NCBI GenBank assembly: GCA_001464585.1
Contig: LNFF01000008.1
Coordinates: forward strand, 1 to 64,000
Direction of reading: 5' to 3'
From: Gammaproteobacteria bacterium Ga0077554
GTDB lineage: Bacteria; Pseudomonadota; Gammaproteobacteria; Ga0077554; Ga007554
DNA: 64,000 bases
The position numbers were made by a program, and so were the translations under genes. Positions 1-64,000 of this stretch are shown here, in pieces. Each line of letters starts with the position of its first letter. Positions within the stretch are counted from its first letter, which is position 1. A model generated the notes under the pieces. The model was not told the DNA's origin. It made no database searches and was given only the letters and a program-made list of their open reading frames with translations.

Positions 1-119
1 TCCGCTGTGAAATTTCTTCGTTCCTTTATCATCTTCACTTCCCTCGTTTAGGTGAATATTGCACCTAATGAGGTGTCCGTGTAAATTAGACCACTACAGT
101 CATATGGTCGCACCCCTTA

Positions 120-314
120 TTAAACTTGGGGGTGACGAATGAGCGATTCTATCCAGCCCGTAACGTCGGTAGATCGCCAGGCAACTGACCTCGGCCCAAG
201 ATTAATTGGGGCGGGAAACTCGCCGGATTTGATTTTTGCATAGGCGGTCGAGCGCCCAAGGCCGGTTATTTCAAGAACTTGGGGAAGGCGTAATAGCTTG
301 ATGTCTTCTTGCAT
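120..314 (-). CDS. alpA: AlpA-family excisionase/transcriptional regulator
   Basis: A 64-residue protein made of one winged helix-turn-helix, as in phage P4 and CP4-57 AlpA. The typical order is visible: a leucine-rich start (LLRLPQVLEITGLGRSTAY), then an SGEFPAPINLG wing and a WRSTDV-GWIES ending. AlpA proteins activate integrase or excision genes of islands that carry P4-type integrases, and such an integrase lies 1.5 kb away on the same strand. A GGAG ribosome site lies 8 nt before the ATG. The role in excision is inferred from family and context. Confidence 0.88.
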   Translation of the reverse strand: MQEDIKLLRLPQVLEITGLGRSTAYAKIKSGEFPAPINLGPRSVAWRSTDVTGWIESLIRHPQV

Positions 315-362
315 GTTGGTGGCTCCTAATATGTCTAATTGAGGAGCCTAGTATTGCAAATG

Positions 363-393
363 AAAATCCCGGTTTAGGGATTAGCGGGATTTT
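363..393. terminator. Inverted repeat, likely terminator, between two island genes
   Basis: AAAATCCCG (363-371) pairs with CGGGATTTT (385-393), giving a 9-bp stem with a 13-nt loop. A T-run follows on the plus strand and a shorter one on the minus strand. It overlaps the stop codon of the minus-strand gene that ends at 381. It probably ends that transcript before alpA, and may act both ways. Confidence 0.55.
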
Positions 394-1136
394 TTCTTTG
401 TGGATTTTCGTGATTTTTTTGGTTTGGGGTTTCTGATTTCAGAAAGTAGCTTCTTAAACCATGTAAAATCTTCCTCTTTATCATAATGGCGCTCTTTGTC
501 TCCTACCCATAGAACATCGCCAACGACATACAAGGGGCTATCTTCTGGCGCATCATCAAGCGAATGGAACAATTTTTTCCATAGCTCCCTTGCTTTTAAT
601 TTTGAAAAATTATCGTTCAATCTCTCAATATGTTTTCTTGTTGAACCGATGCTTTTTCCTTTCTTACTTTGTGCAATGAAGGGTGTAGCTCGATTAGCAA
701 GTGGTATGACGTACTGCAGCGAATGAGAAAATTCAGCAAGCATGGTAGTCCAAGCTTCTCGCAGCATTTCGACATACTCAGGCCACAAGCGGCGACTGTA
801 CAAAACCCGGTAACGTACTTCCTCCGCACGTTCAAGAAATTTACTGACCGCCCTTACATCATTCCGTGATGTGAATCGCCTGCACGCGGCTTCATCATCA
901 GGGGATTCTTTCCTGATTTTTTTATATTCTTCATCAGACCATGTATTCGCTGGAAGGATCAGGTCGGTTTTGACCAGCTTTGCCAGATTTAACCCGGTAC
1001 TTTCCGCAAAAAGGTCGGTTCCCTTTTTAAAATAATTCGGCCCATTCCATTGGAGCATGGCATCACATACATGATCCCGATAATCAGTTCTAAGTAGATT
1101 TTCATTAAAAAAGTCGACGCCTCTTTCTTCAACCAT
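381..1136 (-). CDS. Hypothetical island protein, 251 aa
   Basis: I do not recognise a family. The protein has no signal peptide or membrane segment. It is charged, with a predicted helical middle rich in Arg, Glu and Leu, and ends in a strongly basic tail (NPKPKKSRKSTKKKSR) that could touch nucleic acid. I chose the ATG at 1136 because AAGGA lies 7 nt upstream; an in-frame TTG at 1151 would add five residues. It sits between alpA and two small ORFs, all on the minus strand, in the variable part of the island, so it is probably cargo (defence, regulation or unknown). No function is claimed. Confidence 0.6.
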   Translation of the reverse strand: MVEERGVDFFNENLLRTDYRDHVCDAMLQWNGPNYFKKGTDLFAESTGLNLAKLVKTDLILPANTWSDEEYKKIRKESPDDEAACRRFTSRNDVRAVSKFLERAEEVRYRVLYSRRLWPEYVEMLREAWTTMLAEFSHSLQYVIPLANRATPFIAQSKKGKSIGSTRKHIERLNDNFSKLKARELWKKLFHSLDDAPEDSPLYVVGDVLWVGDKERHYDKEEDFTWFKKLLSEIRNPKPKKSRKSTKKKSR

Positions 1137-1171
1137 TACGCAATCCTTCAAGTGCGCCCCTCAATAAAAAA

Positions 1172-1225
1172 CCAAGCCAAGCCGGTGAAGGTTTCCGGCC
1201 TTTCGGGAGCTACCCTAGGCTTGGC
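1172..1225 (-). repeat. Intergenic hairpin element A, related to 1762-1816
   Basis: The outer arms GCCAAGCC (1176-1183) and GGCTTGGC (1218-1225) are perfect inverted repeats. The inner part carries AGCCGG and GGTTTCCGG. The element lies between a 71-aa gene and the 251-aa gene. A second element of the same size and plan lies at 1762-1816 with different but still paired arms, which suggests that structure is conserved. It could be a small structured RNA, an attenuator or a mobile hairpin. Confidence 0.5.
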
Positions 1226-1233
1226 GTTACACG

Positions 1234-1449
1234 TTAAGCCGCTTTCAGCCGTGCGCTTCGATCAAGGGAATACAGCTCGTTGCTCAAACCAAGCACATCT
1301 CTCTGAATCATATCGAGTAACCTCGTAAGCACATATATCTCATCAAAGTCAGTGCTACTCATTGAGCGTTCTCGAATCAGATTGATGGTGACTTCCAATT
1401 CAAAAGAAATCGTCTCGGCTTTGCTTGCCATATTAAATATGCCGCTCAT
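1234..1449 (-). CDS. Hypothetical small island protein, 71 aa
   Basis: A 71-residue, mostly helical, acidic-then-basic protein with no recognised domain. The start is supported by a purine-rich site (GAGGGGGT) upstream of the ATG at 1449. It follows the 83-aa gene with a 27-nt gap, so the two are probably cotranscribed. Its central part (FELEVTINLIRERSMSSTDF) looks like a helical pair of the kind found in small regulators, but this is not enough to assign a role. Confidence 0.5.
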   Translation of the reverse strand: MSGIFNMASKAETISFELEVTINLIRERSMSSTDFDEIYVLTRLLDMIQRDVLGLSNELYSLDRSARLKAA

Positions 1450-1476
1450 TTTTTTACCCCCTCGCTTGTTGTTTAT

Positions 1477-1728
1477 TTAAATATCCATAGCCAGCGTCAA
1501 TAAAGCGCCTTTTATCGTGTGGCGGCGTTCACTGATTCCAACAGCACCCTTGGCCGTGCTCCTCCTGCAGACTGCTACATATGCCAAGCCGGTGATTTCG
1601 CCCTGCTCGGCAAGGGCTAATAAGTCCTTAATCACTGCTATCGTTTCTGCTCGTGGAGTAATTTTTGTGGGAACTAATCTAAGTATATTGCTGCTGTCGA
1701 GTTTTGCTTTGGAGCTTTGCTTTCTCAT
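1477..1728 (-). CDS. Hypothetical island protein, 83 aa
   Basis: An 83-residue protein. A basic N-terminus is followed by a segment (VIKDLLALAEQGEITGLAYV) resembling small proteins that travel with phage and island integrases. AGAGGG lies 7 nt before the ATG. It sits directly downstream of the integrase, separated from it only by hairpin element B. No catalytic motif, signal peptide or membrane helix is seen. It is likely an island accessory gene. Confidence 0.55.
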   Translation of the reverse strand: MRKQSSKAKLDSSNILRLVPTKITPRAETIAVIKDLLALAEQGEITGLAYVAVCRRSTAKGAVGISERRHTIKGALLTLAMDI

Positions 1729-1761
1729 AACTGCCCTCTTTACACACTCCCCGATTTAGAA

Positions 1762-1816
1762 GCCGTGCCAGCCGGGCAGGGTTTCCCGGTGTCCGCCCTG
1801 TCGGGCTAGGCACGGC
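1762..1816 (-). repeat. Intergenic hairpin element B, related to 1172-1225
   Basis: GCCGTGCC (1762-1769) pairs perfectly with GGCACGGC (1809-1816), enclosing 39 nt that contain AGCCGG, GGTTTCCCGG and a final CTA. Element A encloses the same length between its arms, with the same AGCCGG, GGTTTCC and CTA landmarks. The arms differ by paired substitutions (AA/TT against GT/AC). It lies between the integrase stop and the next gene. Confidence 0.5.
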
Positions 1817-1823
1817 ATACTTG

Positions 1824-3077
1824 TTATGCGGTCTTGAGCGTTATCACTTCCGCACCAGCCTTTAACTTATCGAGATAATCGGCCCACTGCTGCATCATCT
1901 TGCGGCGTTCTGGCAGGTGCGCCGTGCGGTTGTAGGCACGTCCGTTGGGGTCTTTCACGGCATGGGCTAACTGGTGTTCTATCAGGTCAGGGCGCACCCC
2001 CAGCACTTCATCAAGGATCGTCCGCGCCATCGCTCGGAAGCCGTGGCCTGACATTTCTTCTTTACCTATCTCTAAGCGCCGCATTGCGGAAAGTACCGCG
2101 TTATCGCTCATTGGTCGCCCGTAGCGGGCGCCGTGAAATACAAAATGTAAGTTACCAGTCAGTGCGTGAAGCTCCCGCAGGATCGCCACGGCTTGGGTAG
2201 CCAGCGGCACAATATGCGCCGTGCCGGTCTTGGTTACGCTATATCGCCATTCAGCCGCATCAAGATCAATGTCAGCCCATAACGCCTTACGAAGCTCCCC
2301 AGGCCGGACAAACACCAAAGGGGCAAGTCTCAAGGCGCACGCCACCACAAAGGTGCCTTGATAGCCGTCAAGACTTCGCAATAATGCCGCCACTTGCTTC
2401 GGTTCTGTAATGGCCGCAAAGTGTCCACCTTTCGCCGGGGGTAGTGCGCCGCGCAAGTCGCCGGATGGATCGCGCATTGCCCGTCCAGTTGCCACGGCGT
2501 AGCGGAATACCTGCCCACAGTTGCCCAGCGCCCGGTGGGCGGTTTCCAGTGCGCCACGGTCTTCAATGCGGCGCACCACGGCCAGCAATTGGGGAGCAGT
2601 CACATCGGCTATGGGGGTGCCACCCATCCATGGGAAAATATCGCGCTCAAAACGTCTAATAATGCGGTCGCCGTGATGCTCTACCCAGTTGGGTGCATTT
2701 TTCGTGTACCACTCACGCGCAACCGCTTCAAAGCTGTTTGCGTCCCGGTCGGCTTTTACCGCTTTCATGGCCTTGCGGTTTTCGCCAGGGTCTATGCCTT
2801 GGGCGAGAAGTTCACGGGCTTCGGCTCGCAGTTGCCGCGCCCCCTTGATCTCTCGTTTTTTGCCTGTGTCTTCGTCTTTTTTGTAGTAGCTGGCAAGCGG
2901 AATATCGGGGTAGGTGCCAAGGGATAGCAGTTTCTCCTTATTGCCGAAGCGGTATTTCAGCCGCCACCACTTACCCCCGGCAGGTGTCACAAGCAAGAAT
3001 AGGCCACCCCCATCAGACATCTTGGTAGGCTTTACGCCGGGTTTAGCGTTGCGTATTTCAGTATCAGTTAATGGCAT
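1824..3077 (-). CDS. int: P4-type tyrosine recombinase (integrase) of the ssrA island
   Basis: A 417-aa site-specific recombinase. The N-terminal 90 residues match the DUF4102 arm-binding domain of P4-like integrases (MPLTDTEIRNAKPG, DGGGLFLLV, WRLKYRF). A SAM-like core-binding domain follows at about 110-200. The catalytic domain shows the first Arg in VRPGELRKALW, the HGFR box in MSGHGFRAMA, and the C-terminal nucleophile region (LAHAVKDPNGRAYNRTAHL). It catalyses integration and excision of the island. The gene is 189 nt from the 3' end of the tmRNA gene, the usual target of this subfamily, and reads away from it. The five GTTACCCC boxes in its upstream region may be arm sites or an operator. 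Confidence 0.95.
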   Translation of the reverse strand: MPLTDTEIRNAKPGVKPTKMSDGGGLFLLVTPAGGKWWRLKYRFGNKEKLLSLGTYPDIPLASYYKKDEDTGKKREIKGARQLRAEARELLAQGIDPGENRKAMKAVKADRDANSFEAVAREWYTKNAPNWVEHHGDRIIRRFERDIFPWMGGTPIADVTAPQLLAVVRRIEDRGALETAHRALGNCGQVFRYAVATGRAMRDPSGDLRGALPPAKGGHFAAITEPKQVAALLRSLDGYQGTFVVACALRLAPLVFVRPGELRKALWADIDLDAAEWRYSVTKTGTAHIVPLATQAVAILRELHALTGNLHFVFHGARYGRPMSDNAVLSAMRRLEIGKEEMSGHGFRAMARTILDEVLGVRPDLIEHQLAHAVKDPNGRAYNRTAHLPERRKMMQQWADYLDKLKAGAEVITLKTA

Positions 3078-3080
3078 TTG

Positions 3081-3185
3081 GGGGTAACTCCGCGTTGGGT
3101 GGTGGGGTAACTGTTTTCTGAATAGTGGGGTTACCCCCAGTGTTACCCCATCCAGAAGCTGGCTGCCATTGGACGATGTTACCCC
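3081..3185. promoter_or_regulatory. Five GTTACCCC/GGGGTAAC boxes upstream of int
   Basis: GGGGTAAC occurs at 3081-3088 and 3104-3111. The inverted form GTTACCCC occurs at 3130-3137, 3142-3149 and 3178-3185. Five exact 8-mers in 105 bp, in two orientations, fill most of the gap between integrase and tmRNA gene. Their place suggests integrase arm-type binding sites, recombination-directionality-factor sites or an autoregulatory operator. The first box touches the integrase start region. Confidence 0.6.
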
Positions 3186-3205
3186 ATAATGGACAATTAA
3201 GGCAA

Positions 3206-3230
3206 TAAAAAACCCGCACTTAGGCGGGTT
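3206..3230 (-). terminator. Intrinsic terminator downstream of ssrA
   Basis: Read on the minus strand, AACCCGCC-TAAGT-GCGGGTT forms a stem-loop followed by a T-run (TTTTTTATT). It lies about 36 nt past the tmRNA 3' end and before the integrase promoter region, so it should end ssrA transcription and shield int. Confidence 0.75.
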
Positions 3231-3265
3231 AGAAGGATGTTGCTGGATGTGCTTGGATGCTTAAA

Positions 3266-3300
3266 TGGTGGAGGCGGCGGGAATCGAACCCGCGTCCGCA
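3266..3300. other. Probable attachment site: ssrA 3' end
   Basis: The integrase-proximal boundary of the island falls at the 3' terminus of the tmRNA gene (T-arm and CCA end, 3266-3300). P4-type integrases recombine within such ends and restore the gene with an identical segment. The other att copy should lie beyond position 1 and cannot be seen here, so the exact core is unknown. Confidence 0.6.
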
Positions 3301-3635
3301 AGTCCGCTGCCCTTGGTTCTACATGCTTAGCCTGGTCATTAATTTAACCGCCCCCTCGCTGACAGGCAAGCGAGATGAGCGGCGGGTCCAGTTAGGTTTT
3401 AGTGCATTGGCCCTGGACAAACCGTTGCACGATCTTGCGAGAGTCGACCCCCGAATGCCCTTGCGGGCGCTGGACGCACAAGCGCGGCTCCAGTCAGAGG
3501 CTAGCCGGGATTAAGCGGCTAGGGCGTAGTTGTCGTCGTTGGCAACTATATTTTTTGCAGATGGATTTACGAGGTATTCTGCTCCTCGGCATGCCCCTCA
3601 GGTTTTGTAACCCACGTCGAAGCCAGGTCGCCCCC
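3266..3635 (-). ncRNA. ssrA: tmRNA
   Basis: A one-piece tmRNA of about 370 nt on the minus strand. The 5' end GGGGGCG (3635-3629) pairs with CGCCTCC just before the ACCA terminus, forming a 7-bp acceptor stem. The T-arm GGTTCGATTCC is present near 3285. The tag frame reads A-N-D-D-N-Y-A-L-A-A followed by TAA, on GCC AAC GAC GAC AAC TAC GCC CTA GCC GCT. This tag directs rescued proteins to proteases. The RNA frees stalled ribosomes together with SmpB, whose gene lies just upstream on the same strand. The genomic island is inserted at its 3' end. Confidence 0.97.
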
Positions 3636-3675
3636 GGATTCAATCAAGTAGACAATTAAAGTATATCACAAAGTG

Positions 3676-4164
3676 CTACTGGTTTTTGGTGGTTTTGAAC
3701 AGTTGTTGCTTTTCGCGCTGCCAGTCGCGGTCTTTTTCAGTGTCGCGCTTGTCATGCTCTTTTTTGCCTTTGGCGAGGCCGATTTCAAGTTTGGCGCGGC
3801 CGCGTTTCCAATACATGGCAAGCGGCACGATGGTGTAGCCCTTGCGCTCTACGGCGCCAATAAGTTTGTTTAATTCTTCTTTATTTAATAATAACTTACG
3901 TAGCCGCAGCGGATCAGGGTTGATGTGTGTTGAGGCGGTGAGCAGGGGTGAGATGTGTGCGCCAAACAACCAGGCGGCATTATCTTTGATGATGACATAG
4001 CCTTCTTTGAGTTGCAGGCGTCCGGCGCGCAGGCTTTTGACTTCCCATCCTTGCAGCACGAGTCCTGCTTCGAAGCGTTCTTCAATAAAATAATCATGCC
4101 GGGCAACTTTGTTGAGTGCGATGGTGCTGGTGCCCGGTTCGGCTTTTGCGTTTTGTTTTGACAT
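3676..4164 (-). CDS. smpB: SsrA-binding protein SmpB
   Basis: A 162-aa protein of the usual SmpB length. It has the OB-fold core motifs [33 protein letters not shown] and [11 protein letters not shown], and the basic tail that reaches the decoding centre ([20 protein letters not shown]). It carries tmRNA into stalled ribosomes. The gene ends 40 nt upstream of ssrA on the same strand, so protein and RNA partners are paired. The divergent gene on its other side is ratA, a common gammaproteobacterial arrangement. Confidence 0.97.
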
Positions 4165-4255
4165 GGCGCCATTATAAGGGTGAAAGGGTATGGCAGGTAT
4201 GGTATTTTTATGCTGTTTTTATAAAGTGGCGGTTTAGCCCAAAATTGGATTTGAT

Positions 4256-4693
4256 GTGACTACAGTAAGTCGAAGTGCGCTGGTGCCGTATTCTGCCAGT
4301 GAAATGTATGCCCTTGTGGATGATATCGAAAGTTATCCGCAGTTTTTGCCGTGGTGCAAAAGTGCCAAAGTTTTGAGCCGCAATGAGGATGAGGTGCGTG
4401 CCTCCATTGAGGTGGCACGGGGGGGAATTCAGCGTGCATTCACTACGTGCAATCGGCTGCAACCGGGTAAAATGATTGAAATTCGCCTGGTGGAAGGGCC
4501 CTTTCATCATCTGGATGGCTTCTGGCGCTTTGATGCCTTAAAAGAGCAGGCGTGCAAGGTGTCGCTGGACATGGATTTTGAGTTCTCCAACCGTATTTTG
4601 AGTATGACAGTCGGGCCGGTATTTGGTCAGATTGTGAGTAGTCTAGTGGATTCCTATTGTACGCGCGCGGTGACGGTGTATGGACAGCGATAA
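4256..4693 (+). CDS. ratA: RatA-family START/polyketide-cyclase-like protein (COQ10-like)
   Basis: A 145-aa protein with the SRPBCC/START fold. It begins [20 protein letters not shown] and [13 protein letters not shown] and has the closing WRFDAL and [15 protein letters not shown] strands. The family binds a lipid-like ligand: COQ10 relatives help ubiquinone function, and E. coli RatA was reported to hinder 70S assembly. The start is GTG at 4256; the ATG two bases upstream is followed at once by a stop. It overlaps ratB by 14 nt and diverges from smpB. Confidence 0.93.
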
Positions 4694-5036
4694 GCTGTCC
4701 ATAGAAGTGCTGGGGCACAGCCATGGGTTGATTCAGGTAGAGGTGGTGTATGCCCGGCCTGATAAACAGATGTTAATCGCCGTTGCCGTTGAGCCAGGCG
4801 CTACCGTGGAAGAAGCCATTCACCGTTCGGGTGTGCTGAAGAATTTCCCCGAGATTAACCTGGACGTCAACAAGGTGGGGATTTTTAGCAAACTGGTGAA
4901 ATTGAATGCGCCCTTGCGTGCCGGTGATCGTGTGGAGATTTATCGCCCTTTGCTGGCGGATCCGAAAGAAATGCGTCGGCAGCGTGCGATGCAGGGTAAG
5001 AAAATCAAGGTAAGGGGACAGGCTCCACTACTTTAG
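4680..5036 (+). CDS. ratB: RnfH/RatB-family ubiquitin-like protein
   Basis: A 118-aa protein of the RnfH family (beta-grasp, ubiquitin-like). The core runs from [13 protein letters not shown] through [12 protein letters not shown] to [24 protein letters not shown], the usual C-terminal signature. It overlaps ratA by 14 nt, giving the conserved ratA-ratB pair whose molecular job is still unclear. Its last 32 nt overlap the 3' end of the convergent bamE gene. Confidence 0.9.
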
Positions 5037-5403
5037 GGGTCGATGGTTCTGTAGGGGTTGCTGGCATGGGCAGGGGTGGCGATGGCGTACCGCCCGGTAG
5101 GGTATGATCATCCACGCGCGCTAATTTGTCGCCTTCGAAAAACAGGGTCATACGCTGTATCTCAGGCGCTTTGCGCCCTTTGGATAAGCTGTAGAGATAA
5201 TCCCAGCGGTCACGATGCAAGGGGTCGATCAGCAGGGGTGATCCCAGGACAAAGCTGACCTGGCGCTTGCTCATGCCGACTTTGAGTTGTGAGCGCATTT
5301 CGGGTGTGATGACGTTACCTTGCTGAATATCCACTTTGTGAACACTGCACGCAGACAATGTTATGAGGGTGGCGCATGCGATGCTAATGATAATCTTTTG
5401 CAT
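5005..5403 (-). CDS. bamE: Outer membrane assembly factor BamE (SmpA/OmlA lipoprotein)
   Basis: A 132-aa lipoprotein. The signal peptide ends in the lipobox LSAC ([19 protein letters not shown]). It is followed by the BamE fold: [40 protein letters not shown] and LTLFF-like strands. BamE is an accessory part of the BAM complex that inserts beta-barrels in the outer membrane. The C-terminus is a Pro/Thr-rich tail of about 30 residues, longer than in E. coli. The gene is divergent from fur across a 90-bp gap, as in many gammaproteobacteria. Confidence 0.95.
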
Positions 5404-5493
5404 TCGTGTTAATGTTGCTCAATAATGGGTGGAATGGATAGCTTAAGGGAGTTTGAAAATTATAGCATGAGCGTAACGTGAGAGACTAAACCT

Positions 5494-5913
5494 ATGGAAA
5501 ACCCAAATCTCAAAAAGGCCGGTTTAAAAGCTACCTTGCCGCGCATCAAGATCTTGCAGATTCTTGAAGAAAACCCCTTGCGCCATATGAGCGCTGAAGA
5601 TGTGTACAAAGTGTTGCTGGGCACCGGTGAAGATGTTGGTTTGGCCACCGTGTATCGGGTACTTACTCAATTTGAAACGGGCGGGCTGGTGTCACGTCAC
5701 CATTTTGAAGGTGGCCAGTCGGTGTTTGAAATTAATCAAGGTGAACATCATGACCATATTTTGTGCGTTGGTTGCGGCAAAGTGGACGAGTTTGTTGATG
5801 AAATTATTGAACAACGGCAACGCGCCATCGCCAAAAAAGCCGGTTATGTGATGACAGATCATTCGTTGTACATCTATGGCATGTGTGGGGAATGCCAGAA
5901 GAAAAAGATGTAA
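5494..5913 (+). CDS. fur: Ferric uptake regulator Fur
   Basis: A 139-aa Fur protein. It has the N-terminal winged helix (LKATLPRIKILQIL, AEDVYKVLL, GLATVYRVLTQFE-GGLV) and a metal-binding dimerisation domain with HHDHILCVGCGKV and a second Cys pair CGEC near the end. With iron it represses uptake genes. The start ATG opens MENPNLKKAGLKAT, the usual N-terminus. It lies divergent from bamE and upstream of a vitamin B12 unit. A palindromic repeat starts 10 nt after its stop and may end transcription. Confidence 0.97.
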   Translation: MENPNLKKAGLKATLPRIKILQILEENPLRHMSAEDVYKVLLGTGEDVGLATVYRVLTQFETGGLVSRHHFEGGQSVFEINQGEHHDHILCVGCGKVDEFVDEIIEQRQRAIAKKAGYVMTDHSLYIYGMCGECQKKKM

Positions 5914-5922
5914 ATCAGCATA

Positions 5923-6072
5923 TGTCATTTCGACCACCGGGACGACTGCAGGGATGCAGGAGGTAGAGCAACGCAGGGAGCAGTTGCCGAGAAATCCTTG
6001 TCTCGAGTCTCGAACGAAGGTGAGAGATCTTTGAGAGGTCTTTCAGGATTTCTCCCGGTGGTCGAAATGACA
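5923..6072. repeat. MITE-like element, copy 1 (150 bp, 19-bp perfect inverted ends)
   Basis: The ends TGTCATTTCGACCACCGGG (5923-5941) and its exact reverse complement (6054-6072) enclose a core. That core shares about 50 nt with the element at 6676-6784, in opposite orientation (landmarks GACTGCA, GATGCAGGAGGTAGAGCAACG, GCAGTTGCCGAGA). There is no transposase inside. It occupies the whole gap between fur and the 3' end of cobO. Confidence 0.85.
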
Positions 6073-6078
6073 CATTAC

Positions 6079-6654
6079 TCACCTTTTCCACAATACTTCT
6101 TGCCCCCCTTCAAGCCTTGCGATGACGCGGGCGATGACAAACAGCAAATCAGAAAGTCGATTGAGGTAAGTGAGCGCATCGTGATTGACGCTTTCGCCAT
6201 GGTTCACGCTTTCGCCATGATCCACGCTTTCGCTACGCGCCAGGGTGATGACGCGGCGTTCGGCGCGGCGGCATACGGTGCGGGCGATGTGGCAGGCCGA
6301 TGCGGCGGGGCTGCCGCCGGGCAGGATAAACTCCTTGAGCGGGGGCAGCGGGGCGTTGAAGGCGTCGAGCTGCGTCTCCAGACGTTGCGTGGCGTCAGCG
6401 GTGATGGCGCGATGGCCGGGTATGCACAGTTCGCCGCCGAGGTCGAAGAGGTCATGCTGGATGGCAACGAGGCAGGTGCGGATGTTGTCTGGTAGGGGGT
6501 ATGACAGCAGCATGCCGAGGTTGCTGTTAAGCTCGTCAACCGTGCCGTAGGCTTCGACGCGGGCGTGGTTTTTTTCAATCCGCGAACCATCGCCCAGGCC
6601 AGTGGTGCCGTCATCCCCGGTACGTGTGTAGATTTTCGAAAGCCGATTGCCCAT
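6079..6654 (-). CDS. cobO: ATP:cob(I)alamin adenosyltransferase, PduO type
   Basis: A 191-aa PduO-type corrinoid adenosyltransferase that makes adenosylcobalamin from cob(I)alamin and ATP. Diagnostic parts are the ATP loop near the start (KIYTRTGDDGTTGLGDG), RVEAYGTVDELNSNLGM, IQHDLFDLGGELC and the RTVCRRAERRV-L segment. The start at ATG 6654 follows AGAGG at 8 nt and gives the family N-terminus MGNRLSKIYT; a longer upstream frame reads through the repeat and is not used. Oddly, the stretch before YLNRLSDLLFV carries three ESV(D/N)H units, from an 18-bp triplication at 6187-6240. It follows btuB on the same strand. The symbol is used in the broad sense; pduO or btuR-like would also fit. Confidence 0.93.
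   Translation of the reverse strand: MGNRLSKIYTRTGDDGTTGLGDGSRIEKNHARVEAYGTVDELNSNLGMLLSYPLPDNIRTCLVAIQHDLFDLGGELCIPGHRAITADATQRLETQLDAFNAPLPPLKEFILPGGSPAASACHIARTVCRRAERRVITLARSESVDHGESVNHGESVNHDALTYLNRLSDLLFVIARVIARLEGGQEVLWKR
6187..6240. repeat. In-frame 18-bp tandem triplication inside the adenosyltransferase gene
   Basis: Three tandem units based on CACGCTTTCGCCATGATC, the first two differing at a few positions and the third diverged at its end. On the coding strand they add two extra ESVxHG hexapeptides before the conserved YLNRLSDLLF helix. Confidence 0.8.
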
Positions 6655-6675
6655 GTGTAGCCTCTTTGCTTGATT

Positions 6676-6784
6676 TGTCATCTCGACCACAGGGAGAGAT
6701 CCTGGGCATAGATCTCTCGGCAACTGCTCCATGCGTTGCTCTACCTCCTGCATCCATGCAGTCGTCCCTGTGGTCGAGATGACA
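6676..6784. repeat. MITE-like element, copy 2 (109 bp, 20-bp perfect inverted ends)
   Basis: TGTCATCTCGACCACAGGGA (6676-6695) is the exact reverse complement of 6765-6784. The core matches copy 1 (5923-6072) but runs the other way, so the adenosyltransferase gene is bracketed by an inverted pair. It fills the gap between the btuB stop and the cobO start and would fold into a long hairpin in a btuB-cobO transcript. Confidence 0.85.
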
Positions 6785-6798
6785 AGCATGAAGGGTTC

Positions 6799-8622
6799 TT
6801 ATTGCCCCAGGTTATATTCAACGCTCACCAGCACCAGCCGGCCTTGCGTGTTATAGCCTGTTGCCAGAGTGTACTCTTTGTTGAGCAGGTTTTCGATCTT
6901 GCCGCGCACTGTCCAGTGTTGGCCAAGCCGGGTTTGCGCCGTGAGGTTCAGCAGGCTGTAACCGTTGTTGATGTCGCTGCTGAAATCAGAGTCTTTACGC
7001 GGGCCGCTGGCGAGCAGATCCAGGCCGATCTGGTGTTGTCCCAGATCATACACGGCAGATGCGGTGAGGCTGCGTGAGGCGCGACGCGCCAGTTGTATGC
7101 CAGTGCTGCGGTTTTTGGCGCTTTGCAGCACGCCTTCGAGCTGAAAGCGCCACTGTGCGAGTGCTAAGTGGTAACTGGTTTCGATGCCGCGAATGGCGGC
7201 GCTTTCGATGTTTTCGTTGGCGCCGGGGAAGGTGCTAAAGTTGTAGTTGATCAGGTCTTGTATGTGATTATGAAAGGCGGTGATGGCAACGCTGTGATTC
7301 GCCCGGATGTTATGGCGCATGCCCAGCTCAAGGGTGCGCGAAGTTTCGGGCTTGAGATTGGGATTGCCACCAAAGCCGAAACGGTCAGAGGCATCCGGTG
7401 AACGGAAGGCGGTGCCGGCGTTGGCGATCAGGCGCGTGTCAGGCGCCGCTTGATAGCCATAACCAAGGTTCCAGGTGGTGTGCAGTCCCGCAGTTTCATG
7501 GTCAGTGCTGCGCACCGCTACCAGAAGCTGGTGCGCGCCCAGTGTCAGGTCGTCCTGCACGTACAGGGAGTTGACGGCGGTGCTTTCATTAAAGGCGGTG
7601 CCATAGGAAAGAGCCTCGGTATTTTCACGCGATAAGGTGATGCCTGCGGTAAGCAATTGTTCGTTGCTGATCTGAATGTCGTTTTGCCAGTCAAACACGT
7701 TGCGCTTGGTGTGGGCGAAATCATTTGCGCCGCTAAAGGGATTGATCTGGTTCTGGTCGATGGTATCGGCGATTTGGCTCAACTTCACCTGGGTTGCCCA
7801 GGCAGCGTTGGGGTTGGCTTTGAGCGTGAGCGCGCTGGCGCGGTTTGTGAAATCCTGATCAAGCGCATCGAACGTGAACTCGTCCTGATATTCGCTTGTA
7901 CCCTGGGTTTGCCAATGGCTGGCTTCAATATCGACGCCGGATAATTTCGCGCCCAGATAGGCGTTAACGCTGTTATTTTCATAGCCGCGATCAAGCGTGC
8001 TGCCACGCAGTGCCGGGAAACCATCGCTGGTATTGCGCTGCACTTCAACGCCACCACGCAATATTGTTCCGGCATGATGAATGCCGCCCTTGATTTTACG
8101 TGCGCCTTGATTGCCTGCGCCGAGGCTGGCATTAAATGCCGTGCCGCTGACGGCGCGACGGGTGATGATGTTGATTACGCCACCGATGGCTTCGGAGCCA
8201 TACAATGTGGAGCGTGGGCCTTTAACGATCTCGATTCTTTCGATGAGATCGGGGCTGATATTCTGCACGGCGGCAGCGCCTATTGTGCCGGAATTGATCT
8301 TCACGCCATTAATCATGATCAGCGTGTGATTGCTCTCCGCGCCACGAATAAAAACGGAAGTGGTCTGGCCGGGGCCGCCGTTGCGGGCGACATCCAGCCC
8401 GGCATGCAGACGCAGTAGATCAGCGATGTCCAGTGCCTGTGATTGCTCGATGGTGGCGCGGTCAATCACCACCACAGACGCCAGCGTTTCATCGATGGTT
8501 TGTGCAGTGCGGGTGGCGGTGACAATCACCGGTGCGACGAGGGTGCTATCCTCTGCCTGAACGGCGAGGGGTAAATTTAACAAAAGCAAAACAGCGGCCA
8601 TTGGCCGGATCGATGGATACAT
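6799..8622 (-). CDS. btuB: TonB-dependent vitamin B12 receptor BtuB
   Basis: A 607-aa outer-membrane receptor. The signal peptide (MYPSIRPMAAVLLLLNLPLAVQA) is followed by a TonB box (PVIVTATR). The plug domain has VVVIDRATIEQSQALDIADL, RGAESNHTLIMINGVKIN and the ERIEIVKGPRSTLYGSEAIG motif. A 22-strand barrel with alternating patterns follows, ending LVSVEYNLGQ. It brings cobalamin across the outer membrane using TonB energy. The cobalamin riboswitch just upstream supports the substrate. AGGAG lies 7 nt before the ATG. The adenosyltransferase lies downstream on the same strand. Confidence 0.95.
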   Translation of the reverse strand: MYPSIRPMAAVLLLLNLPLAVQAEDSTLVAPVIVTATRTAQTIDETLASVVVIDRATIEQSQALDIADLLRLHAGLDVARNGGPGQTTSVFIRGAESNHTLIMINGVKINSGTIGAAAVQNISPDLIERIEIVKGPRSTLYGSEAIGGVINIITRRAVSGTAFNASLGAGNQGARKIKGGIHHAGTILRGGVEVQRNTSDGFPALRGSTLDRGYENNSVNAYLGAKLSGVDIEASHWQTQGTSEYQDEFTFDALDQDFTNRASALTLKANPNAAWATQVKLSQIADTIDQNQINPFSGANDFAHTKRNVFDWQNDIQISNEQLLTAGITLSRENTEALSYGTAFNESTAVNSLYVQDDLTLGAHQLLVAVRSTDHETAGLHTTWNLGYGYQAAPDTRLIANAGTAFRSPDASDRFGFGGNPNLKPETSRTLELGMRHNIRANHSVAITAFHNHIQDLINYNFSTFPGANENIESAAIRGIETSYHLALAQWRFQLEGVLQSAKNRSTGIQLARRASRSLTASAVYDLGQHQIGLDLLASGPRKDSDFSSDINNGYSLLNLTAQTRLGQHWTVRGKIENLLNKEYTLATGYNTQGRLVLVSVEYNLGQ

Positions 8623-8694
8623 GATAATTCTCCTGAGGCTGCGGGTCCCCGCGCAGTGGGTTTGTGGGTGTAGGGCGTAGTAACGCCGTGTCTA

Positions 8695-8908
8695 GCAACC
8701 CTCAGGCCGGTCTCCGGGCTTGCGAGTCTCCCATCACATGAAAAATGGGGGTTCCAGGCGCCTTCCCATACCGGAACTGCGTACAGTGGCGTAATGCCTG
8801 GGTTTTTACTCGTTTACCGTTGCGGGGGCAGCGCTGGAATAGTTATTGAATAACGCACCAGCTTCCCGTTTCACTCCGAGGACGATAGTCTTTAGGAGCA
8901 CCTGAGGA
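8695..8908 (-). promoter_or_regulatory. Cobalamin (AdoCbl-type) riboswitch
   Basis: On the minus strand the leader of btuB carries the class hallmarks in order: a 5' P1 strand CCTCAGG and GGTGCTCC; GGAGTGAAACGGGAAGCTGG; CCCCCGCAACGGT; the B12 box GCCACTG (near 8785); GGGAAGGCGCC; GATGGGAGACTCG; and the closing AAGCCCGGAGACC-GGCCTGAGG. Binding of cobalamin in this class normally lowers expression. The 3' heptamer CCTGAGG (8706-8700) can pair either with the 5' P1 strand or with the identical CCTCAGG at the btuB ribosome site (8638-8632). Confidence 0.95.
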
Positions 8909-8922
8909 TAATCTGCGTGCGC

Positions 8923-8951
8923 AGAGTAAGGCGATAGCGTGGGTAAGTCAA
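8923..8951 (-). promoter_or_regulatory. Putative sigma-70 promoter of the btuB riboswitch transcript
   Basis: TTGACT (8951-8946), a 17-nt spacer and TACTCT (8928-8923) lie directly upstream of the riboswitch. This predicts a start near 8916, just before the first riboswitch stem. The -10 box is weak but well placed. Confidence 0.5.
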
Positions 8952-8965
8952 GCGGATTTTCAGGA

Positions 8966-10186
8966 TCAGGCGGATGATGATGTAAAAGACTGTATGTTGA
9001 GATCTGCCCAGTGTATGGCTTCCAGATAGGCATCGCTGATGACGCTTAAGGGCAAGCCTAGCCGTTTTATTTCTTCCAGCGCCATGCCGCCTTCTTCGTA
9101 AGCCAGTACAGCCCGCAACAATTCGCCTGGCTTCCCCTGGTATTTCAGCAGTGCATCATTGACGGCGTCGGAGAGAGGCAAGTGCGCCAGAATGTCCTGT
9201 AGAGGTTGGTCCGTCAATGCATCAAGCGTGGAAAAAAGACCCACGGTGAAAAAAGAATCCTTATTTTTAAGCTGCATTTTTTCGGCCAATAGTTCACACA
9301 TTTTTGCGCGCACCAAAGCGATGTTCATTAGCCCGTGAGGTTTTTCGCTAACATTGGATAGCACGATGAGTGTTGCCCAGAGGCGGATGCACTGGGTGCC
9401 GGCAATAATCAAAGCCTTCTGTATGGAGTCAACTTTTTTCGGCAAAGAGACTGCCGCTGAATTTATGTAACGCAATAATTTATAGCTGAGCGCAACATCC
9501 TGGGCAATGGTCGCTTCAATATCTTTTATTTCTGCCTGTGGATTTTGCAAGATACTTAATGTGCGCAATGCAGTGATGCGCATGGTAGGGGTGCGCTGTT
9601 GCTTGATCAAATTAGGCCGGGCGAGAAAATATCCCTGAAAATAATCAAAGCTGAGCGCCTTGCATTGCTCAAGCACCTCATGAGTCTCAATTTTTTCTGC
9701 CAGCAATTTAATTTTGTAGGGTTTAAGTAGCTCGGCATGGCGCTGGGTTTCTTCCATGCCCAGTGCCAGCACATCTATTTTAATAATGTGTATGATTTCC
9801 AGCAGGGGCCTGGATGATTCACTATAAACAAAGTCATCAAGTGCGATCGTGTAGCCATCCGTTACGAGGCGGCGGCAGGCAGCGATGACTTCATCATCAA
9901 TAACGATGTCTTCCAGTAATTCGAGTATCACCCGCTCCTTGGGGAAAGGCATCGGGTAGGTTTCTAACAGAAAAGAGCGTGTTAAATTAATGAATGCTTG
10001 ATGTGTCCCAACCAGATTTTCAAGGCCAATTTCCAGGAATGCGTTAATCACAACGTGTGTTGTAGCGGTATTGCCATTAACAAAATCCGCACTATTATGG
10101 TCATCGTCCCGATAGAGAAGCTCGTAGGCGATAACATTCAGCGCGCGGTCATAAATAGGTTGTCTGGCAATATAAAGGTTTGGCAC
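8966..10186 (-). CDS. EAL-HDOD two-domain signalling protein (YuxH type)
   Basis: A 406-aa cytoplasmic protein. Residues 1-200 form an EAL domain with altered motifs: YELLYRDD for EALLR, LDDF, IIKIDVLAL, LLAEKIET and the final YFQGYFLARP. Residues 205-390 form an HDOD domain (LRYINSA, VDSIQKALIIAGTQCIRLW, VNDALL). EAL domains cut cyclic di-GMP, but this YuxH-like layout often binds rather than cuts it, and several active-site positions here differ from the consensus. HDOD proteins act as signalling scaffolds. The neighbours (btuB and a sugar-transferase pair) do not show a target. Degraded activity is inferred from motifs only. Confidence 0.88.
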   Translation of the reverse strand: MPNLYIARQPIYDRALNVIAYELLYRDDDHNSADFVNGNTATTHVVINAFLEIGLENLVGTHQAFINLTRSFLLETYPMPFPKERVILELLEDIVIDDEVIAACRRLVTDGYTIALDDFVYSESSRPLLEIIHIIKIDVLALGMEETQRHAELLKPYKIKLLAEKIETHEVLEQCKALSFDYFQGYFLARPNLIKQQRTPTMRITALRTLSILQNPQAEIKDIEATIAQDVALSYKLLRYINSAAVSLPKKVDSIQKALIIAGTQCIRLWATLIVLSNVSEKPHGLMNIALVRAKMCELLAEKMQLKNKDSFFTVGLFSTLDALTDQPLQDILAHLPLSDAVNDALLKYQGKPGELLRAVLAYEEGGMALEEIKRLGLPLSVISDAYLEAIHWADLNIQSFTSSSA

Positions 10187-10317
10187 CGTTATTACTCACG
10201 CTGTTGGAATATATGTGTATATAACTTTATCGGCAGATATGGTTATTTATCAACTCACTAATCTGTAAAGGTTTTGTAACGGTGCAGCATGGAAGGCTGT
10301 ATATTTAATAGATAATG

Positions 10318-11007
10318 TTAATTATTCGTCAAAACTCTTTCAAGGCGTGATAAATCTTCAGGGCGGTCAACGTCCCACAATTCTGCTAATTCCTGCCATT
10401 GCCACTCCAGCGCACGCAGGCGTGCGCGCGTTTCATCCAGCACCGAGGCGGTTCCCCAGGTTACGCCGGAAAACAGATCGGGGTGTGATTGGCGTGTGCC
10501 TATTAACACATAACCGCCATCCTCGGCAGGGCCTAACACGACGTTTGAACCTTGTTGCAATGCTTCGAGCGCCTGTTGTAAATACGCCGTTGTGAGTGCG
10601 GGGCAATCGGCGCCGATTACTATTGCATAGGCATATTTTTCTAACGCAGCAGTAAGCGCATGGTGCATACGTTCACCCAAATCATTGCCGCATTGTTCAT
10701 GCAGGCTGACAGGAAAATCATTCTGGCAGCTTATAAAAAATGGGTGTGGCTGTGATAGAAGCGATGACGCATACCATAATTGCACCGGACACAGTTGGGC
10801 TTCGGTGGCAGTCACAAGCGTGTGGCGCAGCAATTGTTCATGCAGCTTGGCGGCGCCTTGCGCACCGAGCGCTGGAATCAGGCGGGTTTTTACCTTGCCG
10901 ACTTCAGGCGCCTTGGCGAATATAATGATGCAGGCGCCGGGCAGGATGCCCAAGTGCGGTGGGCGCAAGGATGCGCAAGAACTGCCGTTATGGTTTGGTA
11001 TGTTCAT
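10318..11007 (-). CDS. TIGR04282-type glycosyltransferase/nucleotidyltransferase (CofC-like)
   Basis: A 229-aa protein of the GT-A fold family named 'arsenosugar biosynthesis glycosyltransferase' (TIGR04282). Its core begins IIIFAKAPEVGKVKTRLIPALG and contains VIGADCPALTTAYL, VVLGPAEDGGYVLIG and a TWGTASVLDETRARL segment. It pairs with the TIGR04283 gene upstream, overlapping it by 20 nt. The first 25 residues (including [19 protein letters not shown]) are not part of the fold; they are read from a 53-nt dispersed repeat (10934-10986). The reaction is not proven for this pair. Confidence 0.85.
   Translation of the reverse strand: MNIPNHNGSSCASLRPPHLGILPGACIIIFAKAPEVGKVKTRLIPALGAQGAAKLHEQLLRHTLVTATEAQLCPVQLWYASSLLSQPHPFFISCQNDFPVSLHEQCGNDLGERMHHALTAALEKYAYAIVIGADCPALTTAYLQQALEALQQGSNVVLGPAEDGGYVLIGTRQSHPDLFSGVTWGTASVLDETRARLRALEWQWQELAELWDVDRPEDLSRLERVLTNN
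10934..10986 (-). repeat. Dispersed 53-nt repeat, copy 1, inside a coding start
   Basis: The minus strand reads GGCAGTTCTTGCGCATCC, then TGCGCCCACCGCACTTGGGC, then ATCCTGCCCGGCGC. The same sequence with a few changes is at 24840-24892, and a looser copy is at 28335-28380. Here it encodes the N-terminal extension of the TIGR04282 protein. Confidence 0.8.
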
Positions 11008-11701
11008 ACAGTTGCGCTAACCGTTGCGGGTCGGCGCCCAGGGCGTAAGCCAGGCGCAGCCGCCACATCAACAGCAACGTGCGTACAATGCCCCGTTGTT
11101 CCCAGCGGCGGCTGGACGTAACCACACGCTGTTGTAAACACAGCGGCGAACTGTGACGTTTGAGGGTGCGGGATAGCGTAATATCTTCCATTAGAGGAAT
11201 ATCAGGGAAGCCCCCGACACGCTGAAATAAGTCGCGGCAGATAAAGATGGCCTGATCTCCGGTGGCGATGCCGGTGAGACGCGAGCGCCAATTCATGCTG
11301 CGTTCAATGACGCGTAACAAAAAATATTTTCCAGAAAGTTGTACATCAAAACGTCCCCATAGAGGGAAAGGGTGAGCATTGTTTTGCAGGCCTTCGATAA
11401 TTAACTGATCGGCCTGCGCAGGTAATTGTGTGTCAGCATGTAAAAACAGCAACACTTCGTGGCGGGCAATGACGGCGCCGGCATTCATTTGCCGCGCCCT
11501 GCCGCGCGCTGAGCGAATCACCTGATCTGTCCACGCTTCAGCCAGAGACAGGCTCGCGTCATGACTGCCGCCATCCACCACAATGATCTCATGCCCAGCC
11601 GTGCGCAGTGGCTGTAGCGCCAGCAGCGCAGCCGTGAGGGTGGCCGCTTCGTTCAGAACCGGAATAATGATTGAAAGATGCGTTATTTTATCAATGGCCA
11701 T
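10988..11701 (-). CDS. TIGR04283-family glycosyltransferase (GT2 type)
   Basis: A 237-aa family-2 glycosyltransferase. It starts HLSIIIPVLNEAATLTAALL, has the DXD-like VVDGGSHDAS and FLHADTQLP motifs, GARQMNAGA, and an acceptor segment (GIATGDQAIFICRDLFQRVG, PLMEDITLSRTLKR). TIGR04283 and TIGR04282 genes occur together in many proteobacteria and are thought to act on one sugar-containing metabolite. Here they overlap by 20 nt on the minus strand. A 180-bp gap separates it from the divergent pilU. No membrane anchor is visible. Confidence 0.9.
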   Translation of the reverse strand: MAIDKITHLSIIIPVLNEAATLTAALLALQPLRTAGHEIIVVDGGSHDASLSLAEAWTDQVIRSARGRARQMNAGAVIARHEVLLFLHADTQLPAQADQLIIEGLQNNAHPFPLWGRFDVQLSGKYFLLRVIERSMNWRSRLTGIATGDQAIFICRDLFQRVGGFPDIPLMEDITLSRTLKRHSSPLCLQQRVVTSSRRWEQRGIVRTLLLMWRLRLAYALGADPQRLAQLYEHTKP

Positions 11702-11881
11702 GTTCTGATTTAAAATAATTTAATGTTCAATTAAAACATCATACTAAACCTTGTTCTGTGAAAATTTTCCGGGATTTATGCTATAAAAAACGACATTGCT
11801 GCCGATGATTACAGGGGGAGCATTTTTCGTCAAACCTGACGCCCGGCTCAAGTTATCATAACTCAGTCCAAGAGTATTCTG

Positions 11882-13114
11882 ATGTCAGCAATAGACTTTA
11901 CCCCATTATTGACGCGCATGGTGCATGAAAAAGCGTCCGATCTTTTCATTACTGCCGGTGTTCCTCCCACTTTTAAAGTACATGGCCGGGTTGTGCCCTT
12001 CCCGCAAGCTCCGCTGACCCCCGCGCAAACCCACGCTATTGCATATGGCATCATGAGTGCCGCACAACGCGAAGAATTTGCGGCCTGTTCGGAGTGCAAT
12101 TTTGCCATTCAATTAGACTGTGTGGGGCGTTTTCGCGCTAACGTTTTTCGCCAGCAAGGTCATGTGGGCATGGTGGTGCGACGTATCGAGTTGGCTATCC
12201 CCACGCTGGATCAATTGCGTTTGCCGCCGGTATTAAAAGATCTGGTGATGGCAAAGCGTGGCCTGATCATTATGGTGGGCGCCACCGGGTCAGGCAAATC
12301 GACCTCGCTGGCGGCGATGATTGGACACCGTAACCGGCATGGCAACGGGCATATTGTTACGATTGAAGATCCGGTTGAATTTATCCATAAACATGATGGC
12401 TGCATTGTCACGCAGCGCGAGGTGGGGCTGGATACGCAGACATTTGAAGCGGCTTTGAAAAATTCATTGCGGCAAGCCCCCGACGTGATCGCCGTGGGTG
12501 AAATCCGCAGCCGCGAGGTTATGGAGCACGCTTTTGCATTTGCCGAAACCGGGCATCTTTGCCTGGCAACTTTGCATGCCAGCAATGCAAATCAGGCACT
12601 GGATCGCATCCTCAATTTTTTCCCGAAAGATCGGCGCGATCAGGTGTTGATGGATTTATCCATGAATCTCAAGGCGGTGTTGGCGCAACGCCTGGTGCCT
12701 GACAAGGAGCGTCAGGGACGCCGCCTGGCGGCTGAGTTATTAATTAATACGCCCTTGGTCGCTGATTTGATTTTGCGCGGAAAGCACTATTTGATTAAAG
12801 ACGTTATGAAAAAATCAGCCCAGTATCATATGAAAACCTTTGACCAGGCATTGTATGAACTTTATAGTGCCAACGAAATCCGTGCTGAAGATGCGCTACA
12901 GCATGCTGATTCGGCAAATGAACTGCGGCTGATGATCAAGCGTGGCACCTCCCTGTATACGGAAAACCTTGGCTCTTCTGTAAACGAGATGACACTGGAA
13001 TATGTCGAGCCGGTTGCCAGTGAAGTCAACGAGTCAGAACCAGAGCCTGACACGGTATCTGATATTGGCGGGCGCACTCTACTACAGCGTTTGTCAGGGC
13101 GCTTGATCCGCTGA
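11882..13114 (+). CDS. pilU: Type IV pilus retraction ATPase PilU
   Basis: A 410-aa PilT/PilU-family ATPase. Walker A is GATGSGKST, the Asp box is IVTIEDPVEF, Walker B is VIAVGEIRSREVMEHA, and the His box is HLCLATLHASNANQALDRI. The GEIRSRE and SNANQALDRI forms, and the C-terminal MKTFDQALYELYSANEI, match PilU rather than PilT. PilU helps PilT pull back type IV pili at the inner membrane. It stands alone: no pilT lies next to it. The C-terminus is about 30 residues longer than usual, acidic, and its last 89 nt overlap the 3' end of the convergent reductase gene. Confidence 0.92.
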   Translation: MSAIDFTPLLTRMVHEKASDLFITAGVPPTFKVHGRVVPFPQAPLTPAQTHAIAYGIMSAAQREEFAACSECNFAIQLDCVGRFRANVFRQQGHVGMVVRRIELAIPTLDQLRLPPVLKDLVMAKRGLIIMVGATGSGKSTSLAAMIGHRNRHGNGHIVTIEDPVEFIHKHDGCIVTQREVGLDTQTFEAALKNSLRQAPDVIAVGEIRSREVMEHAFAFAETGHLCLATLHASNANQALDRILNFFPKDRRDQVLMDLSMNLKAVLAQRLVPDKERQGRRLAAELLINTPLVADLILRGKHYLIKDVMKKSAQYHMKTFDQALYELYSANEIRAEDALQHADSANELRLMIKRGTSLYTENLGSSVNEMTLEYVEPVASEVNESEPEPDTVSDIGGRTLLQRLSGRLIR

Positions 13115-13757
13115 CAAAAATCTCCGTTTCAGCGCGCTGTGCGCTGGGTAGCGCGTCTAGCCATAGGCGCGCTAATTCCTCCACTGTTCCCTCAAAGCAG
13201 CCGGGCCGCCCTTGTGTATGCGCGATGCGACTCGGTATGCCCCAGTCTTCCAGCAAGGGCATGGCGGCAATCACGCCGCTGGGCATGTCCTGCACCAGAA
13301 TACGCGAGGGTGCGGCAATGAACGGGGAGGCATCATCGTAGCCGAGTAATATCAAAGGCCGAAAAGTTTTCTGCTGGCGGATTTTATCTGCCATAAATAC
13401 TGTGGGCGCAGTGCCGGTAGCATCGCCGATTATCAATGGGCAGGGTCGGCTGGGCAGGGTAAAAACAGCGCCTGGAACGATGTTAAGCGTAATAAGTTCG
13501 CCCATGCCAAGGTCGGGGAGAGCTGATGTTGCTGAAAGAATTTCGATCCAGCCAGCACGCGCATCTGCGCGTAGCAGTGGAGCAGTATGTGTTAGTGCGC
13601 TGCTGTTCGTTAGGCGCACAAGGGTGCCTGGTTGGGCGTGTGCGGCGCATTGGGGTGCGGACAAGCGTAGCAGAAGATAACTCCCTGCTTGCGGTAGGCG
13701 AGCTAATATTTTAGCCTGTTCAGGTAAGAAAATATCCAGAGTCAGCCTGGCGGCCAT
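13026..13757 (-). CDS. Ferredoxin-reductase-like protein (PyrK/dihydroorotate dehydrogenase electron-transfer-like)
   Basis: A 243-aa protein with an FNR-type architecture. The N-terminal FAD barrel has PGTLVRLTNS, and the NAD-binding half opens PLIIGDATGTAPTVFMAD and ends in an FVSGSSALTNAVVECA-like segment. The family moves electrons from NAD(P)H to a partner enzyme. I see no Cys cluster for the [2Fe-2S] centre of true PyrK, so the partner and acceptor are unknown. The start at ATG 13757 overlaps the HIT gene by 16 nt; a longer frame only reads through that gene. The 3' end overlaps pilU by 89 nt in antisense. Confidence 0.75.
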   Translation of the reverse strand: MAARLTLDIFLPEQAKILARLPQAGSYLLLRLSAPQCAAHAQPGTLVRLTNSSALTHTAPLLRADARAGWIEILSATSALPDLGMGELITLNIVPGAVFTLPSRPCPLIIGDATGTAPTVFMADKIRQQKTFRPLILLGYDDASPFIAAPSRILVQDMPSGVIAAMPLLEDWGIPSRIAHTQGRPGCFEGTVEELARLWLDALPSAQRAETEIFVSGSSALTNAVVECARQYQIPCQALVLTR

Positions 13758-14086
13758 TCCAGATGGCGACCACCCAGCACATGCAGATGAATATGAAATA
13801 CCGACTGGCCTGCATCCGCATTGCAATTCATCACTGTGCGATATCCCGATTCAGCAATGCCGGTCAGTGCGGCGACTTTTTTTGCGGCGATGAAAATTTC
13901 GCCAGCGAGCAGGGTGTCAGTGTCGTGCAGGTCGTTAATGGTCGCAATGTGTTTTTTAGGGATGATCAACACATGCACGGGTGCCTGGGGATTAATGTCA
14001 CGAAATGCCATAATACGGTCATTTTCATAAACGACATCCGGCTTGATTTTTCCTGCCAGCATTTTACAAAACAGACAATCGGCCAT
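13742..14086 (-). CDS. hinT: HIT-family hydrolase (HinT-like)
   Basis: A 114-aa histidine-triad protein. CLFCKMLAGKI at the start, NDRIMAFRDINPQAPVHVL in the middle and the triad HIHLHVLGG near the end are all present. HinT-type enzymes hydrolyse nucleoside phosphoramidates and acyl-AMP. The zinc-type Cys pair (CLFC) is present. The gene overlaps the reductase gene by 16 nt and is its likely operon leader. It is divergent from mipA. Confidence 0.93.
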   Translation of the reverse strand: MADCLFCKMLAGKIKPDVVYENDRIMAFRDINPQAPVHVLIIPKKHIATINDLHDTDTLLAGEIFIAAKKVAALTGIAESGYRTVMNCNADAGQSVFHIHLHVLGGRHLEWPPG

Positions 14087-14175
14087 ACTTTTGCTGCTCC
14101 TGCGTAGTTATTTTTCGGGGTATCGCTTAATATTGCAACATGATCGTCAGCCTATTCCCTTCAAAGGTTTATATT

Positions 14176-15051
14176 ATGACCGCCCGACATGTTGGACATG
14201 TTGCATTATTTGTATTATTGATTTTTCCTGTGTCAAACGCAACATGGGCAGATGGTTTGCCACTTTGGGAAGTGGGGGTAGGTGTCGCAGGATTCAACGT
14301 GCCATTTTACCGAGGCGCAGACCAGGACAAAAGTTATGTGTTGCCCCTGCCTTATGTGATTTATCGCGGTGAGCGTTTAAAAATTGATAAGTCCGGCATT
14401 CGGGGTAATGTTTTCAGTTCGGATCGTGTGGTACTGGATTTCAGTCTGGCGGGTGGTGTGCCTGTGCCCAAAGAAGCGGGTGGTGCGCGTACCGGTATGC
14501 CCAGCCTTGAGACTACGTTGGAAGTGGGGCCGTCACTGGAAATGCGTTTATGGAAAGGCCATGAAATTAATCATGACCTCTGGTTGCATTTGCCATTGCG
14601 CTCTGCGTTTTCAGTAGGGAATACCGGTGTCGGCCATGTAGGGTGGATACTCGCGCCTTTTGTGGAATATACCTGGCGCAATGAACGAAGGCATGCATCG
14701 TGGAAGGCCAACATCGCCGCCGGTCCGATTTATGCCGATGAAAGTTACCATGATTATTTTTATACGGTAGACGCCGCTTACGTGACTACTGACCGGCCTG
14801 CGTACCAGGCCAGGGGTGGGTATGGCGGCAGTCGTGTGAGTATGGGGGTGCAAAGGCGCTTTGGCGACCTGTGGTTTGGTGTGTTTGGACGTTATGATAC
14901 TTTACAGGGGGCGGTGTTTGAGACATCGCCGCTGGTCAAGACCAAACAATATCATGCCGTAGGCTTTGCCATGACGTGGGTGTTCCTCAAATCAAAAACA
15001 CTGGTGCAAGATGACCGTAGTTTGCTTGAGGCGCAGGCTGAGCGAGAATGA
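14176..15051 (+). CDS. MipA/OmpV-family outer membrane protein
   Basis: A 291-aa beta-barrel of the MipA/OmpV family. The signal peptide (HVALFVLLIFPVSNATWA) is followed by LWEVGVGVAGFNVPFYRGAD, LPYVIYRGERLKIDKSGIRG and a C-terminal alternating strand ending VGFAMTWVF. MipA links murein enzymes in E. coli, while OmpV relatives are general outer-membrane proteins, so the exact role is open. I chose ATG 14176, which follows AAAGG, because an upstream start would put 12 extra residues before the signal peptide. It is convergent with rsmJ. Confidence 0.88.
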   Translation: MTARHVGHVALFVLLIFPVSNATWADGLPLWEVGVGVAGFNVPFYRGADQDKSYVLPLPYVIYRGERLKIDKSGIRGNVFSSDRVVLDFSLAGGVPVPKEAGGARTGMPSLETTLEVGPSLEMRLWKGHEINHDLWLHLPLRSAFSVGNTGVGHVGWILAPFVEYTWRNERRHASWKANIAAGPIYADESYHDYFYTVDAAYVTTDRPAYQARGGYGGSRVSMGVQRRFGDLWFGVFGRYDTLQGAVFETSPLVKTKQYHAVGFAMTWVFLKSKTLVQDDRSLLEAQAERE

Positions 15052-15067
15052 TTTTATGTACACCCTG

Positions 15068-15856
15068 TTATGAGGCCAACAACGACGTTAAATATACATC
15101 ATAACGTGTGTTTTTGCTTTCAATAGCCATGTTTGCCTTAATCCCCATAATAGGCGGCGCAAGACGTGGACGCTTTACCACCACACGTTGCCGCGCGCAA
15201 ATCAATGCAGCTTCGAGCAGTTCGGCGCTATCCGCATCCTCACCGATCACGAGCTGAAAAGCACGCATTTCTTTTTTCACCTGCGCACTTTTGTTACGGT
15301 GGGGATACATGGGATCAAGATACACCACATCGGGCCGCTCGCTGTCGTGAAGTTGTGGCATGATAACGCATGCATTGCCAAACGTGAGCTTCAGGCGATG
15401 TTGCACCATCCCACCAATTTCAGGATCGCTACAGGCGCGCCGCAAACCATCGCGTAATAGCGCCAGGCTGACAGGTGAACGCTCGATCATATGCACAGTA
15501 CAACCCAGGCTGGCCAGCACAAAGGCATCGCGGCCTAATCCTGCGGTAGCGTCCAGCACTTGCGGCGTAGCGCCTTTTTTGAGACCCACCGCGCGCGCCA
15601 GCGGTTGCCCACGCCCGCCACCAAAGCGTCGGCGGTGCGCCAGCGCGCCTGCGGTGAAATCCACATGCACGGCACCTGTTGATTCCGCTGTGCGCAATTC
15701 TATGTGATCGGATGTCACAGCCAATATAAAAGCACAAGACGGCGAGGCATCGTCTTGATAAGGCAAGCCGAGTTCGGTAGCGAGCGAGCGCGCCATCACG
15801 CGCAATTCAGGCGTTGCAGCAATCACGGTAACGACAGGAAGATGCGGGTTGTCCAC
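15068..15856 (-). CDS. rsmJ: 16S rRNA m2G1516 methyltransferase RsmJ
   Basis: A 262-aa Rossmann-fold methyltransferase of the RsmJ (YhiQ) family. It shows HVDFTAGALAHRRRFGGGRG, the SAM loop LDATAGLGRDAFVLASLG, LIERSPV-like ERSPVSLALL, the DPMYPHRNKSAQVKKEM box and KRPRLAPPI. It methylates G1516 of 16S rRNA with S-adenosylmethionine. The length is normal. It ends 17 nt from the convergent mipA and diverges from the radical SAM gene. Confidence 0.95.
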   Translation of the reverse strand: MDNPHLPVVTVIAATPELRVMARSLATELGLPYQDDASPSCAFILAVTSDHIELRTAESTGAVHVDFTAGALAHRRRFGGGRGQPLARAVGLKKGATPQVLDATAGLGRDAFVLASLGCTVHMIERSPVSLALLRDGLRRACSDPEIGGMVQHRLKLTFGNACVIMPQLHDSERPDVVYLDPMYPHRNKSAQVKKEMRAFQLVIGEDADSAELLEAALICARQRVVVKRPRLAPPIMGIKANMAIESKNTRYDVYLTSLLAS

Positions 15857-15916
15857 GTTATATTGTACCTTTAAATATCGGCATATATTATAATATAGGA
15901 GTTAGTTTTCAGGTGC

Positions 15917-16984
15917 GTGTCCATGAAACCATGCAAAGGCCGGGGTGCCGTCAGTAATGCTGACGGACGCTATGAACCCACTACTCATGTTGTCGAAGAT
16001 GATGGATGGGGTGTGCTTGATGTAGAGCCACCACCACTCAAAACCACGGTGACGAATGAAGCCGCGCGCACTATTATCTCACGTAATGATTCCCCTGATA
16101 TCCCGTTTGACCGTTCCATTAATCCTTACCGGGGCTGCGAGCATGGTTGTGTCTATTGCTTTGCGCGTCCCACCCATGCTTATCAAGGTTTGTCGCCGGG
16201 CCTGGATTTTGAGAGCCGTTTGTTTGCCAAACCTAATGCCGCTAAACTGCTCGCGCAAGAGTTGCGTAAACCTGGTTACACATGCGAGGTCATGGCATTA
16301 GGTTCAAACACCGATCCCTATCAGCCCATCGAGCGTGAACGGCGCATCACGCGCGGTTTGCTTGAAGTGCTGGCAGAGCATAACCACCCTGTAGCCATTG
16401 TCACAAAATCCGCGTTGATCGAACGCGACATTGATGTTATTGCCGAGATGGCGCAGAAAAATCTGGCGAGAGTATATATCTCCATAACAACGCTCGACAA
16501 AACCCTGGCGCGGCGCATGGAGCCGCGCGCGGCATCACCCCAGCGCCGCCTCGAAACCTTGCGTACGTTGCATACGGCGGGTATCCCCGTAGGTGTATTA
16601 ACCGCGCCGATGATTCCGGCGTTGAATGACATGGAGATGGAAGCTATACTCGAAGCGGCTGTGGAGGCAGGGGCGCGCTCGGCAGGCTATGTATTAATGC
16701 GGTTGCCACTGGAAATCAAGGATCTGTTTCAGGAATGGTTGATAGAACATTATCCACTTAAGGCTGAGCATGTCATGAGCCTGATTCGCCAGAGCCATAA
16801 TGGCAAAGAGTACGATGCGACTTTTGGCGCACGCATGAGAGGCACGGGAATTTATGCCGATATGATAGAAAACCGTTTCCACCTGGCGTGCAAACGACTC
16901 GGATTAAATCAACAGCGTTCGTTGCTCGATACACGCCAATTTCGTGTGCCTGTGCGCAGCGGTGATCAGTTGGCATTATTTTAG
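15917..16984 (+). CDS. PA0069-family radical SAM protein
   Basis: A 355-aa radical SAM enzyme. The 4Fe-4S motif is CxxxCxxC in RGCEHGCVYCFARPTHAYQG, preceded by the family opening FDRSINPYRG. TNTDPYQPIE-like GSNTDPYQPIERERRITR and a C-terminal MRGTGIYADMIENRF are also typical of the PA0069 group (related to SplB-like lyases). Substrate and product are unknown. The first 50 residues are a variable lead. A methyltransferase gene follows after 22 nt and may be cotranscribed. Confidence 0.9.
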   Translation: MSMKPCKGRGAVSNADGRYEPTTHVVEDDGWGVLDVEPPPLKTTVTNEAARTIISRNDSPDIPFDRSINPYRGCEHGCVYCFARPTHAYQGLSPGLDFESRLFAKPNAAKLLAQELRKPGYTCEVMALGSNTDPYQPIERERRITRGLLEVLAEHNHPVAIVTKSALIERDIDVIAEMAQKNLARVYISITTLDKTLARRMEPRAASPQRRLETLRTLHTAGIPVGVLTAPMIPALNDMEMEAILEAAVEAGARSAGYVLMRLPLEIKDLFQEWLIEHYPLKAEHVMSLIRQSHNGKEYDATFGARMRGTGIYADMIENRFHLACKRLGLNQQRSLLDTRQFRVPVRSGDQLALF

Positions 16985-17006
16985 TGGTCTCATTATTCGG
17001 TAAAAC

Positions 17007-17840
17007 ATGGATCAAATGCACGTTATGAATGAACAGCAACGTAAAGTAATGATAAAAGAGACCTTCAACACCGTTGCCAGTGGTTACGACAACAATGCAT
17101 CACGCTTTTTCTCACAGAGCGCAGAGCATTTTGCCGCGTGTCTTGAATTAAAAGGCCATGAACACGTGCTCGATGTGGCCACCGGCACTGGATATGCCGC
17201 GCTTGCCGTGGCTAAGCACGTTACCCAAGGCCAGGTGACGGGCATTGATTTTTCGGCAGGTATGCTTGCGCAGGCCAGGGCAAAAGCGCTGGCAGCGAAT
17301 CTTCACAACGCCAGTTTCATGGAAATGGATATGCAGGCGCTGGACTTCCCGCAACACCATTTTGATGCGGCGGTGTGTGCCTTTGGTATTTTCTTTGTTG
17401 AAGACATGGAGTCACAACTCAAGCATATTGCAGACAAAGTGAAGACTGGTGGCAAGATTGCTTTCTGCGGGTTTTATGAAGATGCTTTTCTGCCGATGGC
17501 TGAGTTATTTTTTAATTGCATCCAGCGCTATGGTGTAGAAAAGCCACCGTTATCCTGGAAACGCATTGCCAGTGAAGATAAGGTGGCGGCACTTTGCCAC
17601 ACAGCAGGTCTCAAAGATATCCGCGTTGAGCGCAAAGATCTGGGCTATTATTTACAGGACGCCAGCGAATGGTGGGATGTGATCTGGTACGCGGGATTTC
17701 GCGGTCTGGTCAACCAGCTTGCGCCTCAGGCAATGGAGCGCTTCAAGAAAGAACATCTGGCTGAAATTCAAAATCTGGCCACCGATAAGGGTATTTGGCT
17801 GGATGTGAAAGTGCTATACGGCATTGGTATAAAGCCATAA
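17007..17840 (+). CDS. Class I SAM-dependent methyltransferase (UbiE-like)
   Basis: A 277-aa methyltransferase. An N-terminal helix pair (FNTVASGYDNNASRFFSQSA) precedes the SAM-binding glycine loop VLDVATGTGYAALAVAKHV, an acidic GIDFSAGML and the FDAAVCAFGIFFVED strand. The fold is UbiE/COQ5-like and would suit a small-molecule or quinone-type acceptor, but no pathway is shown by the neighbours (radical SAM before, VOC after). Codon use is like that of its flanks. Confidence 0.85.
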   Translation: MDQMHVMNEQQRKVMIKETFNTVASGYDNNASRFFSQSAEHFAACLELKGHEHVLDVATGTGYAALAVAKHVTQGQVTGIDFSAGMLAQARAKALAANLHNASFMEMDMQALDFPQHHFDAAVCAFGIFFVEDMESQLKHIADKVKTGGKIAFCGFYEDAFLPMAELFFNCIQRYGVEKPPLSWKRIASEDKVAALCHTAGLKDIRVERKDLGYYLQDASEWWDVIWYAGFRGLVNQLAPQAMERFKKEHLAEIQNLATDKGIWLDVKVLYGIGIKP

Positions 17841-17874
17841 CAGATACTTGATCGTTTGAACGGGGAGGGCAAAC

Positions 17875-18267
17875 ATGAAATTTGGCTATACCATAATATA
17901 TGTCCCCGATGTTGCCGCATCGCTTGCGTTCTTTGAAAAAGCGTTTGGTTTTGCCCGGCGATTTCTCCACGAATCTGGAGCGTATGGAGAGCTGAATACC
18001 GGTGAAACAACCCTCGCGTTTGCAGCGCATTCGCTGGGTGCGATGCATTTTCATGATGGTTATGTCGAGGCGAGTGCGTCATGCAAACCGTTAGGCATGG
18101 AAGTTGCCTTTGTTACAACCTCGGTTCAAGAGGCGCACGCAAAGGCGGTGTCAGTGGGCGCTGTGGAATTAAAGGCACCTGAATTACAACCCTGGGGGCA
18201 AGTGGTGTCATATATTCGTTGTCCCGATGGTACGTTGGTCGAGTTATGTTCGCCCATCGGTTCATAA
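17875..18267 (+). CDS. VOC-superfamily (glyoxalase/bleomycin-resistance-like) protein
   Basis: A 130-aa protein with the two-module beta-alpha-beta-beta-beta fold of VOC metalloproteins: KFGYTIIYVPDVAASLAFFEKAFGF at the start and GQVVSYIRCPDGTLVELC at the end. Members are glyoxalases, dioxygenases or antibiotic-binding proteins. The final Glu of VELC matches the usual metal ligand position. A purine-rich site (GGGGAGGG) precedes the ATG. The substrate is unknown. Confidence 0.88.
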   Translation: MKFGYTIIYVPDVAASLAFFEKAFGFARRFLHESGAYGELNTGETTLAFAAHSLGAMHFHDGYVEASASCKPLGMEVAFVTTSVQEAHAKAVSVGAVELKAPELQPWGQVVSYIRCPDGTLVELCSPIGS

Positions 18268-18298
18268 TTATACAACGCCCAACCCATTACTGTCGGGC

Positions 18299-18318
18299 AT
18301 AGCGCTAAAAAGCGCTAT
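18299..18318. terminator. Short stem-loop after the VOC gene
   Basis: ATAGCGCT (18299-18306) pairs with AGCGCTAT (18311-18318) around a 4-nt loop, 32 nt after the VOC stop. No clear T-run follows on the plus strand, so it is only a possible terminator or RNA-stabilising hairpin. Confidence 0.4.
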
Positions 18319-18442
18319 TAAAAATGTGTAAATAGAGTTCGGCATAATGTAATACATCTTCAAAATGCATATTATTTTAAAATAAAAACAATAAGTTATA
18401 TAAAAAATAAAACCGAGCCCCGAAAAATACATATTTTTACGT

Positions 18443-18471
18443 TTGTCATCGCACTGTAATAATTCTGTCAT
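18443..18471 (+). promoter_or_regulatory. Pho box (three PhoB half-sites) upstream of pstC
   Basis: TTGTCAT (18443-18449), CTGTAAT (18454-18460) and CTGTCAT (18465-18471) are three direct 7-mers with an exact 11-bp period, as in PhoB boxes. They should place the pst operon under PhoB control during phosphate shortage. The last half-site ends 4 nt before an in-frame ATG (18475), so that ATG lies in the promoter and is unlikely to be the pstC start. Confidence 0.88.
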
Positions 18472-18519
18472 ATTATGGTGCCTACTTTTTACGAGTTGTG
18501 TCTTTTCAAAGGCTGGCCT

Positions 18520-19437
18520 GTGTCTGAAAATCTGAAGTCTTCCCGTTTCGCCCATAGTCGCATGCGCCATGTGCGCGAACGCATTATTGAGTCATTACTG
18601 TTTTTAGCTGCATTCTCTTCAGTGGCTATTATGATCACCATTGTGGTGATTCTGGTGCGCGAATCACTGGGATTTTTTGAGCATGTCTCGATAGTTGATT
18701 TTCTTACCGACACCCAGTGGACGCCTTTGTTTGATGATGCCCATTATGGAATTCTACCGCTGGTGGCGGGTACCTTGGTGACGGCGGGGGTGGCATTAGC
18801 GGTGGCGATTCCGCTGGGCACCATTATTGCCATTTATTTAAGTGAATTCGCGCCGCACCGGGTTAGAGAGGTGGTGAAGCCCGTGCTGGAACTTCTGGAT
18901 GGTATTCCTACTATCGTATATGGTTATTTTGCATTGTTGTTTGTTACGCCATTATTGCAATACTTCTTTCCCGAATTGCCCGGTTTTAATATGCTCAGTG
19001 CTGGGCTGGTAATGGGCGTGATGATCATTCCTTATGTAAGCTCGATCAGTGAAGATGCGATGCGTGCAGTGCCAATGCACATTCGTGAAGGTTCTTACGC
19101 TATGGGCGCAACGCGTTTTCAAACTGCGCTACGTGTGATTGCCCCCGCAGCTTTTTCCGGCATTGCCGCCGCTTACATTCTGGGTATTTCACGTGCGCTT
19201 GGTGAAACCATGATAGTCGCCGTAGCGGCGGGTATGCAGCCCAACTTCACGTGGAATCCCATGGAGCCTGCCGCAACCATCACCGCCTACATTGTGCAAG
19301 TCAGCCTGGGTGACTTGCCGCATGGCAGTATCGGCTACCAAACCATTTTCGTTGCTGGCCTGACGTTGATATTGATGACGTTGGTATTTAATATTGCCGG
19401 CCATTGGCTGCGCAGGCGCTTCCGTGAGGTCTACTGA
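18520..19437 (+). CDS. pstC: Phosphate ABC transporter permease PstC
   Basis: A 305-aa inner-membrane permease with six predicted helices. Family signatures are GIPTIVYGYFALLFVTPLL and the EAA loop (RAVPMHIREGSYAMGATRFQ) that docks the ATPase, then SRALGETMIVAVAAGM. I chose GTG 18520, with AAAGG 7 nt upstream, over the ATG at 18475, which abuts the Pho box. It forms the phosphate channel with PstA. No pstS (binding protein) lies upstream in this window. Confidence 0.95.
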   Translation: MSENLKSSRFAHSRMRHVRERIIESLLFLAAFSSVAIMITIVVILVRESLGFFEHVSIVDFLTDTQWTPLFDDAHYGILPLVAGTLVTAGVALAVAIPLGTIIAIYLSEFAPHRVREVVKPVLELLDGIPTIVYGYFALLFVTPLLQYFFPELPGFNMLSAGLVMGVMIIPYVSSISEDAMRAVPMHIREGSYAMGATRFQTALRVIAPAAFSGIAAAYILGISRALGETMIVAVAAGMQPNFTWNPMEPAATITAYIVQVSLGDLPHGSIGYQTIFVAGLTLILMTLVFNIAGHWLRRRFREVY

Positions 19438-19438
19438 C

Positions 19439-20374
19439 ATGCCCAATCAATCCACCACCCAGTCCGTTCAGGCAATACGCACCATGATTGTGCGCCATAA
19501 ACGCTGGGATATTATTTTTTCCATCGTAGGATTATTTGCCATGCTGGGGGGGCTCCTTACTCTGGTGGCCCTCATTGTGGGAATGGCGATTGATGGATTA
19601 CCGCGTATTTCCTGGAATTTCTTTACTTCATTTCCGTCACGTCATGCGGACAAGGCGGGCATACTGTCGGCGTGGGTAGGCACCACACTGGTGATGATGG
19701 TGACAGTGCTTTCTGCGGTGCCGTTAGGTGTGGCGGCGGGTATATATCTGGAAGAATACGCATCCAAAAATTGGATGACTGATCTGATAGAAATCAATGT
19801 AACCAATCTGGCCGGTGTGCCTTCCATTGTCTATGGCCTTCTTGCATTGGGTTTATTTGTCTATCAACTGGATTTTGGCCAGAGCGTTTTGACGGCGGGA
19901 TTAACCCTGGCGATACTGATTTTACCTATCGTGATTGTAGCGACGCGCGAGGCAGTCCGTTCTATTCCCGGCACCATTCGTGAGGGTGCGTTTGCCCTGG
20001 GAGCCACCAAATGGCAGACAGTGTCGCAGCATGTATTGCCTTATTCGACGGCGGGGATACTCACGGGAGTGATTATTGCCTTGTCTCGCGCCATTGGCGA
20101 GACGGCGCCGCTTATTACTATCGGTGCGCTGACCTACATTGCTTTTTTGCCGGATTCACCCTTCAAGGGCGAATTTCCGTATGTCTCTTTTGACTGGTTG
20201 TCATCGGCCTTTACGGTGATGCCGATCCAGATGTTCAACTGGGTATCGCGTCCCCAGGAAGCATTTCATTACAATGCCGCAGCGGCGGGTTTGGTGCTGA
20301 TTGTCATGACTTTAATAATGAATGCCCTGGCAATCTATATTCGTTATCATTTCCGTAAACGTATCAAGTGGTAG
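19439..20374 (+). CDS. pstA: Phosphate ABC transporter permease PstA
   Basis: A 311-aa permease and partner of PstC. It has six helices, [19 protein letters not shown], the EAA loop [22 protein letters not shown] (written here in part) and [16 protein letters not shown]. The ATG at 19439 lies one base after the pstC stop, so translation is probably coupled; upstream in-frame starts fall inside pstC. It ends 12 nt before the pstB start. Confidence 0.95.
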
Positions 20375-20385
20375 GAGCAGGCCGC

Positions 20386-21177
20386 ATGTCTGAAAATATA
20401 ACGGCGAACGCAATGGGTTTGCTGAAGTCGGAAGCTAAAAGCCTGAATTTCTATTATGGGGAATATCAGGCGCTTAAAAACATCAACCTGGCGGTTGCCG
20501 AAAAGCGCATTACCGCCTTGATAGGTCCCTCTGGCTGTGGGAAATCGACGTTCTTGCGTTGCTTTAATCGCATGCATGATTTATATCCGGGGAATCGTTA
20601 TGATGGCGAGATCATGCTGTACCCCGATGATGTCAATATCCTGCATGCGAAGATTGACCCTATTGAAGTACGCATGCGCATCGGCATGGTATTTCAGAAA
20701 CCCAATCCGTTTCCTAAAACAGTTTATGAGAATGTCGCCTATGGTTTGCGGGTGCGGGGTATTTCCAACCGCAGAAAACTCGATGAAAAAGTGGAAAAGG
20801 CGTTGCGTGGCGCCGCTTTGTGGAATGAAGTGAAGGATCGGCTCACCAGTCTGGCGTTTAATTTGTCGGGGGGGCAGCAGCAACGCTTATGTATTGCGCG
20901 CGCGCTGGCAACGGATCCGGAGATGATGTTATTCGATGAACCCACTTCGGCCCTTGATCCGATCGCCACGGCCAGTATTGAAGAACTGATCGCACAACTT
21001 AAAGAACAGGTTACAATTTTGATTGTCACACATAATATGCAGCAGGCGGCGCGTGTTTCAGACTACACGGCTTTTATGCACATGGGCGAAGTGGTGGAAT
21101 TTTCAGATACCAATACCATTTTCACTAATCCCGCGCAGAAGCGCACTGAAGATTACATTACTGGACGTTACGGTTAA
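20386..21177 (+). CDS. pstB: Phosphate ABC transporter ATP-binding protein PstB
   Basis: A 263-aa ABC ATPase. Walker A is GPSGCGKST, the Q-loop region is [21 protein letters not shown], the signature is [16 protein letters not shown], Walker B is [13 protein letters not shown], and the switch His is in [15 protein letters not shown]. It powers phosphate import through PstCA. AGGAG lies upstream of the ATG at 20386; a GTG overlapping pstA is less likely. The length and the [12 protein letters not shown] start are normal. Confidence 0.97.
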
Positions 21178-21189
21178 AGGAGAGCATTG

Positions 21190-21903
21190 ATGGAACCATT
21201 GGATACACATATTTCCCGCCAGTATAACGTCGACCTTGAAAACATCCGCACGCTTGTTTTGCAAATGGGTGGATTGGTGGAGCAGCAGATCGAGCATGCC
21301 ATTACTGCCCTTGTGCAGGGGAATGTTACTCTGGCCGATGCGGTGATTGTGACCGATTATAAGGTTAATAGTCTGGAAGTTACCATAGATGAGGACTGTA
21401 ATCAGATTATCGCGCGCCGCCAGCCGGCGGCCGGTGATTTGCGTCTGGTGCTGATGGTAATCAAGACTATTACTGATCTTGAACGGATTGGCGATGAAGC
21501 AGAGAAGATTGCACGTATGGCAGTGCAGCTTGCCAATGAAGAGCGTCCCAAAAATAACTATATGGAGATACAGACCCTGGGCACGCATGTGCGGCACATG
21601 GTGCATAATGCGCTGGACGCTTATGCACGGATGGACACCATAGCTGCGGTGCGCGTCGCCGGTGATGATCGTCAGATTGACAAGGAATATGAAGGCGTCA
21701 TGCGCCAGATGATCACTTTCATGATGGAAGACCCGCGCACCATTACCCGCGCGCTGCATGTGATGTGGGCAGCACGCGCGCTAGAGCGTATTGGTGACCA
21801 CGCCCGTAATATTTGTGAATACGTTATTTATCAGGTGAAGGGCAAAGACGTACGCCATATCAGCCTGGAACAGATGAAGAAAGAGGTGGGGGAGGGGAGT
21901 TAA
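21190..21903 (+). CDS. phoU: Phosphate signalling regulator PhoU
   Basis: A 237-aa all-helical protein with two PhoU repeats, each with the metal-binding pattern ER(I/T)GD: TDLERIGDEAEKIARMA and RALERIGDHARNICEYVIY. PhoU links Pst transport to the PhoR-PhoB pair and keeps the regulon off when phosphate is ample. AAGGAG lies 7 nt before the ATG at 21190. It is the last gene of the operon, and a large inverted repeat begins at its stop codon. Confidence 0.96.
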   Translation: MEPLDTHISRQYNVDLENIRTLVLQMGGLVEQQIEHAITALVQGNVTLADAVIVTDYKVNSLEVTIDEDCNQIIARRQPAAGDLRLVLMVIKTITDLERIGDEAEKIARMAVQLANEERPKNNYMEIQTLGTHVRHMVHNALDAYARMDTIAAVRVAGDDRQIDKEYEGVMRQMITFMMEDPRTITRALHVMWAARALERIGDHARNICEYVIYQVKGKDVRHISLEQMKKEVGEGS

Positions 21904-22049
21904 ATCCCCCTTGATCCCCCTTTTTACCCGCAAGAGGTACGCCGGTGGGTGCCCCGCTGCTGCGCAGCGACCCTTCCGCAGTCAAAGGGGGAAAGCGTCC
22001 AGTGCGTGGCTGTCCTCCCCCTTTGAAAAAGGGGGATCAAGGGGGATTT
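21902..22049. repeat. Long inverted repeat between convergent phoU and ctpA (24-bp perfect arms)
   Basis: The left arm (21902-21925) begins AAATCCCCCTTGATCCCCC; the right arm (22026-22049) is its exact reverse complement. Inside, TCAAAGGGGG (21982-21991) pairs with CCCCCTTTGA (22016-22025). The arms touch the stop codons of both convergent genes. It has no ORF with known function and probably acts as a two-way terminator; its layout is MITE-like. Confidence 0.85.
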
Positions 22050-23398
22050 TAAAGATTTTTTTCCCGCATGATAACCAGTCCCTTCAGCAGATTTAGTGCT
22101 TCGTATAACTGGTAATCAGTATTTGCCAATTTCTCGGGTTCTTTTTTCGCGTCTTTAGCGCCCTGTTTCGCATCCGCTGGTTTTATGCCTGTCCCTTCCG
22201 CAGGCTTATTGCCGTTTTGCAGGTGACCGCTTAAGTCAGCTTCTTTTAACACGTCGACAACGGGTTTGTCTGCATCTGATATTTTGACGTTTTCCAGCAG
22301 AATGTCTGGAGTAATGCCTTCAGCCTGAATCGAGCGACCGGACGGAGTGTAATAGCGCGCGGTAGTAATCTTGAGCGCCGCGCCATCGTCCATGGGCACT
22401 ACGGTTTGTACAGAGCCTTTGCCGAAGCTCTTGCTGCCCATGAGAATGGCGCGTTTGTGGTCCTGCAGTGCGCCCGCGACAATTTCTGAAGCTGAAGCGG
22501 AGCCGCCATTGATGAGCACTATCAAGGGCGCGCCCTTCATTACATCGACAGGTTTGGCGTTGAATTTCTGGTGTGAATCCCGCAGCCGACCATCGGTATA
22601 AACCACCAGGCCTTTTTCCAGGAAGGCGTCGGCTACATCAACGGATGCATTCAGCACGCCGCCGGGGTTGTTACGCAAATCCAGTATCAAGCCTTTCAGT
22701 TTATCACCGTTTTCCTGCTTGAGTTTGGTGATGAAGTTCGTCATATTTTCGCCGGTGTTGGACTGAAACTGCGAAATACGCACATAACCAAAGCCGGGCT
22801 CCAGGGTGCGGCCTTTCACGCTGTTCACTTTGATGATGGCGCGTTTCACGGTAAATTTAAGGGGCTTTTCTTCACCTTCACGCACCACCGTGAGAATGAT
22901 TTCGCTGCCCGGCTTGCCACGCATGCGGTTGACGGCTTCGCCCAGGGTCAGCCCTTTCACCGGGGTGTCGTCGAGGCGGATGATCAAGTCTCCGGCATGA
23001 ATGCCCGCTTGCTGGGCAGGGGTGTCGTCGATGGGGGAGATGACTTTCACAAAGCCATCTTCCATGCCCACTTCAATGCCCAGGCCACCGAATTCACCGG
23101 TGGTGCTGACCTGCAGGTCTTTAAAAGAATCGGCATCCAGATAGGCCGAGTGCGGGTCGAGGCCGGATAACATGCCGCGAATCGCATTCTGCAGCAGGGT
23201 TTTGTCTTCGACCGGCTCTACATAATCCGATTTGATCTTGTTCATCACTTCGGTGAAGGCGCGCAGGTCATCCAGGGGCAGGGAAGTGTTGGCGGCGGGT
23301 TTGTCCCGTTCGGCAAGCACGCTGTGTCCGATACTGATGGAAATGCCCATCACCAGGCCCAGCGTTAAAATCAGAAAATTGCGAGTATTGAACTTCAT
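22049..23398 (-). CDS. ctpA: C-terminal processing peptidase (S41 family, CtpA-like)
   Basis: A 449-aa periplasmic serine protease. The N-terminal hydrophobic segment (NFLILTLGLVMGISISIG) exports or anchors it. A PDZ domain lies at about 100-170 (GGLGIEVGMEDG, AGIHAGDLIIRLDD). The protease core has LILDLRNNPGGVL, the nucleophile region NGGSASASEIVAGALQDH (Ser near residue 302) and the Lys in GSKSFGKGSVQT (near 327). The C-terminal part is Lys/Pro-rich. GGAGC lies 6 nt before ATG 23398. It follows envC on the same strand, a conserved order (gpmI-envC-ctpA). Confidence 0.95.
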   Translation of the reverse strand: MKFNTRNFLILTLGLVMGISISIGHSVLAERDKPAANTSLPLDDLRAFTEVMNKIKSDYVEPVEDKTLLQNAIRGMLSGLDPHSAYLDADSFKDLQVSTTGEFGGLGIEVGMEDGFVKVISPIDDTPAQQAGIHAGDLIIRLDDTPVKGLTLGEAVNRMRGKPGSEIILTVVREGEEKPLKFTVKRAIIKVNSVKGRTLEPGFGYVRISQFQSNTGENMTNFITKLKQENGDKLKGLILDLRNNPGGVLNASVDVADAFLEKGLVVYTDGRLRDSHQKFNAKPVDVMKGAPLIVLINGGSASASEIVAGALQDHKRAILMGSKSFGKGSVQTVVPMDDGAALKITTARYYTPSGRSIQAEGITPDILLENVKISDADKPVVDVLKEADLSGHLQNGNKPAEGTGIKPADAKQGAKDAKKEPEKLANTDYQLYEALNLLKGLVIMREKNL

Positions 23399-23576
23399 AG
23401 TTGCTCCAGAATGACCGACCATTTCACCAGTTTCACCTATATTAGGATAACATGCAATGGGAGATAAAGTTTGAAAAAAGCGAGGTTAGCCCTATAGCGG
23501 CTGTACCTGTCGGGAGCATAAGGGCGTGTCTGCTGGCGGCCGGGAACCATGCCTATCGGCGCCCGTGAGAACGTGC

Positions 23577-24947
23577 CTATCGGCACCATGCAGCCGGATT
23601 GACCGGTACCCCATCGCGGCGGATTTCAAAGTAGAGGCCAGGACTCATCTGACCCCCGCTGTCGCCGACGCTGGCGATAACGTCGCCGGCGTTCACCAGC
23701 GTTCCCACGTCCTTGTTTACAGCTTGATTTTGGCCATACAGCGTCATATAGCCATCGCCGTGATCGAGAATAATTAACAGGCCAAAGCCGCGCATCCAGT
23801 CGGCAAACACGACTTTACCCCGTGACACGGCGCGTACCTCGGCACCTTCCGGCGCCGAAATCAACACACCTTGCCACTTGGATGTGCCGAGCTTGCGGGA
23901 AGTTCCGTAACGTGCCACGAGCGCGCCTTGTGTTGGCCAGTCAAGTTGGCCTTGAAGACGGCCGAAGGCAGATTTCCGGTCGGGCGCGGTTGTGTCGCGT
24001 GGCTTTTTCGGCTGCCCCGGCTGGCCCGGTTTGGCTGATTTAGCGGGCGGGGTGGGCTTGGCACGCTTTTGCGCATCCCGCAAACGTTTTAACAGACGCT
24101 CCAGACCCCGCTCATCTTCAAGCAATTGTTGCAAGCGTTGTTCCTTGCCCTGAATTTCGCTGCTGAGCGCCACCAGGATGGTACTGCGTTTTTTACGGCT
24201 GGCTTCGAGTTGCTGCCGGGTACGTTCAGTCTCGCTTTGCACCTGAGTGAGGCGTTGGGTTTGTGTTTGGGTGGCTTGCTCCAGCGTTTCAAGCTCGGCA
24301 AGGCTTGCAGTGATCTGGCTGATATGCGCCACATGGGCGCGATTGAAATAGCCGTAATAGCTCAGATTACGCCCAACCACAGTAGGGTCTTGTTGATTAA
24401 ATACAATTTTCAGAAAATCCTGCTGCCGCTGGCGTCCCATCGCGTAGCTGGCGCGCATCTGTTGTGTAAGGGCGTTGCGATGGGTGGATAACTGGCTCTG
24501 ATGTTGCTGCTGGCGTTGGCGGAGTTGGTGTAATGATTGGGTATGGCGCTGTAGCTGTTGCTGTAACTGTTGAAGCGAACGGCTGGTTTTGCCCATATCT
24601 TTTTCAGTGGCGCTGAGCTTGGTGCGCAAGGTTTTCTGGCGATCGCGTGCGGAATCGAGCGTAGAACGCAACTGGCGGATCTCGCCCCGGATTTTTTTCA
24701 GGTCGGTGGCAGGGGCGGCTGCTTTGGCGTTTTTCTGCCTATGAGCATTAGCGGCGTCAGCCTGTGCTGCGGCGACCCCCGTGGGGTGGCTGCTCATTAT
24801 GCCAATGAGCAGCAGCGAGGCTATGCGCCGTGCATGGATGGCGGTTCTTGCGCATCCCTGCGCCCACCGCACTTGGGCATCCTGCCCGGCGCACAAGTGT
24901 CGCCAGAGGCAGGACGCTGGAAGCGACCAGGCTTTCACGCCATTCAT
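23577..24947 (-). CDS. envC: Murein hydrolase activator EnvC (degenerate M23 peptidase)
   Basis: A 456-aa protein. The secretion segment ([19 protein letters not shown]) is followed by a long coiled coil (about 75-270, rich in Gln, Leu and Arg) and a C-terminal LytM domain ([48 protein letters not shown]). The catalytic HxH is replaced by YFE, so like E. coli EnvC it should activate amidases rather than cut murein. Its ATG overlaps the gpmI stop as ATGA. The first 39 residues before the secretion segment are unusual and are read from a dispersed repeat (24840-24892), a likely insertion. Confidence 0.92.
24840..24892 (+). repeat. Dispersed 53-nt repeat, copy 2, inside the envC start
   Basis: Plus-strand GGCGGTTCTTGCGCATCC, TGCGCCCACCGCACTTGGGC and ATCCTGCCCGGCGC match copy 1 (10934-10986) with only a few changes. 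It is read antisense by envC as [18 protein letters not shown], upstream of the signal sequence. Confidence 0.8.
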
Positions 24948-26503
24948 TTCAGCGGCGCGGTCAACTTCATCAGCGATTTGCCATTCATCTCCGCAGGTTG
25001 TGGCACGCCCATCAAGTACAGCAGGGTGGGCGCCACGTCAGCCAGGCTGCCGCGTGCAGCGGCGGTGGCCTTGCGGCCCACATATATGAACGGTACCGGA
25101 TTGCTGGTATGGGCGGTATGCGCCTGGCCAGTTTCTTCGCTGCGCATCTGTTCGGCGTTACCGTGGTCTGCGGTAATCAACATTTCACCACCCACTTTTT
25201 GTAGTGTGCGATACAGGCGGCCCAGGCAGGTATCTATAGCCTCAATGGCTTTAATGGCAGGATCCATCTTGCCACTGTGGCCGACCATGTCTGGATTGGC
25301 GTAATTGCAGATAATCACATCATACTTGCGGCTTTCAATGGCTTCGATGAGGCGATCCGTCAGCTCCGGCGCATTCATCTCCGGCTGCAGGTCATAGGTG
25401 GCGACATTCGGCGAAGGCACCAGAATCCGGTCTTCACCGGTGAACGGCGTCTCTTCGCCGCCATTGAAGAAAAAGGTCACGTGCGCGTATTTTTCGGTTT
25501 CGGCAATGCGTAGTTGGCGCATGCCCAGTTTAGCGATGTAGGCGCCCAGCACGTTATTAAGATTTTCGGTAGGAAAAGCCACCGGAATGCCGTAGTCTTT
25601 TTTGTATTCGGTGAGGCTCACAAAGCTGCCCAGACGGGGCGTGGCGTCGCGTTTAAAGCCATCAAAGGTGGGCTGGATAAACGCCTCGGTTAACTCGCGG
25701 GCACGGTCGGAACGATAATTCATGAAAATCACCACATCGCCGTCAACGACATGTACTGGCGCTTCGCCCGGCGCAACCAGCGCAGTGGCCTGTACGAACT
25801 CATCGTTTTCATCCCGCGCATACGCCATTTCCAGGGCGCTGGCGGCATCCGTTGCGTAGTATAGCGCCTTGCCCTGCGTAATCAGGTCATAGGCGGCTTG
25901 CACGCGCGGCCAGCGTTTGTCGCGGTCCATCGCAAAATAGCGGCCGATCACTGTAGCGAAGCGGCTCTGCGGGTATTTTTTCAATACTGCCTGGGTGGCG
26001 GCAATCGACGCTGCGGCGCTGCGCGGCGGCGTGTCGCGGCCATCCAGGAAAGCATGCAGGTAAATGCGCTGCGCGCCACGTTCGGCAGCGAGTTTAATCA
26101 TGGCATGAAGGTGTTCTTCGTGGCTGTGAACCCCGCCTGGCGAGAGCAGGCCAAGAATATGCACGGCCTTGCCAGTAGCAACGGCTTTGTCCACGGCATC
26201 GGTCAGGGTTTTGTTGGTGAAGAACGCGCCGCTTTTAATGGCGCGCTCGATACGGGTAAGCTCCTGGTAGACTACCCGGCCCGCGCCGAGATTAAGATGC
26301 CCCACCTCAGAATTACCCATTTGACCGGCGGGCAGGCCCACATCAGTGCCTGAACCCTGGATCAAGGTATGGGGGTAATTCGCCCACAATTTGTCCCAAT
26401 GGGGCTTGCGTGCGCTAAAAATCGCATTAAAATCAGGGTCTTCGCTGTATCCCCAGCCATCCAGGATAACCAGCACCACGGGTCTGTTTTTTGCCGATGC
26501 CAT
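24944..26503 (-). CDS. gpmI: 2,3-bisphosphoglycerate-independent phosphoglycerate mutase
   Basis: A 519-aa iPGM of normal length that interconverts 3- and 2-phosphoglycerate. It starts [20 protein letters not shown]. The phosphoserine site is in [19 protein letters not shown]. Metal ligands are in the [11 protein letters not shown] region and the C-terminal [14 protein letters not shown] and [11 protein letters not shown] boxes. It uses two Mn ions and needs no bisphosphoglycerate. It leads the gpmI-envC-ctpA group and overlaps envC by 4 nt (ATGA). Confidence 0.97.
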
Positions 26504-26697
26504 AATGAAGTATTTTACTCTGCCTTATTCTGTGAAGGGAAGAAGTGAAACGGTTTCAGGATTATTTCTTTCTAAAATAGCGTAACATTGTATAATGTTT
26601 TGATAATAAACACAGCAGGGGAAGCCGTAAGGTTTTGTGGAAGGGGAGTCCAGGCGGCGTGTTCAGGTTCGTAAGAGGGGCGTTTACCGCACAAGCT

Positions 26698-27057
26698 ATG
26701 GATAAGGCCATTAACGAAAATGATATTGTTCTGCACGACGAAGATGTTGATCAGGCATCGCGTTCACTCAAGGCAATCTCGCATCCGCTACGCCTGAAAA
26801 TCCTCTGTACACTGGGCGATCGGGAAATTAGCGTGCAGGATCTGGTGGATGCAGTAGGCACCTCACAAAGCAATATTTCGCAGCATTTGGCCATCATGCG
26901 TGACAAGGGCATACTCATGACACGCAAAGAGGCCAATCGGGTGTTTTATCGTGTGGGTGATGTGCGTACGCTGCGTTTGATCAGCATGATGCGTGAAGTT
27001 TTTTGCGGGCAACCCAAAGCCTCCTCTTCCGCACCGAAAAAACCAACCCATTCCTGA
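26698..27057 (+). CDS. ArsR/SmtB-family transcriptional regulator
   Basis: A 119-aa winged-helix regulator. It contains RSLKAISHPLRLKILCTL, VQDLVDAVGTSQSNISQHLAIM (the recognition helix) and KEANRVFYRV. I chose ATG 26698 (MDKAINEND); an in-frame TTG 63 nt upstream adds an unusual basic lead. No Cys pair for arsenic binding is seen in the helix, so the ligand may be something else (redox or sulfur). It is followed by a membrane rhodanese, which hints at sulfur-state sensing; this is inference. Confidence 0.88.
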   Translation: MDKAINENDIVLHDEDVDQASRSLKAISHPLRLKILCTLGDREISVQDLVDAVGTSQSNISQHLAIMRDKGILMTRKEANRVFYRVGDVRTLRLISMMREVFCGQPKASSSAPKKPTHS

Positions 27058-27117
27058 GCCTGAAAAAAAACAACATTGTAATCTTGTTACCATATTATTT
27101 TATAAATTGTAGGCCGC

Positions 27118-27540
27118 ATGGAAAAATTTTTTACGTTTCTTCTGAATCACTGGATATTATCTTTTGCCTTTGTGTTTCTTACCATCCTGTTGCTGATGGA
27201 CATATTCAAGCGTCGTTTGCTGGGCTTTAAGGAAGTTGAGCCGCCCGAGGCGGTGCGCCGCATGAACCATGAAGACGCCATCGTGCTGGATGTGCGCGAA
27301 GACCAGGAATATGCAGACGGGCACATCGTTAATGCGCTGCACATTCCGGTGGGCGTGCTGGAAAAACGCCTTGATGAACTGGCAGCGTATAAGGACAAAC
27401 CCCTTATTGTCTACTGCCGTAGTGGTGACCGTGCGGCACGCGCCAGCGTCACGTTGCGCAAGCAGGGCTTTAACAATGTATTCAAACTTAATGGGGGAAT
27501 TTTGGCGTGGAAAGCCGCCAATCTTCCTGTACATAAATAA
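27118..27540 (+). CDS. Membrane-anchored rhodanese-like sulfurtransferase
   Basis: A 140-aa protein. One N-terminal membrane helix (WILSFAFVFLTILLLMDIF) is followed by a rhodanese domain (AIVLDVREDQEYADGHI, ALHIPVGVLEKRL) with the active-site loop CRSGDRAA, whose Cys would carry a persulfide. Single-domain rhodaneses move sulfur in the cell or periplasm edge. The topology puts the domain on the cytoplasmic or periplasmic face depending on helix direction, which I cannot settle. It precedes secB by 27 nt; this neighbour set is common in gammaproteobacteria. Confidence 0.93.
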   Translation: MEKFFTFLLNHWILSFAFVFLTILLLMDIFKRRLLGFKEVEPPEAVRRMNHEDAIVLDVREDQEYADGHIVNALHIPVGVLEKRLDELAAYKDKPLIVYCRSGDRAARASVTLRKQGFNNVFKLNGGILAWKAANLPVHK

Positions 27541-27567
27541 CGATTAATTTACGAGGGAATTTTTATC

Positions 27568-28041
27568 ATGTCTGATGTTGCCGAAAACCAACAGGTCGCC
27601 GCAGGCGGCCGTTTTGTTATCCAGAAAATTTACATAAAAGACGTGTCTTTTGAAACGCCGCATTCCCCGCAGATTTTCATGGAAAAGTGGGAGCCGGAAG
27701 TTAGTTTGCAGATCAATAACAGCGCTGCGGTATTGAGCGAGGGCGTGCATGAAGTTACGTTAGCCGTTACCGTTACCGCCAAACTGGCAGACAAAGTCGC
27801 TTATTTAATTGAAGTGCAGCAGGCAGGCATTTTTAATGCAACCGGTTTTGGCGCAAACGATATGGGTGCAATTCTCGGCAGCTATTGCCCGAATATTTTA
27901 TTTCCCTTCGTCCGCGAAGCCATTTCTGATGTCATCACCAAAGGTGGTTTTCCGCAGTTATTGCTGGCGCCGGTTAATTTTGATGCGCTGTATGCACAGC
28001 ATGTGCAGCAGCAGTCATCACCGCAGCAGGTTGCGCACTAA
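27568..28041 (+). CDS. secB: Protein-export chaperone SecB
   Basis: A 157-aa SecB: FVIQKIYIKDVSFETPHSPQ at the start, EVTLAVTVTAKLADKVAYLI, the AGIFNATGF turn, and CPNILFPFVREAISDVITKGGFPQLLLAPVNFD. It is a tetrameric cytoplasmic chaperone that keeps preproteins unfolded and hands them to SecA. A GAGGGAATTTTTATC leader precedes ATG 27568. It sits between the rhodanese and gpsA genes; secB-gpsA is a conserved order. Confidence 0.97.
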   Translation: MSDVAENQQVAAGGRFVIQKIYIKDVSFETPHSPQIFMEKWEPEVSLQINNSAAVLSEGVHEVTLAVTVTAKLADKVAYLIEVQQAGIFNATGFGANDMGAILGSYCPNILFPFVREAISDVITKGGFPQLLLAPVNFDALYAQHVQQQSSPQQVAH

Positions 28042-28102
28042 GCCAATTCGACGCCGTGACCGTGCCCATGAGTGGTCTGCCATGAGTGATCTGGAGCCAA
28101 CG

Positions 28103-29880
<1,778 letters not shown>

Positions 29881-29909
29881 GATATAAGCAACTTAACAAG
29901 TTAAAATAG

Positions 29910-29963
29910 TTGACATGTCCCCCTGATTAAGATTATATTCTCTAAATATTAGACTTAGTCTAA
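29910..29963 (+). promoter_or_regulatory. Promoter with palindromic operator for the di-heme cytochrome gene
   Basis: TTGACA (29910-29915) and TATATT (29934-29939; an 18-nt spacer) form a strong sigma-70 promoter. Just downstream, TTAGACT-T-AGTCTAA (29949-29963) is a perfect 7-bp-arm palindrome covering the expected start site, the place where a repressor would act. The regulator is unknown. AAGGAGAG precedes the ATG at 30001. Confidence 0.7.
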
Positions 29964-30000
29964 ATGCTTAATTATTCAACGATATCAAGGAGAGATTCTA

Positions 30001-31437
30001 ATGAAATTGAGCCGCCAACATGTAAAACATAATTTCCGTCCTCGTGTGAAGCTCACACCATGCTTGTTAGCCACACTTATAATCTCAACCGCCATAAGTC
30101 CTGCCATCGCTCAGGACAAACCCTCTGAGCCTCCCTCCAGCTATATGCCAGTCGTCATCAAGGAAGAGTTTTCGAGTGTCATGGCCCGCATGAAAAGAGA
30201 AAAACCGGCGCTAATGAAAACTCAAAAAGCATTGCTGGAGCAACGCTATGATCTTTCCAACCGTACCGTTCCGGGAGTGCGGATGTCAGGCGGAAAACTT
30301 ATCCAGGAAGGCGTACGGGTGAAGCTGCGAGAGGGTGTGACGTGGGAAGCGCTTGCTTCAATGTCCCCCGAGGAAATCCGTGACAAGGATATTTATCCGG
30401 CGGGATTCCTGCCGCTGCCGCATCCTAATCATGACGAAGGAGGCATGCTGTTTCCAGAATTTCATATCGATGAAATCAAGAAGCAGGAAGCGCGCGACCT
30501 GACTCGCTTCGATCTTGAGTTTGATTTACCCGATCATTTCCTTCCTGATTTTCCGGCGCCGATTTTTTTAACCACGCGCCCTGATCTGGGTGATGTGTCC
30601 AAGGGAAAACTCATCACAATTGATAATTTCCACGAAATTTTTAATGGCCTGCTGAACCCAAAACAGCTTGAAGGCGTACGTCTGCTTGTCACCCCATTTC
30701 CGCAGCAGCAGTTTAATCAAACCGAGGATCGTCGCAGTGAACGCCCCAGCCGGGGCGTGGTGTGCTTCGATTGTCATGCCAATGGACACAGCAACGCTTC
30801 GACCCATCTGGTCGGCGATATCCGCCCACAAAAATTCCGTCACCGCATTGATACACCGAGTTTACGTGGCGTGAATATTCAGCGTTTGTTCGGTTCGCAG
30901 CGGGCATTGAAAACTGTCGAAGATTTTACTGAGTTCGAGCAACGCATGGCTTACTTTGATGGCGACCCCGTAATTGCAACCAAAAAAGGTATTAACATTC
31001 TTGATCGTGGCCATCAAGTTCAGGCCATGGCGGAGTTTCAGGAGATTCTGGATTTCCCCCCAGCGCCCAAGCTCGGCATAGATGGCAAGCTCGACCCGCG
31101 CAAGGCTACACCCGTGGAGCTGCGGGGACAGGAAATATTTCTGGGTAAAGGCAAGTGTGGAACGTGCCACACCCCGCCGTATTACACTGATAACCTCATG
31201 CATAACCTGCGTACGGATCGTTTTTTTAAACCCCGCTTAATCAACAAGCATATGGCAATAGCCGATGGTTCGATCAAAACATTTCCTCTGCGTGGGATCA
31301 AGGACAGTCCGCCTTACCTCCATGATGGCCGGTTGTTAACGCTTGAGGACACCGTGGAGTTTTTCAATCTCATCCTTGAGACACGCCTTAATGAGCAGGA
31401 AAAGAAAGATCTGGTCGCGTTTCTGCGTACACTTTGA
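30001..31437 (+). CDS. Exported di-heme cytochrome c (MauG/cytochrome c peroxidase-related)
   Basis: A 478-aa secreted protein. A long signal peptide (about 1-38, ending SPAIAQD) precedes two c-type haem sites: CFDCH near residue 256 and CGTCH near 387. The C-terminal half has LRGIKDSPPYLHDGRLLTLEDTV (given in part), typical of bacterial di-haem peroxidase/MauG relatives, while the N-terminal half is unlike classical CcpA. It likely removes peroxide or oxidises a periplasmic partner. It is followed by petABC on the same strand with a 119-nt gap, and has its own promoter and operator. Confidence 0.82.
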   Translation: MKLSRQHVKHNFRPRVKLTPCLLATLIISTAISPAIAQDKPSEPPSSYMPVVIKEEFSSVMARMKREKPALMKTQKALLEQRYDLSNRTVPGVRMSGGKLIQEGVRVKLREGVTWEALASMSPEEIRDKDIYPAGFLPLPHPNHDEGGMLFPEFHIDEIKKQEARDLTRFDLEFDLPDHFLPDFPAPIFLTTRPDLGDVSKGKLITIDNFHEIFNGLLNPKQLEGVRLLVTPFPQQQFNQTEDRRSERPSRGVVCFDCHANGHSNASTHLVGDIRPQKFRHRIDTPSLRGVNIQRLFGSQRALKTVEDFTEFEQRMAYFDGDPVIATKKGINILDRGHQVQAMAEFQEILDFPPAPKLGIDGKLDPRKATPVELRGQEIFLGKGKCGTCHTPPYYTDNLMHNLRTDRFFKPRLINKHMAIADGSIKTFPLRGIKDSPPYLHDGRLLTLEDTVEFFNLILETRLNEQEKKDLVAFLRTL

Positions 31438-31556
31438 TTCTATAATTTGGTACATTAGGTTACGTACGGATTATCGGCGCTCAATTCCCAGCTTGCTTAT
31501 TGTCAGGTTCTGCTATCATAGGGGCAATGAGCGGGTTTATGGTTAAGGAGAAGACG

Positions 31557-32060
31557 ATGGCAGAGGATGAGGGAGTTGACGAGAAGCGCCGTGATTTTCT
31601 CTTGACGGTTACCGGCACTGTGGGTGTTGCAGGCATCGCCGCCGCCTGCTGGCCCTTCATCAGCAGCATGAATCCCACCTTGGATGTGCAGACCCAGTCC
31701 AATACTGAAGTGGATCTGAGCGGGGTGGCTGCGGGCGCGACGCGCACCGTGGCCTGGCGCGGCAAGCCGGTGTTCGTGGTGCACCGCACCCCGCAACAGA
31801 TCGCCGCCATGGCCCAGTCTGCGGGCGGCAAAGATCCCGCGCCGGATCAGGCGCGGGTGCAGGAGCCGCAGTGGCTGGTGGTGGTGGGTATCTGCACCCA
31901 TTTAGGTTGCGTGCCCAACAAGACTGAGGAGGGCTGGCTGTGTCCCTGTCACGGCAGCGTTTTCGACAACAGCGGTCGTGTACTACAGGGTCCGGCGCCA
32001 CGCAATCTTGAGGTGCCGCCCTACCATTTCGCCGCGACCGATAAAATCGTCATCGGATAG
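31557..32060 (+). CDS. petA: Ubiquinol-cytochrome c reductase iron-sulfur subunit (Rieske)
   Basis: A 167-aa Rieske protein. The Tat-like start (EKRRDFLLTVTGTVGVAGIA) is both export signal and membrane anchor. The [2Fe-2S] ligands lie in CTHLGC and CPCHGS, with GPAPRNLEVPPYHF after them. AAGGAG lies 7 nt before ATG 31557; an upstream in-frame start adds an unneeded lead. It is the first gene of petABC, the bc1 complex that passes electrons from quinol to cytochrome c. Third positions are rich in G/C compared with the genes before it. Confidence 0.97.
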   Translation: MAEDEGVDEKRRDFLLTVTGTVGVAGIAAACWPFISSMNPTLDVQTQSNTEVDLSGVAAGATRTVAWRGKPVFVVHRTPQQIAAMAQSAGGKDPAPDQARVQEPQWLVVVGICTHLGCVPNKTEEGWLCPCHGSVFDNSGRVLQGPAPRNLEVPPYHFAATDKIVIG

Positions 32061-32072
32061 AAGGAACCAGTC

Positions 32073-33308
32073 ATGGCGCAACGTCTCATCGCCTGGATAG
32101 ATCAACGGTTTCCGCTGACCTCGTTCATCAAACGCGAGCTCACCGACTACCTCACCCCGCGCAATCTCAGCTATTGGTGGAACTTCGGTTTTCTCGCCGG
32201 CTTTTTGCTGATGCTGCAAATCATCAGCGGCGTTTTTCTCGCCATGCACTACAAGCCCGACGTCAATCTCGCCTTCGATTCCGTGCAGCACATCATGCGT
32301 GAGGTCAATTACGGCTGGCTGATCCGTTATCTCCACTCCACCGGCGCCTCGGCCTTTTTCGTAGTGGTCTATATTCACATGGCGCGCACGCTCTACTACG
32401 GCTCCTATCGCGCCCCGCGCGAGCTGATGTGGTGGAGCGGCCAGGTGCTGTTGATCCTGCTGATGGCCAGCGCCTTCATGGGTTATCTGTTGCCCTGGGG
32501 ACAGATGTCGTATTGGGGCGCGCAGGTCATCACCAGCCTGTTCGGCGCCACGCCGCTGATCGGCGACGAGATCGTGTTGTGGCTGCGCGGCGATTTCGTG
32601 GTGGGCGACGCCACCTTGAACCGCTTCTTCGCCCTGCACTATCTGGTGCCATTCTTCATCGTGGGCATGGTGATCATCCACTTGGTGGCTTTGCACCATG
32701 TGAAGAGCAGCAACCCCTCCGGTATCAATCTCGCCGATAAGGACAACATTCCCTTCCATCCCTACTTCACCGCCAAAGACCTCTTCGGGCTGGGCGTGTT
32801 TTTAATCATCTTTTGCGGCTTTGTGTTCTTCGCCCCGGAATTTTTTATCGAGGCAGCCAACAACATACCAGCCAATCCTCTGCAGACTCCGCCACACATC
32901 GTGCCGGAGTGGTACTTCCTGCCGTTCTACACCATCCTGCGCGCCATCCCCGATACGCTGGGCGGCGTAGTGGCGATGGGCTTGTCGATCCTGATCTTCG
33001 CCGCCATGCCCTTTCTCGACCGTTCCCGCATTCCGGGCGGCGCGCGTTTCCGGCCGTTTTATCGCGCCATGTTTTATATCTTCATGGTGGATGTAGCGGT
33101 GCTGGCGTATGTCGGCAGCCAGCCGCCCGGTGGGCTGACATTCAAGATCGGCGTGGCGGCGACCGTGATCTACTTCGCAGCCTTCCTCACCCTGCCTTTC
33201 CTGTCGCGCTGGGAAGAACGCTGGCTGCGCGCGCGCGGCCTGCCGCCGGCGCTGCAAGCCCTGCTCGACAGTGAAACCGAACCGAAACCGCGGCGGGAAG
33301 CGCGCTGA
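32073..33308 (+). CDS. petB: Cytochrome b of the bc1 complex
   Basis: A 411-aa full-length cytochrome b with eight helices. It shows the haem-b His regions (HSTGASAFFVVVYIHMAR and HYLVPFFIVGMVIIHLVALH), the quinol-site PEWYFLPFYTILRAIPD and the GQMSYWGAQVI motif. It is the core quinol-oxidising subunit in the inner membrane. It starts 12 nt after petA and its stop overlaps the petC start (TGATG). The C-terminus is a short charged tail (ETEPKPRREAR). Confidence 0.98.
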   Translation: MAQRLIAWIDQRFPLTSFIKRELTDYLTPRNLSYWWNFGFLAGFLLMLQIISGVFLAMHYKPDVNLAFDSVQHIMREVNYGWLIRYLHSTGASAFFVVVYIHMARTLYYGSYRAPRELMWWSGQVLLILLMASAFMGYLLPWGQMSYWGAQVITSLFGATPLIGDEIVLWLRGDFVVGDATLNRFFALHYLVPFFIVGMVIIHLVALHHVKSSNPSGINLADKDNIPFHPYFTAKDLFGLGVFLIIFCGFVFFAPEFFIEAANNIPANPLQTPPHIVPEWYFLPFYTILRAIPDTLGGVVAMGLSILIFAAMPFLDRSRIPGGARFRPFYRAMFYIFMVDVAVLAYVGSQPPGGLTFKIGVAATVIYFAAFLTLPFLSRWEERWLRARGLPPALQALLDSETEPKPRREAR

Positions 33309-33946
33309 TGAGTTTGCGTATGTTCATCTGTTTCATATCGCTGCTCACTGCGCAAGCCGCATGGGGTGAAGGCGCGCTCAAGGACGTCGAGATCGATCAC
33401 AGCCCCGCCGCGTTGCGCCGTGGCGCCGCCACTGTCACTAGCGTGTGCCTGCCCTGCCACAGCCTGAAATATCTGCACTATCGCGACTTGCTCAAATTGG
33501 GTTTCAGCCCCGAGGAAGTGACGGGCCTCAGTATGGGCAACAAACCGGAAGCCGCGCTGCTCGCGCTGATGCCGCCTGATATCGGCGAACAAACCTACGG
33601 CCGTGTGCCGCCCGATCTATCGTTGATGGCCAAGGCCCGCGAAGGCGGCCCGCATTACACCTACAGCTTGCTCACCGGTTTTTATCAAGATAAAACCGGC
33701 GAGACTAACAATCACCTCTATCCCAGCATCCGCATGCCCGACATCCTCGGCTGGAGCAGTGCCGATGCGGCACAGCGCGCGGTGCTGGAAACTCAGGCCA
33801 ACGAAGCCACGGCGTTTTTAGTTTGGGCCGCCGATCCGCGCGCCGCAGAACGGAAGAGGTTGGGATACTACACGATCGCTTATCTGGTCTTGCTCACAGG
33901 ATTGCTGTATTTAATTAAGCGGAAGGTGTGGGCGCGGCTGGGATGA
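33308..33946 (+). CDS. petC: Cytochrome c1 of the bc1 complex
   Basis: A 212-aa cytochrome c1. A signal peptide (FICFISLLTAQAAWGEG) is followed by the haem site CLPCH in SVCLPCHSLKYLHYRDL, a c1-type middle (PPDLSLMAKAREGGPHYTYSLLTGFY, quoted in part), the Met-ligand region SIRMPDIL, and a C-terminal anchor (IAYLVLLTGLLYLIKRKVW). It takes electrons from the Rieske protein and hands them to soluble cytochrome c, for example that of the gene ending at 34112. It overlaps petB by one base. Confidence 0.97.
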   Translation: MSLRMFICFISLLTAQAAWGEGALKDVEIDHSPAALRRGAATVTSVCLPCHSLKYLHYRDLLKLGFSPEEVTGLSMGNKPEAALLALMPPDIGEQTYGRVPPDLSLMAKAREGGPHYTYSLLTGFYQDKTGETNNHLYPSIRMPDILGWSSADAAQRAVLETQANEATAFLVWAADPRAAERKRLGYYTIAYLVLLTGLLYLIKRKVWARLG

Positions 33947-34111
33947 GTTTGGCGAAACAATATGCCCACTTCACCCGCCCTACGGCAGCGGTGGGTGGGG
34001 GCACGCGGTCTACCGAATGTGAACACGAAATACGCGCGTTACGCGTTGCAAATCATCCATCTTGCCCAACAGCATGCGGCGAAACGTCCTTCGGACTTCC
34101 GCCGCCCTGAA

Positions 34112-34429
34112 TCACTTGATGGAGAGGATGAAGGTTACCATCTTCTCGATATCGGCATCGGGGACGCGCGGAGAGCTGGCAGGCATCGCCGCCTGTCCCC
34201 ATACACCCTTGCCGCCGAGTTTCACTTTTTTCACCAATTTGGCGTGAGCCGTCGCATCACCGGCGTATTTGGCGGCAACGTCCTTGAAAGCCGGGCCGAC
34301 GACCTTTTTGTCCAGGGCATGGCACCCGGTGCAGCCACGTTGCTTGGCCAATTCCATGTCGGCCATGGCCGCATTACTGATGCCGAGCAATCCGCCGAGG
34401 ACGATGGCGTACGTCAATGTGATTTTCAT
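34112..34429 (-). CDS. Small periplasmic class I cytochrome c (c-551 type)
   Basis: A 105-aa protein. The signal peptide (YAIVLGGLLGISNAAMA) is followed by an 80-residue mono-haem cytochrome with CTGCHALDKKVVGPAFKDVA and the Met-ligand stretch AAMPASSPRVPDADIEKMV. It resembles cytochrome c-551/c-552, which shuttles electrons from bc1 to terminal oxidases or nitrite reductase. I chose ATG 34429, with a GAGGTG site. It is convergent with petC, and it has a lipoprotein paralogue at 43558-44109. Confidence 0.93.
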   Translation of the reverse strand: MKITLTYAIVLGGLLGISNAAMADMELAKQRGCTGCHALDKKVVGPAFKDVAAKYAGDATAHAKLVKKVKLGGKGVWGQAAMPASSPRVPDADIEKMVTFILSIK

Positions 34430-34718
34430 GTGGCACCTCGCTTGGTACAATCCCGATCCGGATGATATTTATATCACACTTATTTTGGTATTGGGCTGTT
34501 ATTGTTTTCGCAGTATTACTGCTTGGCGCCATAACGTCCAATCCGCGAACAAGAACGACTGGGCCGGTAACTGTACGATGCGTCGGCGCGATACCTGGTT
34601 GAACAAATGAACTCTACCAAGATCTATAGGTCTATCAGGTGGGTGATGGCATCACCGCCCGCATGCTGCGGACGGTCATCTGCATTCGGGGACAACAAGG
34701 AGGACAACAAGGAACACT
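34430..34718. other. Intergenic stretch between cytochrome c and the three-gene operon
   Basis: It holds divergent promoter space. Near the right end are two purine-rich sites (AAGGAGG and AAGGA), the second about 6 nt before the ATG at 34719. I see no ORF, repeat or structured RNA that I can support. Confidence 0.4.
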
Positions 34719-35450
34719 ATGGCATCTAATTCTTTCGCACCGCCGACCCACAAGCCGCGGCTCCTGATCGACTTGCTGGTTAGCATCGTCATTCCCTCCG
34801 TCATCCTGATGAAATTCAGCGGCGCGGCAGACTTGGGCGCCGCGCGGGCGCTGCTGCTGGCGCTGGCCTTTCCCATCGGCTGGGGGCTGTTCGAGTTGCT
34901 GAAATACCGAAAATTCAACTTCATCGCACTGCTGGGCCTGATCAGTGTCCTGCTCACTGGCGGTATCGGCCTGCTGCAACTGGATACGCAATGGCTGGCC
35001 GTAAAGGAGGCCGCCATTCCCGGCCTGATCGGCCTGGCCGTGCTCGTCTCTATCCGCACCCGCTACCCGCTGATCAAAACCCTGCTCTACAACCCGGCGC
35101 TGATCGACGTGGCGCGCGTGCGGCAACACCTGGAAGAACGGGGGACTGAGCAGGACTTTGAAGCCCGTTTGCAGACCGCCACCTGGCTGCTCGGCAGCAC
35201 CTTTTTCTTCTCCGCCGCCATGAATTATTTCCTGGCGACCTGGATCGTCACCAGCCCGGCCGGAAGCCAGGCCTTCAACGAAGAACTCGGCCGGCTCACC
35301 CTGATGAGCTACCCGATGATCGCCCTTCCGTCGATGCTGATGATGATGGCCGTGCTCTACTACCTCGCCCGTGCCGTGCGGCAACTCGCCGGACTGAAAC
35401 TAACCGACATGCTCAACCAGACCCCCAATCAGACCGGAGACCGCCCGTGA
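34719..35450 (+). CDS. VC0807-like multi-spanning membrane protein
   Basis: A 243-aa protein with about six membrane helices (for example LIDLLVSIVIPSVILMKF, FIALLGLISVLLTGGIGLL, LLGSTFFFSAAMNYFLATWI and LMSYPMIALPSMLMMMAVLY). The layout (KFSGA, LELLKYRKFN-like FELLKYRKFNFIALLG, a charged AAIPGLIGLAVLVS-RTRYPLI stretch) resembles the uncharacterised VC0807 family. It is the first of three overlapping genes (4-nt GTGA overlap with the next). The role is unknown; the linkage to a TerB-like protein suggests a membrane stress or envelope role, by inference only. Confidence 0.7.
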   Translation: MASNSFAPPTHKPRLLIDLLVSIVIPSVILMKFSGAADLGAARALLLALAFPIGWGLFELLKYRKFNFIALLGLISVLLTGGIGLLQLDTQWLAVKEAAIPGLIGLAVLVSIRTRYPLIKTLLYNPALIDVARVRQHLEERGTEQDFEARLQTATWLLGSTFFFSAAMNYFLATWIVTSPAGSQAFNEELGRLTLMSYPMIALPSMLMMMAVLYYLARAVRQLAGLKLTDMLNQTPNQTGDRP

Positions 35451-36418
35451 ACCCCGAACAGCAAAAATCCATCCTTTCCATTGCCCTGCTCGCCGCCTTT
35501 GCCGACGGCAACAAGGATGACCGCGAACGCGAACAGATTCGCCAACTGGCCGAATCGTTGGACAACGAGGCAGCCGTCCTCGATCTTGCACGTCTGTATC
35601 AGGATGTGCTGCTTAAGCGCGTCAGCTTGAGCAGCGCCGCCGCCGCGCTGACCGACCCCGAACACCGCCAGCTCGCCTATGAAATGGCGGTGTGTGTCTG
35701 CGATGCCGACGGGCGCCAGAGCGATGCCGAGAGTCGTTTCTTAAATGAACTGAAGGCCATGCTCAAGCTTGATGCGGGACAGGCCGCCGCCTTCGAGCAC
35801 GAAGCCGACGCCATCGTCGATCTTACCGAGGCGGCGGCGCCCTCCGTGGCGGCGGGCGTCGCCGCCACGCCCGGCCCGGTGGTGGCGGCCCAGCCGAACG
35901 TGCCCGAGGCGGAACTCGACAAATCCATCCTCAATTACGCCATCCTCAACGGCGCACTGGAACTATTGCCGCAGTCCTGGGCATCGATGGCCATCATTCC
36001 GCTGCAGATCAAGATGGTGTATAGCATTGGCAAGGCCCATGGCGTCGACCTCGACCAGGGCCATATCAAGGAATTCATCGCCGCCGCGGGCGTCGGGTTC
36101 ACTTCGCAATACCTCGAACAGTTCGGGCGCAAGCTGCTCGGCGGCCTGCTTGGCAAGGCGGCGGGCGGCCTGTTCGGCAAGGTCGGCAGCGCCGCCACCG
36201 GCATGGCTTTCTCCTTCGCCACCACCTATGCGCTGGGGCAACTCGCCAAACGCTATTACGCCGGCGGGCGGGTGATGAACACGGCGCTGCTGAAAGACAC
36301 GTTCCAGAACCTGCTGGGTCCGGCCAAGCAGATGCAAACGCAATACCTGCCGCAAATCCAGCAGAAAGCGGGCACGCTCGATATGGGCAGCGTCATGGCC
36401 ATGGTTCGGGGGGCATGA
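35447..36418 (+). CDS. TerB-like protein with C-terminal YcjF/DUF697-like region
   Basis: A 323-aa protein starting at GTG 35447, overlapping the previous stop. Residues 1-115 look like a TerB (tellurite-resistance-like) helical domain: ILSIALLAAFADGNKDDRER, then CVCDADGRQSDAESRFL. A Pro/Ala-rich linker follows. Residues 165-280 are like the glycine-rich helical DUF697/YcjF region (IIPLQIKMVYSIGKAHG, AAGVGFTSQ, GGLLGKAAGGLFG), which often sits next to membranes or GTPases. The exact function is unknown. It is the middle gene of a three-gene operon with a 4-nt overlap on each side. Confidence 0.75.
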   Translation: MNPEQQKSILSIALLAAFADGNKDDREREQIRQLAESLDNEAAVLDLARLYQDVLLKRVSLSSAAAALTDPEHRQLAYEMAVCVCDADGRQSDAESRFLNELKAMLKLDAGQAAAFEHEADAIVDLTEAAAPSVAAGVAATPGPVVAAQPNVPEAELDKSILNYAILNGALELLPQSWASMAIIPLQIKMVYSIGKAHGVDLDQGHIKEFIAAAGVGFTSQYLEQFGRKLLGGLLGKAAGGLFGKVGSAATGMAFSFATTYALGQLAKRYYAGGRVMNTALLKDTFQNLLGPAKQMQTQYLPQIQQKAGTLDMGSVMAMVRGA

Positions 36419-37029
36419 GCAAATTTTTCTGGTTGATCAGACTACTTTCGGAGCGCAGATCCATGAAAGGCATTTTTGTTGCGGGCGGCATCGGGTTCGT
36501 TGTGTTGCTGGTGCTGCTGGTGTGGGCAGGAGTGGCCGGGGTCGGCTTGGTCTCCGACCATCTGCCGCGCTGGCTGGCCAGCGGCGAGCAGTTCGCGACC
36601 GAAACCATGCGCAAAGCGCAGGAGACGTTGCCGACAGTCACGGACAAGGTCGCCGAATCCGCGCCCGGGCTGGCACGCCAGATTGAGGGGCTGATTCCTG
36701 GCACAGCTTTACCCGCAGAGGACGTGGGTGGTCAGGATCTGGCGGATATTCCCCGCTTCCCCGGCATGGTGCGGGTTGCCTACAGCCTTGCCGGACAGAA
36801 AAGAACCGTCGCCTACCAGGTACGGGCCGAGTTTGGCCAGGTCGTCGCGTTCTACGTCCGCGAAATGGCGCAACGGGGTTTTACCGGGCAGGTGACCTCC
36901 GCCGCTCCCGCCGAGGAGATTCATCTTTACCGCCGCAAGAACGAGCAGTTCACGTTCCGCTTCACAAAGCTTTCGCGGCTCGGCTCGGAAATCACCTCAC
37001 TGGAGATCAGCGAACCTGTAGAAAGGTAG
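36415..37029 (+). CDS. Hypothetical membrane-anchored protein, 204 aa
   Basis: One N-terminal helix (GIFVAGGIGFVVLLVLLVWAG) is followed by a mostly soluble domain of about 160 residues, probably periplasmic. No family is recognised. The C-terminal part, from DIPRFPGMVRVAYSLAGQKR to LYRRKNEQFTFRF, looks like a compact alpha/beta fold. The ATG overlaps the previous stop as ATGA, so it is translated with the TerB-like gene. A second in-frame ATG at 36463 would remove 16 residues before the helix. High G/C at third positions is shared with its operon. Confidence 0.65.
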   Translation: MSKFFWLIRLLSERRSMKGIFVAGGIGFVVLLVLLVWAGVAGVGLVSDHLPRWLASGEQFATETMRKAQETLPTVTDKVAESAPGLARQIEGLIPGTALPAEDVGGQDLADIPRFPGMVRVAYSLAGQKRTVAYQVRAEFGQVVAFYVREMAQRGFTGQVTSAAPAEEIHLYRRKNEQFTFRFTKLSRLGSEITSLEISEPVER

Positions 37030-38729
<1,700 letters not shown>

Positions 38730-38742
38730 AACATTCAGGCCA

Positions 38743-39012
38743 ATGAAACCCTTAATTATAGCTTTGCTGGTGTTGCTGGGTTTTTTACAGTACAAGCTGT
38801 GGCTGGGGGAGGGTAGTCTGGCCGAGATATGGCGCACGCATCAAGCCATAGATGTACAGATGCAGGAGAACGCCGCGCTCAAAGAGCGTAACGCCGCGCT
38901 GGATGCCGAGGTAAAAGACCTGAAGCACGGGTTTGCTGCCATCGAAGAGCGCGCTCGTGCGGAGCTGGGCATGATTAAAAAAGATGAAACCTTTTATCGG
39001 GTGGTGGAGTGA
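38743..39012 (+). CDS. ftsB: Cell division protein FtsB
   Basis: An 89-aa bitopic membrane protein. The helix KPLIIALLVLLGFLQYKLWL is followed by the GEGSLAEIWR motif, a Leu/Ala coiled coil (QENAALKERNAALDAEVKDL) and the typical ARAELGMIKKDETFYRVVE end. FtsB forms the FtsQLB complex that switches on septal wall synthesis. I chose ATG 38743, so the membrane helix starts at once. It lies between eno and ispD as in E. coli. Confidence 0.95.
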   Translation: MKPLIIALLVLLGFLQYKLWLGEGSLAEIWRTHQAIDVQMQENAALKERNAALDAEVKDLKHGFAAIEERARAELGMIKKDETFYRVVE

Positions 39013-39040
39013 ATCACAGGATTATTTTCAGGAGGCTTTC

Positions 39041-39784
39041 ATTTCAACGGCAACCGTAGTTTACCCGTTGCCTGTTAATTACTGGGTGGTCATACCCGCT
39101 GCGGGTATTGGCACCCGCATGGGCATGTCGATGCCCAAGCAGTATTTACCATTACTCGGCAAAACTGTTATTGAGCATACCCTGGATCGCTTGAGCAGTC
39201 ATCCACGTATTGCGGGAGTGGTTGTGGTGATCGCGCCGGGCGATACCCATTGGGAGTCTATTTCACCTACCGGTGCTGATGGCGCCAGATTGACCCCGAT
39301 CATCGCCGAAGGCGGTGTCGAACGCTATCATTCCGTGCTGAACGGATTGCATAAGCTTGCAGGGATTGCCCAACCCCAAGATTGGGTGCTGGTGCATGAT
39401 GCCGCCCGCCCGTGTATTCGTCACGTTGACATCAATACTCTTATTGACAGTCTTGCAGATCATGCTGTGGGTGGATTGCTCGGCGTACCTGTTTCTGACA
39501 CGGTTAAACGGGCTGACAATGCCGGAAATGTATTGGACACGGTTAATCGTCACGGTTTATGGCGTGCCATGACCCCGCAAATGTTTCGCCTCGAAGTATT
39601 AACGCACGCGTTGCATTATGCGGTGACGCAGCATTTGCCTGTCACTGATGAGGCAGCGGCGATGGAGCTGTGTGGTTTCGCGCCGCTCATGGTTGAAGGC
39701 CATGCCGACAATATCAAAATTACGCATCCGCAGGATTTGGTGCTTGCGGAACTTTATATCAGGCAACAGGAGGATGGCGCGTGA
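39041..39784 (+). CDS. ispD: 2-C-methyl-D-erythritol 4-phosphate cytidylyltransferase IspD
   Basis: About 247 aa. CTP loop VVIPAAGIGTRMGMSMPKQY, HTLDRLSSHP, VLVHDAARPCI, VPVSDTVKRAD and the end DNIKITHPQDLVLAE are all present. It is the third step of the MEP isoprenoid path. The start is not clear. AGGAGG (39030-39035) lies 5 nt before an in-frame ATT at 39041, and no ATG or GTG lies near. Other choices are ATG 38984 inside ftsB, or TTG 39068, neither with a ribosome site. The stop overlaps the ispF start (GTGA). Confidence 0.93.
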   Translation: MSTATVVYPLPVNYWVVIPAAGIGTRMGMSMPKQYLPLLGKTVIEHTLDRLSSHPRIAGVVVVIAPGDTHWESISPTGADGARLTPIIAEGGVERYHSVLNGLHKLAGIAQPQDWVLVHDAARPCIRHVDINTLIDSLADHAVGGLLGVPVSDTVKRADNAGNVLDTVNRHGLWRAMTPQMFRLEVLTHALHYAVTQHLPVTDEAAAMELCGFAPLMVEGHADNIKITHPQDLVLAELYIRQQEDGA

Positions 39785-40260
39785 GAATAGGCCACGGCTA
39801 CGACGCGCATTGTTTTGCGCCGGGACGCCGATTGATTTTAGGTGGTGTCGAAATTCCTTATGAGCTTGGCATGGCCGCCCACTCCGATGGTGATGTGCTG
39901 ATCCATGCGCTGTGCGACGCCTTGCTGGGCGCGGCGGGATATGGCGATATTGGCCGGCATTTTCCTGATTCAAGCGCCGAGTTCAAGGATATTGACAGCC
40001 GTATTTTATTGCGCCGCGTGGTAACGTTAATGCAGGAAAATGGCCTGCGTATTTCCAATGTTGACGTTACTGTAATCGCACAAGCGCCGCGCCTCAAGCC
40101 CTACGTTGTTGACATGCAAGCGTGTCTGGCGGCGGATCTGGATATTCCCACCAACCGCATTAACATTAAAGCGACCACCACTGAAGGCATGGGGTTTACT
40201 GGCCGTAAGGAAGGGATTGCGGCACATGCTGTAGTCCTGTTAAAAGAAATTGACGACTAG
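39781..40260 (+). CDS. ispF: 2-C-methyl-D-erythritol 2,4-cyclodiphosphate synthase IspF
   Basis: A 159-aa trimeric enzyme following IspD in the MEP path (IspE acts between them). Zn ligands are in RIGHGYDAHCF and the AHSDGDVLIHALCDALLG block, with DIGRHFPDS, and the end ATTTEGMGFTGRKEGIAAHAV (in part). It starts at GTG 39781 with a 4-nt overlap to ispD. The TTG start of truD lies in its last codons. The length is normal. Confidence 0.97.
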   Translation: MRIGHGYDAHCFAPGRRLILGGVEIPYELGMAAHSDGDVLIHALCDALLGAAGYGDIGRHFPDSSAEFKDIDSRILLRRVVTLMQENGLRISNVDVTVIAQAPRLKPYVVDMQACLAADLDIPTNRINIKATTTEGMGFTGRKEGIAAHAVVLLKEIDD

Positions 40261-41284
40261 CAAAATCCAGCCTTCTGCTTTAGCCTACATTAGTGATCGC
40301 CCTCGGGTTACAGGCGTGATACGCAGCACCGCCGATGATTTTCAGGTAGATGAAAATCTGGGTTTCGACCCGGCGGGTAAGGGTGAGCATATTCTATTGC
40401 AAATCCGCAAGCGCCATCTCAATACCGAAGCTGTCGCCCGCCAATTAGCCAAATTAGCGGGAGTGAAATTAATGGACGTAGGTTATGCGGGATTAAAAGA
40501 TCGTATGGCGTCTACCTCTCAGTGGTTTAGCGTTAACCTGGCAGGCAAGCCCGAGCCTGACTGGACTGCGTTGGCGTGTGATGACATCCAGTTTCTGACG
40601 GTCGCGCGCCATGATCGCAAGCTGCGCCGAGGCGCGTTGCAAAGTAATCGCTTTAGCTTGATCGTGCGCGATTTACAAGGTGAAGTATCTGATATTGAAC
40701 AGCGTTTGATGCGTATCAAGCAACAGGGTGTACCGAATTATTTTGGCGAGCAGCGCTTCGGGCATGCCAATCTTGATCGGGCCGCTGCCATGTTTGAAGG
40801 CCAGCTTCGTGTCAAAGATCGGCATCAGCGCGGTTTATATCTTTCATCGGCGCGATCGGAATTATTTAATCGCGTCTTGTCGCATCGTGTAACAGCGGGT
40901 TATTGGAATCGTGCTGTGGCGGGTGACGTAATGATGCTGGATGGTACCCATAGCATTTTTTCCATAATGCAGGTTGATGCTGAAATTGAAAAACGGATAA
41001 CGCAGGGTGATCTTCATCCCACTGGTCCGCTGTGGGGACGAGGCGAATTGCGTACCGGATTAGATGCCCGGCAGATAGAAGAAAGTGTGTTACAGGAATG
41101 TGCTCTTTGGTGTCGCGGACTTGAAGAGGCTGAGCTGGATCAGCAGCGCCGCACCCTGCGTTTAAAGGTGCATGATTTGAAGTGGGATTTTACATCTTCC
41201 GGTGAAATGCAAGTGCAGTTTGGCCTGCCCTCTGGCAGTTATGCTACAATGGTATTGCGTGAAGTGGTAACCTGCAATATTTAA
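40250..41284 (+). CDS. truD: tRNA pseudouridine(13) synthase TruD
   Basis: A 344-aa TruD. It has VIRSTADDFQVDENLGF, KRHLNTEAVARQLAKLAGVK, the catalytic Asp in YAGLKDRMASTSQW, the NYFGEQRFG signature and a C-terminal VKWDF-like DLKWDFTSSGEMQVQFGLPS (in part). It turns U13 of tRNA-Glu into pseudouridine. The TTG start at 40250 overlaps the ispF stop by 11 nt. It is probably the last gene of eno-ftsB-ispD-ispF-truD; a terminator follows at 41392-41417. Confidence 0.95.
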   Translation: MTTSKIQPSALAYISDRPRVTGVIRSTADDFQVDENLGFDPAGKGEHILLQIRKRHLNTEAVARQLAKLAGVKLMDVGYAGLKDRMASTSQWFSVNLAGKPEPDWTALACDDIQFLTVARHDRKLRRGALQSNRFSLIVRDLQGEVSDIEQRLMRIKQQGVPNYFGEQRFGHANLDRAAAMFEGQLRVKDRHQRGLYLSSARSELFNRVLSHRVTAGYWNRAVAGDVMMLDGTHSIFSIMQVDAEIEKRITQGDLHPTGPLWGRGELRTGLDARQIEESVLQECALWCRGLEEAELDQQRRTLRLKVHDLKWDFTSSGEMQVQFGLPSGSYATMVLREVVTCNI

Positions 41285-41323
41285 TCTCTTCGGGGTTGAT
41301 TCCCCGCAGCTTGCTGCGTTTGT

Positions 41324-41383
41324 TGTCATCCCGAACGAAGTGAGGGATCTTGCTTAAGATTCCTCGCTGTGCTCGGAATGACA
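41324..41383. repeat. 60-bp palindromic (MITE-like) repeat inserted near the truD terminator
   Basis: The ends TGTCATCCCGA and TCGGAATGACA are near-perfect inverted copies, with a core of GAACGAAGTGAGGGATC and GATTCCTCGCTGTGC. It sits between two direct copies of CCCCGCAGCTTGCTGCG (41302-41318 and 41392-41408). No coding content. The type is like the widespread 'GTCATTCCGAGC...GAGGAATC' repeats. Confidence 0.75.
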
Positions 41384-41391
41384 CAGAAATA

Positions 41392-41417
41392 CCCCGCAGC
41401 TTGCTGCGGGGGTTTTT
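41392..41417 (+). terminator. Intrinsic terminator of truD
   Basis: CCCCGCAG-CTTG-CTGCGGGG is followed by GTTTTTA, a strong hairpin and T-run, placed after the repeat. A partial copy of the same hairpin (CCCCGCAGCTTGCTGCG, 41302-41318) lies before the repeat. Confidence 0.75.
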
Positions 41418-41489
41418 ATTAGGTTAAAATTTTCATATAATATTATGAATGATTCTGTATTGCGATATGCGATCAACAAGGAGGTTGTT

Positions 41490-42092
41490 ATGCGTTACTT
41501 GCCCCCGATTTTTGGGCTTTTGCTTTCATTATTCCTAACGGGATGCGGTTACAACACCTTACAATCCACGGATGAGCAGATCAAGGCCAGTTGGTCTGAG
41601 GTCTTGAATCAATACCAACGTCGCGCCGACCTGGTGCCCAATCTTGTCAATACAGTAAAAGGATTCGCTGCCCAGGAAAAAGAAGTCTTGTTGGGAGTGA
41701 CCGAGGCGAGAGCACGTATAGGCTCGATTCAAGCCACCCCCGAACTCATTAATGATCCCGAAGCTTTTGCTAAATTCCAGGCGGCCCAAGGACAATTGTC
41801 CAGCGCCCTGTCGCGCTTGCTGGTAGTGGCAGAGAATTATCCCCAGCTAAAATCCGATACTGTCTTTCGTGATCTTCAGGCGCAACTTGAAGGTACGGAA
41901 AATCGCATTAGTGTAGCGCGTAATCGCTATATTCAGGCAGTGCAGGAATATAACGTCACGGTGCGTTCCTTCCCCAGCAACTTGACGGCTATGATGTTTG
42001 GTTTTAAAGCCAAGCCCAATTTTAGTGTAGAAAACGAAAAAGCTATTTCTACACCACCTGCTGTCAATTTTGATCAGCCCGCCAGACAATAA
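41490..42092 (+). CDS. lemA: LemA-family lipoprotein
   Basis: A 200-aa LemA protein. The signal (FGLLLSLFLTGCGYNTL) has a lipobox LTGC, unusual but known for LemA members. It is followed by the long helical domain: VLNQYQRRADLVPNLVNTVKGF, LSRLLVVAENYPQLKSD and the NRYIQAVQEYNVTVRSFPSN pattern. AAGGAGG lies 5 nt before ATG 41490. It precedes two TPM-domain genes, a conserved trio in which function is still unclear (membrane or envelope). Confidence 0.93.
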   Translation: MRYLPPIFGLLLSLFLTGCGYNTLQSTDEQIKASWSEVLNQYQRRADLVPNLVNTVKGFAAQEKEVLLGVTEARARIGSIQATPELINDPEAFAKFQAAQGQLSSALSRLLVVAENYPQLKSDTVFRDLQAQLEGTENRISVARNRYIQAVQEYNVTVRSFPSNLTAMMFGFKAKPNFSVENEKAISTPPAVNFDQPARQ

Positions 42093-42105
42093 AGACCAGA
42101 CAATC

Positions 42106-42978
42106 ATGCTCAGGGTTACTATTGTCAGAGGAGGGGGCGCGTTTTGTTTGGTGCTGTTATTTGTTTGCAGCATCGCAAGCGCTGCTGTCGGTGATCAAGT
42201 GCCCGTGCCTCCCTTGCAGGCACGCGTTACTGACCTTACCGGTACTCTTACTGCGCCTCAGCAAGCACAGCTTGAGCAAACCCTGAGTGCGTTTGAAGCG
42301 CAAAAAGGAAGTCAAATTGCTGTGTTGATGGTTCCTACCACTCAGCCCGAAACCATAGAACAATACAGCATTCGTGTCGCCACGGCATGGCGGCTTGGAC
42401 GTAAGGGTGTAGATGACGGTGCATTATTGCTGGTGGCAAAAGAAGACCGCACTTTGCGCATTGAGGTCGGCTATGGTCTGGAAGGTATCGTTCCTGACGC
42501 AGTAGCTAATCGCATTACCGATGAAGTTATAACTCCTTATTTTAGGCAGGGCGATTTTTATGGGGGTATTCAAGCCGGCATTGATCGCTTGCTGCGCGTC
42601 ATTGAAGGCGAGTCGTTACCTGCGCCCGCTTCTCAAGCAAAACGCGGCGCCACAGATGGCTTGATGCAGTTAATTCCCTTTATTTTTTTTGGAGTACTTA
42701 TCGGTGGTGGCATCTTGCGCGCGGTGCTGGGACGTTTTCCCGCTGCATTGGCAGTCGGTGGAGTGACGTCACTCATCCTCTGGTTTTTATTAGGTTCACT
42801 GTTGATGGCGATTGTAGTGGGCATTATTGCTGCTGTTTTTGCTCTGGTGGGAGGCATGGGTCGGGGCGGTGGATGGTATAGTGGCGGCGGCGGTATGCGA
42901 GGCGGAGGTCTGGGCGGCGGCGGTTTCAGTGGCGGGGGCGGTGGTTTTGGCGGCGGCGGCGCTTCCGGACGGTGGTGA
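42106..42978 (+). CDS. TPM-domain (YgcG/DUF477) membrane protein
   Basis: A 290-aa protein. A signal or anchor (VLLFVCSIASAAVG) is followed by a TPM domain: RVTDLTGTLTAPQQAQLEQT, GSQIAVLMVPTTQPE, WRLGRKGVDDGALLLVAKED and VGYGLEGIVPDAV. Then come two helices (LIPFIFFGVLIGGGI, LILWFLLGSLLMAIVVGI) and a Gly-rich tail (GGGGFGGGGASGRW). These proteins occur next to LemA; the TPM domain is related to the photosystem-repair phosphatase fold. ATG 42106 is the likely start, though no clear ribosome site is visible. Confidence 0.9.
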   Translation: MLRVTIVRGGGAFCLVLLFVCSIASAAVGDQVPVPPLQARVTDLTGTLTAPQQAQLEQTLSAFEAQKGSQIAVLMVPTTQPETIEQYSIRVATAWRLGRKGVDDGALLLVAKEDRTLRIEVGYGLEGIVPDAVANRITDEVITPYFRQGDFYGGIQAGIDRLLRVIEGESLPAPASQAKRGATDGLMQLIPFIFFGVLIGGGILRAVLGRFPAALAVGGVTSLILWFLLGSLLMAIVVGIIAAVFALVGGMGRGGGWYSGGGGMRGGGLGGGGFSGGGGGFGGGGASGRW

Positions 42979-42980
42979 GG

Positions 42981-43478
42981 ATGAATGGCACACGTATTAT
43001 TAAACACCTTACGATGACTCACTGGCATGTTAACCGGTATTTCCCGGGTACCGTGTTAACCGCCATTGAGAATTCGATTCGGCTTGCCGAGAAAACGCAT
43101 AGCGGCGAAATTTGTTTTGCCCTGGAAGGCGCATTACATACCCGTTCCCTATTTATGGGGCAAACCGCGCGCGAACGTGCCATCGAAGTATTTTCGCAAT
43201 TACGCGTATGGGATACAGAGCATAACAACGGGGTATTAATTTATTTATTACTTGCCGATCGGGATGTAGAAATTGTCGCGGATCGAGGCATTGATCTCAA
43301 GGTTGGCAAGCAGGGATGGGAAGACATATGCCGAAAAATGGAAGACGCTTTCCGGCAGCGCCATTATCAGCAAGGTGTGATTAGTGGTATTAATGCGGTG
43401 GCTGAACAACTGGCCCGCTATTTTCCCGCGTCAGGAGTAAATCATAATGAGTTACCGGATCGCCCTGTAATATTATAG
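42981..43478 (+). CDS. Second TPM-domain protein (small YgcG relative)
   Basis: A 165-aa soluble protein with a TPM-like domain: HWHVNRYFPGTVLTAIENSI, SGEICFALEGALH, FSQLRVWDTEHNNGVLIYLL and VEIVADRGIDLKVG. It lacks a signal peptide and a Gly-rich tail, so it is likely cytoplasmic or membrane-bound by partner. It follows the first TPM gene directly, which fits the lemA-TPM-TPM trio. A GTG at 42972 that overlaps the previous gene is an alternate start. Function unknown. Confidence 0.85.
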   Translation: MNGTRIIKHLTMTHWHVNRYFPGTVLTAIENSIRLAEKTHSGEICFALEGALHTRSLFMGQTARERAIEVFSQLRVWDTEHNNGVLIYLLLADRDVEIVADRGIDLKVGKQGWEDICRKMEDAFRQRHYQQGVISGINAVAEQLARYFPASGVNHNELPDRPVIL

Positions 43479-43557
43479 GCATCCCACGTGCCGTAAATCA
43501 GATTTTTTTAAAGAACGTATGAATTTTTTAAACACCCGCAACCAGAAGGATATTGAT

Positions 43558-44109
43558 ATGCGATTTTTTATGTTTCCGATTATAGTGACATTGGCATTGA
43601 GTGGCTGTGATAAACAGCAGCAGGAAGAAGTAAAGGCACCCGCTACCCCGCCACCTGCTTCAACAAGTGCACCACCGTCCCCCCCGGAGGCTCCTGTAGT
43701 GCCACCGCCGCAGGCAGTCGTGCCACAAGAAGTTCCCCCGCCCCCGCCTTCGCCACCTGTGGTTGCGCAGCCTGTTCCCGCGCCACCTCTTATGGCGACT
43801 CCAAAAACACAGCCTGAAGAACCAGCCCTCCCTGCCAAACCCGATACATTAACCCTGGCGAAGCAAAGCGGATGTCTGGCTTGTCATGGTGTCGATAAAA
43901 AAATAGTAGGACCCGCATGGAAAGATGTTTCTGCACGTTATAAAAATGATGCGGAAGCCAAGACCAAACTGATTGCTAAAATTAAAGCGGGGGGCAAGGG
44001 TAACTGGACCGAAGTAACCGGAGGCATGGCAATGCCCGCTTATTCACCGCGCGTGTCTGATCACGACATAGAGATCTTGGTGGATTTTATATTATCGCTG
44101 GCGAGTTGA
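43558..44109 (+). CDS. Lipoprotein-anchored class I cytochrome c
   Basis: A 183-aa protein. The lipobox LSGC (MRFFMFPIIVTLALSGC) anchors it to a membrane. A Pro-rich linker of about 75 residues precedes a mono-haem domain with CLACHGVDKKIVGPAWKDVS and the Met-ligand stretch GMAMPAYSPRVSDHDIE. The haem domain closely matches the soluble cytochrome at 34112-34429, so this is a tethered paralogue. AAGGA lies 8 nt before ATG 43558. It may pass electrons near the membrane; the partner is unknown. Confidence 0.92.
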   Translation: MRFFMFPIIVTLALSGCDKQQQEEVKAPATPPPASTSAPPSPPEAPVVPPPQAVVPQEVPPPPPSPPVVAQPVPAPPLMATPKTQPEEPALPAKPDTLTLAKQSGCLACHGVDKKIVGPAWKDVSARYKNDAEAKTKLIAKIKAGGKGNWTEVTGGMAMPAYSPRVSDHDIEILVDFILSLAS

Positions 44110-44136
44110 CCGAATTTACGCCGCTGCTTGCCGGAC

Positions 44137-44880
44137 TTATTGCAAATCTCCCCACATTGATTGCAGTGCGGCAAGCACCGCAAGCCCGGCGGTTTCGGTG
44201 CGCAATATGCGTGGGCCTACGCGGATGCGCGTAAAGCCAACATCTTCAGCGGCCGTGATTTCAGCGTCACTCAAGCCGCCTTCAGGGCCAATCAGTAATG
44301 TGACATTGTTATCAGCAGGTTTGGCGTAGTGTGCCAGGCTGTGCGGCGCACGTGGATCAAGCAACAGGTGCAAGCCGCCGCCACAAAGGTTCAACGTGGG
44401 TAGCCAATGTTGCAAGCTTATGGGAGCCGAAACCGGGGGGATGCGTGTGCGACCACACTGCTCACAGGCACTGATGATAATTCCCCGCCAATGATGCAAG
44501 CGTTTATCAAGGCGTTCACCTTGCAGGCGCACTTCACAGCGCTCACTGAACAACGGCGCTATATCCGCGATGCCCAGTTCCACCGCTTTTTGCAGCGTAT
44601 AGTCCATGCGTTCCCCGCGCGGTATGCCTTGTGCCAGTGTCACTTGCAAGGGTGACTCTGCGTCACGTGGACTGTAGCTTAATATCTGCGCGTATACCTG
44701 ACTCTTGTTGATGCTATGCAGGACTGCCTGATACTCACCACCCTCCCCATTAAATAAACACACGGTCGCACCGACCTCCAGGCGCAGCACCCGTGCCACG
44801 TGATGTGCTGCATCAACGCCCAGTGCTACGATAGCATCAGGAACCAGTGTAACAGGCAGATAAATTCGGGGTATGCGCAT
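44137..44880 (-). CDS. rsmE: 16S rRNA m3U1498 methyltransferase RsmE
   Basis: A 247-aa SPOUT methyltransferase. It opens RIPRIYLPVTLVP and has VTLAQGIPRGERMDYTLQKA and the SAM knot LLIGPEGGLSDAEITAAED with RVGPRILRTETAGLAVLAAL. It methylates U1498 of 16S rRNA. The ATG at 44880 abuts the bioA stop (TGAATG), so the two genes are cotranscribed. It is convergent with the cytochrome gene. Confidence 0.96.
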   Translation of the reverse strand: MRIPRIYLPVTLVPDAIVALGVDAAHHVARVLRLEVGATVCLFNGEGGEYQAVLHSINKSQVYAQILSYSPRDAESPLQVTLAQGIPRGERMDYTLQKAVELGIADIAPLFSERCEVRLQGERLDKRLHHWRGIIISACEQCGRTRIPPVSAPISLQHWLPTLNLCGGGLHLLLDPRAPHSLAHYAKPADNNVTLLIGPEGGLSDAEITAAEDVGFTRIRVGPRILRTETAGLAVLAALQSMWGDLQ

Positions 44881-46233
44881 TCAAATATCGGCCGTGGCGC
44901 GCTGTATACCTTGCCACGCGACATCGGCAAGCTGCTGAATCTGTTCTTCGGTAATCACATACGGCGGCATAAAATAAACCACATTACCCAACGGGCGCAG
45001 CAATACACCGTTTTCCAGCGCATGGCGATAGACATGCAAACCGCGACGTTCCTGCCAGGCAAAAGGTTCCCGCGTCTTCTTGTCTTTTACCATTTCAATA
45101 GCCAGGATCATACCGCACTGACGTACCTCTCCAACATGAGGATGATCACTGAAATGCAGCGTGGATTTGCGCATACACTCAGCCAGGTTTCGATTGTTTG
45201 CTATAACATTATCCTGCGCAAAAATATCCAGCGTTGCCAATGCCGCACGGCACGCCAATGCGTTGCCCGTGTAACTGTGCGAATGCAAAAAAGCCCGGAG
45301 CGTGCTGTAGTCATCGTAAAATGCCTCATATACCCTGGACGTGGTCAACACCGCAGACAGGGGCAAATATCCCCCCGTCAGCCCTTTTGCCAGACACAGA
45401 AAATCCGGCGTAATGTTCGCCTGTGAACAAGCGAACATCGTACCCGTGCGCCCAAAGCCCACCGCAACCTCATCAGCAATCAAATGCACCTGGTATTTGT
45501 CGCACGCCGCCCGCAGCAAAGACAGGTACACGGGGTCATACATGCGCATGGATCCGGCGCACTGCACAAGCGGCTCCACAATCACGGCGCAGACGGTCTC
45601 GCAGTGTTGTTCGAGCATCTGTTCCATCAAAGGAAACAGGCGCCGCGAATAATCGGCACAAGACTCCCCGGATTCCCGATAAAAACAGTCGGGCGAAGTG
45701 ACACTCAGGGTTTCCATCAGCAGCGGCGCATACGTTTCCTTATAAAGGGGCACATTCCCAACGGCCAGCGCGCCCAGGGTTTCCCCGTGATAGCTATTAG
45801 TTAAAGTGATGAACCGGGTTTTTTGGGTATATCCTGTATTACGCCAATAATGATAGCTCATCTTTAAGGCGACTTCGATTGCCGAAGAGCCATTATCCGC
45901 ATAAAAACAACGGGATAGACCCTTTGGCGCGAGTTCTACCAAACGCTCTGCCAGGCGAATGGCAGGCTCATGGGAGAATCCGGCTAATAAGACATGTTCC
46001 AGTAAACCCAGCTGCTCCACGAGCGCCGCATTAATGCGCGGGTTAGCGTGTCCAAACAGATTGACCCACCAGGAACTGATGGCGTCGATATAACGCTTGC
46101 CATCATAATCTTCCAGCCATACCCCGCTACCCCGGCGAATCGGGATCAGCGGTGACTGTTCATAATCCTTCATTTGGCTGCAAGGATGCCATAAAACAGC
46201 TAAATCATCTTGCATAAGTTCATGATTGTTCAT
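44881..46233 (-). CDS. bioA: Adenosylmethionine-8-amino-7-oxononanoate aminotransferase BioA
   Basis: About 450 aa, a PLP class III transaminase of biotin synthesis that makes 7,8-diaminopelargonate. It has LAVLWHPCSQMKDYE, DAISSWWVNLFGHANPRI, SGSSAIE-like YADNGSSAIEVALKM, IADEVAVGFGRTGTMFA and the PLP lysine in LCLAKGLTGGYLPLSAVLTT. I chose ATG 46233; ATG 46293 or 46215 are also possible and no clear ribosome site decides. No other bio genes lie here. rsmE follows directly. Confidence 0.94.
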   Translation of the reverse strand: MNNHELMQDDLAVLWHPCSQMKDYEQSPLIPIRRGSGVWLEDYDGKRYIDAISSWWVNLFGHANPRINAALVEQLGLLEHVLLAGFSHEPAIRLAERLVELAPKGLSRCFYADNGSSAIEVALKMSYHYWRNTGYTQKTRFITLTNSYHGETLGALAVGNVPLYKETYAPLLMETLSVTSPDCFYRESGESCADYSRRLFPLMEQMLEQHCETVCAVIVEPLVQCAGSMRMYDPVYLSLLRAACDKYQVHLIADEVAVGFGRTGTMFACSQANITPDFLCLAKGLTGGYLPLSAVLTTSRVYEAFYDDYSTLRAFLHSHSYTGNALACRAALATLDIFAQDNVIANNRNLAECMRKSTLHFSDHPHVGEVRQCGMILAIEMVKDKKTREPFAWQERRGLHVYRHALENGVLLRPLGNVVYFMPPYVITEEQIQQLADVAWQGIQRATADI

Positions 46234-46425
46234 ATAATGTCCGGCTTGAGGTTGGCCTGAAAAAGTTATTAAATCGATATGGGGTAATTCCATCGTTTTT
46301 TTAAAAATATTATTAAAAGATTATGTATACGTGAATGAAAGGTAACTATTTTGTAACAACATTCAAGATAGCATGACGCATGACGCTATATATACCACAC
46401 GATGAACAGTGAGGCTGGGAAGTAA

Positions 46426-47076
46426 ATGAAAATATCTCAATGGAAGCGCTACCAGCTTGCAGGGTTGCTGGTGTTTGTAGTCCCTTTACTATTAGCCGGG
46501 TGCGCTACGCGCAGCCTGCCGCCTTTGCCCACATCAAAAGGCGCCTTGCCCTCTACAACGGATCCGGCAAATTATAATTATCTGATCGGGCCCGGCGACA
46601 GCGTCAATATTTTCGTGTGGCGTAATGGTGAAGTTTCCACGACAGTGACAGTGCGTCCCGATGGAAAAATCACTACCCCACTGGTGGAAGACTTGCCCGC
46701 CAGCGGCAAGACGCCTACGCAATTGGCGCGTGATATTGAAAAAGCATTAAGTACATATATCAAAGAGCCTATTGTAACCATCATTGTAGGTGGATTCATT
46801 GGCCCCTACAGTGAACAGATTCGGGTGGTGGGTGAAGCGGCCCGACCCCAGGCATTACCTTATCGCCAGAAAATGAGCTTGCTCGATCTTATGATCGCAG
46901 TAGGCGGCATCACGGATTTTGCGGCAGGAAACCGTGCCAGCGTGGTGCGCTTTGTCGATGGCAAGCAAAGACAATTTTCAGTGCGTATTGAAGACTTGAT
47001 TAAAGATGGCGACATCAGCGCGAATGTTGACATGTTGCCAGGGGATATCTTGATTATACCCGAGTCGTGGTTCTGA
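46426..47076 (+). CDS. XrtA-system polysaccharide export lipoprotein (Wza-like)
   Basis: A 216-aa export protein. The signal ends in LLAGC (FVVPLLLAGC). It is followed by a polysaccharide biosynthesis/export domain (NYLIGPGDSVNIFVWRNGEV, RPDGKITTPLVEDL) and a SLBB-like end (VVGEAARPQALPYR, LPGDILIIPESWF). It should form the outer-membrane exit for the polymer. It begins the locus; a 132-bp gap separates it from the divergent bioA. Confidence 0.9.
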   Translation: MKISQWKRYQLAGLLVFVVPLLLAGCATRSLPPLPTSKGALPSTTDPANYNYLIGPGDSVNIFVWRNGEVSTTVTVRPDGKITTPLVEDLPASGKTPTQLARDIEKALSTYIKEPIVTIIVGGFIGPYSEQIRVVGEAARPQALPYRQKMSLLDLMIAVGGITDFAAGNRASVVRFVDGKQRQFSVRIEDLIKDGDISANVDMLPGDILIIPESWF

Positions 47077-47251
47077 TCTATCGCGGAAGCGCCAGTCGTT
47101 TCATCGTGGGCTTCCGGAGCTAAAACAAAGTATATACCAGTATTTTATTTTCGAAGGCGTGACGCCATTGCAAAAAATAATGGCACACATCGCGCCACAG
47201 AAACCTTGTAAAGAGGGGTTTCCTGTGAGTGTAGGGTCCTAAGGTGAAATA

Positions 47252-48826
47252 ATGCAAGATGTAATTGAGACATTATTGGTTCATGCGCGCGGCGTCTGGC
47301 GCCAGCGCTGGTATATGATATTGATAGTCTGGCTGGTATCGCTTGCTGGCTGGTTGGTAGTCTATAAACTGCCCGACCAATACAAGGCTTCCGCGCGCGT
47401 GTATGTAGATACCCAATCTATACTTAAACCATTACTGCGAGGATTAACTGTCGATAGCAATCAGGGCGCTCAACAAGTTGCCTTGATGACGCGCACCTTG
47501 TTGAGCCGTCCTAATCTCGAAAAAGTTGCGCGCATGACAGATCTTGATCTGAAAGGGCAGAACTCCGAACAGATGGAGGCGATACTCTCTGGTTTGGGCA
47601 AGGATATCGCACTCGAAGACACGGGTCGTGAAAATCTTTACACTATTTCTTATGTCAACAATGATCCCCAATTAGCCAAACGGGTAGTGCAATCATTATT
47701 AACCATTTTTGTAGAGAGTAGCCTGGGTGAAACGCGGCGCGACACTGATACCGCCCAACAGTTTATTGACAAACAAATCGCAGAATATGAAGCGCGCCTG
47801 GTAGAAGCTGAAGAGAAACTAAAAGAGTTCAAGCGCCAGAATGTCGGTGTCATGCCAGCGCGAGGTGAAGGTTATTACGAAAGCATGCAAGCCACAATGG
47901 GCGCTCTTGAGCAAGCGCAACTCGAGCTGCGTGAGGTGGAAAATCGACGCGATGAAATCAAGCGCCAGTTAGAAGATGAAGAACTTAACGCCGAGTCTGC
48001 AATTCCAGGCAAACCTGTAGCGGTAGTACCGTCCGCCGTCGATGGCCGCATACAAAGCCTGGAAGCCAAGATGGATGGGCTCTTGCTCCAGTTCACCGAG
48101 CGCCATCCCGATGTCATTGAGATCAAGCGCATTATTGCGCAACTGGAAAAACAAAAGCAGGAAGAACTCAAGGCGTCTATGCCTGCCGCTGGCGAGAAAC
48201 GACAGGAATCCAACCCGGTATATCTGCAATTAAAATTGGCATTAGGGGAGGCAGACGCAAATGTTGCTTCTTTACGTGTGCGCGTTAATGAGCATGCCCG
48301 GCGTGTCAATCAATTAAAAGCCATGGTGGATACCATACCGAAAGTTGAAACAGAACTGGGCCAGTTAAATCGTGACTATGATGTCAACAAACAGAATTAT
48401 GAAACCCTGTTGGCGCGTCGCGAAGCCGCAAAAATGTCCGAAGCAGCCGGCCAAACTTCTGACGAAGTAAAGTTCAAGGTAATTGATCCTCCTTACGTGC
48501 CGTCTACGCCTTCCAGCCCGAATCGTCCTTTGCTGATGTTGCTGGTATTGTTGGGCAGCTTGGCGGCAGGCATTGCATTTGCATTTTTATTAGCCCAGCT
48601 TAAGCCGGTATTTGATAGCCGCCGCAACCTGGCTGAAATTACGGGTTTGCCGGTGTTAGGCAGTATTTCCATGGTGTGGACGCCCGCCCAACGGCGCAAG
48701 CGGCGCATTGAACTGGGTTCCTTTGGGCTGGTGGGAGCAACGCTATTAATGATTTTTGGTGGCATCGAGACGCTGTTGCTGTTGAATGTTGACGTCGTAG
48801 GGCACATCAAAGGTTTGGTGGGGTAG
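47252..48826 (+). CDS. XrtA-system polysaccharide chain-length determinant (Wzz/GNVR)
   Basis: A 524-aa inner-membrane protein. Two helices (WYMILIVWLVSLAGWLVVYK and LLMLLVLLGSLAAGIAFAFL) frame a long periplasmic coiled coil (about 170-400). The N-terminal KASARVYVDTQSILKPLLRG and the GNVR-like ELGQLNRDYDVNKQNYETLL are typical. A third helix lies near the C-terminus. It controls chain length together with the tyrosine kinase encoded next (3-nt gap). A 175-nt gap separates it from the export gene. Confidence 0.92.
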   Translation: MQDVIETLLVHARGVWRQRWYMILIVWLVSLAGWLVVYKLPDQYKASARVYVDTQSILKPLLRGLTVDSNQGAQQVALMTRTLLSRPNLEKVARMTDLDLKGQNSEQMEAILSGLGKDIALEDTGRENLYTISYVNNDPQLAKRVVQSLLTIFVESSLGETRRDTDTAQQFIDKQIAEYEARLVEAEEKLKEFKRQNVGVMPARGEGYYESMQATMGALEQAQLELREVENRRDEIKRQLEDEELNAESAIPGKPVAVVPSAVDGRIQSLEAKMDGLLLQFTERHPDVIEIKRIIAQLEKQKQEELKASMPAAGEKRQESNPVYLQLKLALGEADANVASLRVRVNEHARRVNQLKAMVDTIPKVETELGQLNRDYDVNKQNYETLLARREAAKMSEAAGQTSDEVKFKVIDPPYVPSTPSSPNRPLLMLLVLLGSLAAGIAFAFLLAQLKPVFDSRRNLAEITGLPVLGSISMVWTPAQRRKRRIELGSFGLVGATLLMIFGGIETLLLLNVDVVGHIKGLVG

Positions 48827-48829
48827 CGT

Positions 48830-49810
48830 GTGAGTACAATCGAAAAAGCTGTAGAAAAAATGGAAAAGGCGCTGACCGTTTCAGAAGATGCTGCCACAAA
48901 GCAAGATGGCATACATCCACACCACGCCATCGGTGAAGATGTGTTTGAACGACTGACAATGAAAGACAGTCAGTCACCGGATGCTGCCAATGATGCGCGA
49001 AAGTCCGACAAAAAAAATCAACCTACCGCCAATACCCAATCCATCATCAATGTTTTAGAAGAGCGTGCGGCCCATGAGAAGCTGGATTTAGTGCGGCTCA
49101 AGGCGGCCGGGCTCATTACCCCCGAAACAGAGCGCAGCCAGGTTGCGGAAGAATTTCGCATGATCAAACGACCCTTGCTGAAAAATGCATTTGGGCAAGG
49201 TGCGATCCTGGTAGAAAATGGCAACCTTATTATGGTCAGTAGCGGTTTTCCTAATGAAGGAAAAACATTTACATCCATTAATCTGGCGTTAAGTATTGCT
49301 TCAGAGATGGATCATACCGTGTTATTGGTGGATGCTGATGTAGCACGTCCGGCGGTTACATCTTATTTTGGCATTGATACGGGTCCGGGCCTGGTAGACT
49401 ATTTGCTGGGTGAACAGCCTGATCTTTCAACACTGCTGATTAAAACTGATATTCCCAAGTTAACATTATTGCCCGCCGGCAAGCGACATCATCATTCAAC
49501 AGAGTTATTGGCCAGTGAAAGCATGCGCAATCTTCTCGAAGAATTATCTGCTCGTTATCCGGATCGTGTAATCATTTTTGACTCACCTCCGTTACTGGTG
49601 ACCACAGAGGCAAGCGTACTTGCAAGTCTGGTTGGGCAAATTGTCATTGTTGTAGAGTCCGAAAAAACCACACAGACCGGGCTGAAAGAAGCATTATCCC
49701 TGTTGGATCCTGACAAGAGCATTGGTCTTGTACTGAATAAGAGCCGTCAGCCATTCGGTTCTGAATATGGGGCGTATTATGGCTACTATGGCCATGAAAA
49801 GCCTCAATGA
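48830..49810 (+). CDS. XrtA-associated tyrosine autokinase
   Basis: A 326-aa bacterial tyrosine kinase of the Wzc-C/CpsD type. A variable, charged N-terminal half is followed by Walker A in VSSGFPNEGKTFTSINLALS, Walker A' VLLVDADVARP and Walker B VIIFDSPPLLV. The C-terminal Tyr cluster (YGAYYGYYGHEK) is the autophosphorylation site. It pairs with the chain-length protein to drive polymerisation and export. The start is GTG 48830 and the gene abuts the next. Confidence 0.92.
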   Translation: MSTIEKAVEKMEKALTVSEDAATKQDGIHPHHAIGEDVFERLTMKDSQSPDAANDARKSDKKNQPTANTQSIINVLEERAAHEKLDLVRLKAAGLITPETERSQVAEEFRMIKRPLLKNAFGQGAILVENGNLIMVSSGFPNEGKTFTSINLALSIASEMDHTVLLVDADVARPAVTSYFGIDTGPGLVDYLLGEQPDLSTLLIKTDIPKLTLLPAGKRHHHSTELLASESMRNLLEELSARYPDRVIIFDSPPLLVTTEASVLASLVGQIVIVVESEKTTQTGLKEALSLLDPDKSIGLVLNKSRQPFGSEYGAYYGYYGHEKPQ

Positions 49811-51289
49811 GTGCGTATCTTTATCGTGTGTCTAAAGAAAGATGTATACAGAAATGTGAAATGGAATTGGCTGCTTTTCTGGGCGGTGCTGATGATGCCT
49901 ACCCTGTCATGGGCGGCGAAATGGTCAGTAACCCCCTCGCTGACATTGTCTGAGACTTACACCAGCAATGTTAACATAGGCGGTGTAAGTAACGAACAGA
50001 GCGAGTTCATTACCCAGATTAATCCTGCTATTACTCTCACGGGTACCGGCCGTAGATTACAGCTTGATTTAAGCTATAACATGCAAAACGTGTTATATGC
50101 CAAAAATGCTAGCCGCAATACCACCTTCCATCAATTAAGAGCGCACGCGTTGGCTACATTGGTAAAGGACGCTTTATTTGTAGATACGTCAGCCTCGATT
50201 AGTCAACAGGCTATTTCCTTGCGTGAAGCAGCGCCTGTTGATAACCTCACTCTCAGCAATAATCGTACGGATGCCATAACATTTCATATAAGCCCTTACT
50301 TGCGCCATGCTTTTGGCGATGTGGCGACTACAGAGTTGCGTTATGGTTATGATAAAACTCATTATGAGGCGACGGGATTTGGCAGTGAATCAAACTCGTA
50401 TTCCGCAAGAATAACCAGTGGGGCAACTTTCAAGACTTTCCCCTGGGGTTTAGGCTATAGCCGGCGTGAAACGCCTGCTTCAAAACAAGTGCTTTCACCT
50501 ATTACATTTGAAACATATACGGCTGATTTACGTTATGTGGCAAGTCGCAAGTTAACATTCACAACATCCGGTGGATATGAAAACAATGAGTATGGCGCTT
50601 CCACATTACAGCGCACACCCAGTGGCGTTTTCTGGAATGCCGGGTTGATCTGGAGCCCGAGCGGCCGTACCTCCCTCCAGGCCAGTTATGGAAAGCGTTT
50701 TTTCGGCAACAATTATGCCCTTAGGGCTAATCATGTAACGCGGCGTAGCACATGGAATTTGAGTTATACGGAGAATGTAACCACCATAAACATGCTGCGC
50801 CCTGAAAGTCGTATCTTTATGATTTCGGACGGGGCGGGGGATGTATTCATCGACCCCCAGACTGGCTTGCCGATTTTGATTGCGTTCCTTGTTCCTACGC
50901 TGACCAATGAGGTCTATATCAGTAAAGGCTTGCAAGCCTTCATTGGTTATAAATTAAAAAGAAATGATTTTAATTTTTCGCTATTTAAGGAACGTCGCGT
51001 ATTTGAAAGGAGTGGTGAATTACAGAGATTACAAGGGGCGAATGTTTCATGGGCGCTACAGCTTGCCCCACATTCCAACTTATCAATCAACAGCGGATCG
51101 CAGAATATAGAATATAGCCTCGACAATCAGGCCGATGATTTTTGGCATATAGGCATGACATTGGGCCATGATATACAGCGTGACATTAAAGGGGCTATAG
51201 ACTTCCGTCATGCGGTCCGTAATTCAAACAGATCTATTAATGAATCTACTGAAAATAGAATAACTGCCCGTGTAACCGTGACATTTTGA
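49811..51289 (+). CDS. XrtA-system outer membrane beta-barrel (TIGR03016-like)
   Basis: A 492-aa protein. A membrane signal (WNWLLFWAVLMMPTLSWA) is followed by many short alternating strands, as in VTPSLTLSETYTSNVNI, LRYGYDKTHYEATG and YENNEYGAS. It ends RITARVTVTF with a terminal Phe, as outer-membrane barrels do. GTG 49811 adjoins the kinase stop; GTG 49856 would be an alternative that starts right at the signal. It probably forms part of the export or anchoring pore of the XrtA system. Confidence 0.85.
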   Translation: MRIFIVCLKKDVYRNVKWNWLLFWAVLMMPTLSWAAKWSVTPSLTLSETYTSNVNIGGVSNEQSEFITQINPAITLTGTGRRLQLDLSYNMQNVLYAKNASRNTTFHQLRAHALATLVKDALFVDTSASISQQAISLREAAPVDNLTLSNNRTDAITFHISPYLRHAFGDVATTELRYGYDKTHYEATGFGSESNSYSARITSGATFKTFPWGLGYSRRETPASKQVLSPITFETYTADLRYVASRKLTFTTSGGYENNEYGASTLQRTPSGVFWNAGLIWSPSGRTSLQASYGKRFFGNNYALRANHVTRRSTWNLSYTENVTTINMLRPESRIFMISDGAGDVFIDPQTGLPILIAFLVPTLTNEVYISKGLQAFIGYKLKRNDFNFSLFKERRVFERSGELQRLQGANVSWALQLAPHSNLSINSGSQNIEYSLDNQADDFWHIGMTLGHDIQRDIKGAIDFRHAVRNSNRSINESTENRITARVTVTF

Positions 51290-51299
51290 GACAATAAAA

Positions 51300-52298
51300 A
51301 TGTATGAAGCTTTTTATAAATTGCGTGACAGGCCCTTTCAGTTAAGCCCGGATCCACGTTTCTTTTTTGGTAGCCGTTGCCATAAACGTGCGATGGCATA
51401 CTTGCGTTATGGATTGGCCCAAGGCGAAGGATTTATTGTTATTACCGGGGATATCGGCACCGGAAAAACCACGTTGATGCGAACCTTGTTTTCTGACTTG
51501 AGCAAGGAAAATGTCGTGGCTGCCCAGTTGGTCACTACACAACTTGAAGCCGATGATATGTTGCGCATGGTCGCAGCCGCATTTGGTTTGGCACATGAAG
51601 GTGTGAGCAAGGCGGGCTTGCTGAAAAATCTTGAAACATTTCTCATGGCGCGTAACCGGGAAGGAAAACGCGTATTGCTGGTAGTGGATGAAGCCCAGAA
51701 TATTCCACCACGCGCGCTTGAAGAGTTGCGTATGTTGTCTAACTTCCAGGTGGGAGAAAAAGCGCTCTTGCAAAGTTTTCTGTTGGGCCAACAAGAGTTT
51801 CGTCAGACCCTCCAGGGAGAAGGCATGGAGCAATTACGCCAACGGGTTATTGCCGCGTATCATCTTACACCTTTGGATGTGGATGAGACACGCTCATACA
51901 TGGAACACCGGCTGCGGTTGGTGGGGTGGACGGGTGATCCTTCCTTTAGCGAAAGTGCCTATGCCGCCATTCATAAAGCAACGGTAGGGATACCGCGTCG
52001 CATCAATACTTTTTGTGACAGATTGATGTTGTATGGATTCCTTGAAGAAACTCATGTGATCAGCGAAAAAACAGTTGATGCGGTTTCTCAGGAGTTACTG
52101 CAGGAAAGTCCCCATCTGGGGCGTGTCACTGCTCCTGGTGCCCAGCGTGGCACTTTTTCAGAGTCACCGGTTGAGCAGCGCCTGCTGGCATTGGAAGGTT
52201 CAGTGCAGAAATTGCAGGACTCTATTTTTCGTGAATTAGGCATGATACGCCGTGCTGTTGCGCCGCCGAATCCAATGGATGCTACTGAAGACAAGTAG
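51300..52298 (+). CDS. XrtA-associated ATPase (ExeA/GspA-like)
   Basis: A 332-aa AAA+-type ATPase: FYKLRDRPFQLSPDPRFFF at the start, Walker A GDIGTGKTTLMRTLF, Walker B LLVVDEAQNIPPRALEELR, and sensor parts (LSNFQVGEKALLQSFLLGQ, GIPRRINTFCDRLMLYG). It resembles ExeA and is a constant part of the PEP-CTERM/XrtA cluster. The role, perhaps regulation or assembly of export, is not settled. A C-terminal coiled end (RLLALEGSVQKLQDSIFREL) may bind a partner. Confidence 0.9.
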   Translation: MYEAFYKLRDRPFQLSPDPRFFFGSRCHKRAMAYLRYGLAQGEGFIVITGDIGTGKTTLMRTLFSDLSKENVVAAQLVTTQLEADDMLRMVAAAFGLAHEGVSKAGLLKNLETFLMARNREGKRVLLVVDEAQNIPPRALEELRMLSNFQVGEKALLQSFLLGQQEFRQTLQGEGMEQLRQRVIAAYHLTPLDVDETRSYMEHRLRLVGWTGDPSFSESAYAAIHKATVGIPRRINTFCDRLMLYGFLEETHVISEKTVDAVSQELLQESPHLGRVTAPGAQRGTFSESPVEQRLLALEGSVQKLQDSIFRELGMIRRAVAPPNPMDATEDK

Positions 52299-52331
52299 TG
52301 CTGTACATAAATTTAGCATTGGAGCAGGGAT

Positions 52332-53471
52332 TTGACCAAGCAACTAGCGCCAAAAGTACTGTGTGTGGTAGGCGCCCGCCCCAACTTTATGAAAATCGCC
52401 CCCATTATGGATGCCTTGGCGGCCTCGCCATTGCAGGTGCGGCTGGTGCATACCGGCCAGCATTATGATGAGGCGATGAAGCATCAGTTTTTTAATCAGT
52501 TAGGCATACCTCGCCCTGACATGGATCTGGAAGTGGGTTCGGGTAGCCATGCAGTTCAGACCGCAGAAGTGATGCGTCGTTTTGAGCCCGTGGTAGATGC
52601 GGAGCAGCCCAATGCAGTATTAGTGGTAGGCGATGTTAATTCCACTATTGCCTGCGCATTAGTCGCGTCAAAAAAAGGCATTCCTGTGGTTCATGTTGAA
52701 GCCGGGTTGCGCAGCTATGACCGTACCATGCCCGAAGAAATTAACCGCATTCTTACCGATCAGATTTCCGATTTATTATTTACCACAGAACGTAGTGCGC
52801 GCGATAATCTGTTACGCGAAGGTATCGCAGATGAGCGTATACATTTTGTCGGTAACGTAATGATTGACACCTTGTTGCGTCATGTCAAACAAGCGGTGCC
52901 TGTAGAGCAGGTTTTATCCGGGTTTGTGAATGCCCCCGTATTTTTACAGAGTGCTACAGGTTATGGTGTTTTGACGTTGCATCGTCCTTCGAATGTTGAT
53001 GATCCCGTAGTCCTGGAAAGGCTGCTGGTCACATTGCGAAACATCAGCGAACGCCTACCTTTGATATTCCCTGTCCACCCACGCACTGAGTCGCGTATTA
53101 AAGCTTTGGGTTTGGAATCTCTCACGCTCACGCCGCGTATTCAACGACTGCCGCCACAAGGGTATCTTGAGATGCTGGGTTTAATGTCACGCGCGCGTTT
53201 GGTATTGACGGATTCAGGTGGTATTCAGGAAGAAACAACTGCGTTGGGTGTGCCGTGCATCACGCTAAGAGAAAGTACTGAGCGCCCCATCACGGCTGAG
53301 CAAGGCACCAATACTATTGTTGGCACTGACCCTGAAAAAATTCTTTCTGCCGCCAATGAAATTTTAAGCGAAGCCTTAAGCAAAGGCAGAAAAGCGGGCC
53401 AGGTGCCTGAATTATGGGATGGTCGTGCAGCGCAGCGTATTGCAGTAATTCTGGAAAAATGGTTAAAGTGA
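52332..53471 (+). CDS. wecB: UDP-N-acetylglucosamine 2-epimerase
   Basis: A 379-aa non-hydrolysing epimerase: VVGARPNFMKIAPIMDAL, VHTGQHYDEAM, HVEAGLRSYDRTMPEE, LTLHRPSNVD, VHPRTESRI and the DSGGIQEETTALGVPCITLR active-site strip. It makes UDP-ManNAc from UDP-GlcNAc, a likely sugar of the exported polymer. The start is TTG 52332 with a GGGA site upstream. It overlaps the next gene by 13 nt if ATG 53459 is used. Confidence 0.95.
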   Translation: MTKQLAPKVLCVVGARPNFMKIAPIMDALAASPLQVRLVHTGQHYDEAMKHQFFNQLGIPRPDMDLEVGSGSHAVQTAEVMRRFEPVVDAEQPNAVLVVGDVNSTIACALVASKKGIPVVHVEAGLRSYDRTMPEEINRILTDQISDLLFTTERSARDNLLREGIADERIHFVGNVMIDTLLRHVKQAVPVEQVLSGFVNAPVFLQSATGYGVLTLHRPSNVDDPVVLERLLVTLRNISERLPLIFPVHPRTESRIKALGLESLTLTPRIQRLPPQGYLEMLGLMSRARLVLTDSGGIQEETTALGVPCITLRESTERPITAEQGTNTIVGTDPEKILSAANEILSEALSKGRKAGQVPELWDGRAAQRIAVILEKWLK

Positions 53472-54379
53472 ACCATAAAAATTTAATATCCAATGCGATG
53501 ACAGTGGACGTAGAAGACTACTTCCAGGTGTCCGCTTTTGAAAAACATATCCATCGTGATCAGTGGGATATGCTGTCATGTCGGGTAGATGCTAATACTA
53601 ATCGCGTCATGGATTTGTTTGACAAACACAGTGTTAAAGCGACTTTTTTTATGCTGGGTTGGGTGGCTGAACGCTATCCGCAATTGGTGCGCCGCATCGT
53701 TGATGATGGCCATGAACTCGCCAGTCATGGTTATTCTCATGTGCGGGTGACACAGCAACAGCCCCATGAGTTTCGTGACGATATTGTCCGCACAAAAAAA
53801 CTTTTGGAAGATCTTGGCGGTGTGGCGGTGCGAGGTTATCGCGCCGCCAGTTATTCGATAGGCGCAAGTAATTTATGGGCGCTGGATGAGCTTGCCGAAG
53901 CCGGACATAGCTATAGCTCAAGCATTTATCCCATTAAACATGATCTTTACGGTATGCCGGAAGCACCGCGCTTTGCTTTTTATCCGCATCATGACAAGCG
54001 TCTTCTGGAAATACCTGTCACCACGGTCAGTGTGTTTGATAAAAAACTGCCTTGTGGCGGCGGGGGATACTTTCGTTTTTTCCCCTATGATTTGTCACGT
54101 TGGGCAATGCAACGCGTTAATCAGCGCGATGGTCAAGCATGCATTTTTTATTTCCACCCGTGGGAAGTTGACCCCGGGCAGCCCCGTCAACACGGGGTGG
54201 GTATTAAAACGCGTTTCCGTCATTATCTAAACCTTCATCGCATGGAGCACCGCTTGGACGCCTTGTTAAAGGATTTTCAATGGAATCGTATGGATCGCCT
54301 GTTTCTGGATAGTGCTTTAAATTCCAAGCCTGCTGCGGTCTGGCCAATAAGTTCGATCGTGGTGCCGCATGCAAGTTAA
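53459..54379 (+). CDS. XrtA-system polysaccharide deacetylase (DUF3473)
   Basis: A 306-aa protein of the NodB fold with a C-terminal DUF3473. NAMTVDVEDYFQVSAFEKHI holds the catalytic Asp and metal Asp, HGYSHVRVTQQQPHEF the metal His pair, RGYRAASYSIG the third motif, and IFYFHPWEVDPGQPR the final His. It removes acetyl groups from the polymer or its intermediates. Start at ATG 53459 (GGA upstream) or GTG 53468; an upstream frame only reads wecB. It overlaps the FemAB gene by 11 nt. Confidence 0.93.
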   Translation: MVKVNHKNLISNAMTVDVEDYFQVSAFEKHIHRDQWDMLSCRVDANTNRVMDLFDKHSVKATFFMLGWVAERYPQLVRRIVDDGHELASHGYSHVRVTQQQPHEFRDDIVRTKKLLEDLGGVAVRGYRAASYSIGASNLWALDELAEAGHSYSSSIYPIKHDLYGMPEAPRFAFYPHHDKRLLEIPVTTVSVFDKKLPCGGGGYFRFFPYDLSRWAMQRVNQRDGQACIFYFHPWEVDPGQPRQHGVGIKTRFRHYLNLHRMEHRLDALLKDFQWNRMDRLFLDSALNSKPAAVWPISSIVVPHAS

Positions 54380-55403
54380 ACGCCTCGATTTAAAAAAGGG
54401 TGTGATTGACCGCGCTCGCTGGGATGCCTTTGTTGCCACTTGTCCTGAAGCGACCTTTTTTCATCGCGCCGGATGGAAAGAAATTATTGAAGATACCCTG
54501 GGTCATGCCTGTTATTTTCTGTATGCCGAGCATGATGGTGAAATTCAGGGTGTGTTGCCGTTAGGCCATGTGCGCAGCCGCCTATTTGGTAATGCGCTTA
54601 CGTCGATGCCATTTTGTGTGTACGGTGGCATCGCTGCGATGAATCAGGATGCCCGCAGGCTTTTAGATGAAGAAGCGCAACGCCTGGCATTGGAACTGAA
54701 GGTGGATCATTTGGAAATGCGCAACCTTAAGCCGCAGCATGCTGACTGGCCGACCAAAGATTTATACGTTACTTTTCGTAAAGAAATTGATCCTGATCCT
54801 GAAAAAAATATGTTGGCGATTCCGCGAAAACAGCGCGCAATGGTGCGCAAAGGCATCAAGGCGGAGTTGATGAGTGAGGTCGATGAAGATGTGGGGCGTT
54901 TTTACGAGGCTTATGCGACCAGTGTTTATTGTTTGGGTACGCCTGTAAATAGCATACATTTCTATAAAAAAATAAAACATGTATTCGGCGCGGAATGCGA
55001 AATTCTTACCATTACCAAGGATGGACGGGTGATTAGCAGCGTGATGAGTTTCTACTTTCGTGACGAAGTGTTGCCTTATTATGGGGGTGGTACAAACGAA
55101 GCGCGTGAATTTGCCGCGAATGATTTTATGTATTGGGAGCTGATGCGCCGCGCGGCTGAGCGTGGCATCCGGATTTTTGATTTCGGCCGCAGTAAAAAAG
55201 GGACGGGCTCCTATAGTTTCAAGGAGCATTGGGGTTTTGAGCCACAGCCTTTATATTATGAACATTATTTATTGGGCATCAAAGAAATGCCAGAAATCAA
55301 TCCGCTCAATCCAAAATATCAGTTATTTATTCGCGCATGGAAAGCCATGCCCTATGCTCTGACTAAAATCATCGGCCCGATGGTTGCAAAAAATCTAGGG
55401 TAG
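54369..55403 (+). CDS. XrtA-system FemAB-like protein
   Basis: A 344-aa GNAT-fold protein of the FemAB/peptidoglycan-bridge type found in XrtA clusters: CPEATFFHRAGWKEIIEDTL, GVLPLGHVRSRLFGNALTSM, DHLEMRN, RKQRAMVRKGIKA, and FDFGRSKKGTGSYSFKEHWG at the end. It may attach an amino acid to a sugar, but the donor and acceptor are unknown. It overlaps the deacetylase by 11 nt and precedes two glycosyltransferases. Confidence 0.92.
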   Translation: MQVKRLDLKKGVIDRARWDAFVATCPEATFFHRAGWKEIIEDTLGHACYFLYAEHDGEIQGVLPLGHVRSRLFGNALTSMPFCVYGGIAAMNQDARRLLDEEAQRLALELKVDHLEMRNLKPQHADWPTKDLYVTFRKEIDPDPEKNMLAIPRKQRAMVRKGIKAELMSEVDEDVGRFYEAYATSVYCLGTPVNSIHFYKKIKHVFGAECEILTITKDGRVISSVMSFYFRDEVLPYYGGGTNEAREFAANDFMYWELMRRAAERGIRIFDFGRSKKGTGSYSFKEHWGFEPQPLYYEHYLLGIKEMPEINPLNPKYQLFIRAWKAMPYALTKIIGPMVAKNLG

Positions 55404-55409
55404 TGAATC

Positions 55410-56699
55410 ATGCAGGAACTGTTGTTTCTCGCCCATCGCATTCCTTATCCACCTAACAAAGGGGATAAGATCCGCTCTTATCATGTATTGAAATACCTGG
55501 CTGGAAAATACCGTGTACACCTTGGCACGTTCGTTGATGACGAACAGGATTGGCAATATATGCCAGTGTTAAAGGATTTATGTGGTGAAACGCATTTTAT
55601 TGGCTTGGATTCACGGATGGCGCGTTTACGCAGTGCAAAGGGATTGCTGAGTGGTGAGGCGCTCACACTGCCGTATTATTATGATGCGAACATGCAGGAT
55701 TGGGTCACGCACTTGCTGGAAAATAATCCGGTGCATAGAGTATTTATTTTTTCATCGGGTATGGCGCAGTATGTTGCTGGGCAGCGATGGTCAAGTATAC
55801 GCCGTGTGATTGATTTTGTTGATGTGGATTCGGATAAATGGCGGCAATATGCTAAAAGTAAATCCTGGCCGATGAGTGCTGTTTACGAGCGTGAAGCGCG
55901 GCGACTGGAAACTTATGAGCGCCGCATAGCCGCAGAATTTGATGCCAGTGTGTTGGTTTCACAAGATGAAGCCAAGCTGTTTAAAACACTGGCGCCGGAA
56001 AGTGCAGTGCGCATTGATTATCTGAATAATGGAGTAGATAGCGAGTATTTCTCGCCGCACCGGCATTATGCCAATCCTTATTCTCCCGATGAGAAAGTGT
56101 TAGTGTTTACCGGTGCCATGGACTATTGGGCGAATGTTGATGCGGTCACATGGTTTGCACAGGAAGTTTTTCCGCAGATAGTTCAGCGCAACCCAAAGGC
56201 TCGTTTTTATATTGTAGGTGGGCGCCCGGGATCAGCCGTAAAGCAACTGGAAAACATTGCAGGGGTTCATGTGACGGGCGGAGTGCCCGATGTGCGGCCT
56301 TACCTTGCCCACGCAGTTGCTGCTGTAGCGCCGCTGCGTATCGCGCGTGGTGTGCAAAACAAGGTGCTGGAAGCCATGGCCATGGCCAAACCTGTGTTGG
56401 GGACTTCGGCAGCAGTGGAAGGTATTGAGTCTGGCGTTAATGGTGCCAGTGCATTCAATGCCGAATCCAATGAAGGCACAGGTATTGTCGTGGCAGATGA
56501 TGTTACGGAGTGTGTGGAACAGGCTTTGCGCTTGTTACAGGGAGAGCCGAATGCTACCGGGCGCGCCTATGTATTGAAAAAATATACATGGGCTGAAAAT
56601 TTGAAGAGACTGGATCGCTTACTGGAAGGCGATGTTGTGCTTGCGGCAAATAGTTCGGCGCACACAAATGCGCAAGAGAGTGCGGTGATTGCGCCATGA
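55410..56699 (+). CDS. XrtA-system glycosyltransferase (TIGR03087-like, GT4 fold)
   Basis: A 429-aa glycosyltransferase. It opens LLFLAHRIPYPPNKGDKIRS with DVDSDKWRQYAKSK in the middle. The GT4-type C-terminal domain has VLVFTGAMDYWANVDAVTWF, FYIVGGRPG and VQNKVLEAMAMAKPVLGTSA. This is a marker of XrtA loci. The sugar donor cannot be read from the sequence. The stop overlaps the next start as ATGA. Confidence 0.93.
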   Translation: MQELLFLAHRIPYPPNKGDKIRSYHVLKYLAGKYRVHLGTFVDDEQDWQYMPVLKDLCGETHFIGLDSRMARLRSAKGLLSGEALTLPYYYDANMQDWVTHLLENNPVHRVFIFSSGMAQYVAGQRWSSIRRVIDFVDVDSDKWRQYAKSKSWPMSAVYEREARRLETYERRIAAEFDASVLVSQDEAKLFKTLAPESAVRIDYLNNGVDSEYFSPHRHYANPYSPDEKVLVFTGAMDYWANVDAVTWFAQEVFPQIVQRNPKARFYIVGGRPGSAVKQLENIAGVHVTGGVPDVRPYLAHAVAAVAPLRIARGVQNKVLEAMAMAKPVLGTSAAVEGIESGVNGASAFNAESNEGTGIVVADDVTECVEQALRLLQGEPNATGRAYVLKKYTWAENLKRLDRLLEGDVVLAANSSAHTNAQESAVIAP

Positions 56700-57850
56700 C
56701 AGCCCCACTTCTTCCCTTGGTGGCGCATGTGATACACCGTCTGGATGTGGGGGGACTGGAAAATGGTTTGGTGAATATCATTAACCATATGCCAGAAGGA
56801 CGTTATCGCCATGCGATTATTTGCATGACGGATTATAATTCGGGTTTTCGTGCGCGGATCAAGCAGAACAATGTCGAATGTTATGCACTGCATAAGCGTG
56901 AGGGTAAAGATCCAGGAATCTATTTTCGGCTATGGCGTTTATTTAAACATTTGCGTCCTATTATAGTGCATACCCGTAATTTATCTGCATTAGAGGCTCA
57001 ATTGCCCGCCGCTCTGGCGGGTGTGCATTGTCGTGTGCAGGGTGAGCATGGCCGCGACGTTCACGACATCGACGGGCGTAATCGCAAATATAATCTACTG
57101 CGCCGTGTTTTTCGGCCATTAGTGGATCGTTATATCCCATTATCGCGGGATCTGGAGCAGTGGCTACGCAACCAGGTCGGCGTGGCCGATAACAAGATTG
57201 TCACTATTTGTAATGGCGTGGATAGTGAGCTTTTTCATCCTGCACTCGCGGGTCGTGAAGCGTTGCCCGTGGAAGGTTTCGTAGGAGCGGATAGCATTGT
57301 TATCGGTACTGTGGGGCGCATGCAAACGGTCAAGGATCAACTGACGCTGGTGCGTGCCTTTGTGCTGCTGCTGGAGCGGTTACCGGAACTTCGACGCCGT
57401 CTGCGTCTGGTGTTGATTGGGGACGGACCATTGCGTGCGCAGGCGCAGATGCTGTTACAGCAGGCTAACGCACTGGAGTTGTGCTGGTTGCCAGGTTCGC
57501 GTGATGACACCCCAAATTTATTGCGTGGCATGGATATTTTTGTGCTGCCCTCGCTGGCTGAAGGTATTTCCAATACTATACTCGAGGCGATGGCGAGTGG
57601 CTTACCCGTGGTTGCTACTCATGTAGGGGGCAATCCTGAGCTGATTGTGGAAGGGCAAACTGGCACATTGGTGCCGCCAGCGAATCCCGCTGCTATGGCA
57701 GATGCATTGCAGCGTTATGTAGAAGACGCCGCCTTGCGGCGCGAGCATGGTGCACAAGGACGGCAGCGTATTGAACAGGAGTTTAATCTTGACGCTATGG
57801 TGCAGCGTTATTTGTCTGTGTATGACGATGTTATCAAAGAAAAATATTAA
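56696..57850 (+). CDS. XrtA-system glycosyltransferase (TIGR03088-like, GT4 fold)
   Basis: A 384-aa glycosyltransferase: HVIHRLDVGGLENGLVNIIN, VQGEHGRDVHDIDGRNRKYN, VIGTVGRMQTVKDQLTLVRA, LLRGMDIFVLPSLAEGISNT, and GLPVVATHVGGNPELIVEG. The N-terminal acceptor part and the HGRDVHDIDG motif mark the XrtA-associated group. The 4-nt overlap with the gene before suggests coupled translation. The donor sugar is unknown. Confidence 0.93.
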   Translation: MTAPLLPLVAHVIHRLDVGGLENGLVNIINHMPEGRYRHAIICMTDYNSGFRARIKQNNVECYALHKREGKDPGIYFRLWRLFKHLRPIIVHTRNLSALEAQLPAALAGVHCRVQGEHGRDVHDIDGRNRKYNLLRRVFRPLVDRYIPLSRDLEQWLRNQVGVADNKIVTICNGVDSELFHPALAGREALPVEGFVGADSIVIGTVGRMQTVKDQLTLVRAFVLLLERLPELRRRLRLVLIGDGPLRAQAQMLLQQANALELCWLPGSRDDTPNLLRGMDIFVLPSLAEGISNTILEAMASGLPVVATHVGGNPELIVEGQTGTLVPPANPAAMADALQRYVEDAALRREHGAQGRQRIEQEFNLDAMVQRYLSVYDDVIKEKY

Positions 57851-57892
57851 CGTAATACATAATCCGAAACTTATTTAAAAGGCGATTAATCT

Positions 57893-59791
57893 ATGTGTGG
57901 CATAGCCGGCATTTTTGAGACGCGTGAAGCGCGTGCAATAGATGAAGCTTTGCTGGCGCGCATGAATCAAACCCAGTTTCATCGTGGGCCAGATGAAGGG
58001 GGGCAGCATACTGAGCCGGGCGTGGGTCTGGCGCATCGGCGCCTGTCGATCATTGATCTTTCCAGTGGGCATCAACCGCTATTTAACGAAGACAATTCAG
58101 TTGTCGTGGTTTTTAATGGTGAGATTTATAATTTTCAGGAACTTGCCCAGGAGCTTACGGCGCTCGGCCATACTTTCCGTACGCACAGTGATACCGAGGT
58201 TATAGTCCACGGCTGGGAACAGTGGGGTGCAGATTGCGTAAAACGCTTTCGTGGCATGTTTGCTTTTGCGCTATGGGATCGTAATCGCCAGACCTTTTTT
58301 ATGGCGCGTGACCGGCTTGGCATCAAGCCCATGTATTACGCGTATCTTCCGGATGGAAAGCTGATATTTTCATCTGAGCTGAAAGCGTTATGGGTGCATT
58401 CCAATTTGTCGCGTGAAATTGATCCGCGTGCTGTAGAAGATTATTTTGCCTATGGTTACGTGCCCGAACCAAAAACCATATTACGGCAGGCCTTTAAATT
58501 ATCGCCAGGGTATACCCTGACAATCAAGCGCGGCGAAACAATCCCTCAGCCACGTCAATATTGGGATGTGCCGTTTAAATTCGTTGGAAATATCAGTGGT
58601 AAGCAGCTTGAAGAAGAGCTGATCCATCGTCTGCGCGACGCAGTGAGTAGCCACATGATTTCTGAAGTACCACTGGGCGCATTTCTCTCGGGCGGTGTTG
58701 ATTCGAGCGCTGTGGTGGCGATGATGGCGGGTGTGTCAAAAGAGCCGGTCAACACCTGCTCCATTTCCTTTGGTGACCCTGCCTTTGACGAGGCGCGCTA
58801 TGCCGCACAAGTGGCCGAGCGCTATCATACCCGCCATTACGTCGAGCGCGTGGATGCAGATGATTATGATCTGGTTGATCGCCTTGCAGCTTTATATGAT
58901 GAGCCGTATGCCGATAGTTCCGCATTGCCTACCTACCGGGTGTGTGAGCTGGCGCGCAAGCATGTCACCGTGGTTTTGTCGGGCGATGGTGGGGATGAAA
59001 ATTTTGCGGGTTATCGGCGTTATCGCTGGCATACCTATGAAGACCGCATGCGTTCTTTGCTACCGCAAGGTATCCGTGGGCCAGGGTTTGGTTTGTTAGG
59101 CCGATTGTATCCAAAGGCCGATTGGGCGCCGAAAGTGTTTCGTGCCAAAACGACCTTTGAAGCCATGGCGCGTGATTCAGTGGCGGGTTATTTTCATGGC
59201 GTATCGATATTGAGTGATGCATTACGTACCCGCTTGTTCAGCCCAGCTTTTCGCCGTGAGTTGCAAGGTTATCAAGCGGTTGAAGTATTGCGTGAACATG
59301 CGCGCAATGCGCCTGACCATCCGCTGTCGAAGGTGCAATATCTGGATATGAAAACCTATCTGGTGGGTGATATTCTCACCAAGGTAGATCGCGCCAGCAT
59401 GGCGCATGCCCTGGAAGTGCGTGTCCCTTTGCTTGACCATGAATTTGTGGAATGGGTGTCTGGCCTATCACCGGAACTCAAGCTGCACGGCCGTGAGGGA
59501 AAATATATTTTCAAGAAATCACTACAACCGTATTTGTCAGATGATATTTTATATCGCTCCAAGATGGGCTTTAGCGTACCGTTGGCCAGTTGGTTCCGTG
59601 GCCCATTGCGCGAACGGTTGCGTGATGCATTGTTGGGGCCGACATTGGCGGATACCGGAATTTTTGATCAAAATTGCTTACGTCAACTGGTTGATCAACA
59701 TCAATCGGGGGCGCGTGACCACAGTGCTTCTTTATGGGCGCTGTTGATGTTTGAAGCGTTTCAGCGACAGGCAGTAGGAGCTCGGGTATGA
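57893..59791 (+). CDS. XrtA-system amidotransferase (asparagine-synthetase-like)
   Basis: A 632-aa AsnB-like enzyme. Cys2 opens the glutaminase half (MCGIAGIFETREARAI, HRGPDEGG). The synthetase half has the PP-loop LSGGVDSSAVVAMMA, SGDGGDENFAGYRRYRW and LTKVDRASMAHALEVRVPLL. Such XrtA-linked members (TIGR03108) are thought to amidate a sugar or peptide rather than to make asparagine; this is inference from context. It overlaps the exosortase gene by 4 nt. AAGG lies before the ATG. Confidence 0.93.
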   Translation: MCGIAGIFETREARAIDEALLARMNQTQFHRGPDEGGQHTEPGVGLAHRRLSIIDLSSGHQPLFNEDNSVVVVFNGEIYNFQELAQELTALGHTFRTHSDTEVIVHGWEQWGADCVKRFRGMFAFALWDRNRQTFFMARDRLGIKPMYYAYLPDGKLIFSSELKALWVHSNLSREIDPRAVEDYFAYGYVPEPKTILRQAFKLSPGYTLTIKRGETIPQPRQYWDVPFKFVGNISGKQLEEELIHRLRDAVSSHMISEVPLGAFLSGGVDSSAVVAMMAGVSKEPVNTCSISFGDPAFDEARYAAQVAERYHTRHYVERVDADDYDLVDRLAALYDEPYADSSALPTYRVCELARKHVTVVLSGDGGDENFAGYRRYRWHTYEDRMRSLLPQGIRGPGFGLLGRLYPKADWAPKVFRAKTTFEAMARDSVAGYFHGVSILSDALRTRLFSPAFRRELQGYQAVEVLREHARNAPDHPLSKVQYLDMKTYLVGDILTKVDRASMAHALEVRVPLLDHEFVEWVSGLSPELKLHGREGKYIFKKSLQPYLSDDILYRSKMGFSVPLASWFRGPLRERLRDALLGPTLADTGIFDQNCLRQLVDQHQSGARDHSASLWALLMFEAFQRQAVGARV

Positions 59792-61338
59792 ATGGTGTGA
59801 CAAATCTGTCTGGATCATCAATGTATCAAGGGTGGCGCTCACCAGCGATATTAACTGTGGTGATTGTGTTGACTACCTTGGGCCTCTTCTGGCAAACGGC
59901 GCATTCCATGGTGGATATCTGGTGGCGTTCTGAAACATTTGCCCACGGTTTTTTGATTCTGCCCATCAGTCTTTGGCTAATCTGGAGCAAACGAAAAACC
60001 TTGGCAACGCTGCAACCCATGCCTAATTTATGGGGATTGATACCCTTGTTTGGATTGGTGCTGCTGTGGCTGGTTTCGAATCTTGTTGATATTCTGGTAA
60101 TCCAGCAATTTGCATTGGTTGCCATATTGATTGTTACGGTATGGACAATATTAGGCAATAAAGTCACATGGGCGATCGCTTTTCCACTGGGTTTTTTATT
60201 TTTTGCCGTGCCAGTGGGTGAGGCATTGATTCCACCCCTCATGGAGTTTACCGCTGATTTTACTGTAATGGCGTTGCAGTTGACGGGTATTCCAGTCTAT
60301 CGGGAAGGTATGTTCTTCGAAATTCCCAGCGGACATTGGTCGGTGGTGGAAGGTTGTAGTGGTTTGCGTTATTTGATCGCATCCATTACTTTGGGATTTT
60401 TGTATGCTTACCTTACCTACTATACCTTGTGGCGCCGCCTGTTATTTATTGTATTGGCTGTTATTGTCCCCATCATCGCTAATGGTGGGCGCGCTTACAT
60501 GATCGTTATGATTGCCCACCTGAGTGATATGAAGCTCGCTTTAGGTGTGGATCATTATATTTATGGTTGGGTATTTTTCGGTATTGTTATGTTGCTGCTA
60601 TTCTGGATAGGAAATTTTTGGCGTGAAGATAAAGATCCAGCAGCCATTCCTGCGCCACGGATATCAGCAAGTGCAGTTGCTTCCCAAAATAAAAATATTC
60701 TATTGATAGCGCTAGGATGCCTGGCGTTAATAAGCATGGCTCCCTTTGCAGCTTATCTTTATCAGCGTGGCGCCCCTGAAGTTACCACTGTAACACTTAA
60801 AGCTCCAGAACCTGTTGCGGCATGGCAGTTTGGCATAACACCTGCGTGGGACTGGAAACCCCGTTATTTGGGCATGAGTGCAGAATTACAGCAGACCTAT
60901 GTGCGTGGAAATCAACCCGCCAGTATTTATTTGGCTTATTATCGCAATCAGCATCAAGATGCGGAATTAGTGAATTCCCAGAATGTCATGATTCCACAAA
61001 AAGATGCTCGCTGGAGCAATATAGGCGAGAAAAGTATTGTTATTTCATTAGCTGGACAACCTGTCGAAGTACGTCAAACCCAATTGCGTTCTGCAGGCGA
61101 GAATCTCTTGATTTGGGATTGGTATTGGCTCGATGGCACGTATACCTCGAATCCCTATATTGCAAAGCTTGTAGAGGCTAAAGGGAAATTGTTCGGCAGA
61201 CAACGTAATGCTGCGAGCATTATCATTGCGACACGATACGATGAGAGAATACAGCCAGCCGCAGCAGTTCTGCAAGAAATGGTTACGGCGATGCTGCCTG
61301 CTATTGAAGCCAGCCTTCAACAGGCATCAAAGCAATAG
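59788..61338 (+). CDS. xrtA: Exosortase A fused to EpsI domain
   Basis: A 516-aa membrane protein. About eight helices form the exosortase (1-290) with the catalytic triad in sight: Cys190 in VVEGCSGLRYL, Arg235 in ANGGRAYMIV and His256 in VDHYIYGW. The C-terminal EpsI domain (about 310-516: PVAAWQFGITPAWDWKPRY, YLAYYRNQHQDAELVNSQN) is periplasmic. Exosortase A cuts PEP-CTERM tails and joins the protein to an exported product. It overlaps the amidotransferase by 4 nt. PEP-CTERM substrates are not in this window. Confidence 0.96.
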   Translation: MNGVTNLSGSSMYQGWRSPAILTVVIVLTTLGLFWQTAHSMVDIWWRSETFAHGFLILPISLWLIWSKRKTLATLQPMPNLWGLIPLFGLVLLWLVSNLVDILVIQQFALVAILIVTVWTILGNKVTWAIAFPLGFLFFAVPVGEALIPPLMEFTADFTVMALQLTGIPVYREGMFFEIPSGHWSVVEGCSGLRYLIASITLGFLYAYLTYYTLWRRLLFIVLAVIVPIIANGGRAYMIVMIAHLSDMKLALGVDHYIYGWVFFGIVMLLLFWIGNFWREDKDPAAIPAPRISASAVASQNKNILLIALGCLALISMAPFAAYLYQRGAPEVTTVTLKAPEPVAAWQFGITPAWDWKPRYLGMSAELQQTYVRGNQPASIYLAYYRNQHQDAELVNSQNVMIPQKDARWSNIGEKSIVISLAGQPVEVRQTQLRSAGENLLIWDWYWLDGTYTSNPYIAKLVEAKGKLFGRQRNAASIIIATRYDERIQPAAAVLQEMVTAMLPAIEASLQQASKQ

Positions 61339-61368
61339 TCAGGAATATTCTGGAATATAGAGGGATCT

Positions 61369-62316
61369 ATGTACGGCGAAAATCGCATTGATGATGCCAG
61401 ACGTTTTATAAAAGCGTGGATGAGTGATTTCATCGCACATTTTGCGCCGCGTTTATATGTCAAATTAACGGCACAGACAGGAAGGGGTGCTGCAGATGAG
61501 TCAGCGCAACAAATAGCGGATTATTTCAGAAAATGTTTTTATGAATACTTCCAGGTACTCAATATCGCCCCGGTTAAAATTTATGATTTTTTGAAAGATA
61601 AACGTATTCTGGAGTATGGGCCGGGTGATATTACTGGCATAGGGTTGTTGATGTATGCGCACGGTGCTGAGCATGTAATTTGTGTTGACCGCTTTCCATT
61701 AGTTTCGATGACGCAGCACAATATTGATGTATTGCATAATCTTATGCATGGATTATCAGGAGAAGAGCGCCTTCGTGCAGGGCAGGCGTTTAATGAGGTG
61801 GGCAACCCTGCGTCAGGCTTTGCAAGCCATAGCATAAAATATATGGTGAGAAAAAGTGGTCTTTCGGGACTTGTGAAAGACATTGACATCATCATTTCCC
61901 GGGCTGTTCTTGAGCATGTTAATGATCTTGGCGCTACTTTTAAAGATATGCATAATGCATTGCATGATACCGGGATAGCAATACATCAAGTTGATTTGAA
62001 AAGCCATGGTTTACATAGGAAAAATCCATTGGATTTCCTGACATGGCCACCACGTGCATGGTCTTTAATGTATGGCCATAAAGGCGTTCCTAATCGCTGG
62101 CGAGTTGATAAGTATCGGCAAGTTATCACGGAACAAGGATTTAAAATGGTTACTCTCTATCCTACTGCATTGGCTGAAAAAACTGATATGGCAGCAGTAC
62201 GCCCTTATCTGGCAGCCCCATTCCGTACCATTTCTGATGAAGATTTATCATGGTTAGGATTCTGGTTAGTGATTAATAAAGCAGAGACTAAAAGTGCATA
62301 TCCTTCACGTCCTTGA
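61369..62316 (+). CDS. SAM-dependent methyltransferase in the XrtA locus
   Basis: A 315-aa protein. A lead of about 75 residues precedes the SAM loop ILEYGPGDITGIGLLMYAHG and acidic VICVDRFPLV, then ISRAVLEHVNDLGATFKDMH, where the acceptor is normally methylated, and HQVDLKSHGLHRKNPLDFLT. It fits a class I methyltransferase that could modify the polymer or its lipid carrier. I know no fixed place for it in other XrtA loci. It overlaps the next gene by 23 nt. Confidence 0.8.
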   Translation: MYGENRIDDARRFIKAWMSDFIAHFAPRLYVKLTAQTGRGAADESAQQIADYFRKCFYEYFQVLNIAPVKIYDFLKDKRILEYGPGDITGIGLLMYAHGAEHVICVDRFPLVSMTQHNIDVLHNLMHGLSGEERLRAGQAFNEVGNPASGFASHSIKYMVRKSGLSGLVKDIDIIISRAVLEHVNDLGATFKDMHNALHDTGIAIHQVDLKSHGLHRKNPLDFLTWPPRAWSLMYGHKGVPNRWRVDKYRQVITEQGFKMVTLYPTALAEKTDMAAVRPYLAAPFRTISDEDLSWLGFWLVINKAETKSAYPSRP

Positions 62317-63517
62317 CCATTCCATACCGCTGCACAGCGGTTATACTTTTCGCACACGCGCGATCCTGGAGCAACAACGCGCACTGGGATGGAGCACCAG
62401 CCACATTACAGGTATCAAGCATACGGTAGCCAAGACATTCGAAGAGAATATTGATGGCCTACATTTTTATCGTACGCCACAGCCGACGGGGTTAATGGCA
62501 AAGCTGCCCGTATTAAATCAATGGACTGTTATTAGTACGCTGGCGAAGCGTCTGGAAGAGGTGGCGCGGGTTATCAAGCCCGACATTTTACATGCGCACT
62601 CACCTGTTTTAAATGGCATAGCCGCACTGCGTGTGGCGCGGCGTTTAAATATTCCTTTAGTGTATGAGGTTCGCGCCTTTTGGGAAGATGCGGCTGTAGA
62701 TCATGGCACTACCAAAGAAGATAGCATGCGTTATAAAGCGACACGTGCGCTTGAAACCTATGTTTTACGCCGTGCAGATGCCATTACCACGATTTGCGCA
62801 GGGTTGCGCAACGATATTGTAGGAAGGGGTATTCCTCAAGATAAAATAACGGTTATTCCGAATGCTGTGGATTTGGAACACTTTATGGTCGGCGGTATAC
62901 CTGATCAGCAACTGGCAGAAAAGTTGGGACTGAATGGCAAGCACGTATTGGGATTTATCGGTTCTTTTTATGCGTATGAAGGTTTACATTTATTGCTACA
63001 GGCTCTTCCCGACATTCTGCGCACAGTGCCGAATGCACGCATCCTGTTAGTGGGGGGCGGTATACAGGAAAACTATCTCAAGCAGCTTGCCATGGATCTT
63101 GGCATTGCGGATAAAGTTATTTTTACTGGCCGAGTTCCCCATGATCAGGTGCAACGCTACTATGACCTGGTTGATATTTTTGTTTACCCACGCTTATCAA
63201 TGCGGCTTACTGAGTTGGTGACACCACTGAAACCCCTGGAGGCTATGGCTCAAGGGCGATTGGTGGTAGCCTCCGATGTAGGTGGACACAAAGAATTAAT
63301 CAAACATGGGGAAACAGGTTATTTGTTTGATGCTGGAAATGCCCAAGCGCTGTCCAATACCATAATCAGCATGCTGAAGCAGCGTGAAAACTGGCCTGCG
63401 TTTCATGCGGCGGCACGACGCTTTGTTGAGACCGAGCGTAATTGGCCAATCAGTGTGGCACGTTACCAAGCGGTGTATGCGCAAGTGATGGCAAAAAAAG
63501 ACCCTTCCCATGTCTGA
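62294..63517 (+). CDS. XrtA-system glycosyltransferase (TIGR04063-like, GT4 fold)
   Basis: A 407-aa glycosyltransferase: HILHVLDHSIPLHSGYTFRT, LVYEVRAFWEDAAVDHGTT, ITVIPNAVDLEHF, GFIGSFYAYEGLHLLLQALP, FTGRVPHDQVQRYYDLVDIF and LKPLEAMAQGRLVVASDVGG. The opening HSGYTFR and the AFWEDAAVDHG motif mark the TIGR04063 group of XrtA loci. The start is GTG 62294 inside the methyltransferase gene. The stop overlaps the next ATG by 8 nt. Confidence 0.94.
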   Translation: MHILHVLDHSIPLHSGYTFRTRAILEQQRALGWSTSHITGIKHTVAKTFEENIDGLHFYRTPQPTGLMAKLPVLNQWTVISTLAKRLEEVARVIKPDILHAHSPVLNGIAALRVARRLNIPLVYEVRAFWEDAAVDHGTTKEDSMRYKATRALETYVLRRADAITTICAGLRNDIVGRGIPQDKITVIPNAVDLEHFMVGGIPDQQLAEKLGLNGKHVLGFIGSFYAYEGLHLLLQALPDILRTVPNARILLVGGGIQENYLKQLAMDLGIADKVIFTGRVPHDQVQRYYDLVDIFVYPRLSMRLTELVTPLKPLEAMAQGRLVVASDVGGHKELIKHGETGYLFDAGNAQALSNTIISMLKQRENWPAFHAAARRFVETERNWPISVARYQAVYAQVMAKKDPSHV

Positions 63518-64000
63518 AGCACATCCAAGGCTGGTAGTTTTCTCAACTTTATTTCCTCATCCTGGGCAACCTAATGCAGGCGTATTTATCCGTGAGAGAA
63601 TGTTCAGGGTGGGTCGGGAATTACCGCTGGTAGTTGTGGCGCCCGTGCCGTGGTTTCCTTTTCAGGGATTGATACGATACTTTCGCCCACATTTTCGTCC
63701 TGATGCGCCGCGCCATGAAATCCAATCGGGTTTCGAGGTATTTCATCCGCGTTTTTTTTCCGTGCCAGGCTTATTTAAATCATGGGATGGTTTATTTATG
63801 GCGTTGGGAAGTTTGGCAACTTTCTATAAGGTAAATCGGGATCGGGGATTTGATGTCATTGATGCACATTTTGCCTACCCCGACGGTGACGCGGCAACTT
63901 TGTTGGGTAAATGGTTTGACAAGCCAGTAACAATTACTTTGCGGGGCACAGAAGTTCCGCTGTCCCGCATTGTATCGCGGCGGCGACGCATGCTCGTTGC
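63510..64000 (+). CDS. Glycosyltransferase, 5' part, cut by the window end
   Basis: From ATG 63510 the frame stays open to the end of the window (163 codons). It reads LVVFSTLFPHPGQPNAGVFI, RERMFRVGRELPLVVVAP, later FDVIDAHFAYPDGDAATLLG and PVTITLRGTEVPLSR. This is the N-terminal half of a GT4-type glycosyltransferase, similar to the other transferases in the locus. It overlaps the preceding gene by 8 nt. The C-terminal catalytic part lies outside the window. Confidence 0.85.
   Translation, partial: MSEAHPRLVVFSTLFPHPGQPNAGVFIRERMFRVGRELPLVVVAPVPWFPFQGLIRYFRPHFRPDAPRHEIQSGFEVFHPRFFSVPGLFKSWDGLFMALGSLATFYKVNRDRGFDVIDAHFAYPDGDAATLLGKWFDKPVTITLRGTEVPLSRIVSRRRRMLV

Follow-up and report, generated by a model that had tools for sequence, protein, structure and literature searches.

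Proteins of the YciB, VC0807, TerB and DUF697 types are widely distributed but little understood, and some predicted defence systems contain TerB domains. In the accounts on which we draw, TerB is a binding partner of TerC, the two being linked to the response to inner-membrane stress (PMC11003894, citing Turkovicova 2016), and membrane fluidity in Escherichia coli is maintained by YciB together with DcrB (PMC9487459, citing Mychack and Janakiraman 2021). The TerB-TerC unit belongs to the ter tellurite operons, and the YciB-DcrB pair is made of a multi-pass protein of the YciB superfamily and an inner-membrane-anchored periplasmic protein of the DcrB fold. A further point of comparison is the tLST (or LHR), a mobile cluster of stress genes in beta- and gammaproteobacteria that includes a protease of the HtpX type. 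TerB-linked membrane stress modules are a known kind, of which the three-gene operon analyzed here (hereafter the trio) is most likely a variant with a mobile parent cluster, seemingly undescribed.

The operon and its chromosomal setting

The trio lies in a stretch of 64,000 nucleotides, called the window throughout. The original prediction had reported three open reading frames joined by 4-nt overlaps and had assigned them VC0807, TerB and YcjF-like domains; frames, coordinates and overlaps were all confirmed, and the domain calls were supported. The features are as follows.

34719..35450, + strand: P1, VC0807-family multi-pass inner-membrane protein, apparent distant relative of YciB/IspA, 243 aa
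35447..36418, + strand: P2, TerB plus DUF697 (YcjF-like) protein, 323 aa, GTG start
35474..35788, + strand: TerB domain of P2, residues 10-114, with two D-x6-E motifs (D20/E27 and D88/E95), by Pfam match
35909..36319, + strand: DUF697/YcjF-like C-terminal domain of P2, approximately residues 155-291, by blastp
36415..37029, + strand: P3, single-pass protein without sequence family, 204 aa
36478..36552, + strand: transmembrane helix of P3, approximately residues 22-46, by hydropathy
36757..37017, + strand: C-terminal alpha/beta domain of P3, residues 115-201, predicted DcrB/EagT6-like fold, by AlphaFold and Foldseek

P1 and P2 overlap by GTGA at 35447-35450, and P2 and P3 by ATGA at 36415-36418. 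A promoter and terminator scan near the trio gave no excess over shuffled sequences. By eye, the genes upstream are the pet genes (Rieske protein, cytochrome b and cytochrome c1) and, in divergent orientation, a small cytochrome c, and those downstream are enolase followed by ftsB-, ispD-, ispF- and truD-like genes; the neighbors are ordinary chromosomal housekeeping genes.

The TerB domain and the link to inner-membrane stress are common to the trio and the TerB-TerC unit, and P2 often adjoins a TerC-family gene in other genomes. Differences reside in the extra DUF697 domain of P2, in the partners, as no TerD, TerE or TerZ was recognized, and in the position of TerC, which is found here on another contig (C15, the only one found), the true YciB of this genome being on contig C35. 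Membership of a ter tellurite operon, in which TerB stands with TerC, TerD and TerE, was considered and rejected: inspection by eye recognized none of these partners near the trio in the window.

Elsewhere in the window, a long cluster of exopolysaccharide and exosortase-like genes, by eye of the XrtA/PEP-CTERM type, extends over 46426-61338. A tmRNA gene with the tag ANDDNYALAA occupies 3266-3635 on the minus strand, and a phage-type-integrase-like gene lies just beyond it at 1824-3077.

Domains and folds of the three proteins

P2 scores 33.1 bits against TerB (PF05099; Pfam cut-off 24.4), which makes it a member, and is also above the Pfam cut-off for DUF533 (PF04391). TerB is matched by all 46 P2 orthologs, and six acidic residues of the domain (D20, E27, D53, E79, D88 and E95) are invariant in the 46 P2 sequences, which suggests that the TerB domain of P2 binds a divalent metal. 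Matches to the TerB structures 2ou3 and 2jxu were weak, as were the fold matches to TerB (E 0.4 and above), and only the helical layout of the P2 structure model (mean pLDDT 68) is usable. Concerning the second half of P2, the window protein gave no match to DUF697 (PF05128, cut-off 27.7) at E 1, and 4 of the 46 orthologs match it, the best at 1.4e-4. Sixteen other proteins, most of them of the GTPase-DUF697 type, align through their C-terminal domain with this part of P2 (blastp, to 1e-13), and one of these GTPases (L036) matches PF05128 over the same residues as the P2 alignment. Judging from these alignments, the YcjF-like half of P2 appears to be a DUF697 domain, homologous to that of YcjF and of the GTPase-DUF697 proteins; the latter carry a GTPase domain where P2 has TerB.

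P1 belongs to the VC0807 family (NF041646), with 192.3 bits over residues 15-213 (E=6e-57) against a curated cut-off of 65 bits. Where the original prediction had six helices, hydropathy gives five clear membrane helices and leaves space for a sixth. Against YciB/IspA (PF04279), P1 reaches 18.2 bits, under the Pfam cut-off of 28.7, and is not a member, versus 234 bits for the true YciB on contig C35. However, PF04279 is matched weakly by 37 of 40 P1 family members from other genomes (best 1.8e-5), which argues that P1 is a distant YciB relative and neither YciB nor its orthologue. This Pfam scan of the 40 members replaced an hhalign comparison of P1 with YciB, which gave no support on alignments that were shallow (Neff below 2). 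Between sister species, P1 is under purifying selection (dN 0.022 and dS 0.173 against the sister genome G002).

In P3, a single transmembrane helix, strongly hydrophobic (hydropathy 2.8 at residues 28-46), is followed by a long helix and then by a compact domain of the alpha/beta type. The N-terminus is probably cytoplasmic, judging from the basic residues among its first 19 positions. The 18 aligned homologues of the family have in common a transmembrane helix at the N-terminus and a conserved domain at the C-terminus, with a helical stretch that varies between them. No Pfam family was found for the window protein or its homologues, and a profile search of the PDB gave no match. The AlphaFold model has a mean pLDDT of 79, with 84-97 per 10-residue block in the C-terminal domain, mostly above 90. 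Its best Foldseek match is DcrB (6e8a), weak at E 2.9e-3 and a TM score of 0.29 by query, followed by EagT6 and CalU16; LpqN and BamC are within the best 13, and all of these are weak, at E 2.9e-3 and above. Assignment of P3 to the DcrB family (PF08786) was rejected, none of the 18 homologues matching it, and no DcrB was found in the genome of the trio (G000). In another genome (G332), a close P3 relative (L158:5864-6421) stands without P2, its neighbors being a zinc-ribbon protein and metal efflux genes of the CDF/CzcA-like kind.

In composition, P1 and P3 recall the E. coli pair, with one multi-pass protein of the YciB superfamily and one anchored, putatively periplasmic protein of a DcrB-like fold. 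Yet P1 is of the VC0807 family and is not a YciB orthologue, and P3 is anchored by a transmembrane helix, smaller than DcrB and below any DcrB sequence threshold. The resemblance, which draws on weak fold similarity, is offered as a hypothesis only. We know of no TerB-DUF697 protein that is part of the E. coli YciB-DcrB pair.

Linkage of the genes and the larger stress cluster

P2 was surveyed with one genome per species, giving 80 loci, or 77 after merging four near-identical ones, and neighbors were tabulated by HMM over these 77 independent loci. P1 lies within 10 kb of P2 in 14 of them and P3 in 17, whereas arithmetic predicts that one copy placed at random in a 3-4 Mb genome would come this close to P2 in about 0.5% of cases. 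Both linkages are therefore far above chance, and relatedness among the loci inflates the counts but cannot explain the gap. In about 11 independent loci besides the window, the gene immediately upstream of P2, in the same orientation, is P1 (gap -4 to 309 nt); in five loci P3 takes the place immediately upstream (gap -4 to 34 nt). Overlaps of 4 nt recur as well, between P1 and P2 in one locus (L044) and between P3 and P2 in two (L088 and L109).

Other genomes bear out linkage of the genes, on which the original prediction hinged, though gene order differs between loci, most cases are pairs, and P1 is often alone. The intact, contiguous and overlapping set was found only in this genome. Its suggestion of one machine is favored by the recurring P1-P2 and P3-P2 adjacency. 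Alternatively, the three genes might be cotranscribed for convenience only, with functions that have nothing to do with one another. P1 is without P2 nearby in most P1-bearing gammaproteobacteria and thus cannot depend on it, P2 and P3 are each also found alone, and the set of three was seen once, all of which fits such a fortuitous assembly. However, the pairs recur in different orders with overlaps or short gaps, and P3 is rare in the class (strong match in 4 of 369 sampled genomes, compared with 32 of 369 for P1) yet common near P2; we consider this alternative quite unlikely.

P3 was not found in G001, in G002 or in four family members, and the G002 contig ends inside P2. In this sister genome, P1 and P2 are conserved with a MITE-like element of about 160 bp between them (L177:244-403, on contig 12); it has 32-nt inverted ends, replaces the last P1 residues and supplies the P1 stop codon, and G000 and G002 have several related copies at other sites.

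In 45 of the 77 loci, P2 is part of a shuffled cluster that varies in order and content. Its gene pool includes a divergent NhaR-type LysR regulator, a RaiA-like protein, P3, HtpX, TerC, an ion channel and P1, as well as amphi-Trp, YqaA-like and AI-2E-like proteins, a P-type cation ATPase, a CaCA exchanger and SbtA/SbtB; a YccA-like protein is also seen. The most frequent neighbors are HtpX (25 of 77), TerC (23), RaiA-like (19) and P-type cation ATPase (15), followed by the ion channel (13), YccA/Bax1-like (10), SbtA (9) and CaCA (9). Pfam matches of example proteins confirm HtpX, TerC, rhodanese, ion channel, ATPase and exchanger, with amphi-Trp just under the cut-off; LysR, RaiA, SbtA/B, YqaA, AI-2E and YccA-like are names given by eye. 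The recurrence of SbtA/SbtB-like bicarbonate transporter and PII-like genes (for example in L033/L034) is odd outside carbon-concentrating bacteria. Sixteen loci show neither the cluster nor a yciB setting, and in 16 loci, mainly of Hydrogenophaga type, P2 is divergent from a true yciB; those sampled form one clade (100/99), and this adjacency, divergent and confined to one clade, points to a single event.

A tree of P1 proteins places the one from the window among those of the cluster type (support 98/92), and the preferred reading of the window operon is as a reduced relative, on the chromosome, of the larger cluster. The same group includes one member without P2, in the NhaR-RaiA-SbtA-SbtB-CaCA cluster of genome G134 (L159:4153-8981), and some other P1-type proteins without P2 (L161 and L163) stand in a neighborhood of this kind or beside HtpX, the VC0807 gene of L163 adjoining HtpX.

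Pollutimonas, two species of Luteimonas and Azoarcus share a 17-21 kb version of the cluster at 99.8% identity (positions 1-20993 of L048, L049 and L052, and 1-17316 of L050), with conjugative-element-like genes, by eye, near 18-20.5 kb toward one end. From this identity, one version of the cluster is evidently mobile and was recently transferred between families, unless the assemblies are contaminated. Mobility and the HtpX-type protease are reminiscent of the tLST, and a PsiE-like gene of the tLST is also present in L042 (by eye). However, ion transport genes, TerC, P1, P2 and P3 are not among the tLST genes in the tLST literature examined, and the core dna-hsp20-clpG was not seen by eye around the P2 loci read or in the window. 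A literature search retrieved no paper on the "VC0807 family", none combining DUF697 with TerB, and none joining at least four of htpX, nhaR, terC, raiA, sbtA and yciB; the parent inner-membrane and cation stress cluster is apparently undescribed.

The stress and ion-transport genes around P2 in other genomes agree with the membrane-linked stress role originally proposed. They could also signify an accessory role for the trio in regulating cation and pH transport, where P2 gates or tunes cation ATPases, TerC and exchangers, P1 is a transporter or channel subunit and membrane integrity is secondary. P2 indeed clusters with P-type cation ATPase, CaCA, TerC, SbtA/SbtB, an Ion_trans channel and NhaR-type LysR, and a Mrp-type antiporter locus follows in L044 (by eye). 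We judge this explanation unlikely, as the HtpX, YccA-like and RaiA-like neighbors are equally frequent and fit membrane-protein quality control, the trio has no transporter neighbor in the window, and the only distant relative of P1 with known biology is YciB. That the locus is a true ter-type determinant of tellurite or heavy-metal resistance appears more doubtful still, and distinctly improbable: the TerB domain, the frequent TerC and the efflux genes (CDF and CzcA-like, by eye) beside the P3 relative in L158 speak for it, but the TerC neighbors belong to the general family, TerB domains are present in many non-tellurite proteins, and no TerD/TerE-type genes were recognized in the P2 neighborhoods read by eye.

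An anti-phage system, at which the original prediction had hinted in naming phage resistance, is very improbable. Beyond the general occurrence of TerB domains in predicted defence systems, a single weak PADLOC match connects the DUF697 half to PDC-S29 (E 0.005). However, the trio and seven flanking genes gave no PADLOC match at E<=0.001, no P2 homologue was found in phage or plasmid records, the neighbors of P2 are stress and transport genes, and those of the trio are housekeeping ones (pet operon, enolase, ftsB, ispD/ispF).

Proposed function and significance

We propose, with about even confidence, that the trio is a small inner-membrane stress module in which P2 is the sensor and adaptor, P1 its target and P3 a periplasmic partner. 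P2 would reside in the cytoplasm or at the membrane edge, where its TerB domain may bind a divalent cation through the D-x6-E motifs, or sense the state of the membrane, and its DUF697 half would dock on or into the inner membrane. It would then act on P1, the multi-pass protein of the YciB superfamily, in a putative complex, with P3 contributing a membrane-anchored DcrB-like domain on the presumed periplasmic side. Together, they would keep the inner membrane and ion balance intact under a stress that may be of cation, pH or membrane-protein origin. This reading builds on the TerB-TerC unit, on the protease and cation-transporter neighbors and on the likeness of P1 and P3 to YciB-DcrB; pointing the other way are the remoteness of TerC and YciB in this genome, the frequent occurrence of P1 alone, the single sighting of the trio, the weakness of the fold matches and the restriction of the divergent P2-yciB arrangement to one clade.

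A bolder version, which we put forward as speculative and rather unlikely, is that the TerB-DUF697 protein would be the sensor of an undescribed, mobile system for inner-membrane stress, linking an envelope pair of YciB-like and DcrB-like proteins to the level of divalent cations, and that the NhaR-RaiA-HtpX-TerC-ATPase cluster would be a second stress island distinct from the tLST. We found no description of this stress cluster, which apparently moves between proteobacterial families. The recurring and partly mobile link of YciB, VC0807, TerB and DUF697 proteins with one another and with TerC, HtpX and cation pumps provides a testable route to the roles of TerB and YciB proteins and raises the question of whether a metal-binding TerB domain regulates a YciB-type membrane protein.
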